Part shown: piece by piece, positions 1 to 64,000 of the stretch
Layout of the letters: every line of letters starts with the position of its first letter
How positions within the stretch are numbered: position 1 is the stretch's first letter
Assembly: GCA_026388185.1 (NCBI GenBank)
Contig: JAPLKG010000011.1
Location: forward strand, 248,001 to 312,000
Length of the DNA: 64,000 nucleotides
From: Candidatus Eisenbacteria bacterium
GTDB taxonomy: Bacteria > Eisenbacteria > RBG-16-71-46 > JAFGJU01
Reading direction: 5' to 3'
Notes under the pieces: generated by a model
The model's database searches: none
What the model was told of the DNA's origin: nothing
The model's input: only the letters and a program-made list of their open reading frames with translations
Made by a program: the position numbers and the translations under genes

Positions 1-337
1 GCTGATCGAGCCTTCCCTCGACAACCTCTTTGCGTCCCATCGTGGGGACTCCGGAGTGAATCAGAGAAGCGATAAAGGGCTCTTCGACCGGCAATTTGAT
101 GTTCGAGAATGCCGTGTCGTGGGAAGGACGATTGACGAACCCGGAGAGCGAGGTGTTCAGCCTGTTGAAGAGAAAAAGAGCCGACCTCTCCGCAGAGAGA
201 GCGGTGGCCAAGTTAAGAAGGATAATCTCTACGAGCTGGTCAAAGGTGCCTGCACCGTTCAGCTCCTCAGTGAACCGGAGCGCAAACAAGCAATCCTCGT
301 GTGCAACTTTTTCGACATCAATAGTATTCTCTCTCAC
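1..337 (-). CDS. GAF-domain-like protein, N-terminal fragment (cut by left edge)
   Basis: Reading the - strand from a GTG at 337 gives 112 uninterrupted codons that run off the window. An AGGAG lies 9 nt upstream of the GTG. The peptide begins VRENTIDVEKVAHEDC and continues with FTEELNGAGTFDQLVEIILL, then NLATALSAERSALFLFNR. This resembles the start of a GAF sensor domain, where an alpha helix is followed by a strand with the pattern ERSALFLFN. GAF domains bind small ligands or chromophores and usually sit before a kinase, a cyclase or a sigma-54 activator domain. The output domain is outside the window, so the function cannot be named. The coding pattern is clear; the domain call is moderate. 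Confidence 0.6.
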   Translation of the reverse strand, partial: MRENTIDVEKVAHEDCLFALRFTEELNGAGTFDQLVEIILLNLATALSAERSALFLFNRLNTSLSGFVNRPSHDTAFSNIKLPVEEPFIASLIHSGVPTMGRKEVVEGRLDQ

Positions 338-369
338 GCTTTGTCACTCCTATCTTGCCATGCTCTTCA

Positions 370-410
370 GGCCGTTCCACGCGGCACCGGGCAAGACGCC
401 CGGAACGGCC
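370..410. repeat. Inverted repeat with 9-bp arms
   Basis: The arms GGCCGTTCC (370-378) and GGAACGGCC (402-410) are perfect reverse complements separated by 23 bases. No T-run follows on either strand, so it does not look like an intrinsic terminator. It lies 33 bases upstream of the GTG of the leftward GAF-like gene and could fold in its leader or serve as a protein-binding palindrome. Confidence 0.4.
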
Positions 411-976
411 GTGATGAACGCAACCCGAGGAGCCATGCAAGCGACACAGCCAATGTATCATCGCGCGCCGTCGAAGTCAAATGCAACGCGCCGGCAGGGG
501 CTTCCTGCGCCGGCGAGAAAATCAGACGAAGCACTCTCGGCGGAAAGAGGCGTGGATGGTGGTGGAGTGAGGAGTCACGGAAGTATCGACCGTTTTCTCT
601 TGACAAATAGGAGCGGATGCGGAATAATGAACATGAACAGAAAATATAGGGTCCGTCTTGCCTGGGTTTTCCGGGCGGGCGTCGCGGAAGTGTCAGCCTC
701 TCCCGTCAGCAGCCCTCGGGTCCGGGAGATAAGCTGCCAAAAATAACAGACCTACCAAACAATCCGCATCTTGCCTGTCAGCACGGCAGCAGTGCTGGCG
801 CGGAAGCGACGCCTCCCCTGAAGACCCATTTGCTTTTGGTGCGACTTTTCCCGCCCAGGCCGTACATTGAACTCACTCTCTGGCTTCGCTCGCGTCTGGC
901 GATGTCCCATCGTGCCGGCCTTTTCTAGAATTTCCTCACTGTCGCCGTCCTGGCGCCTTGCCGCCGACCTTTTGGT

Positions 977-1006
977 TTGACATTTCTTCGTGTTCCTCGC
1001 TATATT
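977..1006 (+). promoter_or_regulatory. Sigma-70-like promoter, probably for ade
   Basis: TTGACA (977-982), an 18-base spacer, then TATATT (1001-1006). The -35 is perfect and the -10 has four of six consensus bases. It points at ade, whose GTG is about 180 bases downstream. Confidence 0.5.
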
Positions 1007-1190
1007 TCTAGCATCCGGAACGGGACGGCACTCCTGATCAAGAGGTGTCGCACGTGCCGAGGTTAGTGCATTCGGAGCTTTGTGCATTTCGAGGTTCGGG
1101 CATCGAAGGCTCTGTGGAGACTGGACGCCGGACGTGTTGGGTTCGGTGCGGTTTGTCTCGCCGGGCTCACTTCAACCAAGGAGCTAGCAA

Positions 1191-2903
1191 GTGGGAATTG
1201 AAGAACTCATAGCGGTAGCGGCGGGGGAGAGGGACGCGGATCTCGTACTGAAGAACGGCATGGTGGTGAATGTGTTCAGCGGGGAGATCTACAAAGCCGA
1301 CGTAAGCATTCAGGGCAAGAAAATAGCTGGCGTGGGATCGTATTCGGGCAGGAACTCCATAAACGTGGAGGGAAAGTACGTCTGTCCCGGTTTGATTGAC
1401 GGGCACGTTCACATCGAAAGCTCGATGGTTTCGGTCCCTGAGTTTGCCAGAGTCGTGGTGCCTCTGGGCACGACCACGGTGGTTGTCGATCCGCATGAGA
1501 TTGCCAACGTAATGGGATCCGAAGGAATTCTCTTCACCCTCAAGGCCAGTAAGTATAACCCATTAAATGTGTTTGTGATGCTTCCTTCATGTGTTCCTTC
1601 AACCGATCTGGAGACCGCCGGTGCGGAGCTGAAGGCGGTTGATTTGTTCCCGTTTCTCTCTCATAAGTGGGTTCTCGGTCTTGGCGAAATGATGAACTAC
1701 CACGGTGTAATCACTAGGGACGAAGACGTGATGGACATGATAAAGATCGCGAGCGGGAAGCGGATCGATGGCCATGCACCAGGTGTGACGGGTTGCAGAT
1801 TGAACGCATACGCCGCCGGCGGCATACAGTCTGACCACGAGTCCGTCAGCGTGGAGGAGGCAAGGGAGAAGCTGAGGGTAGGCTTTCACATCATGCTGCG
1901 CGAAGGTTCTGCAAGTAAGAACCTCCTCGACCTTCTTCCCTTGGTGAGCGAGCGAAACGCAGACAGGTTTATTTTTGTGACTGACGACAAGCATCCCGGG
2001 GATTTGTTGGGCGAGGGACACGTGAACCACATGTTGAAGCTCGCCGTCGCACACGGAATCGATCCCGCGCTTGCAGTGAAGATGTCTTCGCTCAATGCGG
2101 CGGAGTATTACGGTCTGGAGAAGATAGGGGCCCTGGCGCCTGGCTACTACGCCGACATTGCGGTGATCGACAGTTTCGAAGAATGCCGGGCGAGCCTTGT
2201 GCTCAAGAACGGGGAGGTCGTCGCGAGAGACGGCAACCCGGTGTACGAGCTTCCATCGAGAGATAGACATCCCCTCAGGAGTTCTATGAATATCAAGGCG
2301 GTGAGCGTGGAAGACTTTGTGATTCCCGCGCGAGAGGGGAAGGCAAACGTCATAGGTCTGGTGCCGGGGCAGATCACTACGGAGTGGTTTCGCGAGAAAC
2401 CTACCGTGAGGAACGGCCGAGTGTTTGCCGACGTCTCCTCGGACATCGTGAAGCTTGCAGTGGTTGAGAGACATCACGCGTCCGGCAACGTCGGCCTCGG
2501 TCTTGTCAAGGGTTTTGGCCTCAAGAGAGGCGCATTTGCGTCGAGTGTCGCGCACGATTCCCACAACATAATTGTCGTCGGTGTCGACGAGGGCGACATG
2601 CTCTGCGCCGTGCAGCGCATAGTAGAGATGCAGGGAGGGCTCTGTGTGTGCAGCGGTGGGAAATGCGTGGAGTCTTTGGCCCTTCCGATTGCCGGCCTCA
2701 TGAGCGAGGAACCCATGGGGCTGGTGCGAGACAAGCTCAAAACGCTCAACGCGGCGGCGGCCAGGGAGCTGGGCCTGGGCGTCAGTGACCCCTTCACGAT
2801 CGTATCTTTCCTCGCGCTGCCTGTGATTCCGAAGCTCAAGCTGACAGACAGGGGACTGGTGGACGTTGAAGGTTTTAAGATCATTGATTTGTTCTCGCAG
2901 TGA
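1191..2903 (+). CDS. ade: Adenine deaminase
   Basis: Adenine deaminase converts adenine to hypoxanthine and ammonia in purine salvage; it is a cytosolic, metal-dependent amidohydrolase. The 570-residue product has the usual family length. Visible marks are the metal motif GHVHIESSM (H72, H74, E76), VDPHEIANV near 100, the GVTGCRLNAYAAGG region near 200 and the FVTDDKHP segment near 265, all typical of bacterial Ade. The start is GTG at 1191, with AAGGAG about 8 nt upstream. The gene stands alone: ade is followed by about 120 bases before the next gene. Confidence in the family is high because the whole length aligns in pattern with known Ade proteins. Confidence 0.95.
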   Translation: MGIEELIAVAAGERDADLVLKNGMVVNVFSGEIYKADVSIQGKKIAGVGSYSGRNSINVEGKYVCPGLIDGHVHIESSMVSVPEFARVVVPLGTTTVVVDPHEIANVMGSEGILFTLKASKYNPLNVFVMLPSCVPSTDLETAGAELKAVDLFPFLSHKWVLGLGEMMNYHGVITRDEDVMDMIKIASGKRIDGHAPGVTGCRLNAYAAGGIQSDHESVSVEEAREKLRVGFHIMLREGSASKNLLDLLPLVSERNADRFIFVTDDKHPGDLLGEGHVNHMLKLAVAHGIDPALAVKMSSLNAAEYYGLEKIGALAPGYYADIAVIDSFEECRASLVLKNGEVVARDGNPVYELPSRDRHPLRSSMNIKAVSVEDFVIPAREGKANVIGLVPGQITTEWFREKPTVRNGRVFADVSSDIVKLAVVERHHASGNVGLGLVKGFGLKRGAFASSVAHDSHNIIVVGVDEGDMLCAVQRIVEMQGGLCVCSGGKCVESLALPIAGLMSEEPMGLVRDKLKTLNAAAARELGLGVSDPFTIVSFLALPVIPKLKLTDRGLVDVEGFKIIDLFSQ

Positions 2904-2971
2904 CGAGTCGAGGCCAGTGAGCCCGTCGTAGTGACGAACGCGGTGTCTGTTCTCGCTCGGTCAATTTCTCC

Positions 2972-3000
2972 TTGAAGAACGAGTTGTGACTGCGTATTCT
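2972..3000 (+). promoter_or_regulatory. Possible promoter for the EF-Tu-domain-like gene
   Basis: TTGAAG (2972-2977), 17 bases, TATTCT (2995-3000). A small palindrome around TTCTTCTTAGAAGAAG follows directly. Each box has two departures from consensus, so this is tentative. Confidence 0.3.
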
Positions 3001-3026
3001 TCTTAGAAGAAGAGAGTTTCAGCATA

Positions 3027-3311
3027 GTGGCCGCAAGGAAGGGGGTGAACGTTTTGAAGGAAGAGAAGGTTGGCTTCGTCGAGCACTATTTTGACAAGAT
3101 AAATGTGGCTGCCATCAAGCTGACTAGTGGCAGTCTGGCCGTGGGTGACAAGGTCCACATCAAAGGGCACACGACTGATCTGGAGGAAATCATCAATTCC
3201 ATCCAGATAGAACATGACTCGGTCCAGAAGGCTGACAAGGGCGCGGACATCGGAGTGAAGATCAGCCAGAAAGTTAGAGATCACGACGAGGTGTTCAAGA
3301 TAATCGAGTGA
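3027..3311 (+). CDS. Small translation-elongation-factor-like protein (EF-Tu domain 2 fold)
   Basis: A 94-residue protein with the pattern of a stand-alone EF-Tu domain-2 beta barrel: KVGFVEHYFDKINVAAIKL, then SGSLAVGDKVHIKGHTTD and a terminal GADIGVKISQKVRDHDEVF. Families annotated as translation elongation factor-like protein look like this. They lack a GTPase domain and their role is unknown. The start is uncertain. GTG 3027 gives the longest frame, but TTG at 3054 has a purine-rich AAGGAAGGGGG just upstream and yields MKEEKVGFVEHYF, closer to the family N-terminus. The gene converges with the leftward subtilase gene. Confidence 0.7.
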   Translation: MAARKGVNVLKEEKVGFVEHYFDKINVAAIKLTSGSLAVGDKVHIKGHTTDLEEIINSIQIEHDSVQKADKGADIGVKISQKVRDHDEVFKIIE

Positions 3312-3396
3312 AGGACTGACGACCATCAATCCGCACAGCAGGGCTCTGCTGCGTCATCGGCCGTAGCCAGCAGCCGTAGAGTGGAATTCCTGAGTC

Positions 3397-5880
3397 CTAT
3401 CTGAGGAGAACCGCTTTTACGGAAGAAGAGATTCCTCTTGCCTCCAATCGGATGAAGTAGATTCCAGAGGAAGCCGTTCTGCCGCCCTCATCGGTGCCAC
3501 GCCAGCTTGCAGCTCCGACGACCGTCCCCGGTCCCCATTCGCCTTGCTTGATTGTCTTGACGAAGCGGCCATTGGAATCGAAAACCCGTATGGCGAACTT
3601 CTCTCTCGCTCCGTTTGAAGGCAACACATACCTGACTGTCGTGACGGGGTTGAACGGGTTGGGGAAGTTTTGTCGTAGAGCGGACGGCCCGGGCATGACT
3701 ATCGTCTTATCATGTGCGACCAGGAAGGTAGGAGCCACGGCGTCTAGAATTTTGATCTTGCCGAAGCCCCAGGAATCCGTGTAATCAAGGCCGGTAAAGG
3801 CGTCACGAGCCGCCGATGCAGTGATTCTGTCCCTGACTTGGGCCGGCGTGAGGTCTGGATAAGCCTGGAGCACGATGGCGGCTCCCGCAGCGACGTGTGG
3901 TCCGGCCGCGCTTGTTCCGCTGAATTGACGGAAGCCACCGAACGGCGCGCCGGAATCATCGTGTGATCTTGAGGAATAGACGTCGTAGTTGCCGGGAGCG
4001 GCAATCTCCATTATGGACAAGCCGTCTATTCTCTTGCCTCTGCTGCTGAACTCGCTGAGCTGGCCCGGGTGCACCGTGCCGCTTCCGACGCCTGAGTAGC
4101 TGGAATATCCACGAGTACTGTACGAAGCCAACGTGAACGCGCTGTCAGCGGTGGCGGGCCAGCAGATCGTTTTGTCAGTGCTTCTGTGGCTCGTGAACTC
4201 CATGCCTCCGGACCACGACGTCACGTTGTCGGCAATGAAAGCATTCACTTCCTCGCTTGAGTCCGCTGCGCTTGTGATGCCGAGTTTCCAGCTTCCGCCG
4301 ACGCCGGCGCCACGATACACGTACACGTCGAATTCAACCGTTCCTCTCGCGGAAGTGTCCTTCGCTGAATAGACCCAGTAGGCTCCGATGAACTGGTAGG
4401 AGCCATTGCCGAGCAACAGGGCGCTGATACCCTCAGGCGTAGTTAGCGAGAAGGAGATGTTGTTGGACGGCGTTCGCCAGAGCAAGGTTTCGAATATCTC
4501 AGTCAGCGTGATACCGCTGTACGTGTTGGGCGCATGCGATGTGAGATTCTGTGATCCCAGCGGTTCCAGGGTGACCTGCGCGTGCTTATAACCACGGCAG
4601 AGATTTCCTGCGGGTGTTACCTGGAGCATACTGTCCGAGGCAGCATCGAGCGCCTGCTCATCGTTTGTCGAACCGTCAAGCGGAGTGAAGACGAAATCCG
4701 CGAATTCGTAGAGCACGATCTTGGCCCCCCTCGTTCTCGCCCAGTTGAGGAAGGCAGGCACAGAGAAGTCCTGTGAGAAGTAGTTTCCCACAAGCAGTTC
4801 CGCATCTGGTGCAACTCCGCAGAACCTGCTTCTGCCTCGTATGCCTCCTGCAAGAATTCCGCACACCGAAGTTCCGTGTCCATCCGTGTCCCGTGCGGTG
4901 TCTATGAGGTCTGTTCCTCGAACCCTCTCGATGTTTCCGGCGTTGAGCGTGGCAACGACCTTGGAGCTGCCGAGCGCGATCAGGTCTTCTCCGGGGTCCA
5001 CCGTCAAGTCGCCGTCGGCGTCAGCCAGAATGAATAGCCCTTCGCCGTACGTCGGAGTGCTTTCGCTGAAGCCCGCACTCCTTCCGTGGTCTCTGACGCC
5101 ATTGTCGTTGGCGTCGTTGTACAGCCAGTCCCAGTGCGCCTGGAAGATATGGTCTTTGTTGCTGGTTCCGTTTCCGCCGAACGTGTGCGCCGGGTCGTAA
5201 ATCTCCCCGTCCAAGAAATTGAGACGTTCACCGTTGTCGCAAAGACCGTTTTGGTTCAAGTCGACTCCGTCCACGCCGGGGTCAAACACGCCGTTCAGGT
5301 TCACGTCCAGCCACTGCAATGTATCACCGTCGGCTCTCCAGAACTGCGGATGGAAGACGTCAATGCCCGTGTCGAAGTCGGCTATGATCACGCCCTGGCC
5401 TGTCAGAGATCTGCCCAACTCGTCTGCCTGCTCCCACACGTCGCTTGCCCGTATCTCCGGTCCGCTCACGTCGAGAGTGGGGAGTATCCGGGGGTGCCAC
5501 ACCGACTCTACCGCCACAACGTCCTGTCGCCGTGAAAGAGCATCCATGAGTTCCCAGGGAACGAAGGCGCCATAGATGGTCCCGACCCTGCAGACGTTCC
5601 CGTTGATTCTTTCGAACCTGACGCCCTGCGCTTCGAGGCCGGTTATCTCGGACGGAGCGAGTACGTTGCCGAAGCGTATCGTCACGTTGCATTCATCGCG
5701 GGCCGCAGCCTGTGACAGCGAGCCCTCCGCCAGCCGGGGATGCTTTACCCTTGAGGCAAGAAGTAGTTTCAGCGAGGGGCCGCATTTGTTGAGCCCATCG
5801 GAGGCGAAAACAGCATGGCAGTGGAATACGAGGACCGCAACGACAACAGCGAGGCATGCTGACAACCAGAATGTTCTCAC
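3397..5880 (-). CDS. Secreted subtilisin-like (S8) serine protease with T9SS-type C-terminal signal
   Basis: An 827-residue secreted protease. GTG at 5880 follows AAGGAG with 5 nt spacing and opens a clear signal peptide (VRTFWLSACLAVVVAVLVF, cleavage near FA-SDG). The S8 triad is visible: D170 in FDTGID, H335 in DGHGTSV and S657 in GTSAAGPH. An Asp/Asn-rich stretch between the Asp and His motifs (about 190-300) has DVNLNGVFDPGVDG, LNQNGLCDNGE, NDANDNGVRD and DADGDLTVDPGED, resembling calcium-binding loops. The last 85 residues begin QNFPNPFNPVTTVRY and end GIYFIRLEARG...KAVLLR, the FlgD-Ig-like sorting domain used by type IX secretion. The substrate is unknown. It has its own promoter at 5933-5962 and follows pyrE on the same strand. 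Confidence 0.88.
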   Translation of the reverse strand: MRTFWLSACLAVVVAVLVFHCHAVFASDGLNKCGPSLKLLLASRVKHPRLAEGSLSQAAARDECNVTIRFGNVLAPSEITGLEAQGVRFERINGNVCRVGTIYGAFVPWELMDALSRRQDVVAVESVWHPRILPTLDVSGPEIRASDVWEQADELGRSLTGQGVIIADFDTGIDVFHPQFWRADGDTLQWLDVNLNGVFDPGVDGVDLNQNGLCDNGERLNFLDGEIYDPAHTFGGNGTSNKDHIFQAHWDWLYNDANDNGVRDHGRSAGFSESTPTYGEGLFILADADGDLTVDPGEDLIALGSSKVVATLNAGNIERVRGTDLIDTARDTDGHGTSVCGILAGGIRGRSRFCGVAPDAELLVGNYFSQDFSVPAFLNWARTRGAKIVLYEFADFVFTPLDGSTNDEQALDAASDSMLQVTPAGNLCRGYKHAQVTLEPLGSQNLTSHAPNTYSGITLTEIFETLLWRTPSNNISFSLTTPEGISALLLGNGSYQFIGAYWVYSAKDTSARGTVEFDVYVYRGAGVGGSWKLGITSAADSSEEVNAFIADNVTSWSGGMEFTSHRSTDKTICWPATADSAFTLASYSTRGYSSYSGVGSGTVHPGQLSEFSSRGKRIDGLSIMEIAAPGNYDVYSSRSHDDSGAPFGGFRQFSGTSAAGPHVAAGAAIVLQAYPDLTPAQVRDRITASAARDAFTGLDYTDSWGFGKIKILDAVAPTFLVAHDKTIVMPGPSALRQNFPNPFNPVTTVRYVLPSNGAREKFAIRVFDSNGRFVKTIKQGEWGPGTVVGAASWRGTDEGGRTASSGIYFIRLEARGISSSVKAVLLR

Positions 5881-5932
5881 GGGATCTCCTTCGTCCTGTC
5901 CCGACGGTGGCTCAGGCACACCACCTCACCTA

Positions 5933-5962
5933 ATTATACCACACAAGGGAAGCGCGGTTCAA
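5933..5962 (-). promoter_or_regulatory. Sigma-70-like promoter for the leftward S8 protease gene
   Basis: On the - strand TTGAAC (5962-5957), an 18-base spacer, then a perfect TATAAT (5938-5933). The -35 lies over the last codons of pyrE. The start codon is about 53 bases downstream of the -10. Confidence 0.6.
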
Positions 5963-6546
5963 GCGAGGGGCTTCCCGGGGCGTTTAGTTGCGCTTGCGCC
6001 CGCGTCAAGAATCTCTGACACTCTCAGGATGGCGTCAAAAGGGTAGCCGGCACTCCGTATTTCTTCCGCGCCTCCTTCTTCTCTGTCAACGACTGCCAGA
6101 GTCCGCACGACCACGCATCCCGTCTCTTCTACGGTGCGCGCGGCGGAGAGAATCGAGTTTGCGGTTGTGACAACGTCGTCCACGATTGCCACCTTCCATC
6201 CGTTCTCCAGATTTCCCTCGATGGCTCTGCCCGTCCCGTGGACCTTCACTTCCTTCCTGACGAGGAAGGTCGGCAGCGGCCTTCCTTCGAAGAAGCTAAC
6301 GGCGGCCACCGCCCCTGCAATTGGATCTGCGCCGATCGTAGGTCCGCCCAGCGCTTGGATCTCACCTTCGCCCAGCATCGAGAGGAGAATCTTCGCAAGA
6401 AGGAACGCGCCCTCAGGAAGCGTGCTGACCTTTCGCACGTCCAGGTAATACGGGCTCTTCTTGCCCGAAGACAGAACGAAATCACCGTAGGAGAGGGCGT
6501 GCTCCACCAGAAGTTCCTTCAATCTTCTCTTGTCGCTCTCCTCCAC
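5959..6546 (-). CDS. pyrE: Orotate phosphoribosyltransferase
   Basis: Joins orotate to PRPP to make OMP in pyrimidine synthesis, in the cytosol as a dimer. The 195-residue protein has the N-terminal SSGKKSPYYLDVR orotate/PRPP segment, the flexible-loop lysines in VRKEVKVHGTG (about 97-106) and the PRPP-binding IVDDVVTTANS (about 121-131). TTAN replaces the usual TTGG in that last motif. The start is GTG at 6546, with GAGGAG 5 nt upstream. No other pyr gene is in the window. The upstream region is shared with the divergent subtilase gene at 6901. Confidence 0.93.
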   Translation of the reverse strand: MEESDKRRLKELLVEHALSYGDFVLSSGKKSPYYLDVRKVSTLPEGAFLLAKILLSMLGEGEIQALGGPTIGADPIAGAVAAVSFFEGRPLPTFLVRKEVKVHGTGRAIEGNLENGWKVAIVDDVVTTANSILSAARTVEETGCVVVRTLAVVDREEGGAEEIRSAGYPFDAILRVSEILDAGASATKRPGKPLA

Positions 6547-6900
6547 GATGTCTCCTCGATGCGCGAGCCGAGCCCGTGCTGGTGAAGATATGGCTCACCG
6601 GTAGGCGCTTGTCGTTTGATCCCGGCAAGTGTAGGCAATCCGCGCCGACTGTCAAGCGAAAGCGCCACGACGTACCGCGAGTCCCTCGCGGTCCTCACGT
6701 TCTGCCTCGGACCGCGGAGGGACGGCGCGGTTTGGTGACCGAGCGGATTTGTGCCGAATCAGCGAATCGGTTGTCGCGCGCGGTGCCGTCCGTAACACAG
6801 TTTGACACGACGCCGCCAACTGCTATACTAGGGAAACGGACTATTTCACGGCGAGACACCTACGAGCAACAGCTTGACGACAATAGCAGGAGGAAGTCAG
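6547..6900. other. Divergent intergenic region between pyrE and the second S8 protease gene
   Basis: 354 bases hold the rightward promoter at 6802-6829. I did not find a convincing leftward promoter for pyrE or any small gene with a ribosome binding site. Confidence 0.5.
6802..6829 (+). promoter_or_regulatory. Sigma-70-like promoter with extended -10
   Basis: TTGACA (6802-6807), 16-base spacer, TATACT (6824-6829) preceded by TGC, which is an extended -10 element. It lies about 72 bases before the ATG of the subtilase gene at 6901. Confidence 0.65.
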
Positions 6901-9900
6901 ATGACGGGAGTTCTCCCATTCTCGAGCGGCTCTCGGTTCAAGAAGAAACCGCTTTCGTGCGTAAGCATGTTCCTCGCGACCGCGTTTGTGCTCTGTGGAG
7001 GTGTGGGTGTCGAACGGTGTCAGAGTGAGCCGGCTCAACCAACCGTCGGCGACCTTACCGCCGTTGTCCGGGCGCCCTCGGGTGTGGATGCCGGTACCTT
7101 CGCTGCCAGTTCCTACGTGAGGCTTCACACGACGAATATTTCCTCCCGGCCCGGCGTGTTTTTCGCAAAGGGAGTCCTGGTCGTCCAGCTTGCCCAGGAT
7201 CTCGAACCGACATTTGACGGAGGCGGCAGGCTCAGCACGACCGAGCGCGGGCTGGACGAACTACTTCAGGCGCGCGGTCTACTTCGTGCCGAACGGCTTT
7301 TCCCCTGGGATTGTGAGAAGAACGCCGGAGGCACGTGCAACTTCTTGAGGCTCACCTTTCCCGGAGACGTCGATCTCGAATCGTTGATGAACGAACTCGG
7401 GCAGACGCGCGGTGTGGCCAGTGTGGAGCCGGTGGGAGTTCATCCTGTGGACTATTACCCCAACGACTACTTCTTCTCTGTCCAGAGTATTCAATGGGGC
7501 CTGAACCAGGTGCTGGACCACGACGTAAACGCGCCTGAAGCGTGGGACGTTGAGAAGGGGGATTCGTCTATAGTCGTGGCGATCGTGGACACGGGAGTAG
7601 ACTGGTCGCATCCGGATCTGGGAGGGGTTGCGCCTTACACAGGTGGAAACATCTGGACAAACTGGACGGAGTTTTATGGTGCGGCGGGCGTCGATGATGA
7701 CGGCAACGGTTTCATCGACGACGTGCGAGGCTGGGATTTTGTCACGGACGTTGTGGGCTTTTCGGGTGAGGACGCGGACACGCCCGACAACGATCCCTCC
7801 GACTTCTTCGGTCACGGAACGCACGTCGCCGGGATTGCGTGCGCCCTCACGGACAACACGACGGGCGTCGCCAGTCTCGCCAACGGGTGCAAGATAATGC
7901 CCGTGCGCGCAGGCTGGGGCACGGATGATGGAACAGGAAAGCCTACCGGCGTGGTGGCCATGGATTTCTGCGCCAGCGCCATTCTTTACGCGGCCAGGAA
8001 CGGAGCACGCGTCATCAACTGCAGCTGGGCCAACGACAACTCGGGAGGGCTCGGCGTAGCCGTTGACACTGCAATAGCGCGGGGTGCCATCGTCGTTGTG
8101 TCGGCGGGAAACGATCACACGTCTTCTCAGGCCACGAACTATCTGGGCACAAGAGGAGATTGTTTTGCGGTGGCCGCGACGAACAGCAGGGACCAGAAGC
8201 CATACTACAGTAACTACGGAACCTGGGTAAACTTCTGTGCGCCCGGCGACACTATCGCGAGCACTTACTACAAGTACAGCACCGGCGAGCACGCCTACGC
8301 TTACTACAGCGGCACTTCGATGGCGGCTCCCTTTGTCTCGGCGCTTTCGGCTCTTGTGTTTTCGCAAGACCCCTCACGTACCAGAGCGGACGTGCTCGAC
8401 ATCATTTCTTCCACCTGCGATCCGATTGACGCACTCAATCCCAGCTATTCGGGTCAACTGGGGGCAGGACGAATCGACGCCTACGCCGCTCTGAGCTTCG
8501 GGACCGGCGATTGGCAAGCGAAGACGCAGGGTCAAGTGACCGGTTCTCCCGTGCCAGTGGAAGCCGGCCTCGAGACATACGCGGCCGTGACGAGTTCAGA
8601 CGGGTGTCTCTACGTTTTCGACTCCGGCGGTGAAGCGGTCTCTGGTTGGCCGAAGTGTGGTTTGGGCTCCTCGCTCACGTCCCCCGCTGCCGGCGACGTC
8701 GACGGCGACGGACGACAGGAGCTTGTGGTAGGCACAGGTTCAGGCAACGTACACGTGTGGAGCGCCTCAGGCAGTGTCGAGGCGGGCTGGCCGCAGAGTT
8801 TCGGAAGTGCCGTAATTTCGGGTCCAATGTTGTGCGATCTTGACGAGGACGGTGCGCGGGAGATCGTGTTTGGTTGCGCCGATTCGACAGTGTACGTCTT
8901 GTCCGGAGACGGTTCGCCTGAGACTGGCTGGCCGGTCAAACTCACCGGTCGCGCTTCCTCGCAGCCTTGTCTTGCCGCCATGGGGGCAGACACGGCGTCT
9001 GTCATTCTGATTCCTACTTCCGGCTCCAGGCTCAACGCGCTCAAACTCGACGGCAGCGCTCTGCCGGGCTGGCCCATCACGGTGGGTTCTGCTCTTCTCG
9101 GCGCGCCTTCCGCCGTGGATCTAGACGGCGATGGTCTGAGCGAGGTCTTCGTTGGCGACTCAAACGGAACCGTGTATGCAATCGAAGACACCGGAGTGCT
9201 TCTTGCGGGCTGGCCGCGGGCTGCCTCGGCGTCCCTGACCAGTTCGCTTGCGCTCGGTGACGTCGACGGCGATCGGGTACCCGACGCTGTGGGCGGAACA
9301 TCGGACGGACGGGTGTACGTGTGGAAATTGAATGGCCAACTCTTGTCTGGTTGGCCGGTCGAGACAGGGGGTTCCGTTGCGTCTTCTCCCGCGCTCGTCG
9401 ACCTCGACGCGGACGGCAAGTGCGAGGTAGTCGTCGGTTCGGACGACAGGAACCTTCACGTCTGGTCTTCTTCAGGTACGCCTTTTAGCGGGTGGCCGCG
9501 CAGCACGGGTGGAGCCGTGAAGTCGTCGCCGTGCATCTGGGATTTCGACGAGGATGGTTTGCTTGAGCTTGCCGTGGGCTCCAACGATACGAAGCTTCAC
9601 TTCTGGCGACTCGCAGGTTCGCAGGCCGTGGACAGTCTGATGGCGTGGCAGATGTACAGGCACGACGAATGCAGGAGCGGGGAGTCTGGGTTCGAGGCCG
9701 GAGCTTCTGTCCGGCCCTACGCCGTGGTATTCGCCCCGGACGGAGGTGAGGTTCTCAGAGAGGGGAGTCGCTTCGAAATAGTGTGGATCGCATATTCTCC
9801 CGCAGGCGTTGACTCCGTATCGATTCTGTACTCCGTAGATGGGGGCGCCACTTTCCCTGACACTATCGCCACCGGCGAAGCCAACGACGAGTCCTACGTG

Positions 9901-10320
9901 TGGGAGGTTCCCTCGGCGTACTCTGACGTCTGCCGAGTGCGGGTCATCGCGTATGATCGGCTACTAAATCAAGTGCAGGACGATACTGACGGTTTCTTCA
10001 CGATTTTGCCGAGAGCCGGTGTTTCCACGCTTGCCGTCAGTGCCTATCCCAATCCGTTCGCCGGGACTGTCACATTTCGGTGTACGCTCAGACCCCCTCA
10101 CGTGCCCTGGTGCTGTGGGGAGCGCGGCAAGATAAGGGTGTGCGATGCCTCCGGCAGGCAGGTGGCGTCGCTCTCCGTGGCCGGAGAAGGTCGTACGCTG
10201 ACCGTGTCGTGGGACGGCGGAAATGAATCCTCGCGGAAGCTCGCTTCGGGGGTCTACCTGTACGAAGCGGACGTAGATGGCTTGAAGACGCACGGGAAAC
10301 TGGTGTTCCTGAAACAGTGA
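6901..10320 (+). CDS. Secreted S8 protease with beta-propeller and T9SS-type C-terminal signal
   Basis: A 1139-residue secreted subtilase. ATG 6901 follows AGGAGG with 7 nt spacing; an earlier in-frame TTG (6874) lacks such a site. A lysine-rich start and hydrophobic stretch (SCVSMFLATAFVLCGG) form the signal peptide. Triad: D230 in IVDTGVD, H305 in GHGTHVAG, S473 in GTSMAAP. From about 540 to 915 there are repeated blades of the form SGWP...DVDGDG..ELVVG...GNVHVWS, an FG-GAP-like calcium-binding beta-propeller of about seven blades. After a short Ig-like linker, the C-terminus (SAYPNPFAGTVTFR ... SGVYLYEADVDG) is the type A sorting domain of type IX secretion. It is probably a surface or exported protease. 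Its blades resemble those of the M6 protease at 23924. Confidence 0.9.
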   Translation: MTGVLPFSSGSRFKKKPLSCVSMFLATAFVLCGGVGVERCQSEPAQPTVGDLTAVVRAPSGVDAGTFAASSYVRLHTTNISSRPGVFFAKGVLVVQLAQDLEPTFDGGGRLSTTERGLDELLQARGLLRAERLFPWDCEKNAGGTCNFLRLTFPGDVDLESLMNELGQTRGVASVEPVGVHPVDYYPNDYFFSVQSIQWGLNQVLDHDVNAPEAWDVEKGDSSIVVAIVDTGVDWSHPDLGGVAPYTGGNIWTNWTEFYGAAGVDDDGNGFIDDVRGWDFVTDVVGFSGEDADTPDNDPSDFFGHGTHVAGIACALTDNTTGVASLANGCKIMPVRAGWGTDDGTGKPTGVVAMDFCASAILYAARNGARVINCSWANDNSGGLGVAVDTAIARGAIVVVSAGNDHTSSQATNYLGTRGDCFAVAATNSRDQKPYYSNYGTWVNFCAPGDTIASTYYKYSTGEHAYAYYSGTSMAAPFVSALSALVFSQDPSRTRADVLDIISSTCDPIDALNPSYSGQLGAGRIDAYAALSFGTGDWQAKTQGQVTGSPVPVEAGLETYAAVTSSDGCLYVFDSGGEAVSGWPKCGLGSSLTSPAAGDVDGDGRQELVVGTGSGNVHVWSASGSVEAGWPQSFGSAVISGPMLCDLDEDGAREIVFGCADSTVYVLSGDGSPETGWPVKLTGRASSQPCLAAMGADTASVILIPTSGSRLNALKLDGSALPGWPITVGSALLGAPSAVDLDGDGLSEVFVGDSNGTVYAIEDTGVLLAGWPRAASASLTSSLALGDVDGDRVPDAVGGTSDGRVYVWKLNGQLLSGWPVETGGSVASSPALVDLDADGKCEVVVGSDDRNLHVWSSSGTPFSGWPRSTGGAVKSSPCIWDFDEDGLLELAVGSNDTKLHFWRLAGSQAVDSLMAWQMYRHDECRSGESGFEAGASVRPYAVVFAPDGGEVLREGSRFEIVWIAYSPAGVDSVSILYSVDGGATFPDTIATGEANDESYVWEVPSAYSDVCRVRVIAYDRLLNQVQDDTDGFFTILPRAGVSTLAVSAYPNPFAGTVTFRCTLRPPHVPWCCGERGKIRVCDASGRQVASLSVAGEGRTLTVSWDGGNESSRKLASGVYLYEADVDGLKTHGKLVFLKQ

Positions 10321-10414
10321 TCCACCCGGTTGGGTCGCGGTCCAGAGTCGATAGATTGGTGGTGGCTGTAGCTCGTTGGGCGGGGGTGGCTCTTGCCGGG
10401 CACATCGAAACAAC

Positions 10415-10440
10415 AAGGGAGGGTCAACCGACCCTCCCTT
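10415..10440 (-). terminator. Hairpin terminator between convergent genes
   Basis: A perfect 11-bp stem (AAGGGAGGGTC / GACCCTCCCTT) with an AACC loop. On the - strand it is followed by GTTGTTT, so it best fits termination of the leftward lipoprotein gene. It may also stop the rightward protease transcript, although no T-run follows on that side. Confidence 0.6.
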
Positions 10441-10487
10441 CATGCCAGCCATTCGACTATGTCCAAAGGAATCTGCGGGACAACGAG

Positions 10488-10943
10488 CTATTCCAAGTAG
10501 TCGCTCTTTATGGTGTCGTCCTTACCTGCAGAAGTTGGCGATACGGTGATCGCGAGCGCCGCCGAAGGAGCACTCTCGTTGGCCGATTGGTCTACGGCCG
10601 AGATCTTGAAATAGTACGTCGCCCCCGTCGTCAACCCTTCCACCTTGTAGCTGTTTGCGGCAACCAACTGAGTGTTCAGACGCTGATAGCTTGTCTCGCG
10701 ATCGGGGCTCGGGTCGTATTCGTAGACGTAGTATCCGGCGATGTCGGCTTCCGTGTTTTTCTGCCACCTCACGCTAGCCCACCCGTCGGCAGTTCTTGGC
10801 GTGCCGAGAACCGGGGCCGCCGGGGGCACCGTGTCCGGGGTTTCGATAATGGGACTGGTTGTGTTGTCACTGCTACACCCTGTCAGTACGAAAGGTGCAA
10901 GAAGCAGAGCAAGAATGATGAGCGTGGATCGTTTCGTGAGCAT
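10488..10943 (-). CDS. Small lipoprotein with a fibronectin type III domain
   Basis: A 151-residue protein starting MLTKRSTLIILALLLAPF and ending its signal at the lipobox LTGC, so it is a predicted lipoprotein. The mature part has one fibronectin type III-like domain: DTVPPAAPVLGTPRTADG, SVRWQKNTEADIAGYYVY and TTGATYYFKISAVDQSANES. ATG 10943 is preferred over ATG 10952 because AAGGAGG lies 9 nt upstream of the former and directly abuts the latter. The function is unknown; FN3 lipoproteins usually bind other envelope proteins or polymers. It is transcribed toward the subtilase gene. Confidence 0.85.
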   Translation of the reverse strand: MLTKRSTLIILALLLAPFVLTGCSSDNTTSPIIETPDTVPPAAPVLGTPRTADGWASVRWQKNTEADIAGYYVYEYDPSPDRETSYQRLNTQLVAANSYKVEGLTTGATYYFKISAVDQSANESAPSAALAITVSPTSAGKDDTIKSDYLE

Positions 10944-11424
10944 CTGAACCATCCTCCTTGTGTTCCAAAAAACCGATCCTCAGTGCTGCTCGTCTCCAGA
11001 GCTACGTTTCTACCCGCCTGAAGCACTAGACCTCATGCAGGCTAGCCAGCGAACGGGTTTGGGAAGCCGCAAGAAGCGTACCATCGACACATTGGTGACG
11101 AGCACGCTCAGAGAGAAACGCGCATCTGATTGATATTAAAGAGGATTCGAAGAGGAGGACGGCGGAACTTGGGAATCCGCGCTCCGGTTCGGGTTCAACA
11201 TGTTGAGGCGGGCAATAGCGACTTGCATGTTTGTCTTGCAAAATGCGAGGCTTCTTGCGCCTGGTGGCCGTTTCCTGCGTCAGGCGGCAGAACCCTGACT
11301 GTCAGTAACTGCGCATTCGGAGGTCGACACGTCACGAAGGGCGTCGGTGTGCATCTTGACAGAACTTCCGTCGCGGTGCTAGCTTCTCACTCTGCCTGGA
11401 AAGAGAGAGCGCTGCGGAGACAAG
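10944..11424. other. Divergent intergenic region
   Basis: About 480 bases between the leftward lipoprotein gene and the rightward M23 gene. The only element I can support is the promoter at 11356-11385. Short frames here lack ribosome binding sites. Confidence 0.45.
11356..11385 (+). promoter_or_regulatory. Possible sigma-70 promoter for the M23 peptidase gene
   Basis: TTGACA (11356-11361), 18-base spacer, TAGCTT (11380-11385). The -35 is perfect and the -10 is weak. It lies 40 bases before the ATG at 11425. Confidence 0.45.
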
Positions 11425-13800
11425 ATGCGCTCCGATGCGAAGTATGGATCCGGACCGGGAGAAATGAACATCAGAAACTCCTTGTTGTTCAGCATGACTC
11501 TGTTCCTCGTCTGCACACCCCTTGCCGTCTATTCTGCCGAGCCGGACTCGGCCGGCAGCGGGTTTCGGTTTCCGCTGCAGCATGTGGGCGCTCTTACATC
11601 GACGTTCTCGGAGTACAGAAGCGGCCACTTTCATGCCGGGATCGATCTTTCTACGGACGGAGAGATAGGAATGCCAGTGGCTGCCGCTCGCGCGGGCTAC
11701 GTGTACAGGGTGCGCGTCTCCGGTGGCGGCTACGGAAAGGCGGTGGAACTTCTTCTGGACAACGGGATGCTCGCCTTGTACGCGCATCTGGACAGATTTT
11801 CCGGGGAGATAGAGTCCTTTGTGCACTCGAAGCAACTTGAGAGAGGAAGCTACGAGATAGACGTCTTCCCTCCGCCGTTCCAGATTCCGGTCGTCCCGGG
11901 TGAGACAATAGGCTACTCGGGCAACACCGGCTTCTCGTTCGGGCCTCATCTCCATTTCGAGCTCAGACGCGGTGACGTGGCGTTCAATCCTCTGCTGGAC
12001 GTTTTTCCCCTCGAGGAACACGTTTCTCCTACCTTCAAATTTGTGAAGCTCACTCCGTTAGAATCGGAGTCGGAGATAGACGGGAAGAGCGATCCTCGCG
12101 TGTTTTCCTTGAAACGTTCTCGCGAAGGGGAGACGTACGGAACGCCGGTCGTTCCCGAGCTGGCCGGGGCTTTTCTCGTGTCGGTTTCTGTCTTTGACCG
12201 AACGGAAAAGGCGAACAACAGGTTGTCGGTGTACGAGCTAAAGCTCTTCCTCGACGATTCGGTGCTCTTCGAGAGCAAGTTCGACGAGATAGAGTCTTCC
12301 AGATCACACGAAGTGGAACTGGTCTACGACTACGGGCTTGCAAAGAGGGGGGAGGTATACACGTTCAATCTTTGCCGATTCGAGGGAAGCAAGCTCAGAC
12401 TCCTGGAGAGACTCAAACCTGGAGCCGGAGTCGTTGACACGGGCCTTCTTGGTCTGTCCGGCTCTCATACTTTGCGCATACAGGCCGGCGATGCCCGAGG
12501 AAACGTTAGCACGGCCCTGCTGAGTTTCGTTGCCAATCGAAGGCCGTTCATCAGTTCCGTTGCACTCCGGAAGCGGGAGTCTTCGTTGCTGGTCGAGGCA
12601 GAGGTTCAGGATCCTGAGAATGACGTTCGCAGCGTGCGGATGGATTATCTAATGGGGACGCTCAACGGAACGTTCTCAACGGTCTCACTGGAAAGGGAAG
12701 AGCAGGTTGGGCGGCCTCGGGCGCCGATCCGCTTCTCCACGGAACTTCAACTTCCGTCGTCGCCGGGTCTCGAGAACTTGGGTGAGGTCGAGGGGATTTT
12801 CAGAGTCTGGGCAAAGGACGGTGAAGGCCGAATCTCAAGACCGTTCACGAGGACGTTACTGGGGCACTATGTGCCGAAGGACGTGTCCGTACACCTTGAC
12901 GTTGAGCGCAGCAAAGAGTGGGCGAAAATCCTGGCGAGGGTGTCTCCCAATTTCTTGAGGCCCAGGATCGGCGTGGTGAGCGGCGACACGTTGTGGCTTC
13001 AGGTGAGTGAGGAGTCAGAGGGGCTTTACACTGCCAACTACAAGTATCAACCGATCCTGTCGGACGCGGCCACCGCAATCTGCTTCGTCGAGGGCGAAAA
13101 CTCCGCGGCTGTCGCCGCTTCAAAGCCGCTCGCCGTGCGTACTGTCAGAAAAGGGTGGGAAGGGGACTTCTGGAGCTCGGACCTGGGGGTGGGCTTGGTT
13201 TACAAGCCGCAGACCTTCTACCAGGACACATATGTCAGCATGGAGAGGAAGGACAGGGAGTCCCTCGCCCGCGGCCTCAGGTTTGCGAGCGATATTTTTT
13301 CCATTGCACCGGTTGACGTAGTCTTTGACAAGGCGGGTACGGTAGTCATAAGATGTGACAGCGACGTGCCGGCCGCTGACAGGGTCGGTGTTTATCGGAG
13401 AACTTCTGGGAGGAATTGGAGCTACGTCGGCGCGGTCGTGGATAGCGTGAACGGAACCGTGGGGGCGAACGTGAGAGCCTTCTCTGAGTTTGCGCTGATC
13501 AAGGATGAGGCGCCTCCATCCATTTCGCTGGTGCATCCCCGCAGAGGTCGCGTGTCACGCTCGGCCACGCCTCCCACTTATGCTGTTGTCGGGGACGTTG
13601 GCTCCGGATTGGAGTGGCAAGGGATGGAGGTGTCGATAGACGGCAAGAGGGTCCTGAGCGAGTGGGATCCCAGGGTCTCTCGACTTAGCGTCGTGTATGA
13701 CGAACCGTTGACCGAAGGGGAACACACGGTGGCTTTCGAGGTCAAAGACAGGGCGGGGAACATGAGTCTGACTCAGACCCACTTCCGCGTTGCAAGGTGA
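11425..13800 (+). CDS. M23-family (LytM-type) peptidase with long C-terminal extension
   Basis: A 791-residue exported protein. The N-terminal third is a LytM/M23 zinc endopeptidase domain: H70 and D74 in FHAGID, and H175 and H177 in PHLHFELR, with LYAHLD between them. Such enzymes cut peptidoglycan peptide bridges or serve as cell-division activators. The remaining ~550 residues look like Ig-type beta domains (for example LRIQAGDARGNVSTALLSF and EGEHTVAFEVKDRAGNMS) of unknown role. A signal peptide is visible at NSLLFSMTLFLVCTPLAVYSA. ATG 11425 has GGAG 5 nt upstream; ATG 11464 is an alternative nearer the signal peptide. It ends overlapping the dnaE start by four bases (GTGA). Confidence 0.85.
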   Translation: MRSDAKYGSGPGEMNIRNSLLFSMTLFLVCTPLAVYSAEPDSAGSGFRFPLQHVGALTSTFSEYRSGHFHAGIDLSTDGEIGMPVAAARAGYVYRVRVSGGGYGKAVELLLDNGMLALYAHLDRFSGEIESFVHSKQLERGSYEIDVFPPPFQIPVVPGETIGYSGNTGFSFGPHLHFELRRGDVAFNPLLDVFPLEEHVSPTFKFVKLTPLESESEIDGKSDPRVFSLKRSREGETYGTPVVPELAGAFLVSVSVFDRTEKANNRLSVYELKLFLDDSVLFESKFDEIESSRSHEVELVYDYGLAKRGEVYTFNLCRFEGSKLRLLERLKPGAGVVDTGLLGLSGSHTLRIQAGDARGNVSTALLSFVANRRPFISSVALRKRESSLLVEAEVQDPENDVRSVRMDYLMGTLNGTFSTVSLEREEQVGRPRAPIRFSTELQLPSSPGLENLGEVEGIFRVWAKDGEGRISRPFTRTLLGHYVPKDVSVHLDVERSKEWAKILARVSPNFLRPRIGVVSGDTLWLQVSEESEGLYTANYKYQPILSDAATAICFVEGENSAAVAASKPLAVRTVRKGWEGDFWSSDLGVGLVYKPQTFYQDTYVSMERKDRESLARGLRFASDIFSIAPVDVVFDKAGTVVIRCDSDVPAADRVGVYRRTSGRNWSYVGAVVDSVNGTVGANVRAFSEFALIKDEAPPSISLVHPRRGRVSRSATPPTYAVVGDVGSGLEWQGMEVSIDGKRVLSEWDPRVSRLSVVYDEPLTEGEHTVAFEVKDRAGNMSLTQTHFRVAR

Positions 13801-16800
13801 TTTGTTTGGAACACTGCAAGTTTGTTCATCTTCATAATCACACCGAATACAGCTTGCTCGATGGGGCATGCCGAATCGGAGACCTCGTGAACGCCGCCAA
13901 GGCGTACGGAATGCCCGCTCTCGCCATCACCGATCACGGAAACATGTTTGGAGCCATAGAGTTCTACGACAAGGCAACGCGAGCAGGCATCAAGCCTCTG
14001 CTGGGCTGTGAGGTCTACGTTGCCAGGGACAGGAAGGAAAAGAACAAGGACGCGGGTTCCCGGACTCACCACCTGGTTCTTCTTGCCGCGAGCAATGAGG
14101 GCTACAGGAATCTCCTGAGTCTCGTTTCAGCGGGCTATCTCGAGGGTTTCTATTACACCCCGAGAGTCGACAGGGAAGTCCTCAGAAAATACTCGTCCGG
14201 GCTCGTGGCTCTGAGCGGGTGCCTGAGCGGGGAGGTGGCGCGTGTCGCAGCGAGCGGTAACCTGGATGCCGCTACGGCGGTGGCCGCCGAGTTTCGCGAG
14301 ATCTTTGGCGAGGGCAACTTCTACTTGGAACTGCAGAATCATGGAATGGAGGAAGAGCTCTTGGTGCTTCCAAGGCTTCTGGAGGTGAGCAAGAGAACCG
14401 GAATACGGGTCGTGGCCACGAACGATTGCCACTACCTCAAGAGAGAGGACAGCGAGGCACACGATGTTCTTCTGTGCATTCAAACCGGCAAGTCCGTGGA
14501 TGACACCGACCGTCTGCGTTTCGACACGGATCAAGTCTACTTCAAGTCGCCGCAGGAGATGATGCAGGTCTTCGCTGACATTCCTGAGGCGTGCTCCACC
14601 AGCATCGAGATTGCGGAAAAATGCAACGTCGTTCTTGAGTTTGGCAAGATGTATCTTCCTCACTTTCCGCTTCCCGACGGCTGCCCCAGCGCCGATCACT
14701 GTCTTCGTACCATGGCCGAGCAGGGTCTTCGAGAGAGATATCACGACATTACAGAAGATATCGTCCGGCGGTTTGAGTACGAGATCGACACCATCTGCAA
14801 AATGGGGTTCGCCGAGTATCTGCTCGTCGTGAGAGATTTCATTGAGAAAGCGAGGGAGATGGCAATACCCGTTGGTCCCGGCAGGGGCTCGGCCGCGGGA
14901 AGTCTGGTGTCGTACTGCCTGAAAATCACGGACATCGATCCACTCAAGTTCGGACTTCTATTCGAGAGGTTTCTGAATCCCGAGCGAATCAGCATGCCCG
15001 ACATAGACGTTGATTTTGGATACGAACGGCGGAACGAGATCATAGACTATGTGCTTGGGAAGTACGGCAAGGAGAACGTGACCCAGATAATTACGTTCGG
15101 CACCATGGCGGCGCGCGCCGTTGTAAGGGACGTGGGAAGGGCGCTGGGCGTCTCGTACGGCGAGGTTGATCGACTGGCCAAGCTCATACCCAACGAACCG
15201 AACATGACGCTGGAAAAGGCGCTGGGGACCGTTCCGGAGCTCAAGGAGCTTTCGACCTCGGACAGCACCTACGAGAAACTGATAAGGTGCGCTTCGACTC
15301 TCGAGGGACTTGCCAGACATGCTTCGACTCACGCGGCAGGCGTCCTCATTGCCCCCGGGAAGCTCACGGACTACGTGCCGCTTTTCAAGTCCGGCGAAAA
15401 CGTCGTTACCACGCAATACGACATGAAGTCTATCGAGAGAATCGGTCTCCTCAAGATGGACTTTCTGGGATTGAGGACTCTCACCGTCATTGAGAAAACC
15501 GTGGAAATGGTGAACCGAAAAGGAGAGGCCAGGCTTTCGTTGGAAAGCATTCCTCTCGACGACGAGGAGACGTTCAAGCTCTTGAGGAACGCTCAGACGG
15601 TGGGTGTCTTTCAGGTGGAGAGTTCGGGGATGAGAGACCTCTTGAGGAGGATGAAGCCAAGTTGTATCGAGGACATCATAGCCGTGAACGCGCTCCACAG
15701 ACCCGGGCCGATTCAGGGAGAGATGGTTAAGGACTTCACTCTCTGCAAGAATGGACAGAAGAAGATAACGTTCGAGCATCCTCTCCTCGAGCCGATCCTC
15801 AAGGACACTCACGGTGTCATACTCTACCAGGAGCAAGTGCTCGAGATCGCTCACAAACTTGCGGGTTTTTCCCTTGGCCAGGCCGACATTTTGAGAAGGG
15901 CCATGGGCAAGAAGATGGCCGAAGAAATGGACGCCCAGAGAAGGGCCTTCATCGGCGGTGCGAAGAAGAACGGGATAAATCGAAGAACGGCAGAACGCAT
16001 TTTCGATCTGATGGCCAACTTCGCCGGGTACGGGTTCAACAAGTCGCACAGCACCGCGTATGCCATAATTTGTTATCAAACCGCCTACCTGAAGGCCAGG
16101 TATCCTCAGGAGTTCATGGCGGCATCGCTGAGCAGCGAAATGGATAGGACGGAGCGCGTGACGATCCTGGTCGAGGAATGCCGAAGAATGGGAATCAAGG
16201 TGCTGGCTCCTGACATTTGCGAAAGCCAGGGAGAGTTCACCGTCACTCCTCTGGGGATTCGCTTCGGCTTGGGTGCGATACGCAACGTAGGTTCTGGAGC
16301 GATAAGGTCCATAGTCCAGGCGCGGGAGAGTGGAGGGAGATTCAAGAGCGCGTTTGACGTTTGCAGGCGAGTAGACCTGCGTCTGGTCAACAAGCGGGTT
16401 CTCGAGAGCCTCATATGCGCGGGGTCCTGCGACGGCCTGCCGGGTCACAGAGCGCAGCTCCTGAGCGCACTCACCAAGGCCTACGGAACCGGACAGAGAA
16501 AACAGAGGGAGAAGGTCAACGGCCAGGTTTCCTTCTTTGATTCGCGCGGCCACGAGTTCGCGGGGGAAGAACTGCCGGAGGTAAGTCCCTGGTCTCGCAG
16601 CATTCAACTCGCCAGGGAGAAGGAAATGCTCGGCTTCTATTTCTCCGACCATCCGCTTGCTCCTTTTCGAGACAGGGTGAGGAGGATCGCTTCGTTCGAA
16701 ATAGCGAAGCTCTCGGAGCTCTCGGATGGAACGAACGTGAAAGTCGTTGGAGTGGTCTCGTCGAGCAAGATGATCATCGGGAGAAACAAGAGGCCGATGG

Positions 16801-17387
16801 CGTTCATCACACTTGAAGATTTCTCCGGTTCGGTCGAGTGTCTAGTGTTCTCTGACCTCTACGAAAAGGCGAGGCGCGACATTTGCGTGGATTCGATCCT
16901 GATCGTGAAAGGGAGAACCAGCAGCAAGGAAGAGGAGATAAAGCTCATCGCTCAGGAAATTGAAGAGTTCAAGGACACTTCTGAGATCGTCGCGCCTTCG
17001 GAAGAGCTTGGGCGTGGGGGATGTCCGGCTGGGGGCCCGGGCGACGGTACTTCCTTGAAGGTGCTCGGAGAGGATGTTCCGGTTTCTCGGCAGAAACCGA
17101 GGCTGGAGATTCTGCTTCCTTCTTGCGGGATCGAGCTTGCCACGAGAGTCAAAGACGTTCTCCAGAGTTTTCCAGGTGAGTGCGAAGTCGTCCTCGTCGT
17201 GCAGGGCGACGAAAGAGCCCCTGTCAAGGTCAGAGTCCGCTCCGTGAGAGTCAGTGCGGACGACCTGCTCCTTCACGCGTTGGGGGAACTTATAGGCCCC
17301 GAAGGAGTTAAAATAGGGTGGCCGCAGAGAGAGATTTTGGATACTGCTGACACGGCGCAGTGGTCACCGCCAATCGGACAAAGGTAA
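13797..17387 (+). CDS. dnaE: DNA polymerase III subunit alpha
   Basis: The catalytic subunit of the replicative polymerase, 1196 residues, close to the usual ~1160. An N-terminal PHP domain is present with its metal-binding motifs intact (FVHLHNHTEYS, ITDHGNMFG). The polymerase active site shows PDIDVDFGYER near 401-411 and the palm sequence GPGRGSAAGSLVSYCL before it. The NKSHSTAYAIICYQTAYLK segment and a C-terminal OB fold (VVGVVSSSKM to SGSVECLVFSDLYE) follow. The start is GTG 13797, overlapping the M23 stop as GTGA. accA follows within a few bases, the same dnaE-accA adjacency as in Escherichia coli. Confidence 0.97.
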   Translation: MICLEHCKFVHLHNHTEYSLLDGACRIGDLVNAAKAYGMPALAITDHGNMFGAIEFYDKATRAGIKPLLGCEVYVARDRKEKNKDAGSRTHHLVLLAASNEGYRNLLSLVSAGYLEGFYYTPRVDREVLRKYSSGLVALSGCLSGEVARVAASGNLDAATAVAAEFREIFGEGNFYLELQNHGMEEELLVLPRLLEVSKRTGIRVVATNDCHYLKREDSEAHDVLLCIQTGKSVDDTDRLRFDTDQVYFKSPQEMMQVFADIPEACSTSIEIAEKCNVVLEFGKMYLPHFPLPDGCPSADHCLRTMAEQGLRERYHDITEDIVRRFEYEIDTICKMGFAEYLLVVRDFIEKAREMAIPVGPGRGSAAGSLVSYCLKITDIDPLKFGLLFERFLNPERISMPDIDVDFGYERRNEIIDYVLGKYGKENVTQIITFGTMAARAVVRDVGRALGVSYGEVDRLAKLIPNEPNMTLEKALGTVPELKELSTSDSTYEKLIRCASTLEGLARHASTHAAGVLIAPGKLTDYVPLFKSGENVVTTQYDMKSIERIGLLKMDFLGLRTLTVIEKTVEMVNRKGEARLSLESIPLDDEETFKLLRNAQTVGVFQVESSGMRDLLRRMKPSCIEDIIAVNALHRPGPIQGEMVKDFTLCKNGQKKITFEHPLLEPILKDTHGVILYQEQVLEIAHKLAGFSLGQADILRRAMGKKMAEEMDAQRRAFIGGAKKNGINRRTAERIFDLMANFAGYGFNKSHSTAYAIICYQTAYLKARYPQEFMAASLSSEMDRTERVTILVEECRRMGIKVLAPDICESQGEFTVTPLGIRFGLGAIRNVGSGAIRSIVQARESGGRFKSAFDVCRRVDLRLVNKRVLESLICAGSCDGLPGHRAQLLSALTKAYGTGQRKQREKVNGQVSFFDSRGHEFAGEELPEVSPWSRSIQLAREKEMLGFYFSDHPLAPFRDRVRRIASFEIAKLSELSDGTNVKVVGVVSSSKMIIGRNKRPMAFITLEDFSGSVECLVFSDLYEKARRDICVDSILIVKGRTSSKEEEIKLIAQEIEEFKDTSEIVAPSEELGRGGCPAGGPGDGTSLKVLGEDVPVSRQKPRLEILLPSCGIELATRVKDVLQSFPGECEVVLVVQGDERAPVKVRVRSVRVSADDLLLHALGELIGPEGVKIGWPQREILDTADTAQWSPPIGQR

Positions 17388-17395
17388 GTGGTTTG

Positions 17396-18361
17396 ATGGG
17401 CATAGACGGAACGTGGCTTGATTTTGAGAAGCCTATCGTAGAGTTGGAGCGACGAATACAGGACTTGAAGGACTTTGGAACCGAGGAGAACATCGAGTTT
17501 ACCGAGGAACTGGGGAGGCTGGAGCAACGCCTTACCAGACTGAAGAGCGAGATATACTCGGGTCTCTCCAGTTGGCAGAAAGTCCAGCTCGCAAGACACC
17601 CGCGCCGCCCGTACACGTTGGACTACGTCGAGGCCATGTGCTCGAGCTTCCAGGAGCTTCACGGGGACAGAAACTTCGGGGACGACAGGGCCGTGGTAGG
17701 CGGCCCGGCCGAGATCGCCGGAAGGCCCATCATGATCGTGGGGCAGCAGAAGGGGAGGAACACTAAGGAGAATATCAGCAGGAATTTCGGCATGCCTCAT
17801 CCGGAGGGCTATAGGAAGGCTCTCAGGCTCATGACGATGGCCGGCAAGTTCAGGTGTCCGATTCTGAGTCTCATAGACACCCCGGGAGCCTTTCCCGGAG
17901 TTGGTGCGGAAGAAAGGGGACAGTCGGAGGCAATCGCGCGTAACCTCAGGGAGATGGCTCTGATACCGGTGCCCATTGTCGTGGCAGTCATAGGTGAGGG
18001 AGGAAGTGGAGGTGCACTTGCCATGGCTGTGGGCGATACTGTGCTGATGATGGAGAACGCGATTTACTCAGTGATCTCACCCGAGGGTTGCGCCGCAATC
18101 CTCTGGAGCGACAGGGCGAAAGCTCCTCAGGCCGCTGAGGCGCTGCGGCTCACCGCGACGGATCTCTTCGAGATGAGCGTGGTTGACGAGCTCGTTCCGG
18201 AACCGCTTGGAGGTGCGCACAGGGATGCAGAGAAGTCGGCTGCCGCTCTTAAGGAGGCCGTGTTGCGCTGGTTGGATGATCTCTCAAAACTCTCCGTCGA
18301 CGAGCTACTGACCCGGCGAGCCTCAAAGTACCGGTCAATGGGAGTGTTCGAAAAAGAGTGA
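17396..18361 (+). CDS. accA: Acetyl-CoA carboxylase carboxyltransferase subunit alpha
   Basis: Forms, with AccD, the carboxyltransferase that moves the carboxyl group from biotin to acetyl-CoA, the first step of fatty-acid synthesis. ATG 17396 has AAGGTAAG about 7 nt upstream and gives 321 residues, matching the usual ~319; the frame also opens at GTG 17360. Family marks include WLDFEKPIVELE at the start, ARHPRRPYTLDY, FQELHGDRNFGDD, GMPHPEGYRKALRLM, IDTPGAFPGVGAEERGQ and IGEGGSGGALAM. accD is not in the window. The gene starts 8 bases after the dnaE stop. Confidence 0.96.
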   Translation: MGIDGTWLDFEKPIVELERRIQDLKDFGTEENIEFTEELGRLEQRLTRLKSEIYSGLSSWQKVQLARHPRRPYTLDYVEAMCSSFQELHGDRNFGDDRAVVGGPAEIAGRPIMIVGQQKGRNTKENISRNFGMPHPEGYRKALRLMTMAGKFRCPILSLIDTPGAFPGVGAEERGQSEAIARNLREMALIPVPIVVAVIGEGGSGGALAMAVGDTVLMMENAIYSVISPEGCAAILWSDRAKAPQAAEALRLTATDLFEMSVVDELVPEPLGGAHRDAEKSAAALKEAVLRWLDDLSKLSVDELLTRRASKYRSMGVFEKE

Positions 18362-18392
18362 GTCGAGACTAGCTGGCGAGATCGGAGGTGCC

Positions 18393-18557
18393 ATGCTCAG
18401 CGAGGAGCTTCTACGAATACTGGCGTGTCCCAAGTGCAAAGGCGACCTGGAATACGACAGGACGAACGACAAGTTGATCTGTCATGCTTGCAGGCTGCGG
18501 TATAACATTAAGGACAACATCCCGATCATGTTGATAGACGAAGCAGAGAAACTCTGA
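18393..18557 (+). CDS. Trm112/UPF0434-family zinc-ribbon protein
   Basis: A 54-residue protein starting MLSEELLRILACPKCKGDL. It has two cysteine pairs (CPKC and CHAC) and ends with the typical NIKDNIPIMLIDEAEKL. This is the Trm112/YcaR fold; eukaryotic Trm112 activates methyltransferases, while the bacterial role is less clear. GGAGG lies 4 nt before the ATG, a strong ribosome binding site. It sits in the accA transcription unit. Confidence 0.88.
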   Translation: MLSEELLRILACPKCKGDLEYDRTNDKLICHACRLRYNIKDNIPIMLIDEAEKL

Positions 18558-18604
18558 GGACCAGGCGGACTGGGATAGGGAAGGGGCAAGAACCTACTTG
18601 TTCA

Positions 18605-21600
18605 ATGAAGAGGGGACGGCAGTCTATGCAGTTCAGGTTTTGTAGGGCGGCGAGACGTGATCCTCGGGCGACGGGCACACCGAGTTGCCTGAGTCTGATC
18701 GATGCTCTGGTGGCACTTTGTCTGTCTCTTGTGGTCTGCGCTGCGTTCATGGCGACCCCCTCTGAGAGTGAACCGCTGCCCGGTGGTCCGCCGGCCAGGC
18801 TCATCCGCTCGGACCAGACACTCATCGAGTTTGACGTAATTGCAGAGGGCACGAATTTCGTGACCAGGGAGACGGCGGCCGGAAGTTTCGAGGCCGTCAG
18901 AATTCCCGGTTTTTTCTCGTACGGCAGACCCGGTGAAGCACAACTCCCACACAGGACCTTTCTTGTCGGCATTCCTGTCGGAGCGGCATACGACGTCACA
19001 GTGCTACCTCTCGATGACGTGACTTTTCAGTCCAAGAGAATACTTCCTGCCCCGGTCGTTTCTGTCGGTGGCGACGGGATGAGCGAGGAACGAATCGTTC
19101 CCTCGGAGAGCTTTTACGGCAGAAACGAGTCACTTCCTCCCAGCCCGCTCCTGGGGGCGCGGGAATCATGGATGAGAAATCAGAGAGTCCTCGGGATCGA
19201 CGTCTCTCCTGCGAGGTATAACCCCGTCTCCCGGATCCTCGTGGTGTCGACAAGAGTCAAGGTCACCATCACGTTGCGACCCGGCGCAGTGAAATCAGGA
19301 GCCGGGCGCGAAGTGCAGAACATCGAGGCAGGTGAGGCGGACGGTCTCGAAGCCCTCTACCGGGCCACCCTCGTGAATTACGAGCCTTCCCGTGGCTGGA
19401 GAGGCAGGCGGGTTCCCAGACCGGTCAGTCAACTCCGCGACTCGTTTGCCTCGTCATCGAATTGGTGCAAACTGTCGGTCAAGGGACGCGGAATCTACAA
19501 GGTAACGGGCTCGGACCTCAGAACGGCCGGGGTGAGCGACCTGGGAAGCATAAACCCTCTCACGTTGAGACTCTTCAACGGAGGAGGCCTTCCGCTTCCA
19601 GCTGCGAGAGAACCTTCTTCGCTCGAGGAGTGGATGAGCGAGTGTGCCATCGAGGTTTTCGACGGAGGGGACGGTAGATTCGACGATACCGATTTCATCC
19701 TTTTCTACGGGATGGGGACTGACGGCTGGAAGGATTACTTCGAGCCCACCGAGCCCGCCGTGTATCTGGAGAACAGTTACACGGGCACGAACGTTTACTG
19801 GCTTACGTGGGACGGCAGCTTTGTCACGAATCCGGAGCCCGTACGGATCGCGTCAAGAAACGGCGTCCCCGTGACGGGCGGCGCGTACTTTCCCGGGTAC
19901 GTTCCCGCGAGGCTTCACGTAGAGAGGAACACGTTCTACGATCCTTCACTGGCGGAGAGAGACCAGCGCTGGGAGAAGTGGTGGTACCAGGCGCTTAGCA
20001 GCACCGCAAGCGGACCCCAGTCATATCTCTACACCTTCGAAGCTCCCAACCTCGAGCCTGCCGCCAGATGCAGCCTCATGGTAAGACTGTGGGCACCCTG
20101 CACAGTGACTGAAGTCTCCTGCGGCTACCGGCATAAGGGTAGAATCATATTGAACAGGCAGTGGGTGAATGAGGACTCGTTGTACAGTGTGAACTCCAGG
20201 ATGGATCTTTCCGGGAGCGGTTTCTGGGGTCAGGAAAGGGACTCCCTGATCATCACCCTGGGCTACGCGAGTGACGTGTTGTACCTCGCGTGGTATGAAT
20301 TTTTCTACGGCAAGAAACTGACTGTGGACAGCAACTCCTTCGCGCTCTCAAGCCCTGACACTACGGCCATTGTGAGGTATCCGCTCAACGGCGTGACCGA
20401 CACCACGGGCCTGAGGCTCTTCGACGTGACCGACTACTTCTCTCCAGTCGAAATAGTGGGGTGTGACCTGCAGGACGCCGGAGGCGACTTCACGCTGGAA
20501 TTCGAGGACACTCTCGAAGCAGGCAGAACAAAACACTATCTCCTGGTATCTTCAGCCGGCCTCAAGAGCCCCGAGAGTGTTGTCTTGAAACAGTTCAGCC
20601 GCCGCTTGAGGGACACCGAGAATGGCGCAGACTACGTCATGGTGACGCACCCGACTCTTGCGCAAGGAGTCCAGGGGCTCAGGTCATTACGAGAGACGAC
20701 AGTTCCTGGGATAGAGGATCCGGCGACCATGGTGGTCTTGACGTCGGAGATCTATGATGAATTTTCTTGGGGGCTTGAGGATGCGTGTGCACTCAGGGAT
20801 TTCATTATGTATGCTTACTGGAATTGGGCCGGAAGCTCAAGGCAGGTTTCTTACGTGTTTCTTGTCGGGGAAGCCTCGTACGATTTTCGCAATTACCTCG
20901 GCACCGGTTTCCAGAACCTGGTTCCCGCATGGGAAGATAGCTATGATTTTTACATGCAGGTTCAGCTCGTGAATGACGATTTCTTTGTTTTGCTCGACGG
21001 TCCCGGCGATGTGCTGACCGACGTCGTTGTTGGAAGAGCTACCGTCAGGACCCTCGGAGAGGCACGCACGGTTCTCGATCAGAAGACCGTGCCCTATGTC
21101 AACTCTCCAAGCCACGGGGTGTGGCGCAACAAGGCCATTATTGTCGCAGACGACAATTATAAACTCTGCGCGGCCGACGAGTTGGGGTACTGGCATACGT
21201 ATCTTAGCGACTCCGTTGCTGCGCTGCATCTGCCCAAGGCACTTGATAAAGACAAGATATATCTCGCCGAATTTCCGCGTGATGCCGGAGTTTGTTACAA
21301 ATCCAAGGCCAAGCAGGCGTTCATCTCGTCTTTTGACGAGGGAGCACTCATAGTCAATTACATTGGGCATGGAAGCGGGAACCAACTCGCCCATGAGCAG
21401 GTATTCCGTTTAGACGACGTAGGTTCGTTGTCCAACGGAGAGAAGCTACCCTTGTTTTTTGCAGGTTCATGCAAGGTCGCAAAGTTTGACGAGCCCTCCG
21501 GCAGCCAGGATGCAGAAGGAATTGCGGAAAAACTCCTGAGACAGGACGGGGGAGGGTCAATTGCGTCCGTCGCAGCGACAGGGCTTGTGTATAGCGATCA

Positions 21601-22792
21601 GAATTACGATTTCAACAGCGCGTTCTTCGATTTTGTTTTCCCCGGGGCATCGCTCGATTCGACGACGGCTATCGGTGTTGCTTTGCAGGCCGCCAAGAAC
21701 CTCCTGGCCGTTTCCAAGGAGGATACTCTGAACGCCAGAAAGTACTTACTCATGGGTGACCCGGCCCTCCAGCTCGCCGTTCCTGAGCTTGAGGTTGCCT
21801 TTGACACGACGAGTGCTGACACCGTGCATCTGGGAGAAGTTGTGACCGTGAGCGGGGAGATAAGGGACGACGGGGAGCTTGCGCAGTGGTACGACGCGAA
21901 TGTAGATCTGGAGGTTTCTGGCTCCGAAATTGTGCGTATTCCCGGTGGGTGGAGCCCTTACTATCTGCCCGGCTACAGATTCTTCCACGGCTCCGCGGCT
22001 GCGGAACAGGGAAGATTCGAGTTTTCCTTTGTCGTTCCTGTCGACACGTTGATACTGGGTTCTACGGGACGAGCCAGAGGTTATTCCGTGGGTACGGTCG
22101 ACGGTACAGGTATCGTCTCGCCCATGGTGATTGATCACACCGGCGCAACCCCCAGTGATACTACCGGCCCCTCGGTAGTGCTCAGATTCGACAACGATGC
22201 GCGCTACGTTCCGTCTCAGTCGGTGCTCCACGTAATCCTGCGTGATGAGCACGGCATTAGCATAACGGGCACGAACGCGTCGAATTCCATCCTTCTTCAG
22301 GTCGACAAGGCAATCGAGCCGGTCGACCTTACGTCTGCCTTTGTCTATTACGAAAGCAGCTACCAGGGGGGACAGATCGACTATGTGATTCCGACTCTTT
22401 CCACTGGACCTCACAGCGTCCTCGTGGTGGCGCACGACAACCTGGGCAACAGAGGCGCGGGAGATTTGGGATTTGAGATTGTGGAACGGGACACGCTTCT
22501 GCTGAAAGAGGTCATAAACTATCCGAATCCATTCAAGGAAGAAACGTACATAAACTTCGATCTGACCGCCGATGGAATGGCCACAATCAAGATCTTTACT
22601 GTGTCCGGTACGTTGATTCGCAAGCTTTGTGAGAATAGCCCTGCAAGGAGGGGAAACAATCAGTTCAAGTGGGACGGAAAGGATGCCGAAGGAGACGAAG
22701 TGGCCAACGGCATCTATCTTTACAAGATAGAAGTGAAGGACGGGGAGGGGGACAAGGATTCTTTTATCGGAAGGGCGGCGGTACTGAAATAG
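18605..22792 (+). CDS. porU: C25-family cysteine peptidase, PorU-like, with T9SS C-terminal domain
   Basis: A 1395-residue exported protein. It has a long N-terminal propeptide-like region and an Ig-like domain. A gingipain-type C25 domain follows, with catalytic His922 in YIGHGSGN and Cys956 in FFAGSCKV. The C-terminus (INYPNPFKEETYINFDL ... GIYLYKIEVKDG) is a type A sorting domain. In Bacteroidota PorU is the C25 sortase that removes the C-terminal signal from type IX cargo, and its gene is next to porV. The same adjacency here supports a PorU role, although an ordinary C25 protease cargo cannot be excluded. The signal peptide is LIDALVALCLSLVVCAAF; the start at ATG 18605 lacks a good ribosome binding site and ATG 18626 is an alternative. 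Confidence 0.75.
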   Translation: MKRGRQSMQFRFCRAARRDPRATGTPSCLSLIDALVALCLSLVVCAAFMATPSESEPLPGGPPARLIRSDQTLIEFDVIAEGTNFVTRETAAGSFEAVRIPGFFSYGRPGEAQLPHRTFLVGIPVGAAYDVTVLPLDDVTFQSKRILPAPVVSVGGDGMSEERIVPSESFYGRNESLPPSPLLGARESWMRNQRVLGIDVSPARYNPVSRILVVSTRVKVTITLRPGAVKSGAGREVQNIEAGEADGLEALYRATLVNYEPSRGWRGRRVPRPVSQLRDSFASSSNWCKLSVKGRGIYKVTGSDLRTAGVSDLGSINPLTLRLFNGGGLPLPAAREPSSLEEWMSECAIEVFDGGDGRFDDTDFILFYGMGTDGWKDYFEPTEPAVYLENSYTGTNVYWLTWDGSFVTNPEPVRIASRNGVPVTGGAYFPGYVPARLHVERNTFYDPSLAERDQRWEKWWYQALSSTASGPQSYLYTFEAPNLEPAARCSLMVRLWAPCTVTEVSCGYRHKGRIILNRQWVNEDSLYSVNSRMDLSGSGFWGQERDSLIITLGYASDVLYLAWYEFFYGKKLTVDSNSFALSSPDTTAIVRYPLNGVTDTTGLRLFDVTDYFSPVEIVGCDLQDAGGDFTLEFEDTLEAGRTKHYLLVSSAGLKSPESVVLKQFSRRLRDTENGADYVMVTHPTLAQGVQGLRSLRETTVPGIEDPATMVVLTSEIYDEFSWGLEDACALRDFIMYAYWNWAGSSRQVSYVFLVGEASYDFRNYLGTGFQNLVPAWEDSYDFYMQVQLVNDDFFVLLDGPGDVLTDVVVGRATVRTLGEARTVLDQKTVPYVNSPSHGVWRNKAIIVADDNYKLCAADELGYWHTYLSDSVAALHLPKALDKDKIYLAEFPRDAGVCYKSKAKQAFISSFDEGALIVNYIGHGSGNQLAHEQVFRLDDVGSLSNGEKLPLFFAGSCKVAKFDEPSGSQDAEGIAEKLLRQDGGGSIASVAATGLVYSDQNYDFNSAFFDFVFPGASLDSTTAIGVALQAAKNLLAVSKEDTLNARKYLLMGDPALQLAVPELEVAFDTTSADTVHLGEVVTVSGEIRDDGELAQWYDANVDLEVSGSEIVRIPGGWSPYYLPGYRFFHGSAAAEQGRFEFSFVVPVDTLILGSTGRARGYSVGTVDGTGIVSPMVIDHTGATPSDTTGPSVVLRFDNDARYVPSQSVLHVILRDEHGISITGTNASNSILLQVDKAIEPVDLTSAFVYYESSYQGGQIDYVIPTLSTGPHSVLVVAHDNLGNRGAGDLGFEIVERDTLLLKEVINYPNPFKEETYINFDLTADGMATIKIFTVSGTLIRKLCENSPARRGNNQFKWDGKDAEGDEVANGIYLYKIEVKDGEGDKDSFIGRAAVLK

Positions 22793-22849
22793 CAGCTTCA
22801 GCTTCCCGCCGGCGCGCCGGAGTTCCGGGACCTTTCGAGTGCGTTTTGA

Positions 22850-22879
22850 TTGACTTGAGTTGTAATCGCGTGTTAGACT
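22850..22879 (+). promoter_or_regulatory. Possible sigma-70 promoter before the PorV-like gene
   Basis: TTGACT (22850-22855), 18-base spacer, TAGACT (22874-22879), about 45 bases before ATG 22925. It would let the PorV-like gene be expressed apart from the C25 gene. Confidence 0.45.
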
Positions 22880-22924
22880 AAGAGGAAGTGTTTTGGTTTT
22901 GTAGTTCGAATGGGGGAAATTGGC

Positions 22925-23908
22925 ATGAAGAGATGCATTCCGTTTTATGCTGCCTTGATGTTTCTGCTTCTCTCGGGTCTATTGCCTTCCAGGGCGTTGG
23001 CTGTGGGTGAGGCCATTGCGCCATCTGTGACCTTTGCTCCGAGCGCTCGTTCGGAGGGAATGGGAAGGGCTTACGTTGCAATTGCCGACGACGCGACCGC
23101 CTCATGGTGGAATCCCGCCGGCCTCGCTTTTCTGACGAACAGGAACATTTCTGCAATGCATACCAAACTGGCCCCGGGCTTGGCAGACGACGTCTACTAT
23201 GAGTACTTGGGCTACGCCCAATCCACGAAGGATTGGGGCGGGCTTGCCGCAAGCCTTGTGTATCTGACTTACGGCGATATTCTGGGCACCGATGCCGAGG
23301 GGAACCCGACTGGGACTTTTACCAGCTATGAAATATCGCCCTCCCTGGCATACGGGACAATGCTGGCGAAGGATCTGGGCGTCGGCGTGAACCTCAAGAT
23401 TATTCACGTGAACTACGCTCCGTCGTGGGCCGTGATGGAAGGGAAGGCGGGGAAGGGTACGACCTTCGGCGCTGACCTCGGCGTTCTGTACAGGAGAAAC
23501 AGGTGGAGTCTGGGCGCATGCTTCCAGAACATCGGCCCCAATCTGACGCTGATCGACGCCGACCAATCAAGCCCGATCAGCAGAAACCTGAAGGTGGGCG
23601 TTGCCGCCAACGTGTGGGAGGGGAGTCTGGGCAGATGCATCGCGGCGTTCGACGTGAACAAGCCCTTTGTTTTTGCGGACGACGGGCCCATTGTCAGTGG
23701 CGGTGGGGAGTTCCTTTTCAGCGAACTTCTTGCAGTGAGATTAGGTTTCATCACCGAGAGATGGTACACGAAGGATTATCCTATTGAGGGACCGACGTTC
23801 GGACTGGGGCTACAGTACAAGGGTGTCAGGTTCGACTACGCGAGTGTTCCCCAGTCAAAGGAACTCGAAGACAAGGTGAGCAAGTTCTCTTTTTCTGCGA
23901 AGTTCTAA
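22925..23908 (+). CDS. porV: PorV/PorQ-family outer-membrane beta-barrel protein
   Basis: A 327-residue protein with a signal peptide (MKRCIPFYAALMFLLLSG, cleavage after ALA). The segment SEGMGRAYVAIADDATASWWNPAGL is the signature of the PorV/PorQ branch of FadL-like barrels. Alternating beta strands follow to the end (KFSFSAKF, terminal aromatic). PorV shuttles type IX substrates from the translocon to the PorU sortase in Bacteroidota. Being directly after the C25 gene is the expected porU-porV order. ATG 22925 is chosen because GGGGGA lies 7 nt upstream; ATG 22910 would leave the signal peptide with an unnatural extension. Confidence 0.82.
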   Translation: MKRCIPFYAALMFLLLSGLLPSRALAVGEAIAPSVTFAPSARSEGMGRAYVAIADDATASWWNPAGLAFLTNRNISAMHTKLAPGLADDVYYEYLGYAQSTKDWGGLAASLVYLTYGDILGTDAEGNPTGTFTSYEISPSLAYGTMLAKDLGVGVNLKIIHVNYAPSWAVMEGKAGKGTTFGADLGVLYRRNRWSLGACFQNIGPNLTLIDADQSSPISRNLKVGVAANVWEGSLGRCIAAFDVNKPFVFADDGPIVSGGGEFLFSELLAVRLGFITERWYTKDYPIEGPTFGLGLQYKGVRFDYASVPQSKELEDKVSKFSFSAKF

Positions 23909-23923
23909 CCCAGGGAAAGTGAT

Positions 23924-26900
23924 TTGAGACCATTCCTCGCACTGCGCGCAAGCCTTGGGCTTGCGCTTTCCATTTTGGTCGGCTCTTTTTTCTGCGGTCA
24001 CTCGCAGGCGGCCCAATTGGGCTCTCGCTTGTTGAGGGTGACTCCCGTTCGCGAGGCTTCCTCGCGAGACAGGGTCGCTGCGGAGACTTCGAGAGGCGTT
24101 GTTGAACCTGGTAGAGATGTCATCAATGAAGTGCTGAAGAGGCGCGCCGTCAGGGACTACTTCGCGGCGCCGGGTCTTTCGGCGAGACAAGTGCCCGGCT
24201 TCCGCGCGGGATTGGGAACTCAGGGCACGGAAGCTCCACTGACCGTGCGCGTGCTCGGGCTCAGGGTAGACTTTCTCTCTGACAGAATGGGCTCTCTGAC
24301 TACTACCGCGGACGGCAAGTTCGATCTGAGGACCGGAACGGCGCAGTTCATTGATCCGCCTCCGCACAACGGCAATTACTTCGCTGCTCACTTGGAAGCT
24401 CTTTCGAGATACTATTCTGCAATGAGCTTCGCGGAGCTCCAGGTTGAGTACGATGTGTTCCCCCAAGAGCCTGACTCTGCGTTTCATCTCTCCGACACGG
24501 CCGACTACGGACCGTGGACGTACTCTGACGAAGACTACCAGCTCGGTGTTGCGCTCATAACTGACGCAGTGCATGCGGCGGACAATAGCGCAGAGTCCAT
24601 CGACTTCTCTCAATACGACATCGTCATAATCTTCCACGCGGGGGCCGATCTCCAGGGCGACGTGAACTACGACTCCGAGTGGGATCTCCCGTCTTTCTCG
24701 CTGACCCTCGCCGATCCTATACTCGTCGACCATGGGAGCGCCTACGTCTATGGGGCCGCGGTTATTCCGGAGACCTCGGGGCAGGACGGCATGCTAGGTG
24801 CGCTCAATGGTGTGCTTACCCACGAGTTCGGCCACATGCTCGGACTGCCTGATGTGTATAACACCGATGATTTCCTGCCTGCCGTCGGCTACTGGAGCCT
24901 GATGGACTCTGGAAACTATCTGGGGGGTATTGTGGAGGATCCGAACACCGGCGAACTCGTGTACGTGTTCGGGATCATTCCGGGTGGGCTTGATGCCTGG
25001 TCCAGGAGAGAGCTCGGAAGGATTGTTGGAAGACAGACGGTCGACGAAATAGAAGTCGGTGCGCAGTGGGCAGACACTCTGAGAGCGATTGAATTGAGTT
25101 CGCGCGTGCTGGTGGTGCCGGCAAGCGGCAGCGAGTATTTCATGATAGAGAATCGCGAGTGCGATCTTGACGGCAATGGCTACGTAGAGGTCAGAGCGGA
25201 CCCGGCAACGGGAGTGATCCTCGGTCCAGAGTCGAACGAGTATGATGCCCTCCTGCCAGGTTCTGGAATCCTAATATGGCACATCGATGAAGGGATCATC
25301 GCACGACGCAGCTCGCTCGGGCTGAGCCCGAACGGTGGCCAATCGGAAAGGGGAATAAGCCTGGAGGAAGCCGACGGGATTGTGGACCTGGGTGATCCTT
25401 CTTCTTCCTACTGGCTGGGCAGTGAGTTTGACCCATACTTCGTAAGCAATGCCACGCAGTTCGATCCAACAACGGTGCCCAACAGTGACGCCAATTCCGG
25501 TGCGGCGAGCCAGGGTTCCGTCAGCGTGGAGAGTGAAAGTCAGGTCGGCATGTACGTCTCCGTGGAGAGGAAGTGGGCGCGGGACGGCTGGCCGGTCGTT
25601 GTGGGACCACTTGAGGAAGCCTCTCCGGGTTTTGGGGATTTCGATGTGGACGGCGTGAAGGAAGTTTTTCTGGCAGGCCCCGGTTCCACCGTGAGGGCCT
25701 GGAAGGCCGACGGTTCGGCGTACCTTGCGGGAGAGCCGCGTGGAAGGCTGGCAGATGCGCCCGGCCCTCTTCTTCCCACTCTCTGTTTCAGTGAAGGCAT
25801 TTCTGCTCTTGTAGGCACCGTGGTGCTGGGAGATTCAGGTACCCTCTACGCTTGGGCCGTCAATGGTGACCACAGTCCGGTGACGCCGGGTCAGGTGTTG
25901 GCGGGCTGGCCGCCGGCCATTTCGTCTGTCACAACGCCTCCGTGTGCCGTGGGCGACGACATCATCGCCGGCTGCTCCGACGGAAAAGTGCGCGCTCTCG
26001 ACGCCGGAGGTGCCCTCAGATGGAGTAGTCAGACTTCGCTCGGCCAGTCTGTCACGGGCTCGATCGCGGCGGGTGACATTGACCATGACGGCTACTACGA
26101 AGTCGCTTTTGGCGGACCCCACTCGGTTGCGGTGGTTTCTTCGACGGACGGTGAGTTCTTGTTTTCGCCCTACGAATTGCCGGAGGGTGGCCCTGCTGAT
26201 TCGGCTGGACCCTACGTCTTGATGGCCGACGTGGACGGCAAACCTGACAGCACCTTGGAAGTTGTCATAACCACGGGTTCCGGGAACATGTTCGCTCTCA
26301 ACTCGACCGGGCAGGTTCTCGAAGGTTGGCCGGTTTTTCTCAACGATCCTGTCTCGTCGTGGCCTGCCGCAGGGGATGTCGACGGCGATGCCCTCGCGGA
26401 GATAGTCGTGCATTCGTCCTCCGGGAAGTTATACGTGATCAACGGGACCGGTGTGATCTCCTCGGGATGGCCCATAACGTCTGGCTGCTCCGGTACGCAA
26501 ACGCGCAACGGCGTCTCCGCTTGTGATTTGAACTCCGACAAATCGACCGAGATTCTCTTTCCCTACGATGGCTCCGGGATATCCGCCGTCGGCAGCGACG
26601 GGACGCCCCTACAAGACTGGCCCGTCGCGGTCGGCAGCCGGATTTGTGGTAGCCCCGCCCTGACGGATCTGGAGGAAGACGGGAAGCCGGAGCTATTTCA
26701 GGCCGCAGGCGACTCACTTCTTGTCTGCCTTGAACTGCCATATTCCGTCTCTGACTTCGAGTGGCCTCTCAGGGGCAACACGAGTGCCCGCACCAACTGC
26801 CTTGAGCGGCGCGGAGGCCTGTCGCTGCTTGCTGGACAGGTGCTGTTCGCGGGAGGTGCAGTCTACCCTCAACCGAACCCTTCTCACGGGCCGACAACGA

Positions 26901-27121
26901 GCATCAGGTACTTTCTCTCAGCGCCGGCAAGCGTGAAACTCGAGATATTCGACCTTTCGGGGAGGAGAGTCTACTCCAGCGAGACCGAATGCCAGGCCAC
27001 CGAAAACTCGTTCGTCTGGTCTCACGCGGGTCTTCCTCCCGGAGTCTACATAATCAGGTTGGAAGCGGAGGCCCTTGGAAGGAAAGACGTGGCATTCACG
27101 AAGGCATCTGTGTTACACTAA
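23924..27121 (+). CDS. M6-family metalloprotease with beta-propeller and T9SS C-terminal signal
   Basis: A 1065-residue secreted zinc protease of the immune-inhibitor-A-like M6 family. The metal site HEFGHMLGLPD (H300, E301, H304, D310) matches HExxHxxGxxD and is followed by GYWSLMDSGNYLGG. A propeller of SGWP/DVDGD-type blades spans about 545-950. The C-terminus (YPQPNPSHGPTTSIRYFL ... PGVYIIRLEAEALG) is a type IX sorting domain. TTG 23924 has AGGGA 7 nt upstream and opens a signal peptide (ALRASLGLALSILVGSFF). It starts 15 bases after the PorV-like gene, so it is probably co-transcribed with it and is a likely cargo of that system. Confidence 0.88.
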   Translation: MRPFLALRASLGLALSILVGSFFCGHSQAAQLGSRLLRVTPVREASSRDRVAAETSRGVVEPGRDVINEVLKRRAVRDYFAAPGLSARQVPGFRAGLGTQGTEAPLTVRVLGLRVDFLSDRMGSLTTTADGKFDLRTGTAQFIDPPPHNGNYFAAHLEALSRYYSAMSFAELQVEYDVFPQEPDSAFHLSDTADYGPWTYSDEDYQLGVALITDAVHAADNSAESIDFSQYDIVIIFHAGADLQGDVNYDSEWDLPSFSLTLADPILVDHGSAYVYGAAVIPETSGQDGMLGALNGVLTHEFGHMLGLPDVYNTDDFLPAVGYWSLMDSGNYLGGIVEDPNTGELVYVFGIIPGGLDAWSRRELGRIVGRQTVDEIEVGAQWADTLRAIELSSRVLVVPASGSEYFMIENRECDLDGNGYVEVRADPATGVILGPESNEYDALLPGSGILIWHIDEGIIARRSSLGLSPNGGQSERGISLEEADGIVDLGDPSSSYWLGSEFDPYFVSNATQFDPTTVPNSDANSGAASQGSVSVESESQVGMYVSVERKWARDGWPVVVGPLEEASPGFGDFDVDGVKEVFLAGPGSTVRAWKADGSAYLAGEPRGRLADAPGPLLPTLCFSEGISALVGTVVLGDSGTLYAWAVNGDHSPVTPGQVLAGWPPAISSVTTPPCAVGDDIIAGCSDGKVRALDAGGALRWSSQTSLGQSVTGSIAAGDIDHDGYYEVAFGGPHSVAVVSSTDGEFLFSPYELPEGGPADSAGPYVLMADVDGKPDSTLEVVITTGSGNMFALNSTGQVLEGWPVFLNDPVSSWPAAGDVDGDALAEIVVHSSSGKLYVINGTGVISSGWPITSGCSGTQTRNGVSACDLNSDKSTEILFPYDGSGISAVGSDGTPLQDWPVAVGSRICGSPALTDLEEDGKPELFQAAGDSLLVCLELPYSVSDFEWPLRGNTSARTNCLERRGGLSLLAGQVLFAGGAVYPQPNPSHGPTTSIRYFLSAPASVKLEIFDLSGRRVYSSETECQATENSFVWSHAGLPPGVYIIRLEAEALGRKDVAFTKASVLH

Positions 27122-27194
27122 GTTACACTAGAAGGGAACTACCCGGCCGCCCGGTGGTACACAATAGGTGGGATGGCCCTCTGGGAGGATGTGT

Positions 27195-28001
27195 ATGGCT
27201 CGGTATTTGGGCCTGATGCTCTCGTGTATCTTGTTCAGTTGCTTGTTGATTTCGGCCTGCGGAAACGCTTGCGCCCAGGCAGCCCTCGAAGTGAAGGGGA
27301 ATCTTGCCCTGGCAGACCCGCTAATCGGACCTCTCGATTCTGAGCCGGCCTTACTTCTTGCCCAGAAAGCAATCGAAGAACCCGTCACAGCGACTGAGAA
27401 GACCGGCGAACTGGGGTCTTCACGACAGGTCGAGAAATCCCCTGCAAAGGCGTTTCTTTTCTCTGGAATGGTTCCAGGAAGTGGCGAGCTTTACGTGGGG
27501 GCAAAGAGGGGATACATATTCCTGGGAGTTGAGGCGGTGGCCTGGGCTTCGAGCTACTTCTTGCGCGAGAGCGGCAACAAGAAAGAGGAGGAATTCGAGG
27601 ACTTTGCCGACCGACACTGGGCTTTTCCGGCCATCGGCTCGGAGTACAATGGCTCGGTCTACACTGCTCAGCGCGACAGCCTGATGCAGTATTTCTACGT
27701 GCACAACAAGCAGCATTACTACGAAGACATCGGAAAGCAGCCGTTCTGCATGCCCGGTTGGGATTCCACGGTGAACCTGGAGTCTTACCTCGACATGAGG
27801 GACAATAGCAACTGGCTTCTCAAGAATTCGAATTACGCAATGATGGCTGCCGTGGTAAACCACGTGGTCAGTGCCGTTGACGCTTTGAGACTCGCCCGGA
27901 ATTACAACGCCAGCCTCGGTCACGGAATGAAGCTGAATCTAAAGCTTAAGACCAATCCGCATTCAATGGGAATCATCATGGTTGCCTCTCGGAAATTCTG
28001 A
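27195..28001 (+). CDS. DUF5683-like envelope protein, first of a pair
   Basis: A 268-residue exported protein. ATG 27195 follows GGGAGG with 6 nt spacing; the frame is open further upstream but has no site there. The signal peptide MARYLGLMLSCILFSCLLISAC could end in a lipobox (ISAC) or be cut later at AQA. The core KAFLFSGMVPGSGELYVGAKRGYIFLGVEAVAW resembles DUF5683, where a PGxGxxY motif precedes paired hydrophobic segments. The function of DUF5683 is not established. The related gene at 28065 has the same organisation and the same terminal pattern, suggesting a tandem duplication. Confidence 0.65.
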   Translation: MARYLGLMLSCILFSCLLISACGNACAQAALEVKGNLALADPLIGPLDSEPALLLAQKAIEEPVTATEKTGELGSSRQVEKSPAKAFLFSGMVPGSGELYVGAKRGYIFLGVEAVAWASSYFLRESGNKKEEEFEDFADRHWAFPAIGSEYNGSVYTAQRDSLMQYFYVHNKQHYYEDIGKQPFCMPGWDSTVNLESYLDMRDNSNWLLKNSNYAMMAAVVNHVVSAVDALRLARNYNASLGHGMKLNLKLKTNPHSMGIIMVASRKF

Positions 28002-28064
28002 GAAGGCCGGCCTCTTGGCGCGGACCTGGAAGTTCGCGGGACTGCCGCGTGAGGGTACTCGGAA

Positions 28065-28898
28065 GTGAAGCATTCTAAGCTCGTGCCTCTGGTTTTCTTG
28101 ACGTTCGTTCTTGCCGCTGTTCTTCCTCCCGTGGCACGTGCCGGCGCAATCTCGCCTTCGCCTGCGATGGCCCTGGTGACAAAGGATTTCCGCGAGTCTC
28201 TTCAGGTTGCGGATGCTTCGTCTGACGTCTCTTCGACTTCGGATGCTTCGTCCTCCCTGTCAAAGAATGGAGGGAAATCGAGGGCCAAGGCACTCGCTCT
28301 ATCGACCCTGCTGCCTGGGGCCGGGCAGTACTACAGCGGGAGGAAGGGAAGGGCCAAGTTCTTTTTTCTGACTGAATCCGCGATATGGACCAGCTTTATC
28401 GTTTTTGAAGTGCAGGGTCATCTTAGAAAGGACAACTACATAAATTACGCCGGACTGATGGCGGGTGTCGACGCTGCGGGCAAGTCGGAAGATTTCTATC
28501 GCGCCCTCGGCCGGTACGTGCAAAGCGATCCTGGACCTGGAAGCTATAATGAGGACGTACGGAGGGAGGCAAGAGCGCTTTATCCAGACGACAAGCAGCA
28601 ACAGGATCAGTACGTTCAGGAGAACGGCTATTTTGGCAAGAACGCCTGGCAGTGGCAGTCAGAAGAGGACCAGGCTTACTACAGAAACCTCAGGAAGAAG
28701 AGTCAACTGGCTTTTCGCCGGGCCACGTATATGGTGGGTGTGGCCGTCGCCAATCGAATTCTGTCGGCCATGGATGCGGCCCGTTCCGTCGCAAATCCGG
28801 CAAAGCCGGCGAATACATCTCAAGGGCTCAGGTTTGAGATGCGAACAGACCCGGATTCTCCCGAGTACTTCATGGTCTGCTTGACACGATCCTTCTGA
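28065..28898 (+). CDS. DUF5683-like envelope protein, second of a pair
   Basis: A 277-residue exported protein with signal peptide LVPLVFLTFVLAAVLPPVARA. The core KALALSTLLPGAGQYYSGRKGRAKFFFLTES matches the DUF5683 pattern more closely than its upstream neighbour. A serine/aspartate-rich linker (SSDVSSTSDASSSL) precedes the core. Both proteins share a late segment (VNHVVSAVDALRLARN versus ANRILSAMDAARSVAN) and end with an aromatic beta strand. The start is GTG 28065 with GAGGG about 9 nt upstream. The role is unknown; the location inside the type IX-like block suggests an envelope function. Confidence 0.65.
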   Translation: MKHSKLVPLVFLTFVLAAVLPPVARAGAISPSPAMALVTKDFRESLQVADASSDVSSTSDASSSLSKNGGKSRAKALALSTLLPGAGQYYSGRKGRAKFFFLTESAIWTSFIVFEVQGHLRKDNYINYAGLMAGVDAAGKSEDFYRALGRYVQSDPGPGSYNEDVRREARALYPDDKQQQDQYVQENGYFGKNAWQWQSEEDQAYYRNLRKKSQLAFRRATYMVGVAVANRILSAMDAARSVANPAKPANTSQGLRFEMRTDPDSPEYFMVCLTRSF

Positions 28899-28972
28899 GG
28901 ACCTGCTTGTCTGTCGCCTTTCGCGCGCGGTCTTGTGTGTTCCTCCTCAAGCTCCAAAAGTGAGAATTTGCC

Positions 28973-29923
28973 GTGAAGAGACCGACTGTCGTCCTGCTTT
29001 GTGCTCTGCTTACTCTCTCTTGTGCGAGCGAGATGCAGCGTTCGCTGCCCGTTGCGTCCACCCCGGGACGCCCACCGGACGTCAGGCACGCATTCTCGTT
29101 TGGGTCCAGTGGCCAGTCACTCGGCCAGTTCAGAACGCCGTCGTCCATTGCAGTCGATTCCTTCGGCAATCTCCTGGTCGCTGACACTGGCAACAACAGA
29201 ATACAGAAGTTCGACGCATACGGACACTTTCTCCTGGAATTCGGGGGACTCGGCACGGAGGGGGCGGAACTCAATCGCCCTACCGACGCCGTCGAGAACT
29301 CTCTGTCCGTCTACGTTGTCGATTCCATGAACGAAAGGGTCCTCGAGTATGGCCCCGAGGGACGCTTCATATCGGTGTGTGTTTCGGGCGAGACGCTGGA
29401 CGGGTCTGGTAGAGGTTTTGGGCCCAGAAAGTTGGCCTTCTCAGAATCTGGATACGGTTTTCTGACCGACGTGGAAGCCGACGCCGTCATCGTCCTCTCG
29501 AAGTTCTGGGAGCCCATTTCTGTGATCGGTGGTTTTGGCAGCGGCGAAGGACATTTTGCGGACCCTCTCGGCATTACTTGCACGCGGGGGGGAGAAGTTC
29601 TTGTGTGCGACAGCGGAAATGGAAGGCTACAGATTCTAGACACTCTCGGTAATTTCGTGGCACTGCTCGAAACCTGCTCCGGCAGGGCGTTGTGTGAGCC
29701 AGTCGACGTGGACGCTGGGCCTGATGGAAGTCTCTACGTCGTGGATCGGCTCGGGAAAAGGGTGTTGGTTTTCAACTCTGACAGGACGTTCAGGTGCGAA
29801 ATACCAGGCTCAGATGGGCCCTCGTTGGTCTCTCCGTGTGCGGTGGCTGCTTCGTCGAAAGGAATCGTCTACATAGTAGACGGCGGCGCTGATGTCGTAC
29901 ATGCCTTCGAGACTAAGAGATAG
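28973..29923 (+). CDS. Lipoprotein with NHL-repeat beta-propeller
   Basis: A 316-residue protein with lipobox LTLSC near residue 17, so a predicted lipoprotein. Repeats of the NHL type are clear: TPSSIAVDSFGNLLVADTGNN, then RPTDAVENSLSVYVVDSMNE, DPLGITCTRGGEVLVCDSGNG and EPVDVDAGPDGSLYVVDRLG. These make a six-bladed propeller, usually a scaffold for protein or peptidoglycan binding. The start is GTG 28973 with a weak ribosome binding site. Its end overlaps the possible start of the large barrel gene that follows, which suggests translational coupling. Confidence 0.82.
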   Translation: MKRPTVVLLCALLTLSCASEMQRSLPVASTPGRPPDVRHAFSFGSSGQSLGQFRTPSSIAVDSFGNLLVADTGNNRIQKFDAYGHFLLEFGGLGTEGAELNRPTDAVENSLSVYVVDSMNERVLEYGPEGRFISVCVSGETLDGSGRGFGPRKLAFSESGYGFLTDVEADAVIVLSKFWEPISVIGGFGSGEGHFADPLGITCTRGGEVLVCDSGNGRLQILDTLGNFVALLETCSGRALCEPVDVDAGPDGSLYVVDRLGKRVLVFNSDRTFRCEIPGSDGPSLVSPCAVAASSKGIVYIVDGGADVVHAFETKR

Positions 29924-32900
29924 CTTCCGGCCACATGTACTGCCTGAAGCGGCGAACGAGCGTTCGAAGAGGGGAGAGGTACGAATTCTGCCCTTCCTGT
30001 CCGTTCTCGTTCTCTTGGCCGTGCTCGTCGTGCGGCCCGTGCGTTGTCTTTCAGAGGACGCAGTTTCGTCTCTGCCCTGCGCAGAGCCTGACAGCGTCTC
30101 GTGCGACAGCTCGTCCGCGGCCTCGTCGCTTGTTTCGTGCTCCACTCCTGACGCGTCCAGCAGAATCGCTGTCTACAGATTTCCGTCGCAGGTCCGGCGC
30201 CTCAAGCTCCCGGACACAAACATCTTTGTTGGGAGCGAGCGAGTCAGCGTCGACGGAAGATCTCTCTCGAGGAACTCCTACTTTCTGGACTGCGGAAAAG
30301 GTGAGCTCTTTCTGAGCGAGCCCGTGCCTCCCGTTGCAGAGATAAGAGTCGAGTACCGATACCTTCCCATCTACTTGAAGGGATCTTACTGCTTGCGTCT
30401 GCCCGGCGCCGTTGCCCGTTTGGGTGAAGAAGGGGCGACTTCTCTTGCGACGGCTGCCGGGGAAGGGAACCCCATCCAGAGAGAGCTGAGGGAGGAAGGA
30501 ACAAGGAGTGCTTCAAGCGGGCTCAGGTTGAGAGGGACAAAGACGCTTTCGCTGGAGGTCGGCTCCAACCGCGATGCCACGCTGAGGCAGTCACTTGATA
30601 TGAACGTGACAGGCGAGATTTCGAAGGGGCTAAGCCTGACGGCCGTTCTCACGGACAGGGACCTTCCGATACAAGCCGAAGGGAGAACGGAGGCACTAAA
30701 CGAACTTGATGAGATCAGAGTCGAATTGCAGTCTCAGGAATTCAAGGCGGCACTCGGAGACTGCAATTTCGTTTTGGACGGGGCCTCCCTGGTAAACGTC
30801 TCTCGGAAACTCGAGGGCGCGCAGGCCAGAGGGACAGTCAAGGGATTGGACGTCGTGCTGGCCGGGAGCACGCTGAAGGGCAAATGGGTGACAAGAGATT
30901 TCCTGGGAATGGAGGGGAGGCAGGGCGCGTATCAGTTGACGACGGACGCCGGCGCTTCGTGTGTTGTGATTGCAGGCACGGAGAAGGTATGGCTTGACGG
31001 CGTCAGTCTAAGAAGGGGAGAGAGTGCCGACTATTGGATTGACTACGGCTCAGGGAAACTCTACTTCACAAATCGCAGACCTATCACCGGGTACTCCAGA
31101 ATATCGGTGGAATACGAATACGCAACCGGCGACTACGAGAAGAATTTCTACGCTGCCGGAGCGGGCACCAATCTCAGCGGCGGGTTGGGAAGAGTGGAGT
31201 TCTTGGTCGTTTCCGAAGGAGATCAGAAGGCGTTGGAGGCGGGTTCCTTGACTGATGAGGAAGAGAGGATGCTGAAAGAGTTGGGAGATGCTCCGTCAAA
31301 CGGAACCGTCGAAGGCGCAATCTACGTGGGCGGCGGGAATGGGGACTACGAGCTGATCTCAGATGACTCGACCGGCACCGAATTCTTCAGGTTCGTGTCC
31401 GAAGGCGGCGGTTCTTACCTGGTCAGTTTCATCGACGTGGGCGAGAACAACGGATCCTACTTCGCGACGGCGGACACGACCGGCAAGGTTTATTACGCCT
31501 ACGCGGGCCTCGGCAACGCCGGGTACCGTCCTGGTAGACGGCTCGTTGCACCCACTTCCAAGAAGGTCGAGGACATGAGGGCCGACGTTTCAGTGGGAGG
31601 CTTTGATCTCAAGGGCGAGTTTGCGCTGAGCCAAACCGATCTCAACACTTTTTCCTCGATCGGTGACGACGACAATCTCGGCAAGGCGGGGACGATCTCG
31701 CTCAAGAGCGGAGCGAGGGGGATTTCGCTCGGCAGTTTGTCCCTGGGTCGCGTGAGTTTTGAGGGGAACTTCAGATCGATCGACGAGGAGTTTCGTACGT
31801 TCGGCAGCATCAACTCACCTTTCGAATACGAGAACTGGGCGCTTGCCGACAGTTCGCTCTTGAACCACGGAGAGAAAAGACTCGAGGCCAGGACCAACTA
31901 CAGTCCGTGGCAAACCGTCACGCTGGCCTTTCAGCACGGCGAGCTCTCCTCGACTTCGGGAATCGACGCGAGTAGAAACGTCTACTCGTTCGAGCGCGCC
32001 GGAAAGTTCTCGGTCTCGGGGCGGATTGAGAAGGCAGCCAGCAACGCAGTGGGTTCGAGCGAAGTCGGCTCCAGCAGAACCGTAAAATCACTGGGTTCGC
32101 GCGTCGGTGGCTGGAACGTCGTTCCTTCCATCAGCTACTATTCGGAAGTCAAAGAAAACGATGACGGGACAGGAGTGATGGCAGAAGAGGTCGGAGGCGG
32201 ACTCTCCTCTGCGTGGAGAGCTCCGCTGTCCGTGAAGATCGAGGAGAGATACAGGATAGAGTATCTGGGCACCAGGGCGAACCGCACGAGAAGCTACGAT
32301 GCCATCACGCATTCACTGGGAATGGAGATAAACAGGTGGAGATCGGTGAGCGCCTCGTGTGAGTACTCGGTTCGCGACCTGAACGGCTACAACGGTCTCG
32401 AAAGCGTGCGAACAGAGCTTGGGAAGCTCTTCGTTTCGCAGAGCACGCCCTCCGGCAAGTTGAGCTACGAGATCAACCATCTTGTCACGACTCTGAATAT
32501 GCAGTCCAGGACGAAGAACATCGTCTATGTCGGCCAGAACGGGGGAAGCTACGACAGCACGGGTACCTTCAGGGGGAGAGGCGACTACGACGTTGAGATA
32601 ATCGACCTTGCTTCTTCGGCGCTGAGCGCGGACGCCACAACGAGCGCCACTCTTGCGCTGAAGCCGTTTCGAGGAATGGAGAAAAACTCCCCCTTGAAAG
32701 GAATCTTGGAGGGCCTTTCGTCCTCCAGCCTCTTCAGATCTTCCGGGACGCTTCGAGGCGCGCCCGGGCCTTTCTCTCTGCTAGTCAGTCCCATGTACAC
32801 CGAGTCCCCGGACGCAATCAGAAGCGACGGACTCATCCGTGAAGAGCTGGAGATGACGTCTTTCTCGAAGAAGGTGGCGTTGAGGTACCGCTACGAGCTG

Positions 32901-33461
32901 TCCAGGAGTGTGTACCACCAGTACGAGAACGTGTTGGAGAGATCGATGGAGTCGAGGCAGGGTGTGAGGCTGCGTGGCGAAGCGGGGCGAGCCCTGACTG
33001 TGGAACTGGAACAACTCTGGCGTGATAGGGGCAGAGAGGTGCTGCTGAAGGGGGGCACGCCGGTTGCGAGTGAGGCCGTCGGGACGGAGACTAGCCTTGA
33101 TTTGAAATATCTTCCCGTGAGGGCAATCGAATTGTCGCTCTCCGGCTCGATCTCCGGGCTCAGGGACGCGGATACCGGAGGCAACGTGAGGGTCTCCAAG
33201 TTCTCGCCGTCCGCCACCTACGGAGCCGGCAGGTCCACCCGCGCGAGGCTGGCGCTTACACTGTCCTCGTACGCCGGAGACGTGGGCGTGCTTGCCGTCG
33301 GGACCGCGGGAGCCTTTGTTTCACCCAACAGAGTGGAGATCGTCTTCTCCGTCGATCACACTGCCGGGCAACATCTCACTATTTCATCAAGCGTGAGTTC
33401 TCGAAAGAGCACGGAGAATGTTGTGACGGACGGCCGCGTCGAAATGAGGGCGTACTTCTAG
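29892..33461 (+). CDS. Very large predicted outer-membrane beta-barrel protein, unknown family
   Basis: About 1150-1190 residues. After a hydrophobic signal (LPFLSVLVLLAVLVV) come two copies of a beta-sandwich motif, FVGSERVSVDGRSL...YFLDCGKGELFLS near 100 and IAGTEKVWLDGVSL...YWIDYGSGKLYFT near 370. Between them lies a conserved-looking stretch (LPIQAEGRTEALNELDEIRVEL, ALGDCNFVLDG). The C-terminal ~700 residues are alternating beta strands ending RVEMRAYF, a terminal Phe typical of BAM substrates. I do not recognise the family with certainty; size and context suggest a channel or translocon. The start is unclear: ATG 29892 and 29901 overlap the previous gene, while the good Shine-Dalgarno at 29969-29979 precedes only ATT/CTG codons. 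Confidence 0.65.
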   Translation: MSYMPSRLRDSFRPHVLPEAANERSKRGEVRILPFLSVLVLLAVLVVRPVRCLSEDAVSSLPCAEPDSVSCDSSSAASSLVSCSTPDASSRIAVYRFPSQVRRLKLPDTNIFVGSERVSVDGRSLSRNSYFLDCGKGELFLSEPVPPVAEIRVEYRYLPIYLKGSYCLRLPGAVARLGEEGATSLATAAGEGNPIQRELREEGTRSASSGLRLRGTKTLSLEVGSNRDATLRQSLDMNVTGEISKGLSLTAVLTDRDLPIQAEGRTEALNELDEIRVELQSQEFKAALGDCNFVLDGASLVNVSRKLEGAQARGTVKGLDVVLAGSTLKGKWVTRDFLGMEGRQGAYQLTTDAGASCVVIAGTEKVWLDGVSLRRGESADYWIDYGSGKLYFTNRRPITGYSRISVEYEYATGDYEKNFYAAGAGTNLSGGLGRVEFLVVSEGDQKALEAGSLTDEEERMLKELGDAPSNGTVEGAIYVGGGNGDYELISDDSTGTEFFRFVSEGGGSYLVSFIDVGENNGSYFATADTTGKVYYAYAGLGNAGYRPGRRLVAPTSKKVEDMRADVSVGGFDLKGEFALSQTDLNTFSSIGDDDNLGKAGTISLKSGARGISLGSLSLGRVSFEGNFRSIDEEFRTFGSINSPFEYENWALADSSLLNHGEKRLEARTNYSPWQTVTLAFQHGELSSTSGIDASRNVYSFERAGKFSVSGRIEKAASNAVGSSEVGSSRTVKSLGSRVGGWNVVPSISYYSEVKENDDGTGVMAEEVGGGLSSAWRAPLSVKIEERYRIEYLGTRANRTRSYDAITHSLGMEINRWRSVSASCEYSVRDLNGYNGLESVRTELGKLFVSQSTPSGKLSYEINHLVTTLNMQSRTKNIVYVGQNGGSYDSTGTFRGRGDYDVEIIDLASSALSADATTSATLALKPFRGMEKNSPLKGILEGLSSSSLFRSSGTLRGAPGPFSLLVSPMYTESPDAIRSDGLIREELEMTSFSKKVALRYRYELSRSVYHQYENVLERSMESRQGVRLRGEAGRALTVELEQLWRDRGREVLLKGGTPVASEAVGTETSLDLKYLPVRAIELSLSGSISGLRDADTGGNVRVSKFSPSATYGAGRSTRARLALTLSSYAGDVGVLAVGTAGAFVSPNRVEIVFSVDHTAGQHLTISSSVSSRKSTENVVTDGRVEMRAYF

Positions 33462-33499
33462 CGACGGCGGAGTACGAAATTCGGGAGTTACAGCGAACG

Positions 33500-35326
33500 A
33501 TGAATGCGCAGCACGTTATGCCGGATCGTGAGAACGAGCAAACGAGGCGTGAGAAGACCGGATTGATTCTGTCTGCCGCGCTCCTGATTCTCGTCTTGCT
33601 AGTGAGCGCGGGGCTCCCTCGGGCGGCATCGGGGGTTCCGGCAGGCGGCAAGGGCGCGCCACGTAGGAGTCCGGTGGAGATGGTGTTCTTCGGGAACACG
33701 ATTCTCAGTAGTTCCTCGCTTCGTTCCTCATGCGCAGTCTCGGGAGATCTTTCGGAACAGGAGATGAGTGCGAAAGTCTCGCAACGTGTCCTCGCAGCGT
33801 ACAGGGACATTGGCTACCTGGACGCCGCGGTCGAAAGCACCTCGGTCTCGAAAACAAGCGGGGGGAACAGACTGGTGGTTCACGTGCGCGAGGGTCAATC
33901 GACGAGGATAGGTTCCTTCAGATTCGTCGGCAACAGACATTTTTCTTCCACGGAGCTTGTTGCCGCGAGCGGGCTGCGAGAGGGAATGACGCTGACCGGT
34001 GGCTTACTCGACGCGGCTCTCGAGAGGATCGTGGGCCACCTTGCCGACCGGGGCTTTCCGTTTGCCGCCGCAAAGATCGGTGACTTTAGTTTGGATGACC
34101 GCAGTCTCGACTTTGTCTTCATGGTTGACGAGGGTCCGCTCTGTACCGTGGGTGATGTGTCGCTGGAAAACTCCGGGGCCCTGAACTCGAAGGCCTTGAG
34201 AAGGGCACTGGGCGTCAGGTTGGGAGAAGAGTACTCTGAGAAGGACCTCAGGCGTGGCCTGAGCTATTTGAAGAGGACCGGCCTCTTCACGGGAGTGGGA
34301 GAACCGGTGGTGGCGATCTCCGCCCAGGAGGGACAGCCGTTTCGTGAAGCGACTGACGAAAGCAAAGTGAGGATCACAATACCGGTTCGAGAAAAGAAAA
34401 CGACGTCGGTTTCCGGAGCCGTCGGTTTCAGAGGTCGGACGAATGAAGTGACGGGAGGGCTCTCGCTCTCGCTGCTCAACATAGCCCGTACCGGAAGAAG
34501 TGCGAAGGCAGGGTGGGAGGCCACAGGCGGAAACGTGTCAAATTTCCATTTCTCTTACGCAGAGCCCTGGGTCATGGGTCTGCCCTTTACCTCTGCGGTC
34601 TCCTTCGAGCAGGTCGTGAGAGACACGTTCTACGCGCACACGGCTGTCGGTGTCGTACTCAAGGTGCCGATGAGCTCGCTGGTTTCCGGCGAGATAGGCG
34701 CGAACTTTGAAAAGGGTCTCAACACGGAGGGAACCAGAACCAGGACTTCCCGACTTGCCTGGCTCGGAGGTATTGAGCTTTTGTCGGGAGGCTCGAGCTG
34801 GAGCTCGGAGAACTCTTTTCTTGCCACGCTGGAGGGAACCAGAGGGGAAAAGAAGATTGCGTATCTCTCAGAAAGCCGAACTGAGAAGGAAGTCTTCTCG
34901 ACCCTGACGGGCAGGGTGTTCCTCCAGAGGAGGCTCAAGGGCAGTCAAATCGCTCTCGTGGACGTCAAAGCTTCTGCCATTCTGGAAGGAAGACAACTCG
35001 CCACTCAGGACGAGCTTTTCGCTCTCGGCGGGAAGAGAACGCTGAGAGGCTACTCGGAACGGCAGTTTCTTGCCCAGACAGTGGGCTCGGTTCAATTCGA
35101 ATATGGTCTTGCCGTCGGCGAGGACGGCGGTAGGGTGTTTGGTTTTCTGGATTGCGGGTATGCCTCGACCCAAGCCCTCTCCACGGCTGCAAGGTTTCAC
35201 ACCGGCTACGGCATAGGCCTCAGGGTTCCGTCGCCAATAGGTCTGGCAGGCATAGACTTCGGCCTTCCTTCGGGCGAGTCCCTCGGCTCCGGAAAGATTC
35301 ACGTGGGGCTCGAAGGAACATTCTAG
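33500..35326 (+). CDS. Omp85-family outer-membrane protein (BamA/TamA-like)
   Basis: A 608-residue protein: signal peptide (LILSAALLILVLLVSAGL), about three to four POTRA domains (residues ~55-300, e.g. IGSFRFVGNRHFSSTELV and CTVGDVSLENSGALNSKALRRAL), then a 16-strand-type barrel. GGKRTLRGY near 511 is the motif 3 region of Omp85 barrels and the last residue is Phe. At ~600 residues it is shorter than most BamA (about 800) and fits TamA or a specialised Omp85. It directly follows the large barrel gene (38 bases apart). It may help insert that barrel, or serve as a dedicated transporter. Confidence 0.85.
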   Translation: MNAQHVMPDRENEQTRREKTGLILSAALLILVLLVSAGLPRAASGVPAGGKGAPRRSPVEMVFFGNTILSSSSLRSSCAVSGDLSEQEMSAKVSQRVLAAYRDIGYLDAAVESTSVSKTSGGNRLVVHVREGQSTRIGSFRFVGNRHFSSTELVAASGLREGMTLTGGLLDAALERIVGHLADRGFPFAAAKIGDFSLDDRSLDFVFMVDEGPLCTVGDVSLENSGALNSKALRRALGVRLGEEYSEKDLRRGLSYLKRTGLFTGVGEPVVAISAQEGQPFREATDESKVRITIPVREKKTTSVSGAVGFRGRTNEVTGGLSLSLLNIARTGRSAKAGWEATGGNVSNFHFSYAEPWVMGLPFTSAVSFEQVVRDTFYAHTAVGVVLKVPMSSLVSGEIGANFEKGLNTEGTRTRTSRLAWLGGIELLSGGSSWSSENSFLATLEGTRGEKKIAYLSESRTEKEVFSTLTGRVFLQRRLKGSQIALVDVKASAILEGRQLATQDELFALGGKRTLRGYSERQFLAQTVGSVQFEYGLAVGEDGGRVFGFLDCGYASTQALSTAARFHTGYGIGLRVPSPIGLAGIDFGLPSGESLGSGKIHVGLEGTF

Positions 35327-35400
35327 TCCGTGGCACGAGCCTCAATAGGAGGCGTGTCGCACGGAGGGGTGGCTCCGGGGCTGATGGAATCTACCGCTCC

Positions 35401-35429
35401 TTGACTTCGCGGAATTTCGGAGGTATAGT
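35401..35429 (+). promoter_or_regulatory. Sigma-70-like promoter for the thiC transcription unit
   Basis: TTGACT (35401-35406), 17-base spacer, TATAGT (35424-35429), 66 bases before ATG 35496. It probably drives thiC and the closely spaced genes after it. The leader downstream is too short for a TPP riboswitch. Confidence 0.6.
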
Positions 35430-35495
35430 CGGTTTTTGGTACGCGGTGTGGTGGTGTGGGTTTGTGCGAATGGAAACGTGAAAGGACGTGAGGAG

Positions 35496-36785
35496 ATGAA
35501 CCAAATCGACGCTGCCTTCAAGGGAAGCGTGACCCCTGAAATAGAGATGACTTCGATCTCCGAGAGGGTTCCGGTCGAGAGAATCCTCGAGGGTCTGCGG
35601 TCGGGACGAATCGTCATACCCAAGAACGGACGGAAGGAGCTGAAGAAGCCCTGCGGCATAGGGGAAGGCTTAAGAACCAAGATCAACGCCAACATTGGGA
35701 CGTCACCGGACGAATCGGACCTTCAGACGGAGCTTTGTAAGCTTAAGGTCGCCGTTGAGGCGGGAGCCGACGCGGTCATGGACCTGAGCACCGGCGGTGA
35801 CTTGAGGGAAGTGAGGACGGCCATAGTTTCCAAGTGTGACGTGCCCCTGGGAAGCGTTCCAGTCTATGAGGCCGCGGTGCTTGCCCAGTGTTCCGGAAGG
35901 AAATTTGCCGACATGAGCGGAGACGAGATGCTGGCCGCCGTGGAGCTTCACGCGAGAGACGGAGTGGATTTTGTCACCGTCCACTGCGGGGTAACCCATT
36001 CCGTCATGGAAATGGCGAGAAAGGCGACGCGGGTTACCGACGTCGTCAGCAGGGGCGGAGCGCTCCTCCTCGAATGGATGCACGCCAACGGAGAGGAGAA
36101 TCCCTTCTACTCGAGATTCGACGATCTCCTGGACATCGCAAGGAAGTATGACCTGACGCTGAGCCTGGGGGACGGCATGAGGCCGGGCTGCCTGGCCGAC
36201 GCAAACGATACCGCCCAGTTCGGGGAACTCCTGGTCATAGGTGAGCTTGTGCGCAGGGCCCGTAGGGCCAGGGTGCAGGTGATAGTCGAAGGGCCGGGAC
36301 ACGTTCCTATCCATCTTATCGAATCAAACGTGGTGCTTGAGAAGAGCACGTGCGACGGTGCTCCGTTCTACGTTCTCGGCCCCCTCGTTACGGACGTGGC
36401 GCCGGGATACGATCACATTGTTGGAGCAATAGGCGGGGCGCTGGCTGCCGCAAAGGGAGCGGACTTCCTGTGCTACGTGACGCCGTCGGAGCACCTGAGG
36501 CTTCCTTCTGTGGAGGACGTGAAAGTCGGCGTGATCGCATCGAGGATTGCCGCGCATGCTGCAGACGTAGCGAGGGGAGTGCCTGGTGCCGCTGATTGGG
36601 ACAAGAGTATGTCGGAAGCAAGACGGGCGCTCGATTGGGAGAAAGAACTGGCGATCGCCATTGACCCGGAACGCGCCAAAGCTGTTCGGGCATCCAGTCC
36701 TCCGAAGAATCCCGATCTCTGCACGATGTGCGCCGATTTCTGCGCGATGAAGAAGAGCTCTCCAGTCTTCAGAAACAAGAGTTGA
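35496..36785 (+). CDS. thiC: Phosphomethylpyrimidine synthase
   Basis: A radical-SAM enzyme that rearranges AIR into HMP phosphate for thiamine synthesis. ATG 35496 gives 429 residues starting MNQIDAAFKGSVTPEIEM, which matches the short-form ThiC N-terminus; the frame is open to 35436 but the extra residues look unnatural. Marks include RSGRIVIPKN, KINANIGTSPD, DLSTGGDLREVR, EGPGHVPIHLIESN and GPLVTDVAPGYDHIVGAIGG. The C-terminal cluster motif CTMCADFCAM is CX2CX4C. No other thiamine gene is nearby. Confidence 0.96.
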   Translation: MNQIDAAFKGSVTPEIEMTSISERVPVERILEGLRSGRIVIPKNGRKELKKPCGIGEGLRTKINANIGTSPDESDLQTELCKLKVAVEAGADAVMDLSTGGDLREVRTAIVSKCDVPLGSVPVYEAAVLAQCSGRKFADMSGDEMLAAVELHARDGVDFVTVHCGVTHSVMEMARKATRVTDVVSRGGALLLEWMHANGEENPFYSRFDDLLDIARKYDLTLSLGDGMRPGCLADANDTAQFGELLVIGELVRRARRARVQVIVEGPGHVPIHLIESNVVLEKSTCDGAPFYVLGPLVTDVAPGYDHIVGAIGGALAAAKGADFLCYVTPSEHLRLPSVEDVKVGVIASRIAAHAADVARGVPGAADWDKSMSEARRALDWEKELAIAIDPERAKAVRASSPPKNPDLCTMCADFCAMKKSSPVFRNKS

Positions 36786-36832
36786 CGTCTACGCTGATAT
36801 GGCACAATTCTGTGAGCGAAAGGAACCCGGCC

Positions 36833-38962
36833 TTGCGCCTTGGTCTACCAGAGATAGAAGACATCTTTGGGCCTGGTGGAAAACTCTCGAGAGAGATAGC
36901 TGAGTATGAGATCAGGCCTCAGCAGAGTGAGTATGCAAGTCAGGTGCTCGGTGTTTTGAAGGACGGCGGGTCTCTGCTGATCGAGGCCGCCACGGGTGTG
37001 GGGAAGTCCCTCGGTTACCTCATCCCTTCCGTCGCCGTGTCGCTTTCCAGACAATCCCCCGTAATCATCTCCACGAACACGAAGAACCTTCAGGAACAGT
37101 TGATCAACAACGACGTTCCCATAGCTGCCGGGATTCTCGGGAGAGGGTTCACCGCGGCGGTATTGAAAGGAAGGGGCAATTATCTCTGTCTGAGAAAATG
37201 GCGGCAGATCCTGGAAGGCGACAGGAACAAGAGGATGGAGGCCTTTGTCGAGACCATCTCGTCGAGCCTCTCGGGCTTTCCTTCCGGCGACCTGGCTGAG
37301 ATCGGTTGCTCGAAAGACTTTTCTCTCTGGGAAAGGGTGGCGTCGGATCCTACGACCTGTCTTTCTTCGGCGTGTGCACAAGCCGGCAACTGCTACTGGC
37401 GAAAAGCCAAGAGAAGAGCCTCGCAGGCCGACGTGGTCATAGTGAATCATTCGTTGCTGTTTTCGGACGTTGGTTGCGAGCGCACTCTGCTTCCCGAGCA
37501 CGACACAATTATCTTGGACGAAGCGCACAACGTGGAGAGGGTTGCGACCGAGCACTTCGGAGTCGAAGTGACCGGCGCGCGGGCAAAGAGGGAAGTGGGA
37601 AGGCTCGTCTCGACCGGCGGGCTTTTTCAGTCTGTCAGAAGAAAGCTGGGCCGCAGGCTTCCCAAATTGAGGAGACTCGCGATTTCGTCCAAGATTCAGG
37701 AAATCGAGAGAACGCTCGAAGAATTTTCCGGCGTGAGCGAGAGAGCATTCTCTCGCCTTTCCGAGCTCATGCAGGCGATGGGCGTGTGCAACTCGGTTCG
37801 TTTCGGAGACGAGAGGCTTTCTCTCCCCGGCGCTTTTCAAGAGATGACCTTTGCATGTTCGAGGGTCGAAGAGCTTCTGAACGGCCTCCTCTCGAGCGTC
37901 AAAGAGAACGGGGAGCTCATCAAGGACACGGAAGAGCTCGCTGCCGAGATCGCAGGGGCGAGCGAACGTTGGAGGAGTCTGACCTCGAACCTCGTATTCT
38001 TGTGGGAGGCGTCTCGATCCGAGTTCGTCTACTGGGTGGAACAGAGGCACGGTGAGGATCTAGCTCTGAAAGCCTGTCCGGTGTGGGTGAAGGACGAGAT
38101 GCGCGAGCATGTGTTTTCTCAGTTGCGAGCCCTCGTGCTTACCTCTGCAACGATGGCGGTGGCCGGCAGCCTCGATCATTTCATGTTCAGGATGGGACTG
38201 GAGGGAGACTATCAACCCCGCTGTGCAGTGATTGATTCGCCCTTCGATTACAAGCGTCAGGTGACGGTTAGTGTGCCCTACGATTTTGTTGACCCAAGGC
38301 ACGAGCAGTTTGCGTCTTCCACGAGCGAACTGCTGACGAGGTTGTTGGATGCGGCTCCCTACAAGGCGTTGGTGCTCTTCACCGCCTACGATATGCTTGG
38401 GCAAGTCTACGCGATGATTGCCGAGCCGTTGAGAGAGAAGGGTTTCTCCGTCTTGGGCCAGGGCTTGAACGGTGCGCGTTCTCAACTCATCGAATCATTC
38501 AAGTCGTCGCGAAAGGCCGTTCTACTGGGTACGTCCAGCTTCTGGGAAGGAATCGACCTGCCCGGAGAGGCCCTGGAGATGGTTATTGTGGTTCGGCTTC
38601 CCTTTCCCGTACCCGACGAGCCGCTCGTGCTCGCGCGTTGTGAGTCTCTTCTGGCCGAAGGAAGGGACCCGTTCAAAGAGTACTTTCTGCCTGAGGCAGT
38701 CATCAGATTGCGACAGGGCTTCGGCAGACTCATCAGAAGAAAAACCGACAGAGGGGCAGTGATAATACTCGACCCAAGGATTACAAGATCGAGCTACGGC
38801 TCGGTTTTTGTCAGGTCGCTGCCCGGCGTAGTAGAGCCGTGCGCCACGAGCGAACTGCCTGGCAGGATCTCGGCCTGGTTCGGCAAGGCGGCAGAAGAGA
38901 AATCCACGCGCCCGAGGAATCACACGCAGAAGAAGACCGGAAAGAGAGGTCGAGAGGAATGA
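36833..38962 (+). CDS. dinG: DinG/XPD-type ATP-dependent DNA helicase
   Basis: A superfamily 2 helicase of about 709 residues. Walker A is [13 protein letters not shown] box is ILDEAHNVE, and motif VI is [17 protein letters not shown]. Cysteines in NYLCLRKW and [14 protein letters not shown] fit the 4Fe-4S cluster domain of DinG/XPD proteins. There is no N-terminal exonuclease domain. The start is uncertain. TTG 36833 has AAAGGA 8 nt upstream and begins close to [13 protein letters not shown], as in homologues; TTG 36782 (overlapping the thiC stop) and GTG 36728 are longer options. It overlaps hutU by four bases (ATGA). Confidence 0.88.
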
Positions 38963-40620
38963 ATAGAGAGATCAAAGCTCCCAGGGGGCCGGAGATTTCC
39001 TGTAAGGGATGGCAACAGGAGGCGGCGCTCCGAATGCTGATGAATAACTTGGACAAGGACGTCGCCGAGAAACCCGACGAACTCGTGGTCTATGGAGCAA
39101 GCGGAAAGGCCGCGAGAAATTGGGAGTGCTTCGACGCGATAGTGCGCGAGCTAAAGAAGCTCGAGAACGACGAGACTCTCCTTGTCCAGTCCGGAAAACC
39201 AGTAGGCGTGTTCAAGACACACGAAATGGCGCCGCGCGTTCTCATCTCCAACGCAATGCTTGTGCCTGCTTGGGCGACTCTCGAGAAGTTCTGGGAGCTC
39301 GAAGCCAAAGGCCTCACGATGTACGGGCAGATGACGGCGGGAAGCTGGATTTACATAGGTACTCAGGGCATACTCCAGGGGACCTTCGAAACGCTTGCCG
39401 AATGCGCAAGGCAGCATTTTGGGGCGGACCTGGAGGGCAAGTTGGTGCTGACCGCCGGAATGGGTGGAATGAGCGGAGCGCAGCCCCTCGCCGTAACGAT
39501 GAACGGTGGCGTGTGTCTGGACGTGGAGGTTGACCCCGCCAAGGTCGAGAGGAGGCTAAAGGCGGGCTACTGCGACATGACGGTGAATGACCTGGACGAG
39601 GCGCTCAATCTCTGTGAGTCGGCCTTGAAGAGCCGGAAAGCCCTGTCCGTGGGACTTGTGGGCAACGCCTGCGAGATTCACCCGGAGATCGCCAAACGGG
39701 GGGTCGTGCCGGACGTCGTCACGGATCAGACTTCGGCGCACGACCCGCTTGAGGGATACGTACCTGGTGCGATGACCCTTTCAGAGGCGGGCGAGTTGAG
39801 GAAGAAAGCCCCCGAGGAGTACGTGAAGAGAGCGATCGAGTCCATGGGCATTCAGGTCGAAGCAATGCTCAAGATGAAACAGGGGGGCTCGGTTCTCTTT
39901 GACTACGGCAACAACCTCAGGGCACAGGCCCTCAAAGCCGGGGTAAAGGATGCGTTCTCCTATCCCGGGTTTGTACAGGCTTACGTGCGGCCACTATTCT
40001 GCAGGGGTAAGGGTCCGTTCAGGTGGGTGGCCCTATCCGGTGACCCGAAGGACATCCACAAGACCGACGACGTGATACTCAAAGAATTTCCAGACGACAG
40101 GATTCTCAAGAGGTGGATTCCCCTGGCCAGCGGGCGCGTCAAGTTCCAGGGTCTGCCTGCGCGCATTTGCTGGCTTGGTTACGGAGAGCGAGCGCGGTTC
40201 GGCCGAGTCATCAATCGGATGGTGCGAAGCGGGGAGATCTCGTGTCCCATAGTGATTGGAAGAGATCACCTGGATAGTGGCTCCGTTGCCTCTCCTTACA
40301 GGGAAACCGAAGGAATGAAAGACGGAAGCGATGCCATAGCTGACTGGCCGATACTGAACGCTCTTCTGAATGTCTCTTCAGGCGCGTCCTGGGTGTCGGT
40401 ACATCATGGCGGGGGAGTGGGAATCGGAAACTCCATCCACGCCGGCATGGTGATCGTGGCAGACGGAACCGAGAGCGCGGACAAGAGGCTTGAGCTTGTT
40501 CTGACCAACGATCCCGGGATCGGAGTAGCGAGACACGCCGACGCCGGCTATGATGAGGCGATGGAATTTGCGGTTGAAAAGGGGCTGAGAGTTCCGATGC
40601 TTCCGGCGCGAAAGGAATGA
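38959..40620 (+). CDS. hutU: Urocanate hydratase (urocanase)
   Basis: Second step of histidine breakdown: urocanate to imidazolone propionate, using NAD as an electrophile. The 553-residue length is typical. Visible marks are [18 protein letters not shown], the NAD-binding [30 protein letters not shown], the [14 protein letters not shown] block and [20 protein letters not shown] 38959 overlaps the helicase stop as ATGA with GAGAGGA just upstream, so translation is probably coupled. hutI and ftcD follow, but hutH (histidine ammonia-lyase) is not in the window. Confidence 0.96.
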
Positions 40621-40660
40621 GCGCGTCGAAAACGACAGTCGCGCTCTTGATGCGAGAGGA

Positions 40661-41983
40661 GTGAGTACTATAGGGACCGCCGATGTCATGATTGTCAACG
40701 CCCTGCAGCTTCTCACGCTCAGGCCGGACGCGAAAGGCTCTCCAAGATCCGGCCGGCAAATGGAGGAGCTTGGAATAATCGAGAACGGGGGCCTGGCGAT
40801 AGCGGACGGGAAGATCACTCAGGTCGGCAAGACGGAGGACGTTCTCAGGGGCAACGGGCTTTCGCCGCACGGTGAGATCATCGACGCCGCCGGCAGGGTC
40901 GTGACCCCCGGGTTCGTCGACTGTCACACTCATGCCATTTTTGCGGGCACTAGAGCTCACGAATTCGAAATGAGACTTCAAGGTCTCTCCTACCTGGAGA
41001 TTGCCGCTGGGGGAGGCGGCATTCTTTCGAGCGTCAGGGCCTTCAGGGCGGCGTCGAATCAGAGGCTGGAGGAAGAAGGGCTCAAGCGACTTGATAAAAT
41101 GCTTCAAATGGGGACCACAACGGTCGAAATCAAAAGCGGTTATGGGCTCTCGACGGCTGATGAAACAAGGGCGCTCGAAGTGATCAACGGGCTATCCAAG
41201 CGACACCCAATGGGCGTGGTTCCGACCTTCCTCGGGGCTCACGAAATCCCGGAGGAATTCAAGCGAGACAAGGAGGCCTACGTTAGTCTCATCACCGAGG
41301 AGCTAATACCTGAGGTTTCGCGCAGGAGACTGGCTCGTTTCTGCGACGTGTTCTGCGAAACGGGCGTGTTCACCGTGGAGCAGTCCGAGCGAATTCTCAA
41401 CTGTGGAAAGCGACACGGACTGGCGCCGAAGATTCACGCCGAAGAGTTCGCAAGATCGGGCGGCTCCGCCGTCGCAGCGCGCGTAGGCGCAGTGAGTGCC
41501 GACCACCTGCTTTGCGCGGAGGAATCCGACATCGATGCCTTGAAGGACGCTGGTGTCATCGCCGTGTTGCTTCCCGGCACTTCGTTCAGCCTTGGTCTGG
41601 GGCGCTACGCGCCGGCCAGGAAAATGATGGAGCGGGGTCTTCCGGTCGCCCTCGCCACGGACTGCAACCCCGGTAGCTCGATGACGGAATCTATGCAGAT
41701 CGTCATCACGCTCGCTTGCGTCGAGATGCGCATGACCGCGGCGGAGGCGATCATCGCCTCCACGATCAATGCAGCCTTTGCAGTCGGGCGTGGCGGCGAC
41801 TGTGGTTCTCTCGAGACGAGTAAAGAAGCGGACGTCTTGATTCTTGATATGGAAGACTATCGCGAGTTGCCTTATCATTACGGAGTCTCTAACGTGCATC
41901 ACGTGGTAAAGAATGGTCGGGTGGTTGTACGTTCGGGTGCAATAGTGGCGCGACAGAGAACGGGCGAGGGTCCGTACGCTTAG
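40661..41983 (+). CDS. hutI: Imidazolonepropionase
   Basis: Third step of histidine breakdown: hydrolyses imidazolone propionate to N-formimino-glutamate. A 440-residue amidohydrolase with metal ligands H89 and H91 in DCHTHAIFAG, the LQGLSYLEIAAGGGGI segment, KSGYGLSTADETR, HAEEFARSGG and ALATDCNPGSS. The GTG at 40661 directly abuts AGAGGA, a poor spacing; ATG 40688 is the alternative start. It lies 40 bases after hutU. Confidence 0.95.
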   Translation: MSTIGTADVMIVNALQLLTLRPDAKGSPRSGRQMEELGIIENGGLAIADGKITQVGKTEDVLRGNGLSPHGEIIDAAGRVVTPGFVDCHTHAIFAGTRAHEFEMRLQGLSYLEIAAGGGGILSSVRAFRAASNQRLEEEGLKRLDKMLQMGTTTVEIKSGYGLSTADETRALEVINGLSKRHPMGVVPTFLGAHEIPEEFKRDKEAYVSLITEELIPEVSRRRLARFCDVFCETGVFTVEQSERILNCGKRHGLAPKIHAEEFARSGGSAVAARVGAVSADHLLCAEESDIDALKDAGVIAVLLPGTSFSLGLGRYAPARKMMERGLPVALATDCNPGSSMTESMQIVITLACVEMRMTAAEAIIASTINAAFAVGRGGDCGSLETSKEADVLILDMEDYRELPYHYGVSNVHHVVKNGRVVVRSGAIVARQRTGEGPYA

Positions 41984-42031
41984 TCGTTCGCCGTGGCGAC
42001 TCAGGAAACGCCACGTAAAGGAGGAGGAAAA

Positions 42032-43570
42032 GTGGCAAGGCTCGTGGAATGCGTACCGAATTTCAGCGAGGGGAAAGACGCCGGCGTCGTGGAGGCGATC
42101 GTAAAGGAGATATGTTCGGTTGACGGGGTCAAGCTCCTGGACAAAGAAATGAACGCCGACCACAACAGGGCAGTAATCAGTTTCATCGGTGAGCCCGAGG
42201 CGGTCGTGGAGGCCGCTTTCAAAGGCGCGAAGAAGGCCCACGAGCTTATTGACCTCAACAAGCACGAAGGTGAGCATCCCCGCATGGGGGCAACGGATGT
42301 AATACCCATTGTTCCGCTCATGAACGTGACGATGTCGGAATGCGTGGAGCTGGCAAAGAGACTTGGCCGACGAATTGGCGAGGAACTTGCTATACCCGTC
42401 TTCCTGTATGAAGCCGCAGCCACCAGGCCTGATAGGGAAAATCTGGCTCAAGTCAGGTCGGGCGAGTTCGAGGGTTTGAGAGAGGCTATTGGAAGAGACG
42501 CTTGCAGGAAACCGGACTTTGGGCCGGAGCAAATCCATCCAACCGCTGGCGCAGTTGCAGTTGGGGCCAGAATGCCCCTCGTCGCGTTCAACGTCAACTT
42601 GGGCACCTCGAACATCTCAATTGCCCGGAACATAGCGAAAGCGATCAGGTTTGCGGACGGCGGCCTGCGCTACGTCAAAGCCCTTGGTTTCGAGCTGAAA
42701 GAAATCGGCCTGGTCCAGGTTTCCATGAATTTGGTCAACACGAAGGGAACCCCCATTCACAGGGTCTTTGCTCTAATAAAGTCTGAAGCTGAACGGTATG
42801 GAGTGCCGATATTAGGAAGTGAGATAGTGGGGCTGATACCCATGGACGCACTGATTGATGTCGCCGAGCATCATCTGAGACTTGAAGGCTTTGAAAGGGA
42901 TCAGATTCTCGAGACACGACTTCTCGGCGCAACGGGAAGTGCGGAATCTACCCTGGCTCAGTATGTGGAAGAAGTGGCCGCGCCATCTGCCGTACCGGGA
43001 GGAGGGAGTGTGTCCGCCCTCGCGGGTGCTCTTTCGTCTGCGCTTTCGGCGATGGTGTGTGGTCTGACTGTTGGAAAGAAAAGGTATGCCGATGTCTGGG
43101 AAGAGATGAAACAGCTCGGAACCGTCTGCGAAACTTCGCGCAAGAAACTGATGAAGCTTGCGGAAGCGGATTCGCGGGCGTTCGAGCAGGTACTGAAGTC
43201 CAGACGAGCGCTCAAGGTCAGGCCGGAAGAAACCGCCAGAAGAGAGGCCTTGAGGGTGGCCACGATGAAGGCCATCGACGTGCCTTTGGAAGTCTGTAGG
43301 GAGAGCGTGAAGATCCTCGAATACTCTAAGATCGCCGCCGAGAAAGGCAACGTCAACTCTGTGAGCGACGCCGGAGTCAGTGCTTGCATGGCTCACTCCG
43401 CGCTCGTCGGAGCCTCGCTCAACGTATTCATAAACCTGGGTTCCGTGGAGGACAAGTCAACGCGGAGCTCTATTCGGCATGAGACCGAAGCTCTGAGAGA
43501 GTCGGGGGAAAAGCTTTTCAGGGAAGTGAGCGGCCTCGTTGAAAGCAGGGTACTTTCAGACTTAGGTTGA
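42032..43570 (+). CDS. ftcD: Bifunctional glutamate formimidoyltransferase / formimidoyltetrahydrofolate cyclodeaminase
   Basis: Final steps of the folate-dependent histidine pathway. The formimino group is passed from formiminoglutamate to tetrahydrofolate, then deaminated to methenyl-THF. The N-terminal transferase domain (about 1-300) has LVECVPNFSEG, LDKEMNADHNRAVISFIG, GEHPRMGATDVIPIVP and IHPTAGAVAVGARMP. The C-terminal cyclodeaminase domain (about 310-512) has AAPSAVPGGGSVSALAGAL and GNVNSVSDAGVSACMA. Fusion of the two is known in animals and some bacteria. GTG 42032 is chosen because AAAGGAGGAGG ends 4-5 nt upstream; an open frame extends to 41993. Confidence 0.94.
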   Translation: MARLVECVPNFSEGKDAGVVEAIVKEICSVDGVKLLDKEMNADHNRAVISFIGEPEAVVEAAFKGAKKAHELIDLNKHEGEHPRMGATDVIPIVPLMNVTMSECVELAKRLGRRIGEELAIPVFLYEAAATRPDRENLAQVRSGEFEGLREAIGRDACRKPDFGPEQIHPTAGAVAVGARMPLVAFNVNLGTSNISIARNIAKAIRFADGGLRYVKALGFELKEIGLVQVSMNLVNTKGTPIHRVFALIKSEAERYGVPILGSEIVGLIPMDALIDVAEHHLRLEGFERDQILETRLLGATGSAESTLAQYVEEVAAPSAVPGGGSVSALAGALSSALSAMVCGLTVGKKRYADVWEEMKQLGTVCETSRKKLMKLAEADSRAFEQVLKSRRALKVRPEETARREALRVATMKAIDVPLEVCRESVKILEYSKIAAEKGNVNSVSDAGVSACMAHSALVGASLNVFINLGSVEDKSTRSSIRHETEALRESGEKLFREVSGLVESRVLSDLG

Positions 43571-43601
43571 ACCCATCGAGCAGCGAACCGGAGAGCCTAA
43601 C

Positions 43602-44852
43602 TTGAACAAGGTCTCGACCATCAAGGCTCAAGCCCAGAAATACCTGTCGAGCGGCAACTATGACAAGGCCCTTGAGGAGTACGAGAAGCTTCTCACGTTG
43701 GAAGAAGTCGATCCCTACGACTACGTCCTTGCAGGGGACGTGCACCTCAAGAAGGGGGATACGACAGGGGCCGTGTCTCTGTACCAGAAGGCCGTGGATG
43801 CGTACGAGAAACTCGGCCTTTACAAGAATGCGGCTGCCATAGGTAAGAGGGCTCTCCGCCTGGACCCGGGGCTCTCCGAGATGTACAAGCAGCTCGGCAG
43901 GATCAGACTCCGCGAAGGTCTTACCACCGAGGCCCTGCAGGATCTCAACAAGTACTACGAAATAAAAATGAGAGAGGGTGACGCCGAGAATGCCACGGTC
44001 GCACTCGAATTGGCATGCAAGGCCAGTCCGCAGGACGTGGAGCTCTCCGAGAAGCTCTGCTCCCTGTACGAACAAAGCCAGAGGAACGAGGATGCGGCAA
44101 AGGAACTTGCCCGCATTTCAAGAGTACTGAGAGACAGGGGTGATGAGGAGGGGGCGGTGAAGTACCACGAAAGGGCGCTCAACGTGGGCGCAGGGACCCT
44201 TTCGGCACCGGAGGGCAAGGATGGGACACGGGGAAGAGAGCCCGTTGCTGAGGCAATGTTCGAGCACGGCGCGAACCCCCTGGCTGAGCCGAGCAGGACT
44301 CCGGGTGAGCCGGAGAGGGTCGCGAAGGATACTTCCTTCCCGGTTTCTTCTGACGAGGCTGCTGCCGGATCTCTCACCGTAAAGGACAAGGCTCGGGCAA
44401 AGGTCTCGGACGTCAACATAGGTCAGATCCTCAAGCAATTCAAGGCGCAGATGGAGAGCAAGGTCGGGCCTGACGACTACCAGTGCCACTATGACCTGGG
44501 AGTCACCTTCAAGGAAATGGGCCTGTACGAAGAGGCGCTGAATGAATTCAGGATGGCCTCGGCGAGTGATGAGTTCAGGGTGAAAGCATTTGAGATGTCC
44601 GGTCTCTGCCATCTCGAGATCGGAGAATACGAGGAAGCGCTTGAAGCATTCAACAGAGCCATCAGGCAGAGGTCGAGGGAAGATCCTGACTATCCCGGTT
44701 TGTGTTTCAGTGTTGGCACATCATTAGAGGCGTTGGGAAAGACGGAGGAAGCGCTGAAGAGCTTCTCTGAGATCGAGTCGCTCAATCCGGAGTTTCCGGG
44801 GCTCAAGAAGAAACTGGAGGCTCTGCGGAACAGGGTCGAGGAGGGGCATTGA
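43602..44852 (+). CDS. TPR-repeat protein
   Basis: A 416-residue protein without a signal peptide. TPR pairs are clear at the N-terminus (KYLSSGNYDKALEEYEKLL, GDTTGAVSLYQKAVDAYEKLG, LGRIRLREGLTTEALQDL). They recur at the C-terminus (YDLGVTFKEMGLYEEALNEF, GEYEEALEAFNRAI, GKTEEALKSFSEIE). A low-complexity linker (~205-270) separates them. Probably a cytosolic protein-protein adaptor; the partner is unknown. TTG 43602 has GGAGAG about 6 nt upstream. The end overlaps the next gene's TTG start. Confidence 0.85.
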   Translation: MNKVSTIKAQAQKYLSSGNYDKALEEYEKLLTLEEVDPYDYVLAGDVHLKKGDTTGAVSLYQKAVDAYEKLGLYKNAAAIGKRALRLDPGLSEMYKQLGRIRLREGLTTEALQDLNKYYEIKMREGDAENATVALELACKASPQDVELSEKLCSLYEQSQRNEDAAKELARISRVLRDRGDEEGAVKYHERALNVGAGTLSAPEGKDGTRGREPVAEAMFEHGANPLAEPSRTPGEPERVAKDTSFPVSSDEAAAGSLTVKDKARAKVSDVNIGQILKQFKAQMESKVGPDDYQCHYDLGVTFKEMGLYEEALNEFRMASASDEFRVKAFEMSGLCHLEIGEYEEALEAFNRAIRQRSREDPDYPGLCFSVGTSLEALGKTEEALKSFSEIESLNPEFPGLKKKLEALRNRVEEGH

Positions 44853-45721
44853 GCAGACTTTCTGAAAAACAGAAGAAGAGTCCGGATTCTGGCTACATCG
44901 ACCTGCATATTCACTCCAACTGCTCGGACAGCCCGCTGTCACCGGGCGAAGTAATCCGCCTTGCGGAGGAGAAAGGTCTCAGGGCCATCGCAGTGACTGA
45001 CCACGATTCGGTCGCGGGTGTGAAGGAGGCGACTGAGAAGGGTGCCGGGGTCGGAATCGAAGTCATCTCCGGAGTGGAGCTGAGTGTGAGCGACGGCGCG
45101 TCCGACATCCACATCCTGGGGTATTTCGTTGACTACGGCGACGAGGAGTTCAGGAACGAGCTTGAGCGCTTCAAGAAAGCGCGGTTCGAGAGAGTCAAGA
45201 AGATACTCGCAAAACTGAAGGACCTCGAAGTTGACATCGCACTCGAGTCGGTGCTCAAGATCGCAGACAACGGCTCGCTCGGAAGGCCCCACGTGGCCGA
45301 GGCGTTGCTGAACAGCGGATACGTGGACACCTTTGAGGAAGCGTTTCGCAGATACATTGGGCATCGCTCTCCTGCCTACGTTCCCAAGATGCTGCTTTCT
45401 CCTGGAGATGCCTTCAGAATAGTGGAAAGGGCCGGGGGAATATCGGTCCTGGCGCATCCCGGCACCGTTCAAAGGGACGACTTGATTCCCGAGTTCGTCG
45501 AGCTCGGCATGAAGGGGATCGAAGTCTGGCATCCGAAGCACGACAGGGGTACCGTCAGATATTACATGGAGCTGGCCAAGAGATACGGTCTCGTCGTGAC
45601 CGGCGGTTCGGATTATCACGGATTCAGGACCGCAAACGCCGGCATCGGCTCGGAGAGAGTGCCTTACTCCGTGCTCGTAAGCCTGAAACAGGCGATCGTC
45701 AAGCCGGCCGCCACCGCGTAG
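44849..45721 (+). CDS. PHP-domain phosphoesterase (TrpH/RNase AM-like)
   Basis: A 290-residue metal-dependent PHP protein. Motifs: YIDLHIHSNCSDS near the start, VTDHDSVAGV, SGVELSVSDGASDIHILGYF, the VLAHPGTVQ segment and GGSDYHGF near the end. Relatives include the 3',5'-nucleotide bisphosphatase/5'-3' exoribonuclease RNase AM (TrpH/YciV), which is the likeliest role. TTG 44849 overlaps the TPR stop (TTGA) behind GAGGAGGGG, giving translational coupling. It is the last gene of the thiC-ftcD run. Confidence 0.88.
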   Translation: MSRLSEKQKKSPDSGYIDLHIHSNCSDSPLSPGEVIRLAEEKGLRAIAVTDHDSVAGVKEATEKGAGVGIEVISGVELSVSDGASDIHILGYFVDYGDEEFRNELERFKKARFERVKKILAKLKDLEVDIALESVLKIADNGSLGRPHVAEALLNSGYVDTFEEAFRRYIGHRSPAYVPKMLLSPGDAFRIVERAGGISVLAHPGTVQRDDLIPEFVELGMKGIEVWHPKHDRGTVRYYMELAKRYGLVVTGGSDYHGFRTANAGIGSERVPYSVLVSLKQAIVKPAATA

Positions 45722-45810
45722 GACTCGCTTCCCGCCGCCCGGCAAACCAAGAATCCAAGAGCCCATACTTTGTTGTACATCTACCCCGTTATCGCGGCGC
45801 GAAATTCCTA

Positions 45811-45838
45811 TTGACTCCCCGGGGAGATTTATTATACG
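45811..45838 (+). promoter_or_regulatory. Promoter of the B12-uptake operon
   Basis: TTGACT (45811-45816), 16-base spacer, TATACG (45833-45838), about 65 bases before the cobalamin riboswitch core. Position and direction fit. Confidence 0.5.
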
Positions 45839-45901
45839 GTTTGAGAGAGAGCAGAAAGGAAGGTGAGAAGGAGAAGAGAGCGAAGCTGAACATAGTAAGA
45901 C

Positions 45902-46062
45902 TTGCGCAGGAAAGTGCGTTCTGCACAGGGAAGCTGGTGGAAGTCCAGCACGGCCCCGCCACTGTAAGCGGGTAGGAATCCGCAAGAAGCCACTGGGAAA
46001 TTTCTCCCGGGAAGGCGCGGTTTGTTCCGACGATCCGCGAGTCAGGAGACCTGCTTGCGCAA
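45902..46062 (+). ncRNA. Cobalamin riboswitch
   Basis: The aptamer is recognisable by GGGAAGCTGGTGGAAGTCCA, then GGCCCCGCCACTGTAAGCGGG, and the B12 box AGTCAGGAGACCTGC (46040-46054). The ends pair through TTGCGCA (45902-45908) and TGCGCAA (46056-46062) as P1. Adenosyl- or other cobalamin binding would switch the downstream terminator. It controls the S component and TonB receptor genes that follow. Confidence 0.95.
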
Positions 46063-46100
46063 TTGCATGAGACCTTCGACGGAAGGTTGATGGCGCGTGA

Positions 46101-46130
46101 CCCTCACCCTGTCGTTGGTGAGGGTTTTTT
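46101..46130 (+). terminator. Riboswitch expression-platform terminator
   Basis: An 8-bp stem CCCTCACC / GGTGAGGG (46101-46108, 46117-46124) with an 8-base loop and six Ts. It stands 38 bases after the aptamer and before the first gene, so control is probably by transcription termination when cobalamin is plentiful. Confidence 0.85.
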
Positions 46131-46158
46131 GGTTTTTGGTGTTTCGAGGAGCACAAAC

Positions 46159-46743
46159 TTGACCGGCCCGAAAAAGACGATGCCCGCCGAGCAGACTCCA
46201 GCTACCGAAAGGATAACTTCCGTGGGGCGGATGACGACCCCCAAGAAGATCGCCCTTGCAGGCCTTCTGTCGAGTCTCGCCGTCGCACTCGGGTTTATGC
46301 TCATTGCCGTTCCCAACGTCGAACTTATGACCCTCACGGTGTTCGTTGCGGGTGGTTTGCTTGATCTTCGAGGCGGGCTACTGGTAGGCGTGGTGTCCAT
46401 GCTCATTTACTCCATCGCAAACCCCATGGGCGTTGCGGTCCCCCTGGTGACGGTATCTCAGGTAGCGGGCATGGCCATGGTGGGTGCGGCGGGTGCTGCG
46501 ACGCCCTGCGTGAGACGCGTCTGGAAAGGACGGACGGCCCGAAATATCATTCTTGCCTCCGCCGGTCTTCTGGTGACCATCGCCTACGACGTCCTCACGA
46601 ATCTCGCACTCGGCCTGTCGATGGGGACCGTTGCCGTAGTGCTGGCGGCAGGGCTCGTGTTTTCGATGGTTCATTTCGTCTCGAACGCGCTGATTTTCTT
46701 TTTCCTGGCTGACGTGCTTCTCTCGATGGGAGAGAGACTTTGA
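46159..46743 (+). CDS. ECF-transporter S-component-like membrane protein, probably for cobalamin
   Basis: A 194-residue membrane protein with about five to six hydrophobic segments (IALAGLLSSLAVALGFML, LTVFVAGGLLDLRGGLLVGV, VSMLIYSIANPMGV and others). The opening pattern (short basic start, ALxxAL-type helix, then a small glycine-rich region with NPMG) fits ECF S components, which bind the vitamin and work with a shared EcfAAT module. TTG 46159 is chosen because GAGGAG lies 7 nt upstream and it falls after the terminator; an ATG at 46063 lies before the terminator stem. The riboswitch implies cobalamin or a precursor as substrate. No EcfA or EcfT is in the window. Confidence 0.78.
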   Translation: MTGPKKTMPAEQTPATERITSVGRMTTPKKIALAGLLSSLAVALGFMLIAVPNVELMTLTVFVAGGLLDLRGGLLVGVVSMLIYSIANPMGVAVPLVTVSQVAGMAMVGAAGAATPCVRRVWKGRTARNIILASAGLLVTIAYDVLTNLALGLSMGTVAVVLAAGLVFSMVHFVSNALIFFFLADVLLSMGERL

Positions 46744-46760
46744 GATTGAAGGAGGAGAAC

Positions 46761-48845
46761 ATGCGAACGTGTATCTTGGCGGTCATGCTGCCCGCACTGA
46801 TTGCCGGTCTCTCCGTCCTGCCCGTCCTGGCGCCGGCTCACTCGCAAGAGAGTGCGCCACCTGATTCGGCGGCCAGCGAGACTCTCGGCTACGGCACGGG
46901 CGCCACAGCAGATTCAATTGCAGCCGAGATCCCGCCGGAGGAAGCCCCCTCTGATTCAACCACCGCAGTCCTGCGAGGAACGGAGGCAGTGGGCGCGGAT
47001 GCCGGTGAGTCTTCTCCAGTCCCCGTGCCGTCGTTTCGACTGGAGGACATCATCGTCACCGCTGCGAAGCTGACCGGTGGAGTGGAGAAAGTGCCTGCTG
47101 CCGTGTTCGTAATTGACAAGTCCGAGATAGAGGGAAGGTTTGACAAGACGGTGGTGAACATCCTGGAAGAAAAAGAAGGGGTGAACTCTGGAAGCTATGG
47201 TTCCCTCGGCGCGCTGGAGCTGATCAGTCTGAGAGGCAGTCGCTTCGGCAGCGTGCCTATACTTCTGGATGGGGTAAAGATCAACAATGAGCAGAACGGA
47301 GCAGTGGATTTCTACTCCATTCCTTCCTCCATGCTCGAGAGAATCGAAGTCCTCAGAGGTCCGCTCGGCCTGCTCCACGGCGGTAACGGAGTTGTCGGAG
47401 TCGTGAACTTCGTCACGGCTGAGCCGGTGCGTGGCGAGAAACCGGTAGCGCGAATAGGCCTTGCGTCCGGCAGCTTCGGCTATTCGAAGCACGCGGCCGA
47501 TTTTGCCAGGTACTACGGAACGCTTGGCACGTTCTTTGGTATAGAAGGAGTTTCGTCGGAGGGCGTGGGCGCCTACAGAAATTACTCCGGGAGGAGCTAT
47601 TTCGGGAAACTCAACTACGATGTGGGAGAGAAGAGAGAGATAGCTTTCCTCATCTCGTCGTACTCAGGTGAGCTCAAAACCGTGAGAGAAGCCAAGCAGA
47701 AATCTGATGCAACGCGCCTTCAACTTGTGGGCTCGATTCCGGTGAGCGAGGAAAGCAAGCTGGAACTCAGGGCATTTCATTCGACAGAGAAAACGGACTA
47801 CAAAGATCCGTACACTGCCACTCTGAGCGATTTGGAAAGGTACGGGGCGCTTGTAGATTTCTACAAGTACGGGACGCGCACCGGAAACGTTGCGGCCGGA
47901 GGCGGCTTCACGCGGAGCGCTCTCGATTGCGAAGACGTGTCCTCCTGGAACCCCAAGACTTGGGAAGGCTACGCCTTTGCGGCGGACGAGCTGGTTCTGG
48001 CCACTGGGCTGAAGGGCTTGATCTCGATAAGGGTCGACCGGCATTCCACGTTCGGTACCGAAGTGAGTCCGTGCGTGTGTCTGTGGCGAGAGATGGAGCA
48101 TGGCAAGGTGTGGTTGTCGTCGGGCAGGGGATTCAACCCTCCTACGTTGAACGATGTCTTCTGGCCCACGCAGGCGTCAAGTTGGGAGGGCTGGACATAC
48201 GTCACGAAGGGGAACGAAAAACTGAAGGCCGAGTCGAGCTGGATGACCGAATTGGGCTCGAGCTACTCTTTGCTGGGAAACTCGGTTCGGGCCGACGTCA
48301 GTTGTTACGTATCGAGAACGTCGGACTTCATACAGTGGGGTTCCAGTGTCTCTGCACCAGACTTGACTGTCACGTACACTCCGCTCAACACCGAACAAGT
48401 TGACGCTCGCGGCGTGGAGGGAGGTCTCGAGTTTGCCTTCCGTGGAGAACGCGTGGGCGGAGTCAACCTCACTCTTCAGAACGTGGAGAACGGAGAGAAT
48501 GAGTCGTTGCCCTACATGCCTCAAACGAGAGTGAACTCTTGGTTCTCGAAGAGCTTTGAACCGCTCCCGGATCTCGTCGTCAACGTGAGTATGGATGCCA
48601 CTTACGAAGGTAAGCATCTCGAGCCCATGGGTTCGTCGCAGGGTTCGTTCTTGGTCGTGGAAGAGAAACTCTCGGTCTCGTTGGCAGGCTTCACTGCGTT
48701 TGCCCGTCTGCGAAACGCGACGAACGAATACTACCCCTCGAGATATCTTGAGTTCGCCCCCGGTCAGAGAGGTCCGGACGCCGTCTATTATCCAATGCCG
48801 TCGAGAAACTATGACGTGGGGATAACGTTCCAACTTCTTGATTGA
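46761..48845 (+). CDS. btuB: TonB-dependent outer-membrane receptor, BtuB-like
   Basis: A 694-residue receptor. ATG 46761 has AGGAGG 5 nt upstream and opens a signal peptide (MRTCILAVMLPALIAGLS); an upstream TTG at 46740 is weaker. A proline-rich linker precedes the TonB box EDIIVTA (~95-101). The plug domain is clear (LRGSRFGSVPILLDGVKIN, ERIEVLRGPLGLLHGGNGVVGVVNFVT), followed by a barrel. It shares the riboswitch with the S component gene, so it very likely imports cobalamins or related corrinoids across the outer membrane with energy from TonB. Confidence 0.9.
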   Translation: MRTCILAVMLPALIAGLSVLPVLAPAHSQESAPPDSAASETLGYGTGATADSIAAEIPPEEAPSDSTTAVLRGTEAVGADAGESSPVPVPSFRLEDIIVTAAKLTGGVEKVPAAVFVIDKSEIEGRFDKTVVNILEEKEGVNSGSYGSLGALELISLRGSRFGSVPILLDGVKINNEQNGAVDFYSIPSSMLERIEVLRGPLGLLHGGNGVVGVVNFVTAEPVRGEKPVARIGLASGSFGYSKHAADFARYYGTLGTFFGIEGVSSEGVGAYRNYSGRSYFGKLNYDVGEKREIAFLISSYSGELKTVREAKQKSDATRLQLVGSIPVSEESKLELRAFHSTEKTDYKDPYTATLSDLERYGALVDFYKYGTRTGNVAAGGGFTRSALDCEDVSSWNPKTWEGYAFAADELVLATGLKGLISIRVDRHSTFGTEVSPCVCLWREMEHGKVWLSSGRGFNPPTLNDVFWPTQASSWEGWTYVTKGNEKLKAESSWMTELGSSYSLLGNSVRADVSCYVSRTSDFIQWGSSVSAPDLTVTYTPLNTEQVDARGVEGGLEFAFRGERVGGVNLTLQNVENGENESLPYMPQTRVNSWFSKSFEPLPDLVVNVSMDATYEGKHLEPMGSSQGSFLVVEEKLSVSLAGFTAFARLRNATNEYYPSRYLEFAPGQRGPDAVYYPMPSRNYDVGITFQLLD

Positions 48846-48956
48846 GAAAGGGCCGGGGCGTCGGAACATCGAGTGGTCGAGACATGAGGGCGCGAGCGCT
48901 TTCCAAGTGGCGCGACGAGAATGGTGTGCGGGTGGCGTGGACCGGGGCGAGGGACG

Positions 48957-49439
48957 ATGAGGGGGACGGGATTTCTCACCAAAGAGGAGAGGCTGGTCTT
49001 TCTCACCCTCTCACTCTGCCTCGTGGGGGGAGGGCTTTTCCAGTTCGTAAACTCCCTGTTCGAATTACCTGAAGAGATAGCTCTTCCTGACGTGAAGGAT
49101 TCCTCGAGCGGGACGGACGCGGCGACGGACGTCGCCGCCGCTAGCATCACATATCACGACACTGACGGAGCCGCAGCGAGCGGGGGAGGTGCCCCTGGGC
49201 CTACATCCTCGAGTGCAGGGACTCTGCGTCCGTCGACCAAGCTCGACCTCAACAAAGCGACGGCCGCGGAACTGGATGCGCTTCCGGGCATCGGGCCTGC
49301 CCTCGCAGGCCGGATAATCGAGCAAAGAAAAATCGCGGGAAATTTCCATTCCGTCGAAGACCTCCTCGACGTGCGCGGAATAGGAGAGAAGACGCTGGCC
49401 AAGTTTCGGCAGTGGGTCTATGTCTCTTCTGCGAGATAA
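48957..49439 (+). CDS. ComEA-like helix-hairpin-helix protein
   Basis: A 160-residue protein with one N-terminal membrane segment (LVFLTLSLCLVGGGLFQFV), a long Ser/Ala/Gly linker, and a C-terminal HhH pair (LDLNKATAAELDALPGIGP, then FHSVEDLLDVRGIGEKTLAKF). This is the layout of ComEA, the DNA receptor that binds incoming DNA in transformation. ATG 48957 has GCGAGGG upstream; earlier in-frame codons lack a site. The pilus operon starts 230 bases later, which fits a role in DNA uptake. Confidence 0.85.
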   Translation: MRGTGFLTKEERLVFLTLSLCLVGGGLFQFVNSLFELPEEIALPDVKDSSSGTDAATDVAAASITYHDTDGAAASGGGAPGPTSSSAGTLRPSTKLDLNKATAAELDALPGIGPALAGRIIEQRKIAGNFHSVEDLLDVRGIGEKTLAKFRQWVYVSSAR

Positions 49440-49603
49440 GGTGGTTGCATTTTGCAGACCCCTCATGCAAAAAGCCATCCTCTCGGCACGTGCACCCGCA
49501 CAGAATTTTCACTAGAATCGCGACAACTGCTCTAACCGGCACACTCGCCGAGAGTTGAAGATTGCCCCCGTGCCGTGCCTGCACTGCCCCTTTTTGCCCG
49601 GTT

Positions 49604-49617
49604 GGCACCAATCCTGC
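49604..49617 (+). promoter_or_regulatory. Sigma-54 promoter before pilB
   Basis: TTGGCACCAATCCTGCTT has GG at 49604-49605 and GC at 49616-49617 with exactly 10 bases between, the -24/-12 spacing of sigma-54 promoters. It is 54 bases before the pilB start. PilR, encoded downstream, is a sigma-54 activator. Confidence 0.65.
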
Positions 49618-49670
49618 TTGAGTCACGCTCTACGTGGACTGCGATTTTCCGCTGGGAAAGGAGTTACGGT

Positions 49671-51362
49671 TTGTACGACGGCATTGCTACCAGACTTGTT
49701 GAGGAAAGACTGGTCTCTCAAGAAGCTCTGGACAAGGCATTGAAACAGAAGACCGACGCCGGAAGCTCGGTCACTGGGAACTTAGTCAAGATGGGAGCAA
49801 TAACGGAAGAGGACCTGACGAAGTTCCTTTCCGAGCTGTACAACACTCCCGTCGTTCACCTTTCCCAACTCGAAATAGACAGGTCGGTCATCAAGCTTAT
49901 TCCCGGAGACGTGGCCAGCAAGTTTCAGGCTCTTCCAGTAGGACGCGAGGGAAGAAAGCTCAAGGTGGCCATGGTCAATCCGAGTAACATCTTTGCTATC
50001 GATGACATAAAATTCCTGACGGGCCTTGAGGTCCAGCCACTCATCGCTTCCGAAAGCGACATCAAGAAGGCCATCGACCGTTACTACGATTCAGCGGAAT
50101 CGCTGGCCAGCGTCATGAGAAGCATGGAAGAAGAGGTGGAGATCGTCGAGGAACAGCCCGAAGAGGAAACGGGTGTTCTGGACGAAGTGGACCAGGCCCC
50201 AGTGGTGAAGCTCGTGAACTCGCTCATCGCGGACGCGGTGCGCAAGAACGCCAGCGACATTCACGTAGAGCCATACGAGAAAACGCTGAGGATCCGTTTC
50301 AGAATGGACGGTGTCCTGTACGAGATGATGGCGCCTCCGTTCAAGATGAAGGCCGCGATGATCTCGCGACTAAAGATCATGGCCGAGCTCGACATCGCAG
50401 AGAGAAGAGTCCCTCAAGACGGGCGAATCAAGCTAAGAGCCATGGGCAAGATGATCGACCTGCGAGTTTCCACGCTCCCCACGATATTCGGGGAGAAGGT
50501 CGTGATGCGAATCCTGGACAAGTCGAACCTCGACATCGACCTCACGAAGGCAGGTTTTCAACAGCAAGCGCTCGATAACCTCCTCCATGCGATACAGAGC
50601 CCATACGGAATAGTGCTTGTCACTGGTCCCACGGGTAGCGGAAAGACCACGACTCTCTATTCGGCTCTGTCAAAGATTAGCACGCCCGAGGTGAACATCA
50701 TGACCGCGGAGGATCCCGTTGAGTACAACATAGAAGGCATAAACCAGGTCCAGGTCCACGAAGAAATCGGCCTCACGTTTGCGGCCGCCCTGAAGGCCTT
50801 TCTCAGGCAGGATCCCAACATCATCATGGTTGGAGAGATTCGAGATTTGGAGACCGGCTCCATAGCAACAAAGGCAGCCCTGACGGGCCATCTGGTCCTG
50901 AGTACACTTCACACAAATGATGCACCGAGCTCCGTCAACAGGTTGATTGACATGGGCATCGAACCGTTCCTCGTGGCTTCCTCCACGAACGTGATTGTGG
51001 CTCAGCGTCTCATCAGGAGGATATGCCCTCACTGCAAGCACGAGGTCAAGCTTCATCCGGAAGTGGTTCGTGAGCTGGGCCTCGACCCAGAGGAAGCCAA
51101 GCACCTGGTCGCGTACGAAGGCAAGGGCTGCGTTGATTGTAACAACACGGGCTATAAGGGAAGACAGGGTGTCTTCGAAGTGATGCCCATCAGCCCGTCC
51201 ATCAGGGATATGATCCTGGACAGGGCCTCCACGTCTGATTTGCGCAAAAAGGCTAGGGAAGAGGGCATGGTCACCCTGCGCGAGGACGCCATATTCAAGC
51301 TAAAGAACGGCCTAACAACTGCCGAAGAAGTCCTTAGGGAGACAGCCCCTGATGAGAGGTAG
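49671..51362 (+). CDS. pilB: Type IV pilus extension ATPase PilB
   Basis: A hexameric motor that drives pilus extension. TTG 49671 has AAAGGAG 7 nt upstream and yields MYDGIATRLVEERLVSQEAL; the longer frame from 49575 has no site. The 563-residue length is typical. Domains: N-terminal MshEN-type region (to ~150), then the ATPase with Walker A GPTGSGKTTT, Asp box TAEDPVEYNIEG, Walker B IIMVGEIRD and His box STLHTNDAP. A zinc-binding four-cysteine set (CPHC and CVDC) is near the C-terminus. First of a tightly packed pil run. Confidence 0.96.
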   Translation: MYDGIATRLVEERLVSQEALDKALKQKTDAGSSVTGNLVKMGAITEEDLTKFLSELYNTPVVHLSQLEIDRSVIKLIPGDVASKFQALPVGREGRKLKVAMVNPSNIFAIDDIKFLTGLEVQPLIASESDIKKAIDRYYDSAESLASVMRSMEEEVEIVEEQPEEETGVLDEVDQAPVVKLVNSLIADAVRKNASDIHVEPYEKTLRIRFRMDGVLYEMMAPPFKMKAAMISRLKIMAELDIAERRVPQDGRIKLRAMGKMIDLRVSTLPTIFGEKVVMRILDKSNLDIDLTKAGFQQQALDNLLHAIQSPYGIVLVTGPTGSGKTTTLYSALSKISTPEVNIMTAEDPVEYNIEGINQVQVHEEIGLTFAAALKAFLRQDPNIIMVGEIRDLETGSIATKAALTGHLVLSTLHTNDAPSSVNRLIDMGIEPFLVASSTNVIVAQRLIRRICPHCKHEVKLHPEVVRELGLDPEEAKHLVAYEGKGCVDCNNTGYKGRQGVFEVMPISPSIRDMILDRASTSDLRKKAREEGMVTLREDAIFKLKNGLTTAEEVLRETAPDER

Positions 51363-51368
51363 GAATAC

Positions 51369-52445
51369 GTGGTAACGCTGAGAGAACTTCTTGAGGAAAT
51401 GACGAGGAAGAAAGCGTCTGACCTTCACATTACTGCAGGGACACAACCGCAGTTGAGGGTGGACGGGAGTGTGATGCCGACTGCTCATCCTGTTCTGACA
51501 CCCGATGATACGGCGAGACTTGCTTACAGCATTCTCACCGAGGATCAGAAAAAGAGATTCGAATCTTCGAAGGAACTTGACCTCTCGTTCGGCATACAGG
51601 GAGTAAGCAGGTTCAGGGCGAACGCCTTCCTGCAGAGAGGCGTCGTATCCATCGCCATAAGACAGATTCCGTATCAGGTGCCCACGTTCGAGGATCTCGG
51701 GGTTCCTCCGGTAGTGCAGGAGTTCACCACAAAGAAGCAGGGACTCATCTTGGTCACGGGCCCGGCCGGCAGCGGCAAATCAACCACTCTCGCCGCCATC
51801 ATAGACAAAATCAACTCGGAAAGACACGCCCACATCATAACCATCGAAGACCCGATCGAGTTCGTTCATCATCATAAGAAGTGCATTGTGAATCAAAGGG
51901 AAGTGAACTCAGACACGCCATCTTTCGCCTCCGCCCTGAAGTACGTGCTCAGGCAAGACCCGGACGTGATCCTCGTCGGAGAGATGAGGGACTTCGAGAC
52001 GGTATCTGCCGCACTCACGATCGCGGAGACCGGTCACCTTGTGTTTGCGACGTTGCACACGAACTCGACCTTCGAGTCCGTGAATAGAATCGTGGATGTT
52101 TTTCCCTCCGAACAACAGGAACAGGTGTTCTCTCAACTCGCGTTTGTTCTGGAGGGTGTGGTGAGGCAGCAGCTCATTCCGAGGATGCGTGGATCAGGAA
52201 GGGTGCTGGTCACTGAAATTCTGGTCTGCACCCCGGCTGTCAGGGCAGTGATTCGAGAAGGAAAGATACATCAAATATACAGTCTCATGCAGGCGGGGCA
52301 AAAATACGGGATGCAGACGATGAACCAAGCGCTCTACAAGGCATACATGTCGAAACAGATTTCCCTTGACGACGCCATCGGACGCAGCTCGGACGTGAAA
52401 GAGCTCGAGCAGATGATGGGTAAGAGTGTGGCATTCGCAGCGTAG
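51369..52445 (+). CDS. pilT: Type IV pilus retraction ATPase PilT
   Basis: Powers pilus retraction. 358 residues, within the family range. MVTLRELLEEMTRKKASDLHI is a standard PilT start. The Walker A is GPAGSGKSTT, the Asp box TIEDPIEFVH, Walker B VILVGEMRD and the His box ATLHTNST. The Asp box is followed by HHKKCIVNQREV as usual. GTG 51369 starts 6 bases after the pilB stop, so the two are likely co-translated. Confidence 0.96.
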   Translation: MVTLRELLEEMTRKKASDLHITAGTQPQLRVDGSVMPTAHPVLTPDDTARLAYSILTEDQKKRFESSKELDLSFGIQGVSRFRANAFLQRGVVSIAIRQIPYQVPTFEDLGVPPVVQEFTTKKQGLILVTGPAGSGKSTTLAAIIDKINSERHAHIITIEDPIEFVHHHKKCIVNQREVNSDTPSFASALKYVLRQDPDVILVGEMRDFETVSAALTIAETGHLVFATLHTNSTFESVNRIVDVFPSEQQEQVFSQLAFVLEGVVRQQLIPRMRGSGRVLVTEILVCTPAVRAVIREGKIHQIYSLMQAGQKYGMQTMNQALYKAYMSKQISLDDAIGRSSDVKELEQMMGKSVAFAA

Positions 52446-52460
52446 AAAGGACTGAGAAAC

Positions 52461-53669
52461 ATGGCTACCTTCGTGTGGAAAGGAAAGAGCATGGCCGGTG
52501 CGCTGCAGTCTGGCGAAGCGATCTTCGACACGCAGGACGAGGTCGTGAGCTTTCTGAGAAGAAAGAGAATTGCGATAACCTCGATAGCGGAGAAGCCGAA
52601 GGATCTGAAGATCTCGTTTGCCGTCCGGAAAAAGGTGGGCACGAAGGACCTTGCTGTTTTCACCAGGCAGTTCGCCACGATGATAAACGCGGGGCTTCCG
52701 CTCGTGCAATGTCTGGAGATCCTGTCCAAGCAGACGGAAAAACCGTACTTTCGAAACATAATCACGGAAACGATGCACGACGTGGAATCCGGTGCGACGC
52801 TCGCGGGGGCGCTCGGCAAACACAGGAAGGTCTTCGATGATCTGTTCGTGAACATGGTGAAGGCTGGTGAGGAGGGAGGCATTCTGGACGACATACTTCT
52901 GAGGCTTGCGACCTACATCGAGAAGGCAGAGGCACTCAAACGCAAAGTGAAGAGTGCCATGATGTACCCGCTCGTGGTCTTGGTTGTCGCACTGGGAGCA
53001 ACGACTTTCATGCTGCTCTTTATCATTCCGACCTTCGCCAGGATGTTCACCGATTTCGGAGGGCAACTGCCGATTCCCACGCGCATCGTTCTTGCGATGA
53101 GTAATATGCTGAGGCATTACTGGTGGGCGCTGGGCGGGGGTCTGGTAGGGGCAATCGTAGGCTTCAGGCAGTTCTACCAGTCCGCGTCCGGTAGGATGAC
53201 GATTGATAGACTTCAATTGCGAGTTCCGGTCCTGGGGGAAGTATTGAGGAAGGCAAGCGTGGCCAGATTTACGCGCACGCTGGGCACTCTAGTCAAGAGC
53301 GGTGTTCCGATTTTAACCGGGTTGGAGATCACTGCTAACACCGCCGGTAACAAGGTCATCAGTGAGGCGATCCTTCAAACGAGGGCGAGCATCCGAGAGG
53401 GCGAGACACTGGCAGCTCCGTTGAAGGCCTGTGACATCTTTCCCGCCATGGTCGTTCAGATGATTGCCGTGGGTGAGGAGACCGGGGCTCTTGACGAGAT
53501 GCTTCGTAAGATAGCCGACTTCTATGATGACGAAGTCGACACTGCAGTGGACACCCTTACCTCCGTCATAGAACCGGTGATGATCGTGGTAATGGGCGTC
53601 CTGGTCGGCGGCATGGTCATTGCCATGTACCTGCCGATGTTCAAACTCGTGACACTAGTTGCTGGCTAA
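52461..53669 (+). CDS. pilC: Type IV pilus inner-membrane platform protein PilC
   Basis: A 402-residue polytopic protein. Two GspF domains are visible: FTRQFATMINAGLPLVQCLEIL with KVFDDLFVNMVKAGEEGGILDD, and FTRTLGTLVKSGVPILTGLEI with FPAMVVQMIAVGEETGALDEML. Transmembrane segments are MMYPLVVLVVALGATTFMLLF and MIVVMGVLVGGMVIAMYLPMF. It couples the PilB and PilT motors to pilin addition and removal. AAAGGA precedes the ATG. Confidence 0.95.
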   Translation: MATFVWKGKSMAGALQSGEAIFDTQDEVVSFLRRKRIAITSIAEKPKDLKISFAVRKKVGTKDLAVFTRQFATMINAGLPLVQCLEILSKQTEKPYFRNIITETMHDVESGATLAGALGKHRKVFDDLFVNMVKAGEEGGILDDILLRLATYIEKAEALKRKVKSAMMYPLVVLVVALGATTFMLLFIIPTFARMFTDFGGQLPIPTRIVLAMSNMLRHYWWALGGGLVGAIVGFRQFYQSASGRMTIDRLQLRVPVLGEVLRKASVARFTRTLGTLVKSGVPILTGLEITANTAGNKVISEAILQTRASIREGETLAAPLKACDIFPAMVVQMIAVGEETGALDEMLRKIADFYDDEVDTAVDTLTSVIEPVMIVVMGVLVGGMVIAMYLPMFKLVTLVAG

Positions 53670-53698
53670 TTGCTGACTGGCTTGAGTCTGGAGGTAAC

Positions 53699-55444
53699 GT
53701 GCGTCCGCGTTGCGAGCCTTTCGGGGCATCGTCCTCACGTCATTTCGCGCACGGGCAGGGCGAGAAGCCCGACGTCAAGAACGTCCTGTCGTTGGTAGTG
53801 GCCCGGCCGATAGTGCTGACCCTGGCCGTGGGTTTTGGAATTGCACTTGATCGGGGATCATTCGTTTCAGGGACAGAAGGCGGAGTACGAATTCTGGTTT
53901 CCTGTTACATCCTGACGGGACTGTACTTCCTGCTGGCACGACTTCGCGTTCGTACTGCCGTTCATCTGGCACTTCAGATCGTGGCGGACGGCCTCCTGGT
54001 AACGGGGCTTGTCTTTATGACGGGCGGGTCCACCAGCCAGTACGTGCTGCTCTACTTCGTCCTTATTCTCTACGCCAGTATGTATTTGTCCTTCCGCGGG
54101 GCACTGGCCGCAGGCGCGCTCTCTGCCGGAGGGTATTCGCTTACATGGTGGCCGCAGCTCTTGCCGGGGGGAGCGCCCCAGCTCGGCCATGACGTCTCGG
54201 AGGCGACGCTCAAGATACTGTTTCACGGTATCCTATTCTTGACTGTGGGTCTGCTCGGAGGTTTCCTCGCAAGAAGGGCCGAGCAGCAGGGCAGAAGGCT
54301 CGCGGACACCACGAACGAACTCCACAGGATGAAGCTCAATACGGACGTGATACTTCGGAGCATGGTGAGTGGTCTCATGTCGATTGACAGCGAGGGGAAA
54401 GTCGTCCACTTCAACAGGGCAGCGTCAAGCATCCTGGGCATTGCTCCCGGACTGGTCCAGAACCGGCATTTCGAGGAAGTCCTCGGCCCCGGGATGTCCG
54501 CGATCGTACAACTACTGCGGCGCGGGCTTGATGAAGGCGTCAGCGTGTTGAGAGGGGAAGTCGAGGTGGTCTCCGGAGACGGGAGAAAAGTTCCCTTGGG
54601 GATCACGACAAGCCTCGTCACCACGGAGTCCGGCAAGAGAGCGGGAGTCATCGCCCTCTATCAGGACCTGACCGACGTGAAGAAGGTCGAAGAGAACGTG
54701 AAGCGACAGGAAACGCTTGCCGCACTTGGCCAGTTCTCGGCCGGCATAGCACACGAGATTAGAAATTGTCTCAGCCCCATAATTGGTTCCGTCGAGCTCT
54801 TGAGGAACGAGCTGTCTCTGGACTCCGATTCGCAACGGCTCATGAATCTGATTCTCAAGGAGACCGACCGGCTGGAAGGCTTCCTGAACGAACTGCTCTT
54901 CTACGCGAGGGCCAAAGCTCTTGATCTGAGGGAAGTCAATTTGCAGCAGCTCATCGAGGAGACTGTCGAAATCGTTCGGCGCCATCCCGCTCATTCGGAG
55001 CGAAAGAATCTGAGCTGCGAGTTTCACGCTCCGGGTGCGTGCTTGGAACTGGACGCGGAACAGATGAAGAGAGTTTTTGTAAATCTTGCCGTGAACGCGC
55101 TTGAAGCCATTGAGGATGACGGACAGCTCACGATCAGGACGTACTTGGACGAGGGCGGACCGAGGGGGAACGGGAAATCAAACACGTCCGTCACTGTGGA
55201 GTTTGATGACAACGGTGTCGGTATCCCTCCCGAGAACCTGCAGAGTGTATTTGAGCCTTTCTACTCTACAAAGGGGGCGGGTACCGGGTTGGGTCTCAGC
55301 ATCGCACAGCGAGTGGTTGAGAGGCATAACGGGAGACTGTCGATCGAGAGCCAGGCCGGCAGGGGCACCAAAGTGCGGGTTCATATTCCGCACGTTACTG
55401 CCGATAGAATGAGTACAGCTTGCCTTAGCCACAAAGCAACATGA
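53699..55444 (+). CDS. pilS: Sensor histidine kinase PilS
   Basis: A 581-residue membrane kinase. Six likely transmembrane segments occupy the first ~200 residues, as in PilS. A PAS-like domain follows (ILRSMVSGLMSIDSEGKVVHFNRAA), then the dimerisation domain with H352 in AHEIRNCLSPI. The ATPase domain has VNLAVNALEAIEDDG (N box), FDDNGVGIPPENL and GTGLGLSIAQRVVERHNG. The residue after HEIRN is Cys where most kinases have Pro. GTG 53699 has GGAGG 4 nt upstream. It should phosphorylate PilR. Confidence 0.92.
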   Translation: MRPRCEPFGASSSRHFAHGQGEKPDVKNVLSLVVARPIVLTLAVGFGIALDRGSFVSGTEGGVRILVSCYILTGLYFLLARLRVRTAVHLALQIVADGLLVTGLVFMTGGSTSQYVLLYFVLILYASMYLSFRGALAAGALSAGGYSLTWWPQLLPGGAPQLGHDVSEATLKILFHGILFLTVGLLGGFLARRAEQQGRRLADTTNELHRMKLNTDVILRSMVSGLMSIDSEGKVVHFNRAASSILGIAPGLVQNRHFEEVLGPGMSAIVQLLRRGLDEGVSVLRGEVEVVSGDGRKVPLGITTSLVTTESGKRAGVIALYQDLTDVKKVEENVKRQETLAALGQFSAGIAHEIRNCLSPIIGSVELLRNELSLDSDSQRLMNLILKETDRLEGFLNELLFYARAKALDLREVNLQQLIEETVEIVRRHPAHSERKNLSCEFHAPGACLELDAEQMKRVFVNLAVNALEAIEDDGQLTIRTYLDEGGPRGNGKSNTSVTVEFDDNGVGIPPENLQSVFEPFYSTKGAGTGLGLSIAQRVVERHNGRLSIESQAGRGTKVRVHIPHVTADRMSTACLSHKAT

Positions 55445-55455
55445 GGTGAAACGAG

Positions 55456-56835
55456 ATGGCAGGAGAAAAGATTCTGGTTGTGGACGACGACGACAGCATG
55501 TGTCAGTTCCTTTCCATTCTGCTCAAGAAGGAAGGGTTCGAGGTCACGACGGTGAAGGACGGACAATCCGCGATCCAGAAGGTGAGGGAGGATAATTTCG
55601 ACGTCGTGATAACAGACATAAAGATGCCAGGCATGGATGGCCTGCAGGTCCTCGACCAGATCAAGGCAGTAAATCCGAGCACACCCGTGGTCATCATGAC
55701 CGGCTTTGCGTCTCAGAAGACGGCGATAGACGCGGTAAACAAAGGGGCCTTTCAGTACCTGGAGAAGCACGCGAACAACGAGGAAGTAAAAATCGTTGTG
55801 AGGAATGCGATAGAAATGAAAAAAGTGCAGAATCAGAATATCTTCCTCAAGAAGCAGTTGCGAAAGTGGCACGACAACAAGGAAATCATCGGAAACAGCG
55901 AGGAGATGGCCAAGGTTTTTAGGACCATCGAGAAGGTCGCAGATACCGACAGCACGATCCTGATATACGGCGAGAGTGGGACCGGGAAGGAACTCATCGC
56001 CAAGGAGATTCACTACAGAAGCGGGCGAGCGAACGGCTCGTTTGTCTCAATAAACTGCGGAGCCCTTCCCAAGGACCTGCTTGAGAGCAATCTGTTCGGG
56101 CACGTACGGGGTTCTTTCACGGGCGCCGTGAGAGATCAAGAGGGACTTCTCAAGGTTGCCGAGGGAGGGAGCTTCTTCCTGGACGAGGTGAGCGAGATGC
56201 TTCCCGCGACTCAGGTGAAGCTCTTGCGCGCGTTGCAGGAAAGAGAAATTATACCAGTGGGCGGGAACAAGCCGATAAAGATCGACGTTAGGCTGATCGC
56301 GGCCACGAACGCAGATCTTGAAAGAATGGTCGCCGAAGGCAGGTTCCGTGCGGACTTGTTCTATCGGCTGAACGTGATTCCCTTGAGACTTCCGCCTTTG
56401 AGGGAACGGCGCGACGACATCCCGATGCTGGTGGACTACTTTCTGAAGAAGCTCACCCAAAGCGGTCACGAGAAAGACATATCCAAAGAGTGCATGGAGC
56501 GGTTGTGCGCCTACGAGTGGCCGGGCAACGTGAGAGAGCTTGAGAACGTAATAGAGAGGGCCTACGTGCTTGATGAAAACGGGGTGATCGCTCCTCAAGA
56601 CCTGCCGGATAAGATCAGGGACAGGAGCGCCAGGCGAGGAAGCCTCGTCATCGACTCTCCGAATCTCACGTTGGAAGAGCTCGAGAAGGAATACATACTC
56701 AAGGTGCTCAATTACACTAGTTGGCAGAAAAAGAAGGCCTCTGAGATACTGGGCATAAACCCATCCACGCTATACAGGAAACTCCAGACCTACGGAATCG
56801 ATCAACACGAGGAACTGGAGGTAATTGCAAAATGA
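55456..56835 (+). CDS. pilR: Sigma-54-dependent response regulator PilR
   Basis: A 459-residue NtrC-type activator. The receiver domain has the acidic pair D10/D11 and phosphorylation site D54 (VVITDIKMPGMDG). The AAA+ domain has Walker A GESGTGKE and the sigma-54 contact loop GSFTGA, a Ser variant of GAFTGA. It also has FFLDEVSEM and arginine-finger-region RADLFYRLNVIPLRLPPLRER. The C-terminus is a Fis-type helix-turn-helix (KKKASEILGINPSTLYRKLQ). It probably activates the sigma-54 sites before pilB, pilA and the ABC genes. Confidence 0.95.
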   Translation: MAGEKILVVDDDDSMCQFLSILLKKEGFEVTTVKDGQSAIQKVREDNFDVVITDIKMPGMDGLQVLDQIKAVNPSTPVVIMTGFASQKTAIDAVNKGAFQYLEKHANNEEVKIVVRNAIEMKKVQNQNIFLKKQLRKWHDNKEIIGNSEEMAKVFRTIEKVADTDSTILIYGESGTGKELIAKEIHYRSGRANGSFVSINCGALPKDLLESNLFGHVRGSFTGAVRDQEGLLKVAEGGSFFLDEVSEMLPATQVKLLRALQEREIIPVGGNKPIKIDVRLIAATNADLERMVAEGRFRADLFYRLNVIPLRLPPLRERRDDIPMLVDYFLKKLTQSGHEKDISKECMERLCAYEWPGNVRELENVIERAYVLDENGVIAPQDLPDKIRDRSARRGSLVIDSPNLTLEELEKEYILKVLNYTSWQKKKASEILGINPSTLYRKLQTYGIDQHEELEVIAK

Positions 56836-56949
56836 CATGCAGGCGGTGCGGCGTTGCACAAAGCAGCAGGCGATTGCGCCCTGCAAGCATGACGTGGCCG
56901 GGATGTCTCCATCTCGCCTGACCTGCTTTTCATCCAACCAGCTAATTTC

Positions 56950-56971
56950 TTGCGACACCACACATTGCGAC
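56950..56971 (+). repeat. Direct repeat TTGCGAC upstream of pilA
   Basis: Two copies of TTGCGAC (56950-56956 and 56965-56971) start 15 bases apart and lie about 25-45 bases upstream of the pilA sigma-54 promoter. They could be PilR-binding sites, though their close position is unusual for an enhancer. Near-matches TCGCGAC (49518-49524) and TTGTGAC (57583-57589) lie upstream of the other two sigma-54 sites. Confidence 0.3.
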
Positions 56972-56994
56972 CTAACAGGAATGTCTCTGGCCTT

Positions 56995-57008
56995 GGCATA
57001 TTAGTTGC
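56995..57008 (+). promoter_or_regulatory. Sigma-54 promoter of pilA
   Basis: TTGGCATATTAGTTGCT has GG at 56995-56996 and GC at 57007-57008 with 10 bases between and is a perfect match to TGGCAY-N5-TTGCW. It lies 54 bases before the pilA ATG. pilA transcription depends on sigma-54 and PilR in Myxococcus and Pseudomonas. Confidence 0.85.
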
Positions 57009-57061
57009 TCAAAGAGCATGTGGAACATGACTGAATACCAAGAAGAAAGGAGGTGTACTTA

Positions 57062-57472
57062 ATGATTAGAAACAGCAAGGGCTTCACCCTTATTGAGCTA
57101 ATGATCGTGGTGGTGATCATAGGAATTCTGGCAGCGATAGCGATTCCTAACTTCATTGCCATGCAGGCCCGTGCGAAGGAGGCTTCCGTAAAGTCGAACT
57201 GCCATACGGTTCAGCTTGCTGCTGAGGACTACGCCGTTCAGCACGATGGCGTGTACGCCGGGGCGGTTGCAGACGTAATCGCATTGCTTCCTGGCGCTGG
57301 GGCCCTTCGCAACCCGTTCACCAGGGCTGCGACAGAGCCCGTCCACGCTGCTGCTGCCACCGAGGGCCAGACAGGCTACGTGGAAATAGCTGCAGGCGGA
57401 GCGAACGTCGGCTACACAATCACCGGCTTCGGGAAGACGGCGCTCGTCATTACGCTCTCAAGTGGCACGTAG
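57062..57472 (+). CDS. pilA: Type IV pilin PilA
   Basis: The major pilus subunit. ATG 57062 has AAAGGAGGTG 6 nt upstream, a very strong site. The prepilin leader is MIRNSKG, cut before Phe8, followed by FTLIELMIVVVIIGILAAIA with Glu5 of the mature form present. The mature part is 129 residues. There is only one cysteine, so the usual C-terminal disulfide loop is absent. PilD (60460) should cut and methylate it. It is followed directly by a strong terminator, so it is a one-gene transcript. Confidence 0.96.
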   Translation: MIRNSKGFTLIELMIVVVIIGILAAIAIPNFIAMQARAKEASVKSNCHTVQLAAEDYAVQHDGVYAGAVADVIALLPGAGALRNPFTRAATEPVHAAAATEGQTGYVEIAAGGANVGYTITGFGKTALVITLSSGT

Positions 57473-57489
57473 AGGCCCCTTGGATTGCA

Positions 57490-57527
57490 GGGGTGACTGA
57501 CTGTCTAGTCAGCCACCCCTTTTTTTT
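57490..57527 (+). terminator. Intrinsic terminator of pilA
   Basis: A 13-bp stem with one mismatch (GGGGTGACTGACT / AGTCAGCCACCCC), a GTCT loop and eight Ts. It begins 18 bases after the pilA stop and separates pilA from the ABC-transporter genes. Confidence 0.92.
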
Positions 57528-57643
57528 GCCTGATCCTGCTGCGTGCTCGGTTCTCTGGTCTGGTCGTCCTGCCAGGGTGTGGTTGTGACGTGCGGAGACC
57601 AGCCGACAAGGTTGTTTCCGCTGCCCGCGCAGCCGCCCTGCGT

Positions 57644-57657
57644 GGCATGCTAATTGC
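57644..57657 (+). promoter_or_regulatory. Sigma-54 promoter before the pilus-linked ABC transporter genes
   Basis: TGGCATGCTAATTGCT has GG at 57644-57645 and GC at 57656-57657, 10 bases apart, and fits the TGGCAY-N5-TTGCW consensus as well as the pilA site. It lies 53 bases before the ATG at 57710. Confidence 0.8.
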
Positions 57658-57709
57658 TCAAAAGAAGATGGTCGGGACTCTCTCTGAGCGGTGGTGAGAT
57701 CTGGCAACC

Positions 57710-58837
57710 ATGGCCGTTTCTCAGCCGACGCCGGAGGAAGAGGAGACAAAGCGCCATGGGTGTCCTATGGGTGTCCTAAGTGAGAGAGGGGGCAGCGAAA
57801 GAGAGATGAGCGTAAGCAGCGCGGAATCGACGTTGGGGCTGCAAGAAGAGACTACTTGGCAGGAAGGTGAAAGAAGAGTTGCCATCGAGGCCAGGGGTCT
57901 TGTGAAAGTTTTTACCAGCCCCTTCACACGTCAGAAGAAATGGGCCCTCAGGGGATTGAACCTCCAAGTGTACGAGGGGGAGGTTTTTGGGTTTCTGGGT
58001 CCAAACGGCGCGGGCAAAACGACCACGATGAAGCTCATGCTGGGGCTCTTGTTGCCCACGAGCGGGACAATCACGCTGTTCGGAATGGATCCGGGCGACC
58101 CCGCCTCACGCAGGGAGGTCGGGTTCCTTCCGGAAAACCCCAGCTTCTACGATTGCCTCACGCTTGGCGAGTTCTTGAGACTCTGCGCCGCGCTCTCGGG
58201 AATCACTTCCAAGAGAGAAATGGAAAGGCGGATGGCGGAGTCTCTCTTCATTTCGAGATTGGTGAAAGAGGAAAACACCCGATTGAGGAAATTTTCCAAG
58301 GGGATGCTGCAGCGGGTCGGTCTGGCGCAGGCTCTCATCAATAATCCCAAGCTCGTCGTGCTCGACGAGCCGTTGAGCGGGCTCGACCCGATAGGAAGAA
58401 AGGAATTTCGCGACGCCATCCTCGGCCTGAAACAGGAGGGAAAGACCGTCTTCTTCAGTTCTCATATCATTCCCGACGTCGAGCTGATATGCGACAGAGT
58501 AGGCATAATAAACGACGGCTCGTTGGAGAGGGTCGGGCACATCAGCGATCTGGTGCCGGGAGAGGCAAAAAGCATAGAGATCGCGGTCAAGGATCTGAGA
58601 GAAGAAACAGCCTGCGCACTCGATGCCCACGTGGAGCAGATGGAGTGTGTAGGCGATACCACGATAATCAGACTCAAGAACTCGGAACTGGCCACGATGG
58701 TCATTGGAAAGTTGGCAAGGGATGGAGCCAGGATTCTCTCGGTGACTCCCCAGAAGGAGTCACTGGAATCGCTATTTCTCAGAGAGATCACCCGGAAGTC
58801 AGGCAAAGAAGAGTCGAGAGAGCTCACTCTTGTTTGA
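57710..58837 (+). CDS. pilH: ABC transporter ATP-binding protein (PilH-like)
   Basis: An ABC ATPase of about 343-375 residues. Walker A is GPNGAGKTT, the signature is FSKGMLQRVGLAQAL, Walker B LVVLDEPLSGLDPIG, and the switch His is in FFSSHIIPDVE. In Myxococcus xanthus pilG, pilH and pilI lie between pilA and pilD, and pilH encodes such an ATPase needed for piliation. Position and partner here are the same, so PilH is the likely identity. The start is uncertain: ATG 57710 gives a charged leader not typical of the family, and ATG 57806 is an alternative (MSVSSAESTLGL). No obvious ribosome binding site favours either. Confidence 0.8.
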   Translation: MAVSQPTPEEEETKRHGCPMGVLSERGGSEREMSVSSAESTLGLQEETTWQEGERRVAIEARGLVKVFTSPFTRQKKWALRGLNLQVYEGEVFGFLGPNGAGKTTTMKLMLGLLLPTSGTITLFGMDPGDPASRREVGFLPENPSFYDCLTLGEFLRLCAALSGITSKREMERRMAESLFISRLVKEENTRLRKFSKGMLQRVGLAQALINNPKLVVLDEPLSGLDPIGRKEFRDAILGLKQEGKTVFFSSHIIPDVELICDRVGIINDGSLERVGHISDLVPGEAKSIEIAVKDLREETACALDAHVEQMECVGDTTIIRLKNSELATMVIGKLARDGARILSVTPQKESLESLFLREITRKSGKEESRELTLV

Positions 58838-58879
58838 ACCGGACGGCATTCCGTCGGGCGAAGAGTCACAGGGAGCAGC

Positions 58880-59647
58880 ATGACGAGAGTAATTGCGATA
58901 GCAGGAAATACCTTCAGAGAGGCCTTGAGAGACAAAGCGCTCTATGTCTTGCTCGTGTTTTCCGCGGTCCTTGTAGTGAGCACGCGCATAATGAGCCCGT
59001 TGGCCCTGGGAGAGGGGGTCAAAATCACGAAGGACCTCGGCCTTTCTGCAATCTCCTTCTTCGGAATGCTCGCCATCATAGTGATGGGGGCGGGTCTCGT
59101 TCACAAAGAGATAGACAGAAAAACCATCTTCGTGATTCTCTCCAAACCGGTCGCGAGACACGAGTTCATCTTGGGCAAGTTTCTCGGAATGGCTGACGCC
59201 TTGATCGCAATGGTCGTGCTCATGCTTATCGTCCTGCAAGGGACACTTCTGATTTCGAGGGCGGGGCTTGACGTTCTCGTCTTGAAGGCCGGCTTTCTCA
59301 CTTACATAGAACTTCTCCTGATGACCTCGATAGCGGTACTGTTTTCCTCGTTCAGCACGACGGGCATGAGCACGATCTTTACCTTTGCTTTCTACGTGGT
59401 CGGCCATTTCAGCGGGGACGTTCTTGCGTTCGGCGCGAGACTGCCATCGGCCTTCGCGCAACACGCGTGCCAATTTCTTTACTACGTGCTTCCCGACCTA
59501 CAACTCTTCAACGTCAGAGGCATGGTCGTGCACGGGGTCGACGTTCCTACCGAGCGCATCCTCGCGGCGACTGCATACGGTCTACTTTACAGCCTGGGCG
59601 CGCTTCTACTCTCCACAGTAGTGTTCTCGAGGAGGGACTTCAAGTAA
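58880..59647 (+). CDS. pilI: ABC-2-type permease (PilI-like)
   Basis: A 255-residue polytopic membrane protein. Hydrophobic segments include ALYVLLVFSAVLVV, ISFFGMLAIIVMGAGLV and DALIAMVVLMLIVLQ. The segment IDRKTIFVILSKPVARHEF is the cytoplasmic loop typical of ABC-2 permeases. It pairs with the ATPase just upstream; its stop overlaps the next ATG (TAATG). Its place matches pilI of the Myxococcus pilus cluster. Confidence 0.8.
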   Translation: MTRVIAIAGNTFREALRDKALYVLLVFSAVLVVSTRIMSPLALGEGVKITKDLGLSAISFFGMLAIIVMGAGLVHKEIDRKTIFVILSKPVARHEFILGKFLGMADALIAMVVLMLIVLQGTLLISRAGLDVLVLKAGFLTYIELLLMTSIAVLFSSFSTTGMSTIFTFAFYVVGHFSGDVLAFGARLPSAFAQHACQFLYYVLPDLQLFNVRGMVVHGVDVPTERILAATAYGLLYSLGALLLSTVVFSRRDFK

Positions 59648-60354
59648 TGAGGTTCTCCGTGAGAAGTGCGCTGAGAGACGTGGCCCTCGTGGTTCTGGCC
59701 CTGGGGTTGATGAGCGGGGGAATCTGTATCAAGAAGGAGATGGCCAAGAAGACGGAGCCGCAGCCGGGAGAGGAATTGATGTACTTCCCGTCGGGAACGT
59801 TCGTGAGGCAGACCGCACTGGGTCAGGAGTGCACTCTGGCTGACGTCGCCTGGCTGAGGGCGATCCAGTACTACGGTCAGCACAGGCTCACGGACAGAAG
59901 ATACGAGATGATTGGTCACATATCCGACATCGTGACGACGCTGGACCCCGGATTCATTCAGGCCTACGTTTTCGGAGCCATGGTGCTCTCTCAGGACGCG
60001 GGCAGGCCTCGCGACGGTCTGGCGCTCCTGAGAAAGGGGATGCTAAGCAACCCCGACGACTGGCTCCTTGCATTTGAGACGGGTTTCATCTACTATACCG
60101 TGCTTCGCGACTATCGGAGTGCCGGAAGGTACTTCGCTCTCTCTTCCAAGCTGCCTGACGCTCCGGAGTTTACATCACGCTTCGCAGCATTCGTAGAGGA
60201 ACGAGCAGGTCACACCGAGACGGCGTTGGAACTCTGGGAGGAGGCCGCGGCTTCAACTCACAATAAGTACATCAAGGAAATGGCTGAGGAGAAGATCGCA
60301 GAGCTGAAGGACGAGCTTGAAAGGGAAAGACTGGATCGGGAACGCTCCCTCTAA
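59647..60354 (+). CDS. Membrane-anchored TPR-like protein of the pilus ABC module
   Basis: A 235-residue protein with an N-terminal hydrophobic segment (VALVVLALGLMSGGI) that could be a membrane anchor or signal. The rest is helical with TPR-like repeats, such as RAIQYYGQHRLTDRRYEM, GFIQAYVFGAMVLSQDAGRP and AFETGFIYYTVLRDYRSAGRYF. ATG 59647 overlaps the permease stop, so expression is coupled to it. The Myxococcus third gene (pilG) is not obviously the same protein, but by position this could be its counterpart. Confidence 0.7.
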   Translation: MRFSVRSALRDVALVVLALGLMSGGICIKKEMAKKTEPQPGEELMYFPSGTFVRQTALGQECTLADVAWLRAIQYYGQHRLTDRRYEMIGHISDIVTTLDPGFIQAYVFGAMVLSQDAGRPRDGLALLRKGMLSNPDDWLLAFETGFIYYTVLRDYRSAGRYFALSSKLPDAPEFTSRFAAFVEERAGHTETALELWEEAAASTHNKYIKEMAEEKIAELKDELERERLDRERSL

Positions 60355-60459
60355 CGGGTGACGGGGACGCGCTCATCGCGCTCGCTCAAGCACGGCGGGC
60401 GTCTTACCTCGTCGCCGGTTGTCATTATCTTCAAGATACACTTGAAGGGAGTCTTTGTG

Positions 60460-61227
60460 ATGGATTTTGTCCTGCTGTTCATAGCCGGGCTTGCGATCGG
60501 GAGTTTTCTAAACGTCTGCATTCACAGAGTGCCCCGCAGGATTTCGGTGTGTTTTCCCTCTTCGCATTGTCCTTTGTGCAAGACCCCCATTCGTCCGATG
60601 GACAACATACCCGTTTTCAGCTTCCTCATTCTGAAGGGAAGATGCAGACACTGCGGCGCGCGAATTCGATGGCAATATCCTGTCGTGGAACTCGCGTCGG
60701 GCCTCTTGCTCCTGCTCAGCTACTTCAAGTTCGGATTTTCGTTCGAGCTCCTTCTGTACTACGCATTCTGTTGCGCGCTCGTGGTGATCACATTTGTTGA
60801 TCTGGAGTTCAGGATAATACCGGACACCATCACTCTTCCTTTCATGGTGTTGGGGTTGGCGGGCAGCGTCTTCTCCGGTCTGGGTTTGGCACAGAGTCTT
60901 CTCGGGATCATCGTCGGCGGAGGAAGCCTGACGCTCGTAGGTTACGTCTACACGAAGATAACCAAGGTGGAGGGGATGGGAGGAGGCGACGTAAAGCTCA
61001 CGGCGATGATGGGTGCCTTTCTTGGGTGGAAAGCAGTCCTGATTGTCATATTTGTCGCCTCTCTCGCGGGCTCTGCACTCGGCATTGTCCTGATGCTGAT
61101 GTTCCGCATGAGTCGTAGGACGCCGATTCCCTTCGGGAGTTTTCTCGCGCCGGTAGGTATCGTCGTTCTCCTTTGTTGGAGCCGTCTCGTCGAGTGGTAT
61201 CTTTCCAACGCGGGAATCGGCCACTGA
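60460..61227 (+). CDS. pilD: Prepilin peptidase / N-methyltransferase PilD
   Basis: A 255-residue polytopic membrane protein. ATG 60460 has GAAGGGAG 8 nt upstream; the longer frame from 60358 is not natural. The N-terminal domain has FLNVCIHRVPR and the zinc-cysteine pairs CPLC and CRHC, the methyltransferase part. The aspartyl peptidase site has FVDLEFRIIPD and GMGGGDVKL. It processes PilA and other prepilins at the inner membrane. Confidence 0.94.
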   Translation: MDFVLLFIAGLAIGSFLNVCIHRVPRRISVCFPSSHCPLCKTPIRPMDNIPVFSFLILKGRCRHCGARIRWQYPVVELASGLLLLLSYFKFGFSFELLLYYAFCCALVVITFVDLEFRIIPDTITLPFMVLGLAGSVFSGLGLAQSLLGIIVGGGSLTLVGYVYTKITKVEGMGGGDVKLTAMMGAFLGWKAVLIVIFVASLAGSALGIVLMLMFRMSRRTPIPFGSFLAPVGIVVLLCWSRLVEWYLSNAGIGH

Positions 61228-61309
61228 GCTCACGTTACGGAGAACTCGGCACGTCGCCCAACCCTGTGCGGAGGAGAATGCCGCCGGCGGCGAGAGCGGG
61301 ATTTTCCGC

Positions 61310-61338
61310 TTGACACATGGTACCCCCTTTGTTAGCGT
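61310..61338 (+). promoter_or_regulatory. Possible promoter for pilMNOP
   Basis: TTGACA (61310-61315), 17-base spacer, TAGCGT (61333-61338). The -35 is perfect and the -10 weak. It lies about 58 bases before the pilM ATG. Confidence 0.35.
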
Positions 61339-61395
61339 GGGCCCACTAGAGAGAAAGCGGGAATTTGTAAGTCACAAATCGGAAACGAGGCAGAG

Positions 61396-62445
61396 ATGCT
61401 CGGTAAGAAGAAATCCTCCGTGGGCCTGGACATCGGCAGCAGTGCCATAAAACTCGCCGAACTGGAAGAGGCAGCGGACGGGATGAGACTTGTAACATTC
61501 GGGATCGCCGAGCTCTTGCCGGAGGCCATCGTTGACGGCGAGATCATGGATCGGCAGAGCGTCGTGGATACGATCCGCAACGTTGTCGAGGAAAAGGGCA
61601 TCAAGAATAGGCGCGTGGCAACGGCGGTATCGGGTCGCGCGGTGATCGTCAAGAAGATCGTCATGGACCGTCTCAGCGAAGAGGACACTCGGGAGGCGAT
61701 ATACTGGGAAGCCGAACAGCATGTGCCTTACGACGTGAGCGATGTCGTGCTTGACTTCCAGATTCTCAAGACCGACATCGGACCCAAACAGATGCAAGTA
61801 CTCCTGGTCGCAGCCAAGAGAGAGATGGTCAACGTTCATGCTCACATAATAAAGGAAGCGGGTCTGATCCCGGAGCTCATAGACGTGGATGCCTTTGCAG
61901 TGCAAAATGCGCTGGAGGCGAACTATGATTTCGCGCCGGAAGACGTAGTCGCACTCATCAACGTGGGCGCCGAGAGAACCAACATCAGCATAGTGAAAGA
62001 CGGAATTCCTCACTTCACCAAGGATCTCTCGCTTGGAAGTCACACTGTGGTCGAAGCGCTTCAGAGAGAGCACGGCCTTTCCCACGACGAGGCAACCAAG
62101 GTCCTCAAGGGCCAGTCTGAGGGCGCTCATAACTATAATATTCCCCAGTTCGTTCAAGTGGCGTGCGACGACCTGGTCGTGACACTCGATAGGGCACTCG
62201 CATATCTCAAGACGTCAGGCGAAGCGGGGGCCCTCACAAGGCTATTCTTGAGCGGCGGGAGCTCTCGTCTGCAGGGTCTCAGGGAGCTTCTGGCGGAGAA
62301 ATTCAACGTTCCGGCCGACATAGCAAATCCTCTTTCGAAAATCAATTGTGACTCGTCGCTTTTCGAGGGTGGTGATCCCTCAACGGTAGCTCCCGTGCTT
62401 ACGGTGGCAATCGGGCTTGCGCTGCGAAGGGCGGGAATCCAATGA
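61396..62445 (+). CDS. pilM: Type IV pilus assembly protein PilM
   Basis: A 349-residue actin-like (FtsA-type) cytoplasmic protein of the alignment complex that binds the PilN N-terminus. Visible: VGLDIGSSAIKLAEL (phosphate 1), VATAVSGRAVIVKKI, NVGAERTNISIVKDG (phosphate 2) and FLSGGSSRLQGLRELL (adenosine). The ATG is standard and the stop overlaps the pilN ATG (ATGA). Typical length is 350. Confidence 0.95.
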   Translation: MLGKKKSSVGLDIGSSAIKLAELEEAADGMRLVTFGIAELLPEAIVDGEIMDRQSVVDTIRNVVEEKGIKNRRVATAVSGRAVIVKKIVMDRLSEEDTREAIYWEAEQHVPYDVSDVVLDFQILKTDIGPKQMQVLLVAAKREMVNVHAHIIKEAGLIPELIDVDAFAVQNALEANYDFAPEDVVALINVGAERTNISIVKDGIPHFTKDLSLGSHTVVEALQREHGLSHDEATKVLKGQSEGAHNYNIPQFVQVACDDLVVTLDRALAYLKTSGEAGALTRLFLSGGSSRLQGLRELLAEKFNVPADIANPLSKINCDSSLFEGGDPSTVAPVLTVAIGLALRRAGIQ

Positions 62446-62996
62446 TAAAGATTAACGTTCTTCCCATCGAGCTACGAACCAAGAAGAGAGTAATGACCAT
62501 TCCCCACGTGGGGAACATGGGCTTCGTCGCTCTCGTTGGTGGAGTAGTGGCCTTGATCATCATAACCTCCTTGGTGGAGGGAATGCGAATCGGAAGCCTG
62601 AAGGGCAGGATTGCCGAGGCCGAGGGTCAGGCGGCACAATTGAGGCCGCAGATCGAGCAGATCGAGAGGCTCACGGCAGAGCGCGCAGAGCTTGACGCGC
62701 ACATGAGAGTCATTACCGAGCTGGAGAACAGTCGAGCCTTTGAGGTTATGTTGCTTGCCGAGCTCAACAAGCGGATTCCAGAACACCTCTGGCTCACCTC
62801 GTATTTCCGATCCGATCCCAACACTGTCGTCCTTGAGGGGGTCACGTTCTCCAACCTGATAGTTGCCGATTTCATGACGCGACTTGAGCGTTCCGTTCTC
62901 TTTCAGAATGTGGACCTCACCATAGCTGAGAGAGGCAAGATCGATGAGATGGACGTCGTCAAGTTCTCCTTGTCGTCAGGTGTGAGGCCGGAGTAA
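62442..62996 (+). CDS. pilN: Type IV pilus assembly protein PilN
   Basis: A 184-residue single-pass inner-membrane protein. The PilM-binding motif INVLPIELR is at the start. One transmembrane segment follows (VALVGGVVALIIITSLV), then a coiled coil and a small periplasmic alpha/beta domain. Overlaps pilM by four bases and is followed closely by pilO. Confidence 0.93.
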   Translation: MIKINVLPIELRTKKRVMTIPHVGNMGFVALVGGVVALIIITSLVEGMRIGSLKGRIAEAEGQAAQLRPQIEQIERLTAERAELDAHMRVITELENSRAFEVMLLAELNKRIPEHLWLTSYFRSDPNTVVLEGVTFSNLIVADFMTRLERSVLFQNVDLTIAERGKIDEMDVVKFSLSSGVRPE

Positions 62997-63005
62997 GAGG
63001 CAGAG

Positions 63006-63605
63006 ATGGACCTCAGAAATCCGAAACATCAGAAGATGCTGATGGGGGTGGTGCTTCTGGCCGCCCTGCTCTATCTGTACTTCCTGGCGTCGTTCTTGCC
63101 ATTCGGATTCAGAGCTCAGGCCTCCAAGTACAACGAGCTGAAGCAGCATTACGAGAAACTGACGTTGGATTTGTCCAAGGCGAGGCAACTGGTCGGCAAT
63201 TTGCCCAGACTGAAGAAAGAATACGAAGAGCTGCACGAGTCGTGGCTGCTCGCGAAGGAGCTCCTGCCGGAAGAGAAGGAGCTTGCGACCCTGCTGAGCA
63301 GGGTCACGATCGCGGGCCAGCAGTCTGGCGTCAAGTTCACGCTCTTCAAGCCCAATCCTCCTGTGGATCGCGGCTACTATGTAGAGCACCCCGTTGAGGT
63401 AAGCGTCGTGGGCGGTTTCCACGAGACGGCTGCCTTCCTCAGCGAGATCGCGAATCTTTCCAGAATAGTGAACGTTTCCGGGTTGAAGCTTGCGTCCTAC
63501 ACTGGAGGCAAGCCTGACGAGGTGGTTCAGGCCACGTTTATCGCCTCGGCCTACACGCTAACAAGAGGTGTTTCGGATGTCCGCACGATTCCCACGGGCA
63601 AGTAG
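63006..63605 (+). CDS. pilO: Type IV pilus assembly protein PilO
   Basis: A 199-residue inner-membrane protein. A transmembrane segment (LMGVVLLAALLYLYFLASF), a coiled coil (YNELKQHYEKLTLDLSKARQ) and a periplasmic domain with VTIAGQQSGVKFTLFKPN and VGGFHETAAFLSEIANL are typical of PilO. It forms a heterodimer with PilN. The stop lies inside the start of pilP. Confidence 0.92.
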   Translation: MDLRNPKHQKMLMGVVLLAALLYLYFLASFLPFGFRAQASKYNELKQHYEKLTLDLSKARQLVGNLPRLKKEYEELHESWLLAKELLPEEKELATLLSRVTIAGQQSGVKFTLFKPNPPVDRGYYVEHPVEVSVVGGFHETAAFLSEIANLSRIVNVSGLKLASYTGGKPDEVVQATFIASAYTLTRGVSDVRTIPTGK

Positions 63606-64000
63606 GGCCCGCATAGTTTGTCTGCTTTGCATGTTTCTTGTGACGACGTGTGTTGTTGTCGTGCTGGAAGCGACAGAGGCCGCAGATAAGACGGCTGGGG
63701 CGGGCATCAGAAGAGCAGGCGAGCCCGAACTCCTGCTTTCGAGACCCCGGTTTATATATTCGAGCTTGGGTAACAGAGACCCATTTGTGTCGCTCATTGG
63801 CGGTGAGTTCCAAGGAGAAGGCGCAACCGGTCTAGTGAGTGTCGGAGACATGGAGTTGGTGGGCATTCTGTGGGGAAGCAAGGAAAAACTTGCGATGGTT
63901 GAGGACAGTCGTGGAAGAGGTTATGCGTTGCGAGTAGGCGACGCGGTGATCGGCGGTGTGGTGACAGACATTACCAAGGACAGCCTCACGATTTCGCAGA
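63577..64000 (+). CDS. pilP: Type IV pilus assembly lipoprotein PilP, N-terminal part (cut by right edge)
   Basis: ATG 63577 opens a frame of 141 complete codons to the window end, overlapping pilO by 29 bases with AGAGGTG 6 nt upstream. The signal region is IVCLLCMFLVTTCVVVVL; VTTC might be a lipobox. The mature part has RDPFVSLIGG and then the HR-type beta domain (SVGDMELVGILWGSKEKLAMVED, GYALRVGDAVIGG), as in PilP. PilP links PilNO to the secretin PilQ, which should follow outside the window. Confidence 0.88.
   Translation, partial: MSARFPRASRARIVCLLCMFLVTTCVVVVLEATEAADKTAGAGIRRAGEPELLLSRPRFIYSSLGNRDPFVSLIGGEFQGEGATGLVSVGDMELVGILWGSKEKLAMVEDSRGRGYALRVGDAVIGGVVTDITKDSLTISQ

What the first reader, a model, noticed from the sequence alone, without database searches (positions are those of the whole stretch)
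18605..23908. PorU-PorV-like pair suggests a type IX secretion system
A C25 protein with intact Cys/His and its own sorting domain is directly followed by a PorV/PorQ barrel, the order known from Bacteroidota. The window does not look like Bacteroidota, so this may be a divergent T9SS.
Basis: partly seen in the sequence, partly recalled or inferred. Interest (0 to 1): 0.6.

Follow-up and report, generated by a model that had tools for sequence, protein, structure and literature searches.

The report
T9SS-type secretion genes without known motor

Summary
Window 18605-22792 encodes a full-length PorU (582 bits, cut-off 420) with catalytic His922/Cys956 and its own sorting tail; 22910-23908 encodes a PorV-family barrel. 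The host is Candidatus Eisenbacteria. The genome has a strong SprA/Sov translocon (553 bits, cut-off 200) and about 43 places with a type IX sorting tail, so a type IX-like system is present. SprA is matched in 38 and PorU in all 39 genomes of the class searched. GldL, GldM and GldN gave no hit over cut-off in these 39; GldK, M and N were also absent from the other non-Bacteroidota FCB genomes tested, while the models scored strongly in two Bacteroidota controls. It matches T9SS in its outer-membrane half only; how it is energised is unknown. PorU-PorV open an eight-gene outer-membrane cluster (M6 protease, two DUF5683-like proteins, NHL lipoprotein, 1189-residue SprA-related barrel, Omp85) conserved in Eisenbacteria, Latescibacterota and Krumholzibacteriota. 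The barrel family occurs in 25 of 26 FCB genomes and matched no Pfam or NCBIfam family above cut-off. This PorU also carries a gingipain-type prodomain missing from the four Bacteroidota-side PorU examined. New variant of a known kind.

The parts
18605..22792 (+). PorU, C25 sortase/CTD peptidase, 1395 aa
   Evidence: NF033707 582 bits over 283-1390; PDB 6za2 1.3e-45; present in 39/39 class genomes
18815..19354 (+). Gingipain-type N-terminal prodomain of PorU (residues 71-250), not found on four Bacteroidota-side PorU
   Evidence: Pfam Propeptide_C25 5.8e-20; distribution
20633..21775 (+). C25 catalytic domain (residues 677-1057); His922 and Cys956 intact
   Evidence: PF01364 5.3e-74; invariant in alignment A1
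22520..22744 (+). Type A sorting tail of PorU
   Evidence: TIGR04183 29.7 bits, cut-off 23
22910..23908 (+). PorV-family outer-membrane barrel (carrier), 332 aa
   Evidence: NF033709 197 bits, cut-off 90; PDB 6h3i_F 1.5e-10
23924..27121 (+). M6 metalloprotease with intact HEFGH, beta-propeller repeats and type A sorting tail; homologue of the inactivated T9SS M6i protein
   Evidence: NF052323 262 bits (below cut-off 600), TIGR04183 32 bits; FG-GAP 8e-15; HExxH check
27168..28001 (+). Exported DUF5683-like protein X1, ends in Phe
   Evidence: weak DUF5683 match; syntenic in the class and in other phyla
28065..28898 (+). Exported DUF5683/DUF6677-like protein X2, ends in Phe
   Evidence: weak Pfam matches; synteny
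28973..29923 (+). NHL beta-propeller with lipobox-like LSC signal, putative lipoprotein
   Evidence: PF01436 7e-22; N-terminus read directly; synteny
29892..33461 (+). 1189-aa outer-membrane barrel, distant SprA relative, family without a Pfam or NCBIfam match over cut-off; 25/26 FCB genomes
   Evidence: no family over cut-off; profile match to SprA; genome search
33500..35326 (+). POTRA-Omp85 protein (BamA-like, below the BamA cut-off)
   Evidence: PF07244 4.6e-22; TIGR03303 90.6 bits, cut-off 297; synteny
17360..18361 (+). accA, conserved upstream neighbour of porU, not thought to be part of the system
   Evidence: TIGR00513 474 bits; same neighbour in Latescibacterota, Krumholzibacteriota and others

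Best explanation
The window holds the sortase/carrier locus of a type IX-like secretion system of Candidatus Eisenbacteria. Inferred mechanism: exported proteins with a type A C-terminal tail pass SprA in the outer membrane, are pulled out of its side gate by the PorV-family barrel, and are delivered to PorU, which cuts the tail and anchors or releases the protein. PorU is probably made as a zymogen kept inactive by its own gingipain-type prodomain, unlike the Bacteroidota-side PorU examined, which lack that domain. Energy is not supplied by a recognisable PorL/M motor and PorK/N ring. Either another ion-driven complex (TolQR/ExbBD type) or a motor too diverged to detect does this. The downstream genes most likely encode outer-membrane partners of the same pathway, among them a second, smaller SprA-like barrel and an Omp85 that may help build these large barrels. 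Shown: gene identities, cargo tails, synteny, motor absence at profile level. Inferred: every step of the mechanism.
For: PorU equivalog score and catalytic pair. PorV family. SprA 1964 aa, 553 bits, PDB SprA match 7e-135. About 43 sorting-tail places over cut-off. SprA-model match in 38/39 and PorU in 39/39 class genomes. GldL/M/N absent over cut-off in 39/39; GldK/M/N absent over cut-off in the non-Bacteroidota genomes tested but strong in two Bacteroidota controls. Cluster conserved across phyla. Prodomain. Barrel related to SprA and present in 25/26 genomes.
Against: No experiment. SprA lies at another locus next to nusA/infB. The PorV ORF misses the specific PorV cut-off. TIGR04183 overlaps FlgD-Ig-like domains and also scored in three control genomes, over the cut-off in one, so some cargo calls may be wrong. 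Profile searches cannot exclude a diverged PorLMKN. PorT, PorW/SprE, PorE, PorZ and PorQ were not searched for in the genome.
Confidence: 0.72

Rival explanations
1. A complete canonical T9SS: PorK, L, M and N are present but too diverged for the Bacteroidota-trained profiles.
For: SprA, PorU, PorV and cargo tails are all present, and in F. johnsoniae removing the GldLM motor leaves substrates trapped on the translocon (PMC10994853). The GldL model gave a few sub-cut-off matches in the class.
Against: SprA is still found at hundreds of bits in the same genomes. GldM and GldN gave nothing at E <= 0.01 in the non-Bacteroidota genomes, and no gene cluster like porP-gldKLMN was met next to the porU, barrel or own-genome sprA loci of the non-Bacteroidota examined.
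Confidence: 0.25
2. The C25 protein is a secreted gingipain-type protease and the barrel beside it is an unrelated FadL-like porin; there is no secretion system here.
For: The PorU has a gingipain-type prodomain. C25 tree support is moderate and the AU test does not reject grouping with other C25 proteins (p 0.068).
Against: Full-length PorU match far over the cut-off while the genome's other C25 proteins are below it. PorU-PorV order is conserved from Chitinophaga to Eisenbacteria. SprA and cargo tails are present.
Confidence: 0.03
3. PorU, PorV and SprA are a T9SS-like system, but the genes behind them (X1, X2, NHL, barrel, Omp85) form a separate outer-membrane biogenesis module that merely shares the operon.
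For: Omp85 and NHL lipoprotein suggest barrel or lipoprotein assembly. In Ignavibacteria, Cloacimonadota and WOR-3 the barrel family sits away from porU.
Against: The eight genes stay together across at least three phyla. The barrel is a distant SprA relative. In one Bacteroidetes genome the barrel lies directly upstream of porP-gldKLMN.
Confidence: 0.35

Closest known systems
Type IX secretion system of Bacteroidota (P. gingivalis, F. johnsoniae)
   Same: SprA/Sov translocon, PorV-family carrier, PorU sortase with its own tail, type A sorting tails on many exported proteins, porU-porV gene order
   Different: No PorL/M motor or PorK/N ring by profile search; PorU has a gingipain-type prodomain; porU heads a cluster not seen around porU in the Bacteroidota examined
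PorU of P. gingivalis (PDB 6za2)
   Same: C25 domain, His/Cys pair, C-terminal sorting domain, alignment over residues 708-1385
   Different: Extra N-terminal part of about 280 residues with Propeptide_C25
NF052323 T9SS-dependent M6-like inactivated metalloprotease
   Same: Homologous M6 protein with sorting tail directly after PorU-PorV
   Different: Active-site HExxH intact here, lost in the Ignavibacteria/Chlorobi and HBSIN02 homologues; 262 bits, cut-off 600
SprA/Sov (TIGR04189)
   Same: The 1189-residue barrel at 29892-33461 shares three segments with SprA (hhalign 97.5, 94.9, 85.9%)
   Different: About 60% of the length; only 15 bits with the SprA model; a separate full SprA exists in the genome

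Membership tests
PorU (NF033707) | Full-length match over the curated cut-off | tested here: met
   582 vs 420 bits
PorU (NF033707) | Catalytic His and Cys of C25 | tested here: met
   His922, Cys956
PorU (NF033707) | Own C-terminal sorting domain | tested here: met
   TIGR04183 24.0 and 29.7 bits, cut-off 23
PorU (NF033707) | Separates from gingipain-type C25 in a tree | tested here: inconclusive
   One side of a branch, support 63/92; AU p 0.068 for the alternative
PorU (NF033707) | Cleaves tails / transpeptidase activity | not testable with these tools
   needs biochemistry
PorV/PorQ family (NF033709) | Score over the family cut-off | tested here: met
   197 vs 90 bits
PorV sensu stricto (NF033710) | Score over the equivalog cut-off | tested here: not met
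   116.8 vs 250 bits
Type IX secretion system | SprA/Sov translocon | tested here: met
   553 bits, cut-off 200; PDB 6h3i/6h3j
Type IX secretion system | Cargo with C-terminal sorting tail | tested here: met
   about 43 places over cut-off
Type IX secretion system | PorL/GldL and PorM/GldM motor | tested here: not met
   No match over cut-off in 39 class genomes; GldM positive in two Bacteroidota controls
Type IX secretion system | PorK/GldK and PorN/GldN ring | tested here: not met
   PorN none in 39 class genomes with working controls; PorK none in own genome, only sub-cut-off matches in other non-Bacteroidota
Type IX secretion system | PorT, PorW/SprE, PorE, PorZ, PorQ | not tested
SprA family (for the 1189-aa barrel) | Score over the TIGR04189 cut-off | tested here: not met
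   15 vs 200 bits; distant relation only
T9SS-dependent M6i protein (NF052323) | Equivalog score and inactivated site | tested here: not met
   262 vs 600 bits; HEFGH intact

The most novel reading that the evidence does not exclude
Outside Bacteroidota the FCB superphylum runs an ancestral type IX secretion without the PorKLMN motor-ring, powered by another energy source, and its outer-membrane complex includes a so far unnamed, nearly superphylum-wide SprA-like barrel family plus the other proteins of this conserved cluster; the Gld motor would then be a later addition in Bacteroidota.
Probability: 0.4. Interest if true: 0.8.

Novelty: new variant of a known kind. Interest (0 to 1): 0.6.

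Why it matters
In F. johnsoniae the GldLM motor is what extracts cargo from SprA; without it substrates stay trapped on the translocon (PMC10994853). Genomes that keep SprA, PorU, PorV and dozens of cargo tails but show no such motor make the question of what energises SprA directly testable, and suggest that the motor shared with gliding motility was added to an older secretion pathway. The conserved cluster offers candidates for missing components: the barrel family matched no Pfam or NCBIfam family over cut-off even in Bacteroidota members and in one Bacteroidetes genome lies next to porP-gldKLMN. The PorU prodomain hints that PorU and gingipains share a zymogen ancestor.

Tried and rejected
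(2) Searching named genomes with the single PorU protein found nothing, and the diverse PorU alignment had no stretch conserved enough; the SprA alignment worked and gave the named organisms. (3) Folding the 1189-aa barrel without an alignment gave pLDDT 30, unusable; no fold search was done. (4) PDB search with the barrel profile gave nothing meaningful. (5) Gingipain-type protease: rejected. (6) First pass of PorU extraction read only the + strand and mis-sampled loci; redone. (7) Literature: Abby 2016 restricted T9SS to Bacteroidetes (PMC4793230). [quoted passage not shown] A 2025 paper calls SprA an FCB-specific T9SS channel (PMC12611786). The sorting domain was already reported in Melioribacter and Kryptonia. 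So presence outside Bacteroidota is not new; no paper met in the held library described the missing motor or this cluster, but that library is partial and my searches were few.

Full report
Observation. The first, 18605-22792, is a full-length PorU: NF033707, 582 bits against a cut-off of 420, residues 283-1390 matching model positions 3-1091. It carries the C25 domain, a gingipain-type propeptide (Pfam Propeptide_C25, 5.8e-20) and a C-terminal sorting domain. Its catalytic His922 and Cys956 are invariant among 12 class members and lie at the positions of those of the crystallised P. gingivalis PorU, 6za2. The second, 22910-23908, is a PorV/PorQ-family barrel (197 bits, cut-off 90). It does not reach the cut-off of PorV proper, and its best PDB relative is the PorV of the SprA complex.

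Organism. The window is part of a 2.62 Mb genome, 97.9% complete. With the SprA alignment as query, the closest named genomes are Candidatus Eisenbacteria (61-63% SprA identity). GC is about 55-60%.

Is there a type IX system? SprA: one 1964-residue protein at another locus, 553 bits, and its profile finds F. johnsoniae SprA structures at 7e-135; 38 of 39 class genomes have a SprA-model match (a few of these are only fragments or the weak barrel match). Cargo: about 43 places in the own genome have the type A sorting tail over the cut-off, among them PorU itself, the neighbouring M6 protease and a subtilase at window 3397-5919; TIGR04183 overlaps FlgD-Ig-like domains and scored in control genomes, so some of these may be false. 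PorU: all 39 class genomes match, 28 over cut-off. The genome's other three larger C25 proteins stay below the PorU cut-off (277, 105 and 80 bits), so the window protein is the PorU. A C25 tree puts the PorU rows on one side of a branch, but with support of only 63/92.

Motor and ring. GldL, GldM and GldN gave no match over cut-off in 39 genomes of the class. To check that the models work, GldM, GldN and GldK were searched in named genomes: they score 327-389, 153-200 and 518-579 bits in Chitinophaga eiseniae and a second Bacteroidetes genome. None of the non-Bacteroidota genomes (Ignavibacteria/Chlorobi, Marinimicrobia, Cloacimonadota, Zixibacteria, Latescibacterota, WOR-3, Krumholzibacteriota, Hydrothermota, Eisenbacteria), nor HBSIN02 (titled Bacteroidia), reached a cut-off; GldK gives only generic partial matches there. 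GldL had no separate genome control, but its model recognises the control gene at 170 bits. The same non-Bacteroidota genomes have PorU (21 of the 23 genomes searched over cut-off). So the outer-membrane half and the motor half of the system have different distributions. Profile searches cannot exclude a strongly diverged motor.

The cluster. In the window, eight consecutive same-strand genes follow accA: PorU, PorV, an M6 metalloprotease with propeller repeats and sorting tail, two DUF5683-like proteins, an NHL protein with a lipobox-like signal, a 1189-residue barrel, and a POTRA-Omp85 protein. Five of the eight end in phenylalanine as outer-membrane barrels do. Profiles built from the Eisenbacteria members find the same order in the other Eisenbacteria families, in two Latescibacterota (without the M6 gene), two Krumholzibacteriota and three unclassified genomes, in part in Zixibacteria, and as PorU-PorV-M6 in Ignavibacteria/Chlorobi; Chitinophaga, Cloacimonadota and WOR-3 keep PorU-PorV. 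The M6 protein keeps HExxH here and in Krumholzibacteriota and Zixibacteria but has lost it in Ignavibacteria/Chlorobi, where NCBIfam's inactivated M6-like family probably belongs (inference from the names and the motif).

The barrel. The 1189-residue protein matched no Pfam or NCBIfam family over cut-off, neither here nor in Bacteroidota homologues. Its profile matches SprA in three segments (97.5, 94.9 and 85.9% probability; with smaller alignments). It is found in 25 of 26 FCB genomes (matches in a few are partial), missing only in Chitinophaga; in one Bacteroidetes genome it lies directly upstream of porP-gldK-gldL-gldM-gldN. I read it as an outer-membrane paralogue of SprA; whether it takes part in secretion is not shown.

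PorU prodomain. Propeptide_C25 is on PorU of Eisenbacteria, Chlorobi/Ignavibacteria, Cloacimonadota and Hydrothermota, and a profile made from such rows (some of which trained it) adds WOR-3 and Stahlbacteria; four Bacteroidota-side PorU and Marinimicrobia have none. The zymogen idea is inference.

Mechanism and verdict. The most likely working is that of T9SS: SprA pore, PorV-family carrier, PorU as tail peptidase/sortase. Because a defining part (motor and ring) was tested and not found, I do not file it as a canonical T9SS but as a T9SS-type system without a recognised motor. That type IX components and tails occur outside Bacteroidota has been stated before; the missing motor, the conserved eight-gene cluster, the barrel family and the PorU prodomain I did not find described in the papers I could search.

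Noticed in passing
L226:4695-14523 (Bacteroidetes bacterium CTSoil_032): The homologue of the window's 1189-aa barrel lies directly upstream of porP, gldK, gldL, gldM and gldN in a Bacteroidetes genome.
   Followed up: partly
window 17360-18361: accA is the upstream neighbour of porU not only here but in Latescibacterota, Krumholzibacteriota and three unclassified genomes.
   Followed up: no
window 3397-5919 (-) and 6874-10320 (+): Two S8 subtilases; the first has a sorting tail over the cut-off, the second one just below it (19.6 bits), with FG-GAP propeller repeats.
   Followed up: no
G000:C8:234505-238836 (L002, L131): A second C25 protein of the genome, open frame of about 1700 aa, gingipain-like with a sorting tail: probable cargo protease.
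   Followed up: partly
G000:C17:243318-244553 (L003, L130): A PorU-like C25 protein of about 1350 aa, 277 bits with the PorU model, with similar proteins in several FCB genomes; perhaps a second sortase.
   Followed up: partly
L189, L190, L188: The M6 protein behind PorU-PorV has lost its HExxH motif in Ignavibacteria/Chlorobi and HBSIN02 while most Eisenbacteria, Krumholzibacteriota and Zixibacteria keep it.
   Followed up: yes
window 49575-56835: Type IV pilus-type ATPases and inner-membrane protein followed by a PilS-like kinase and a sigma-54 activator.
   Followed up: no
window 46063-48845: ECF-type substrate-binding membrane component next to a TonB-dependent receptor.
   Followed up: no
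G041 (Cytophagaceae MAG): Has SprA and a strong PorU (1119 bits) but no GldM hit; may be MAG incompleteness or loss of the motor inside Bacteroidota.
   Followed up: no
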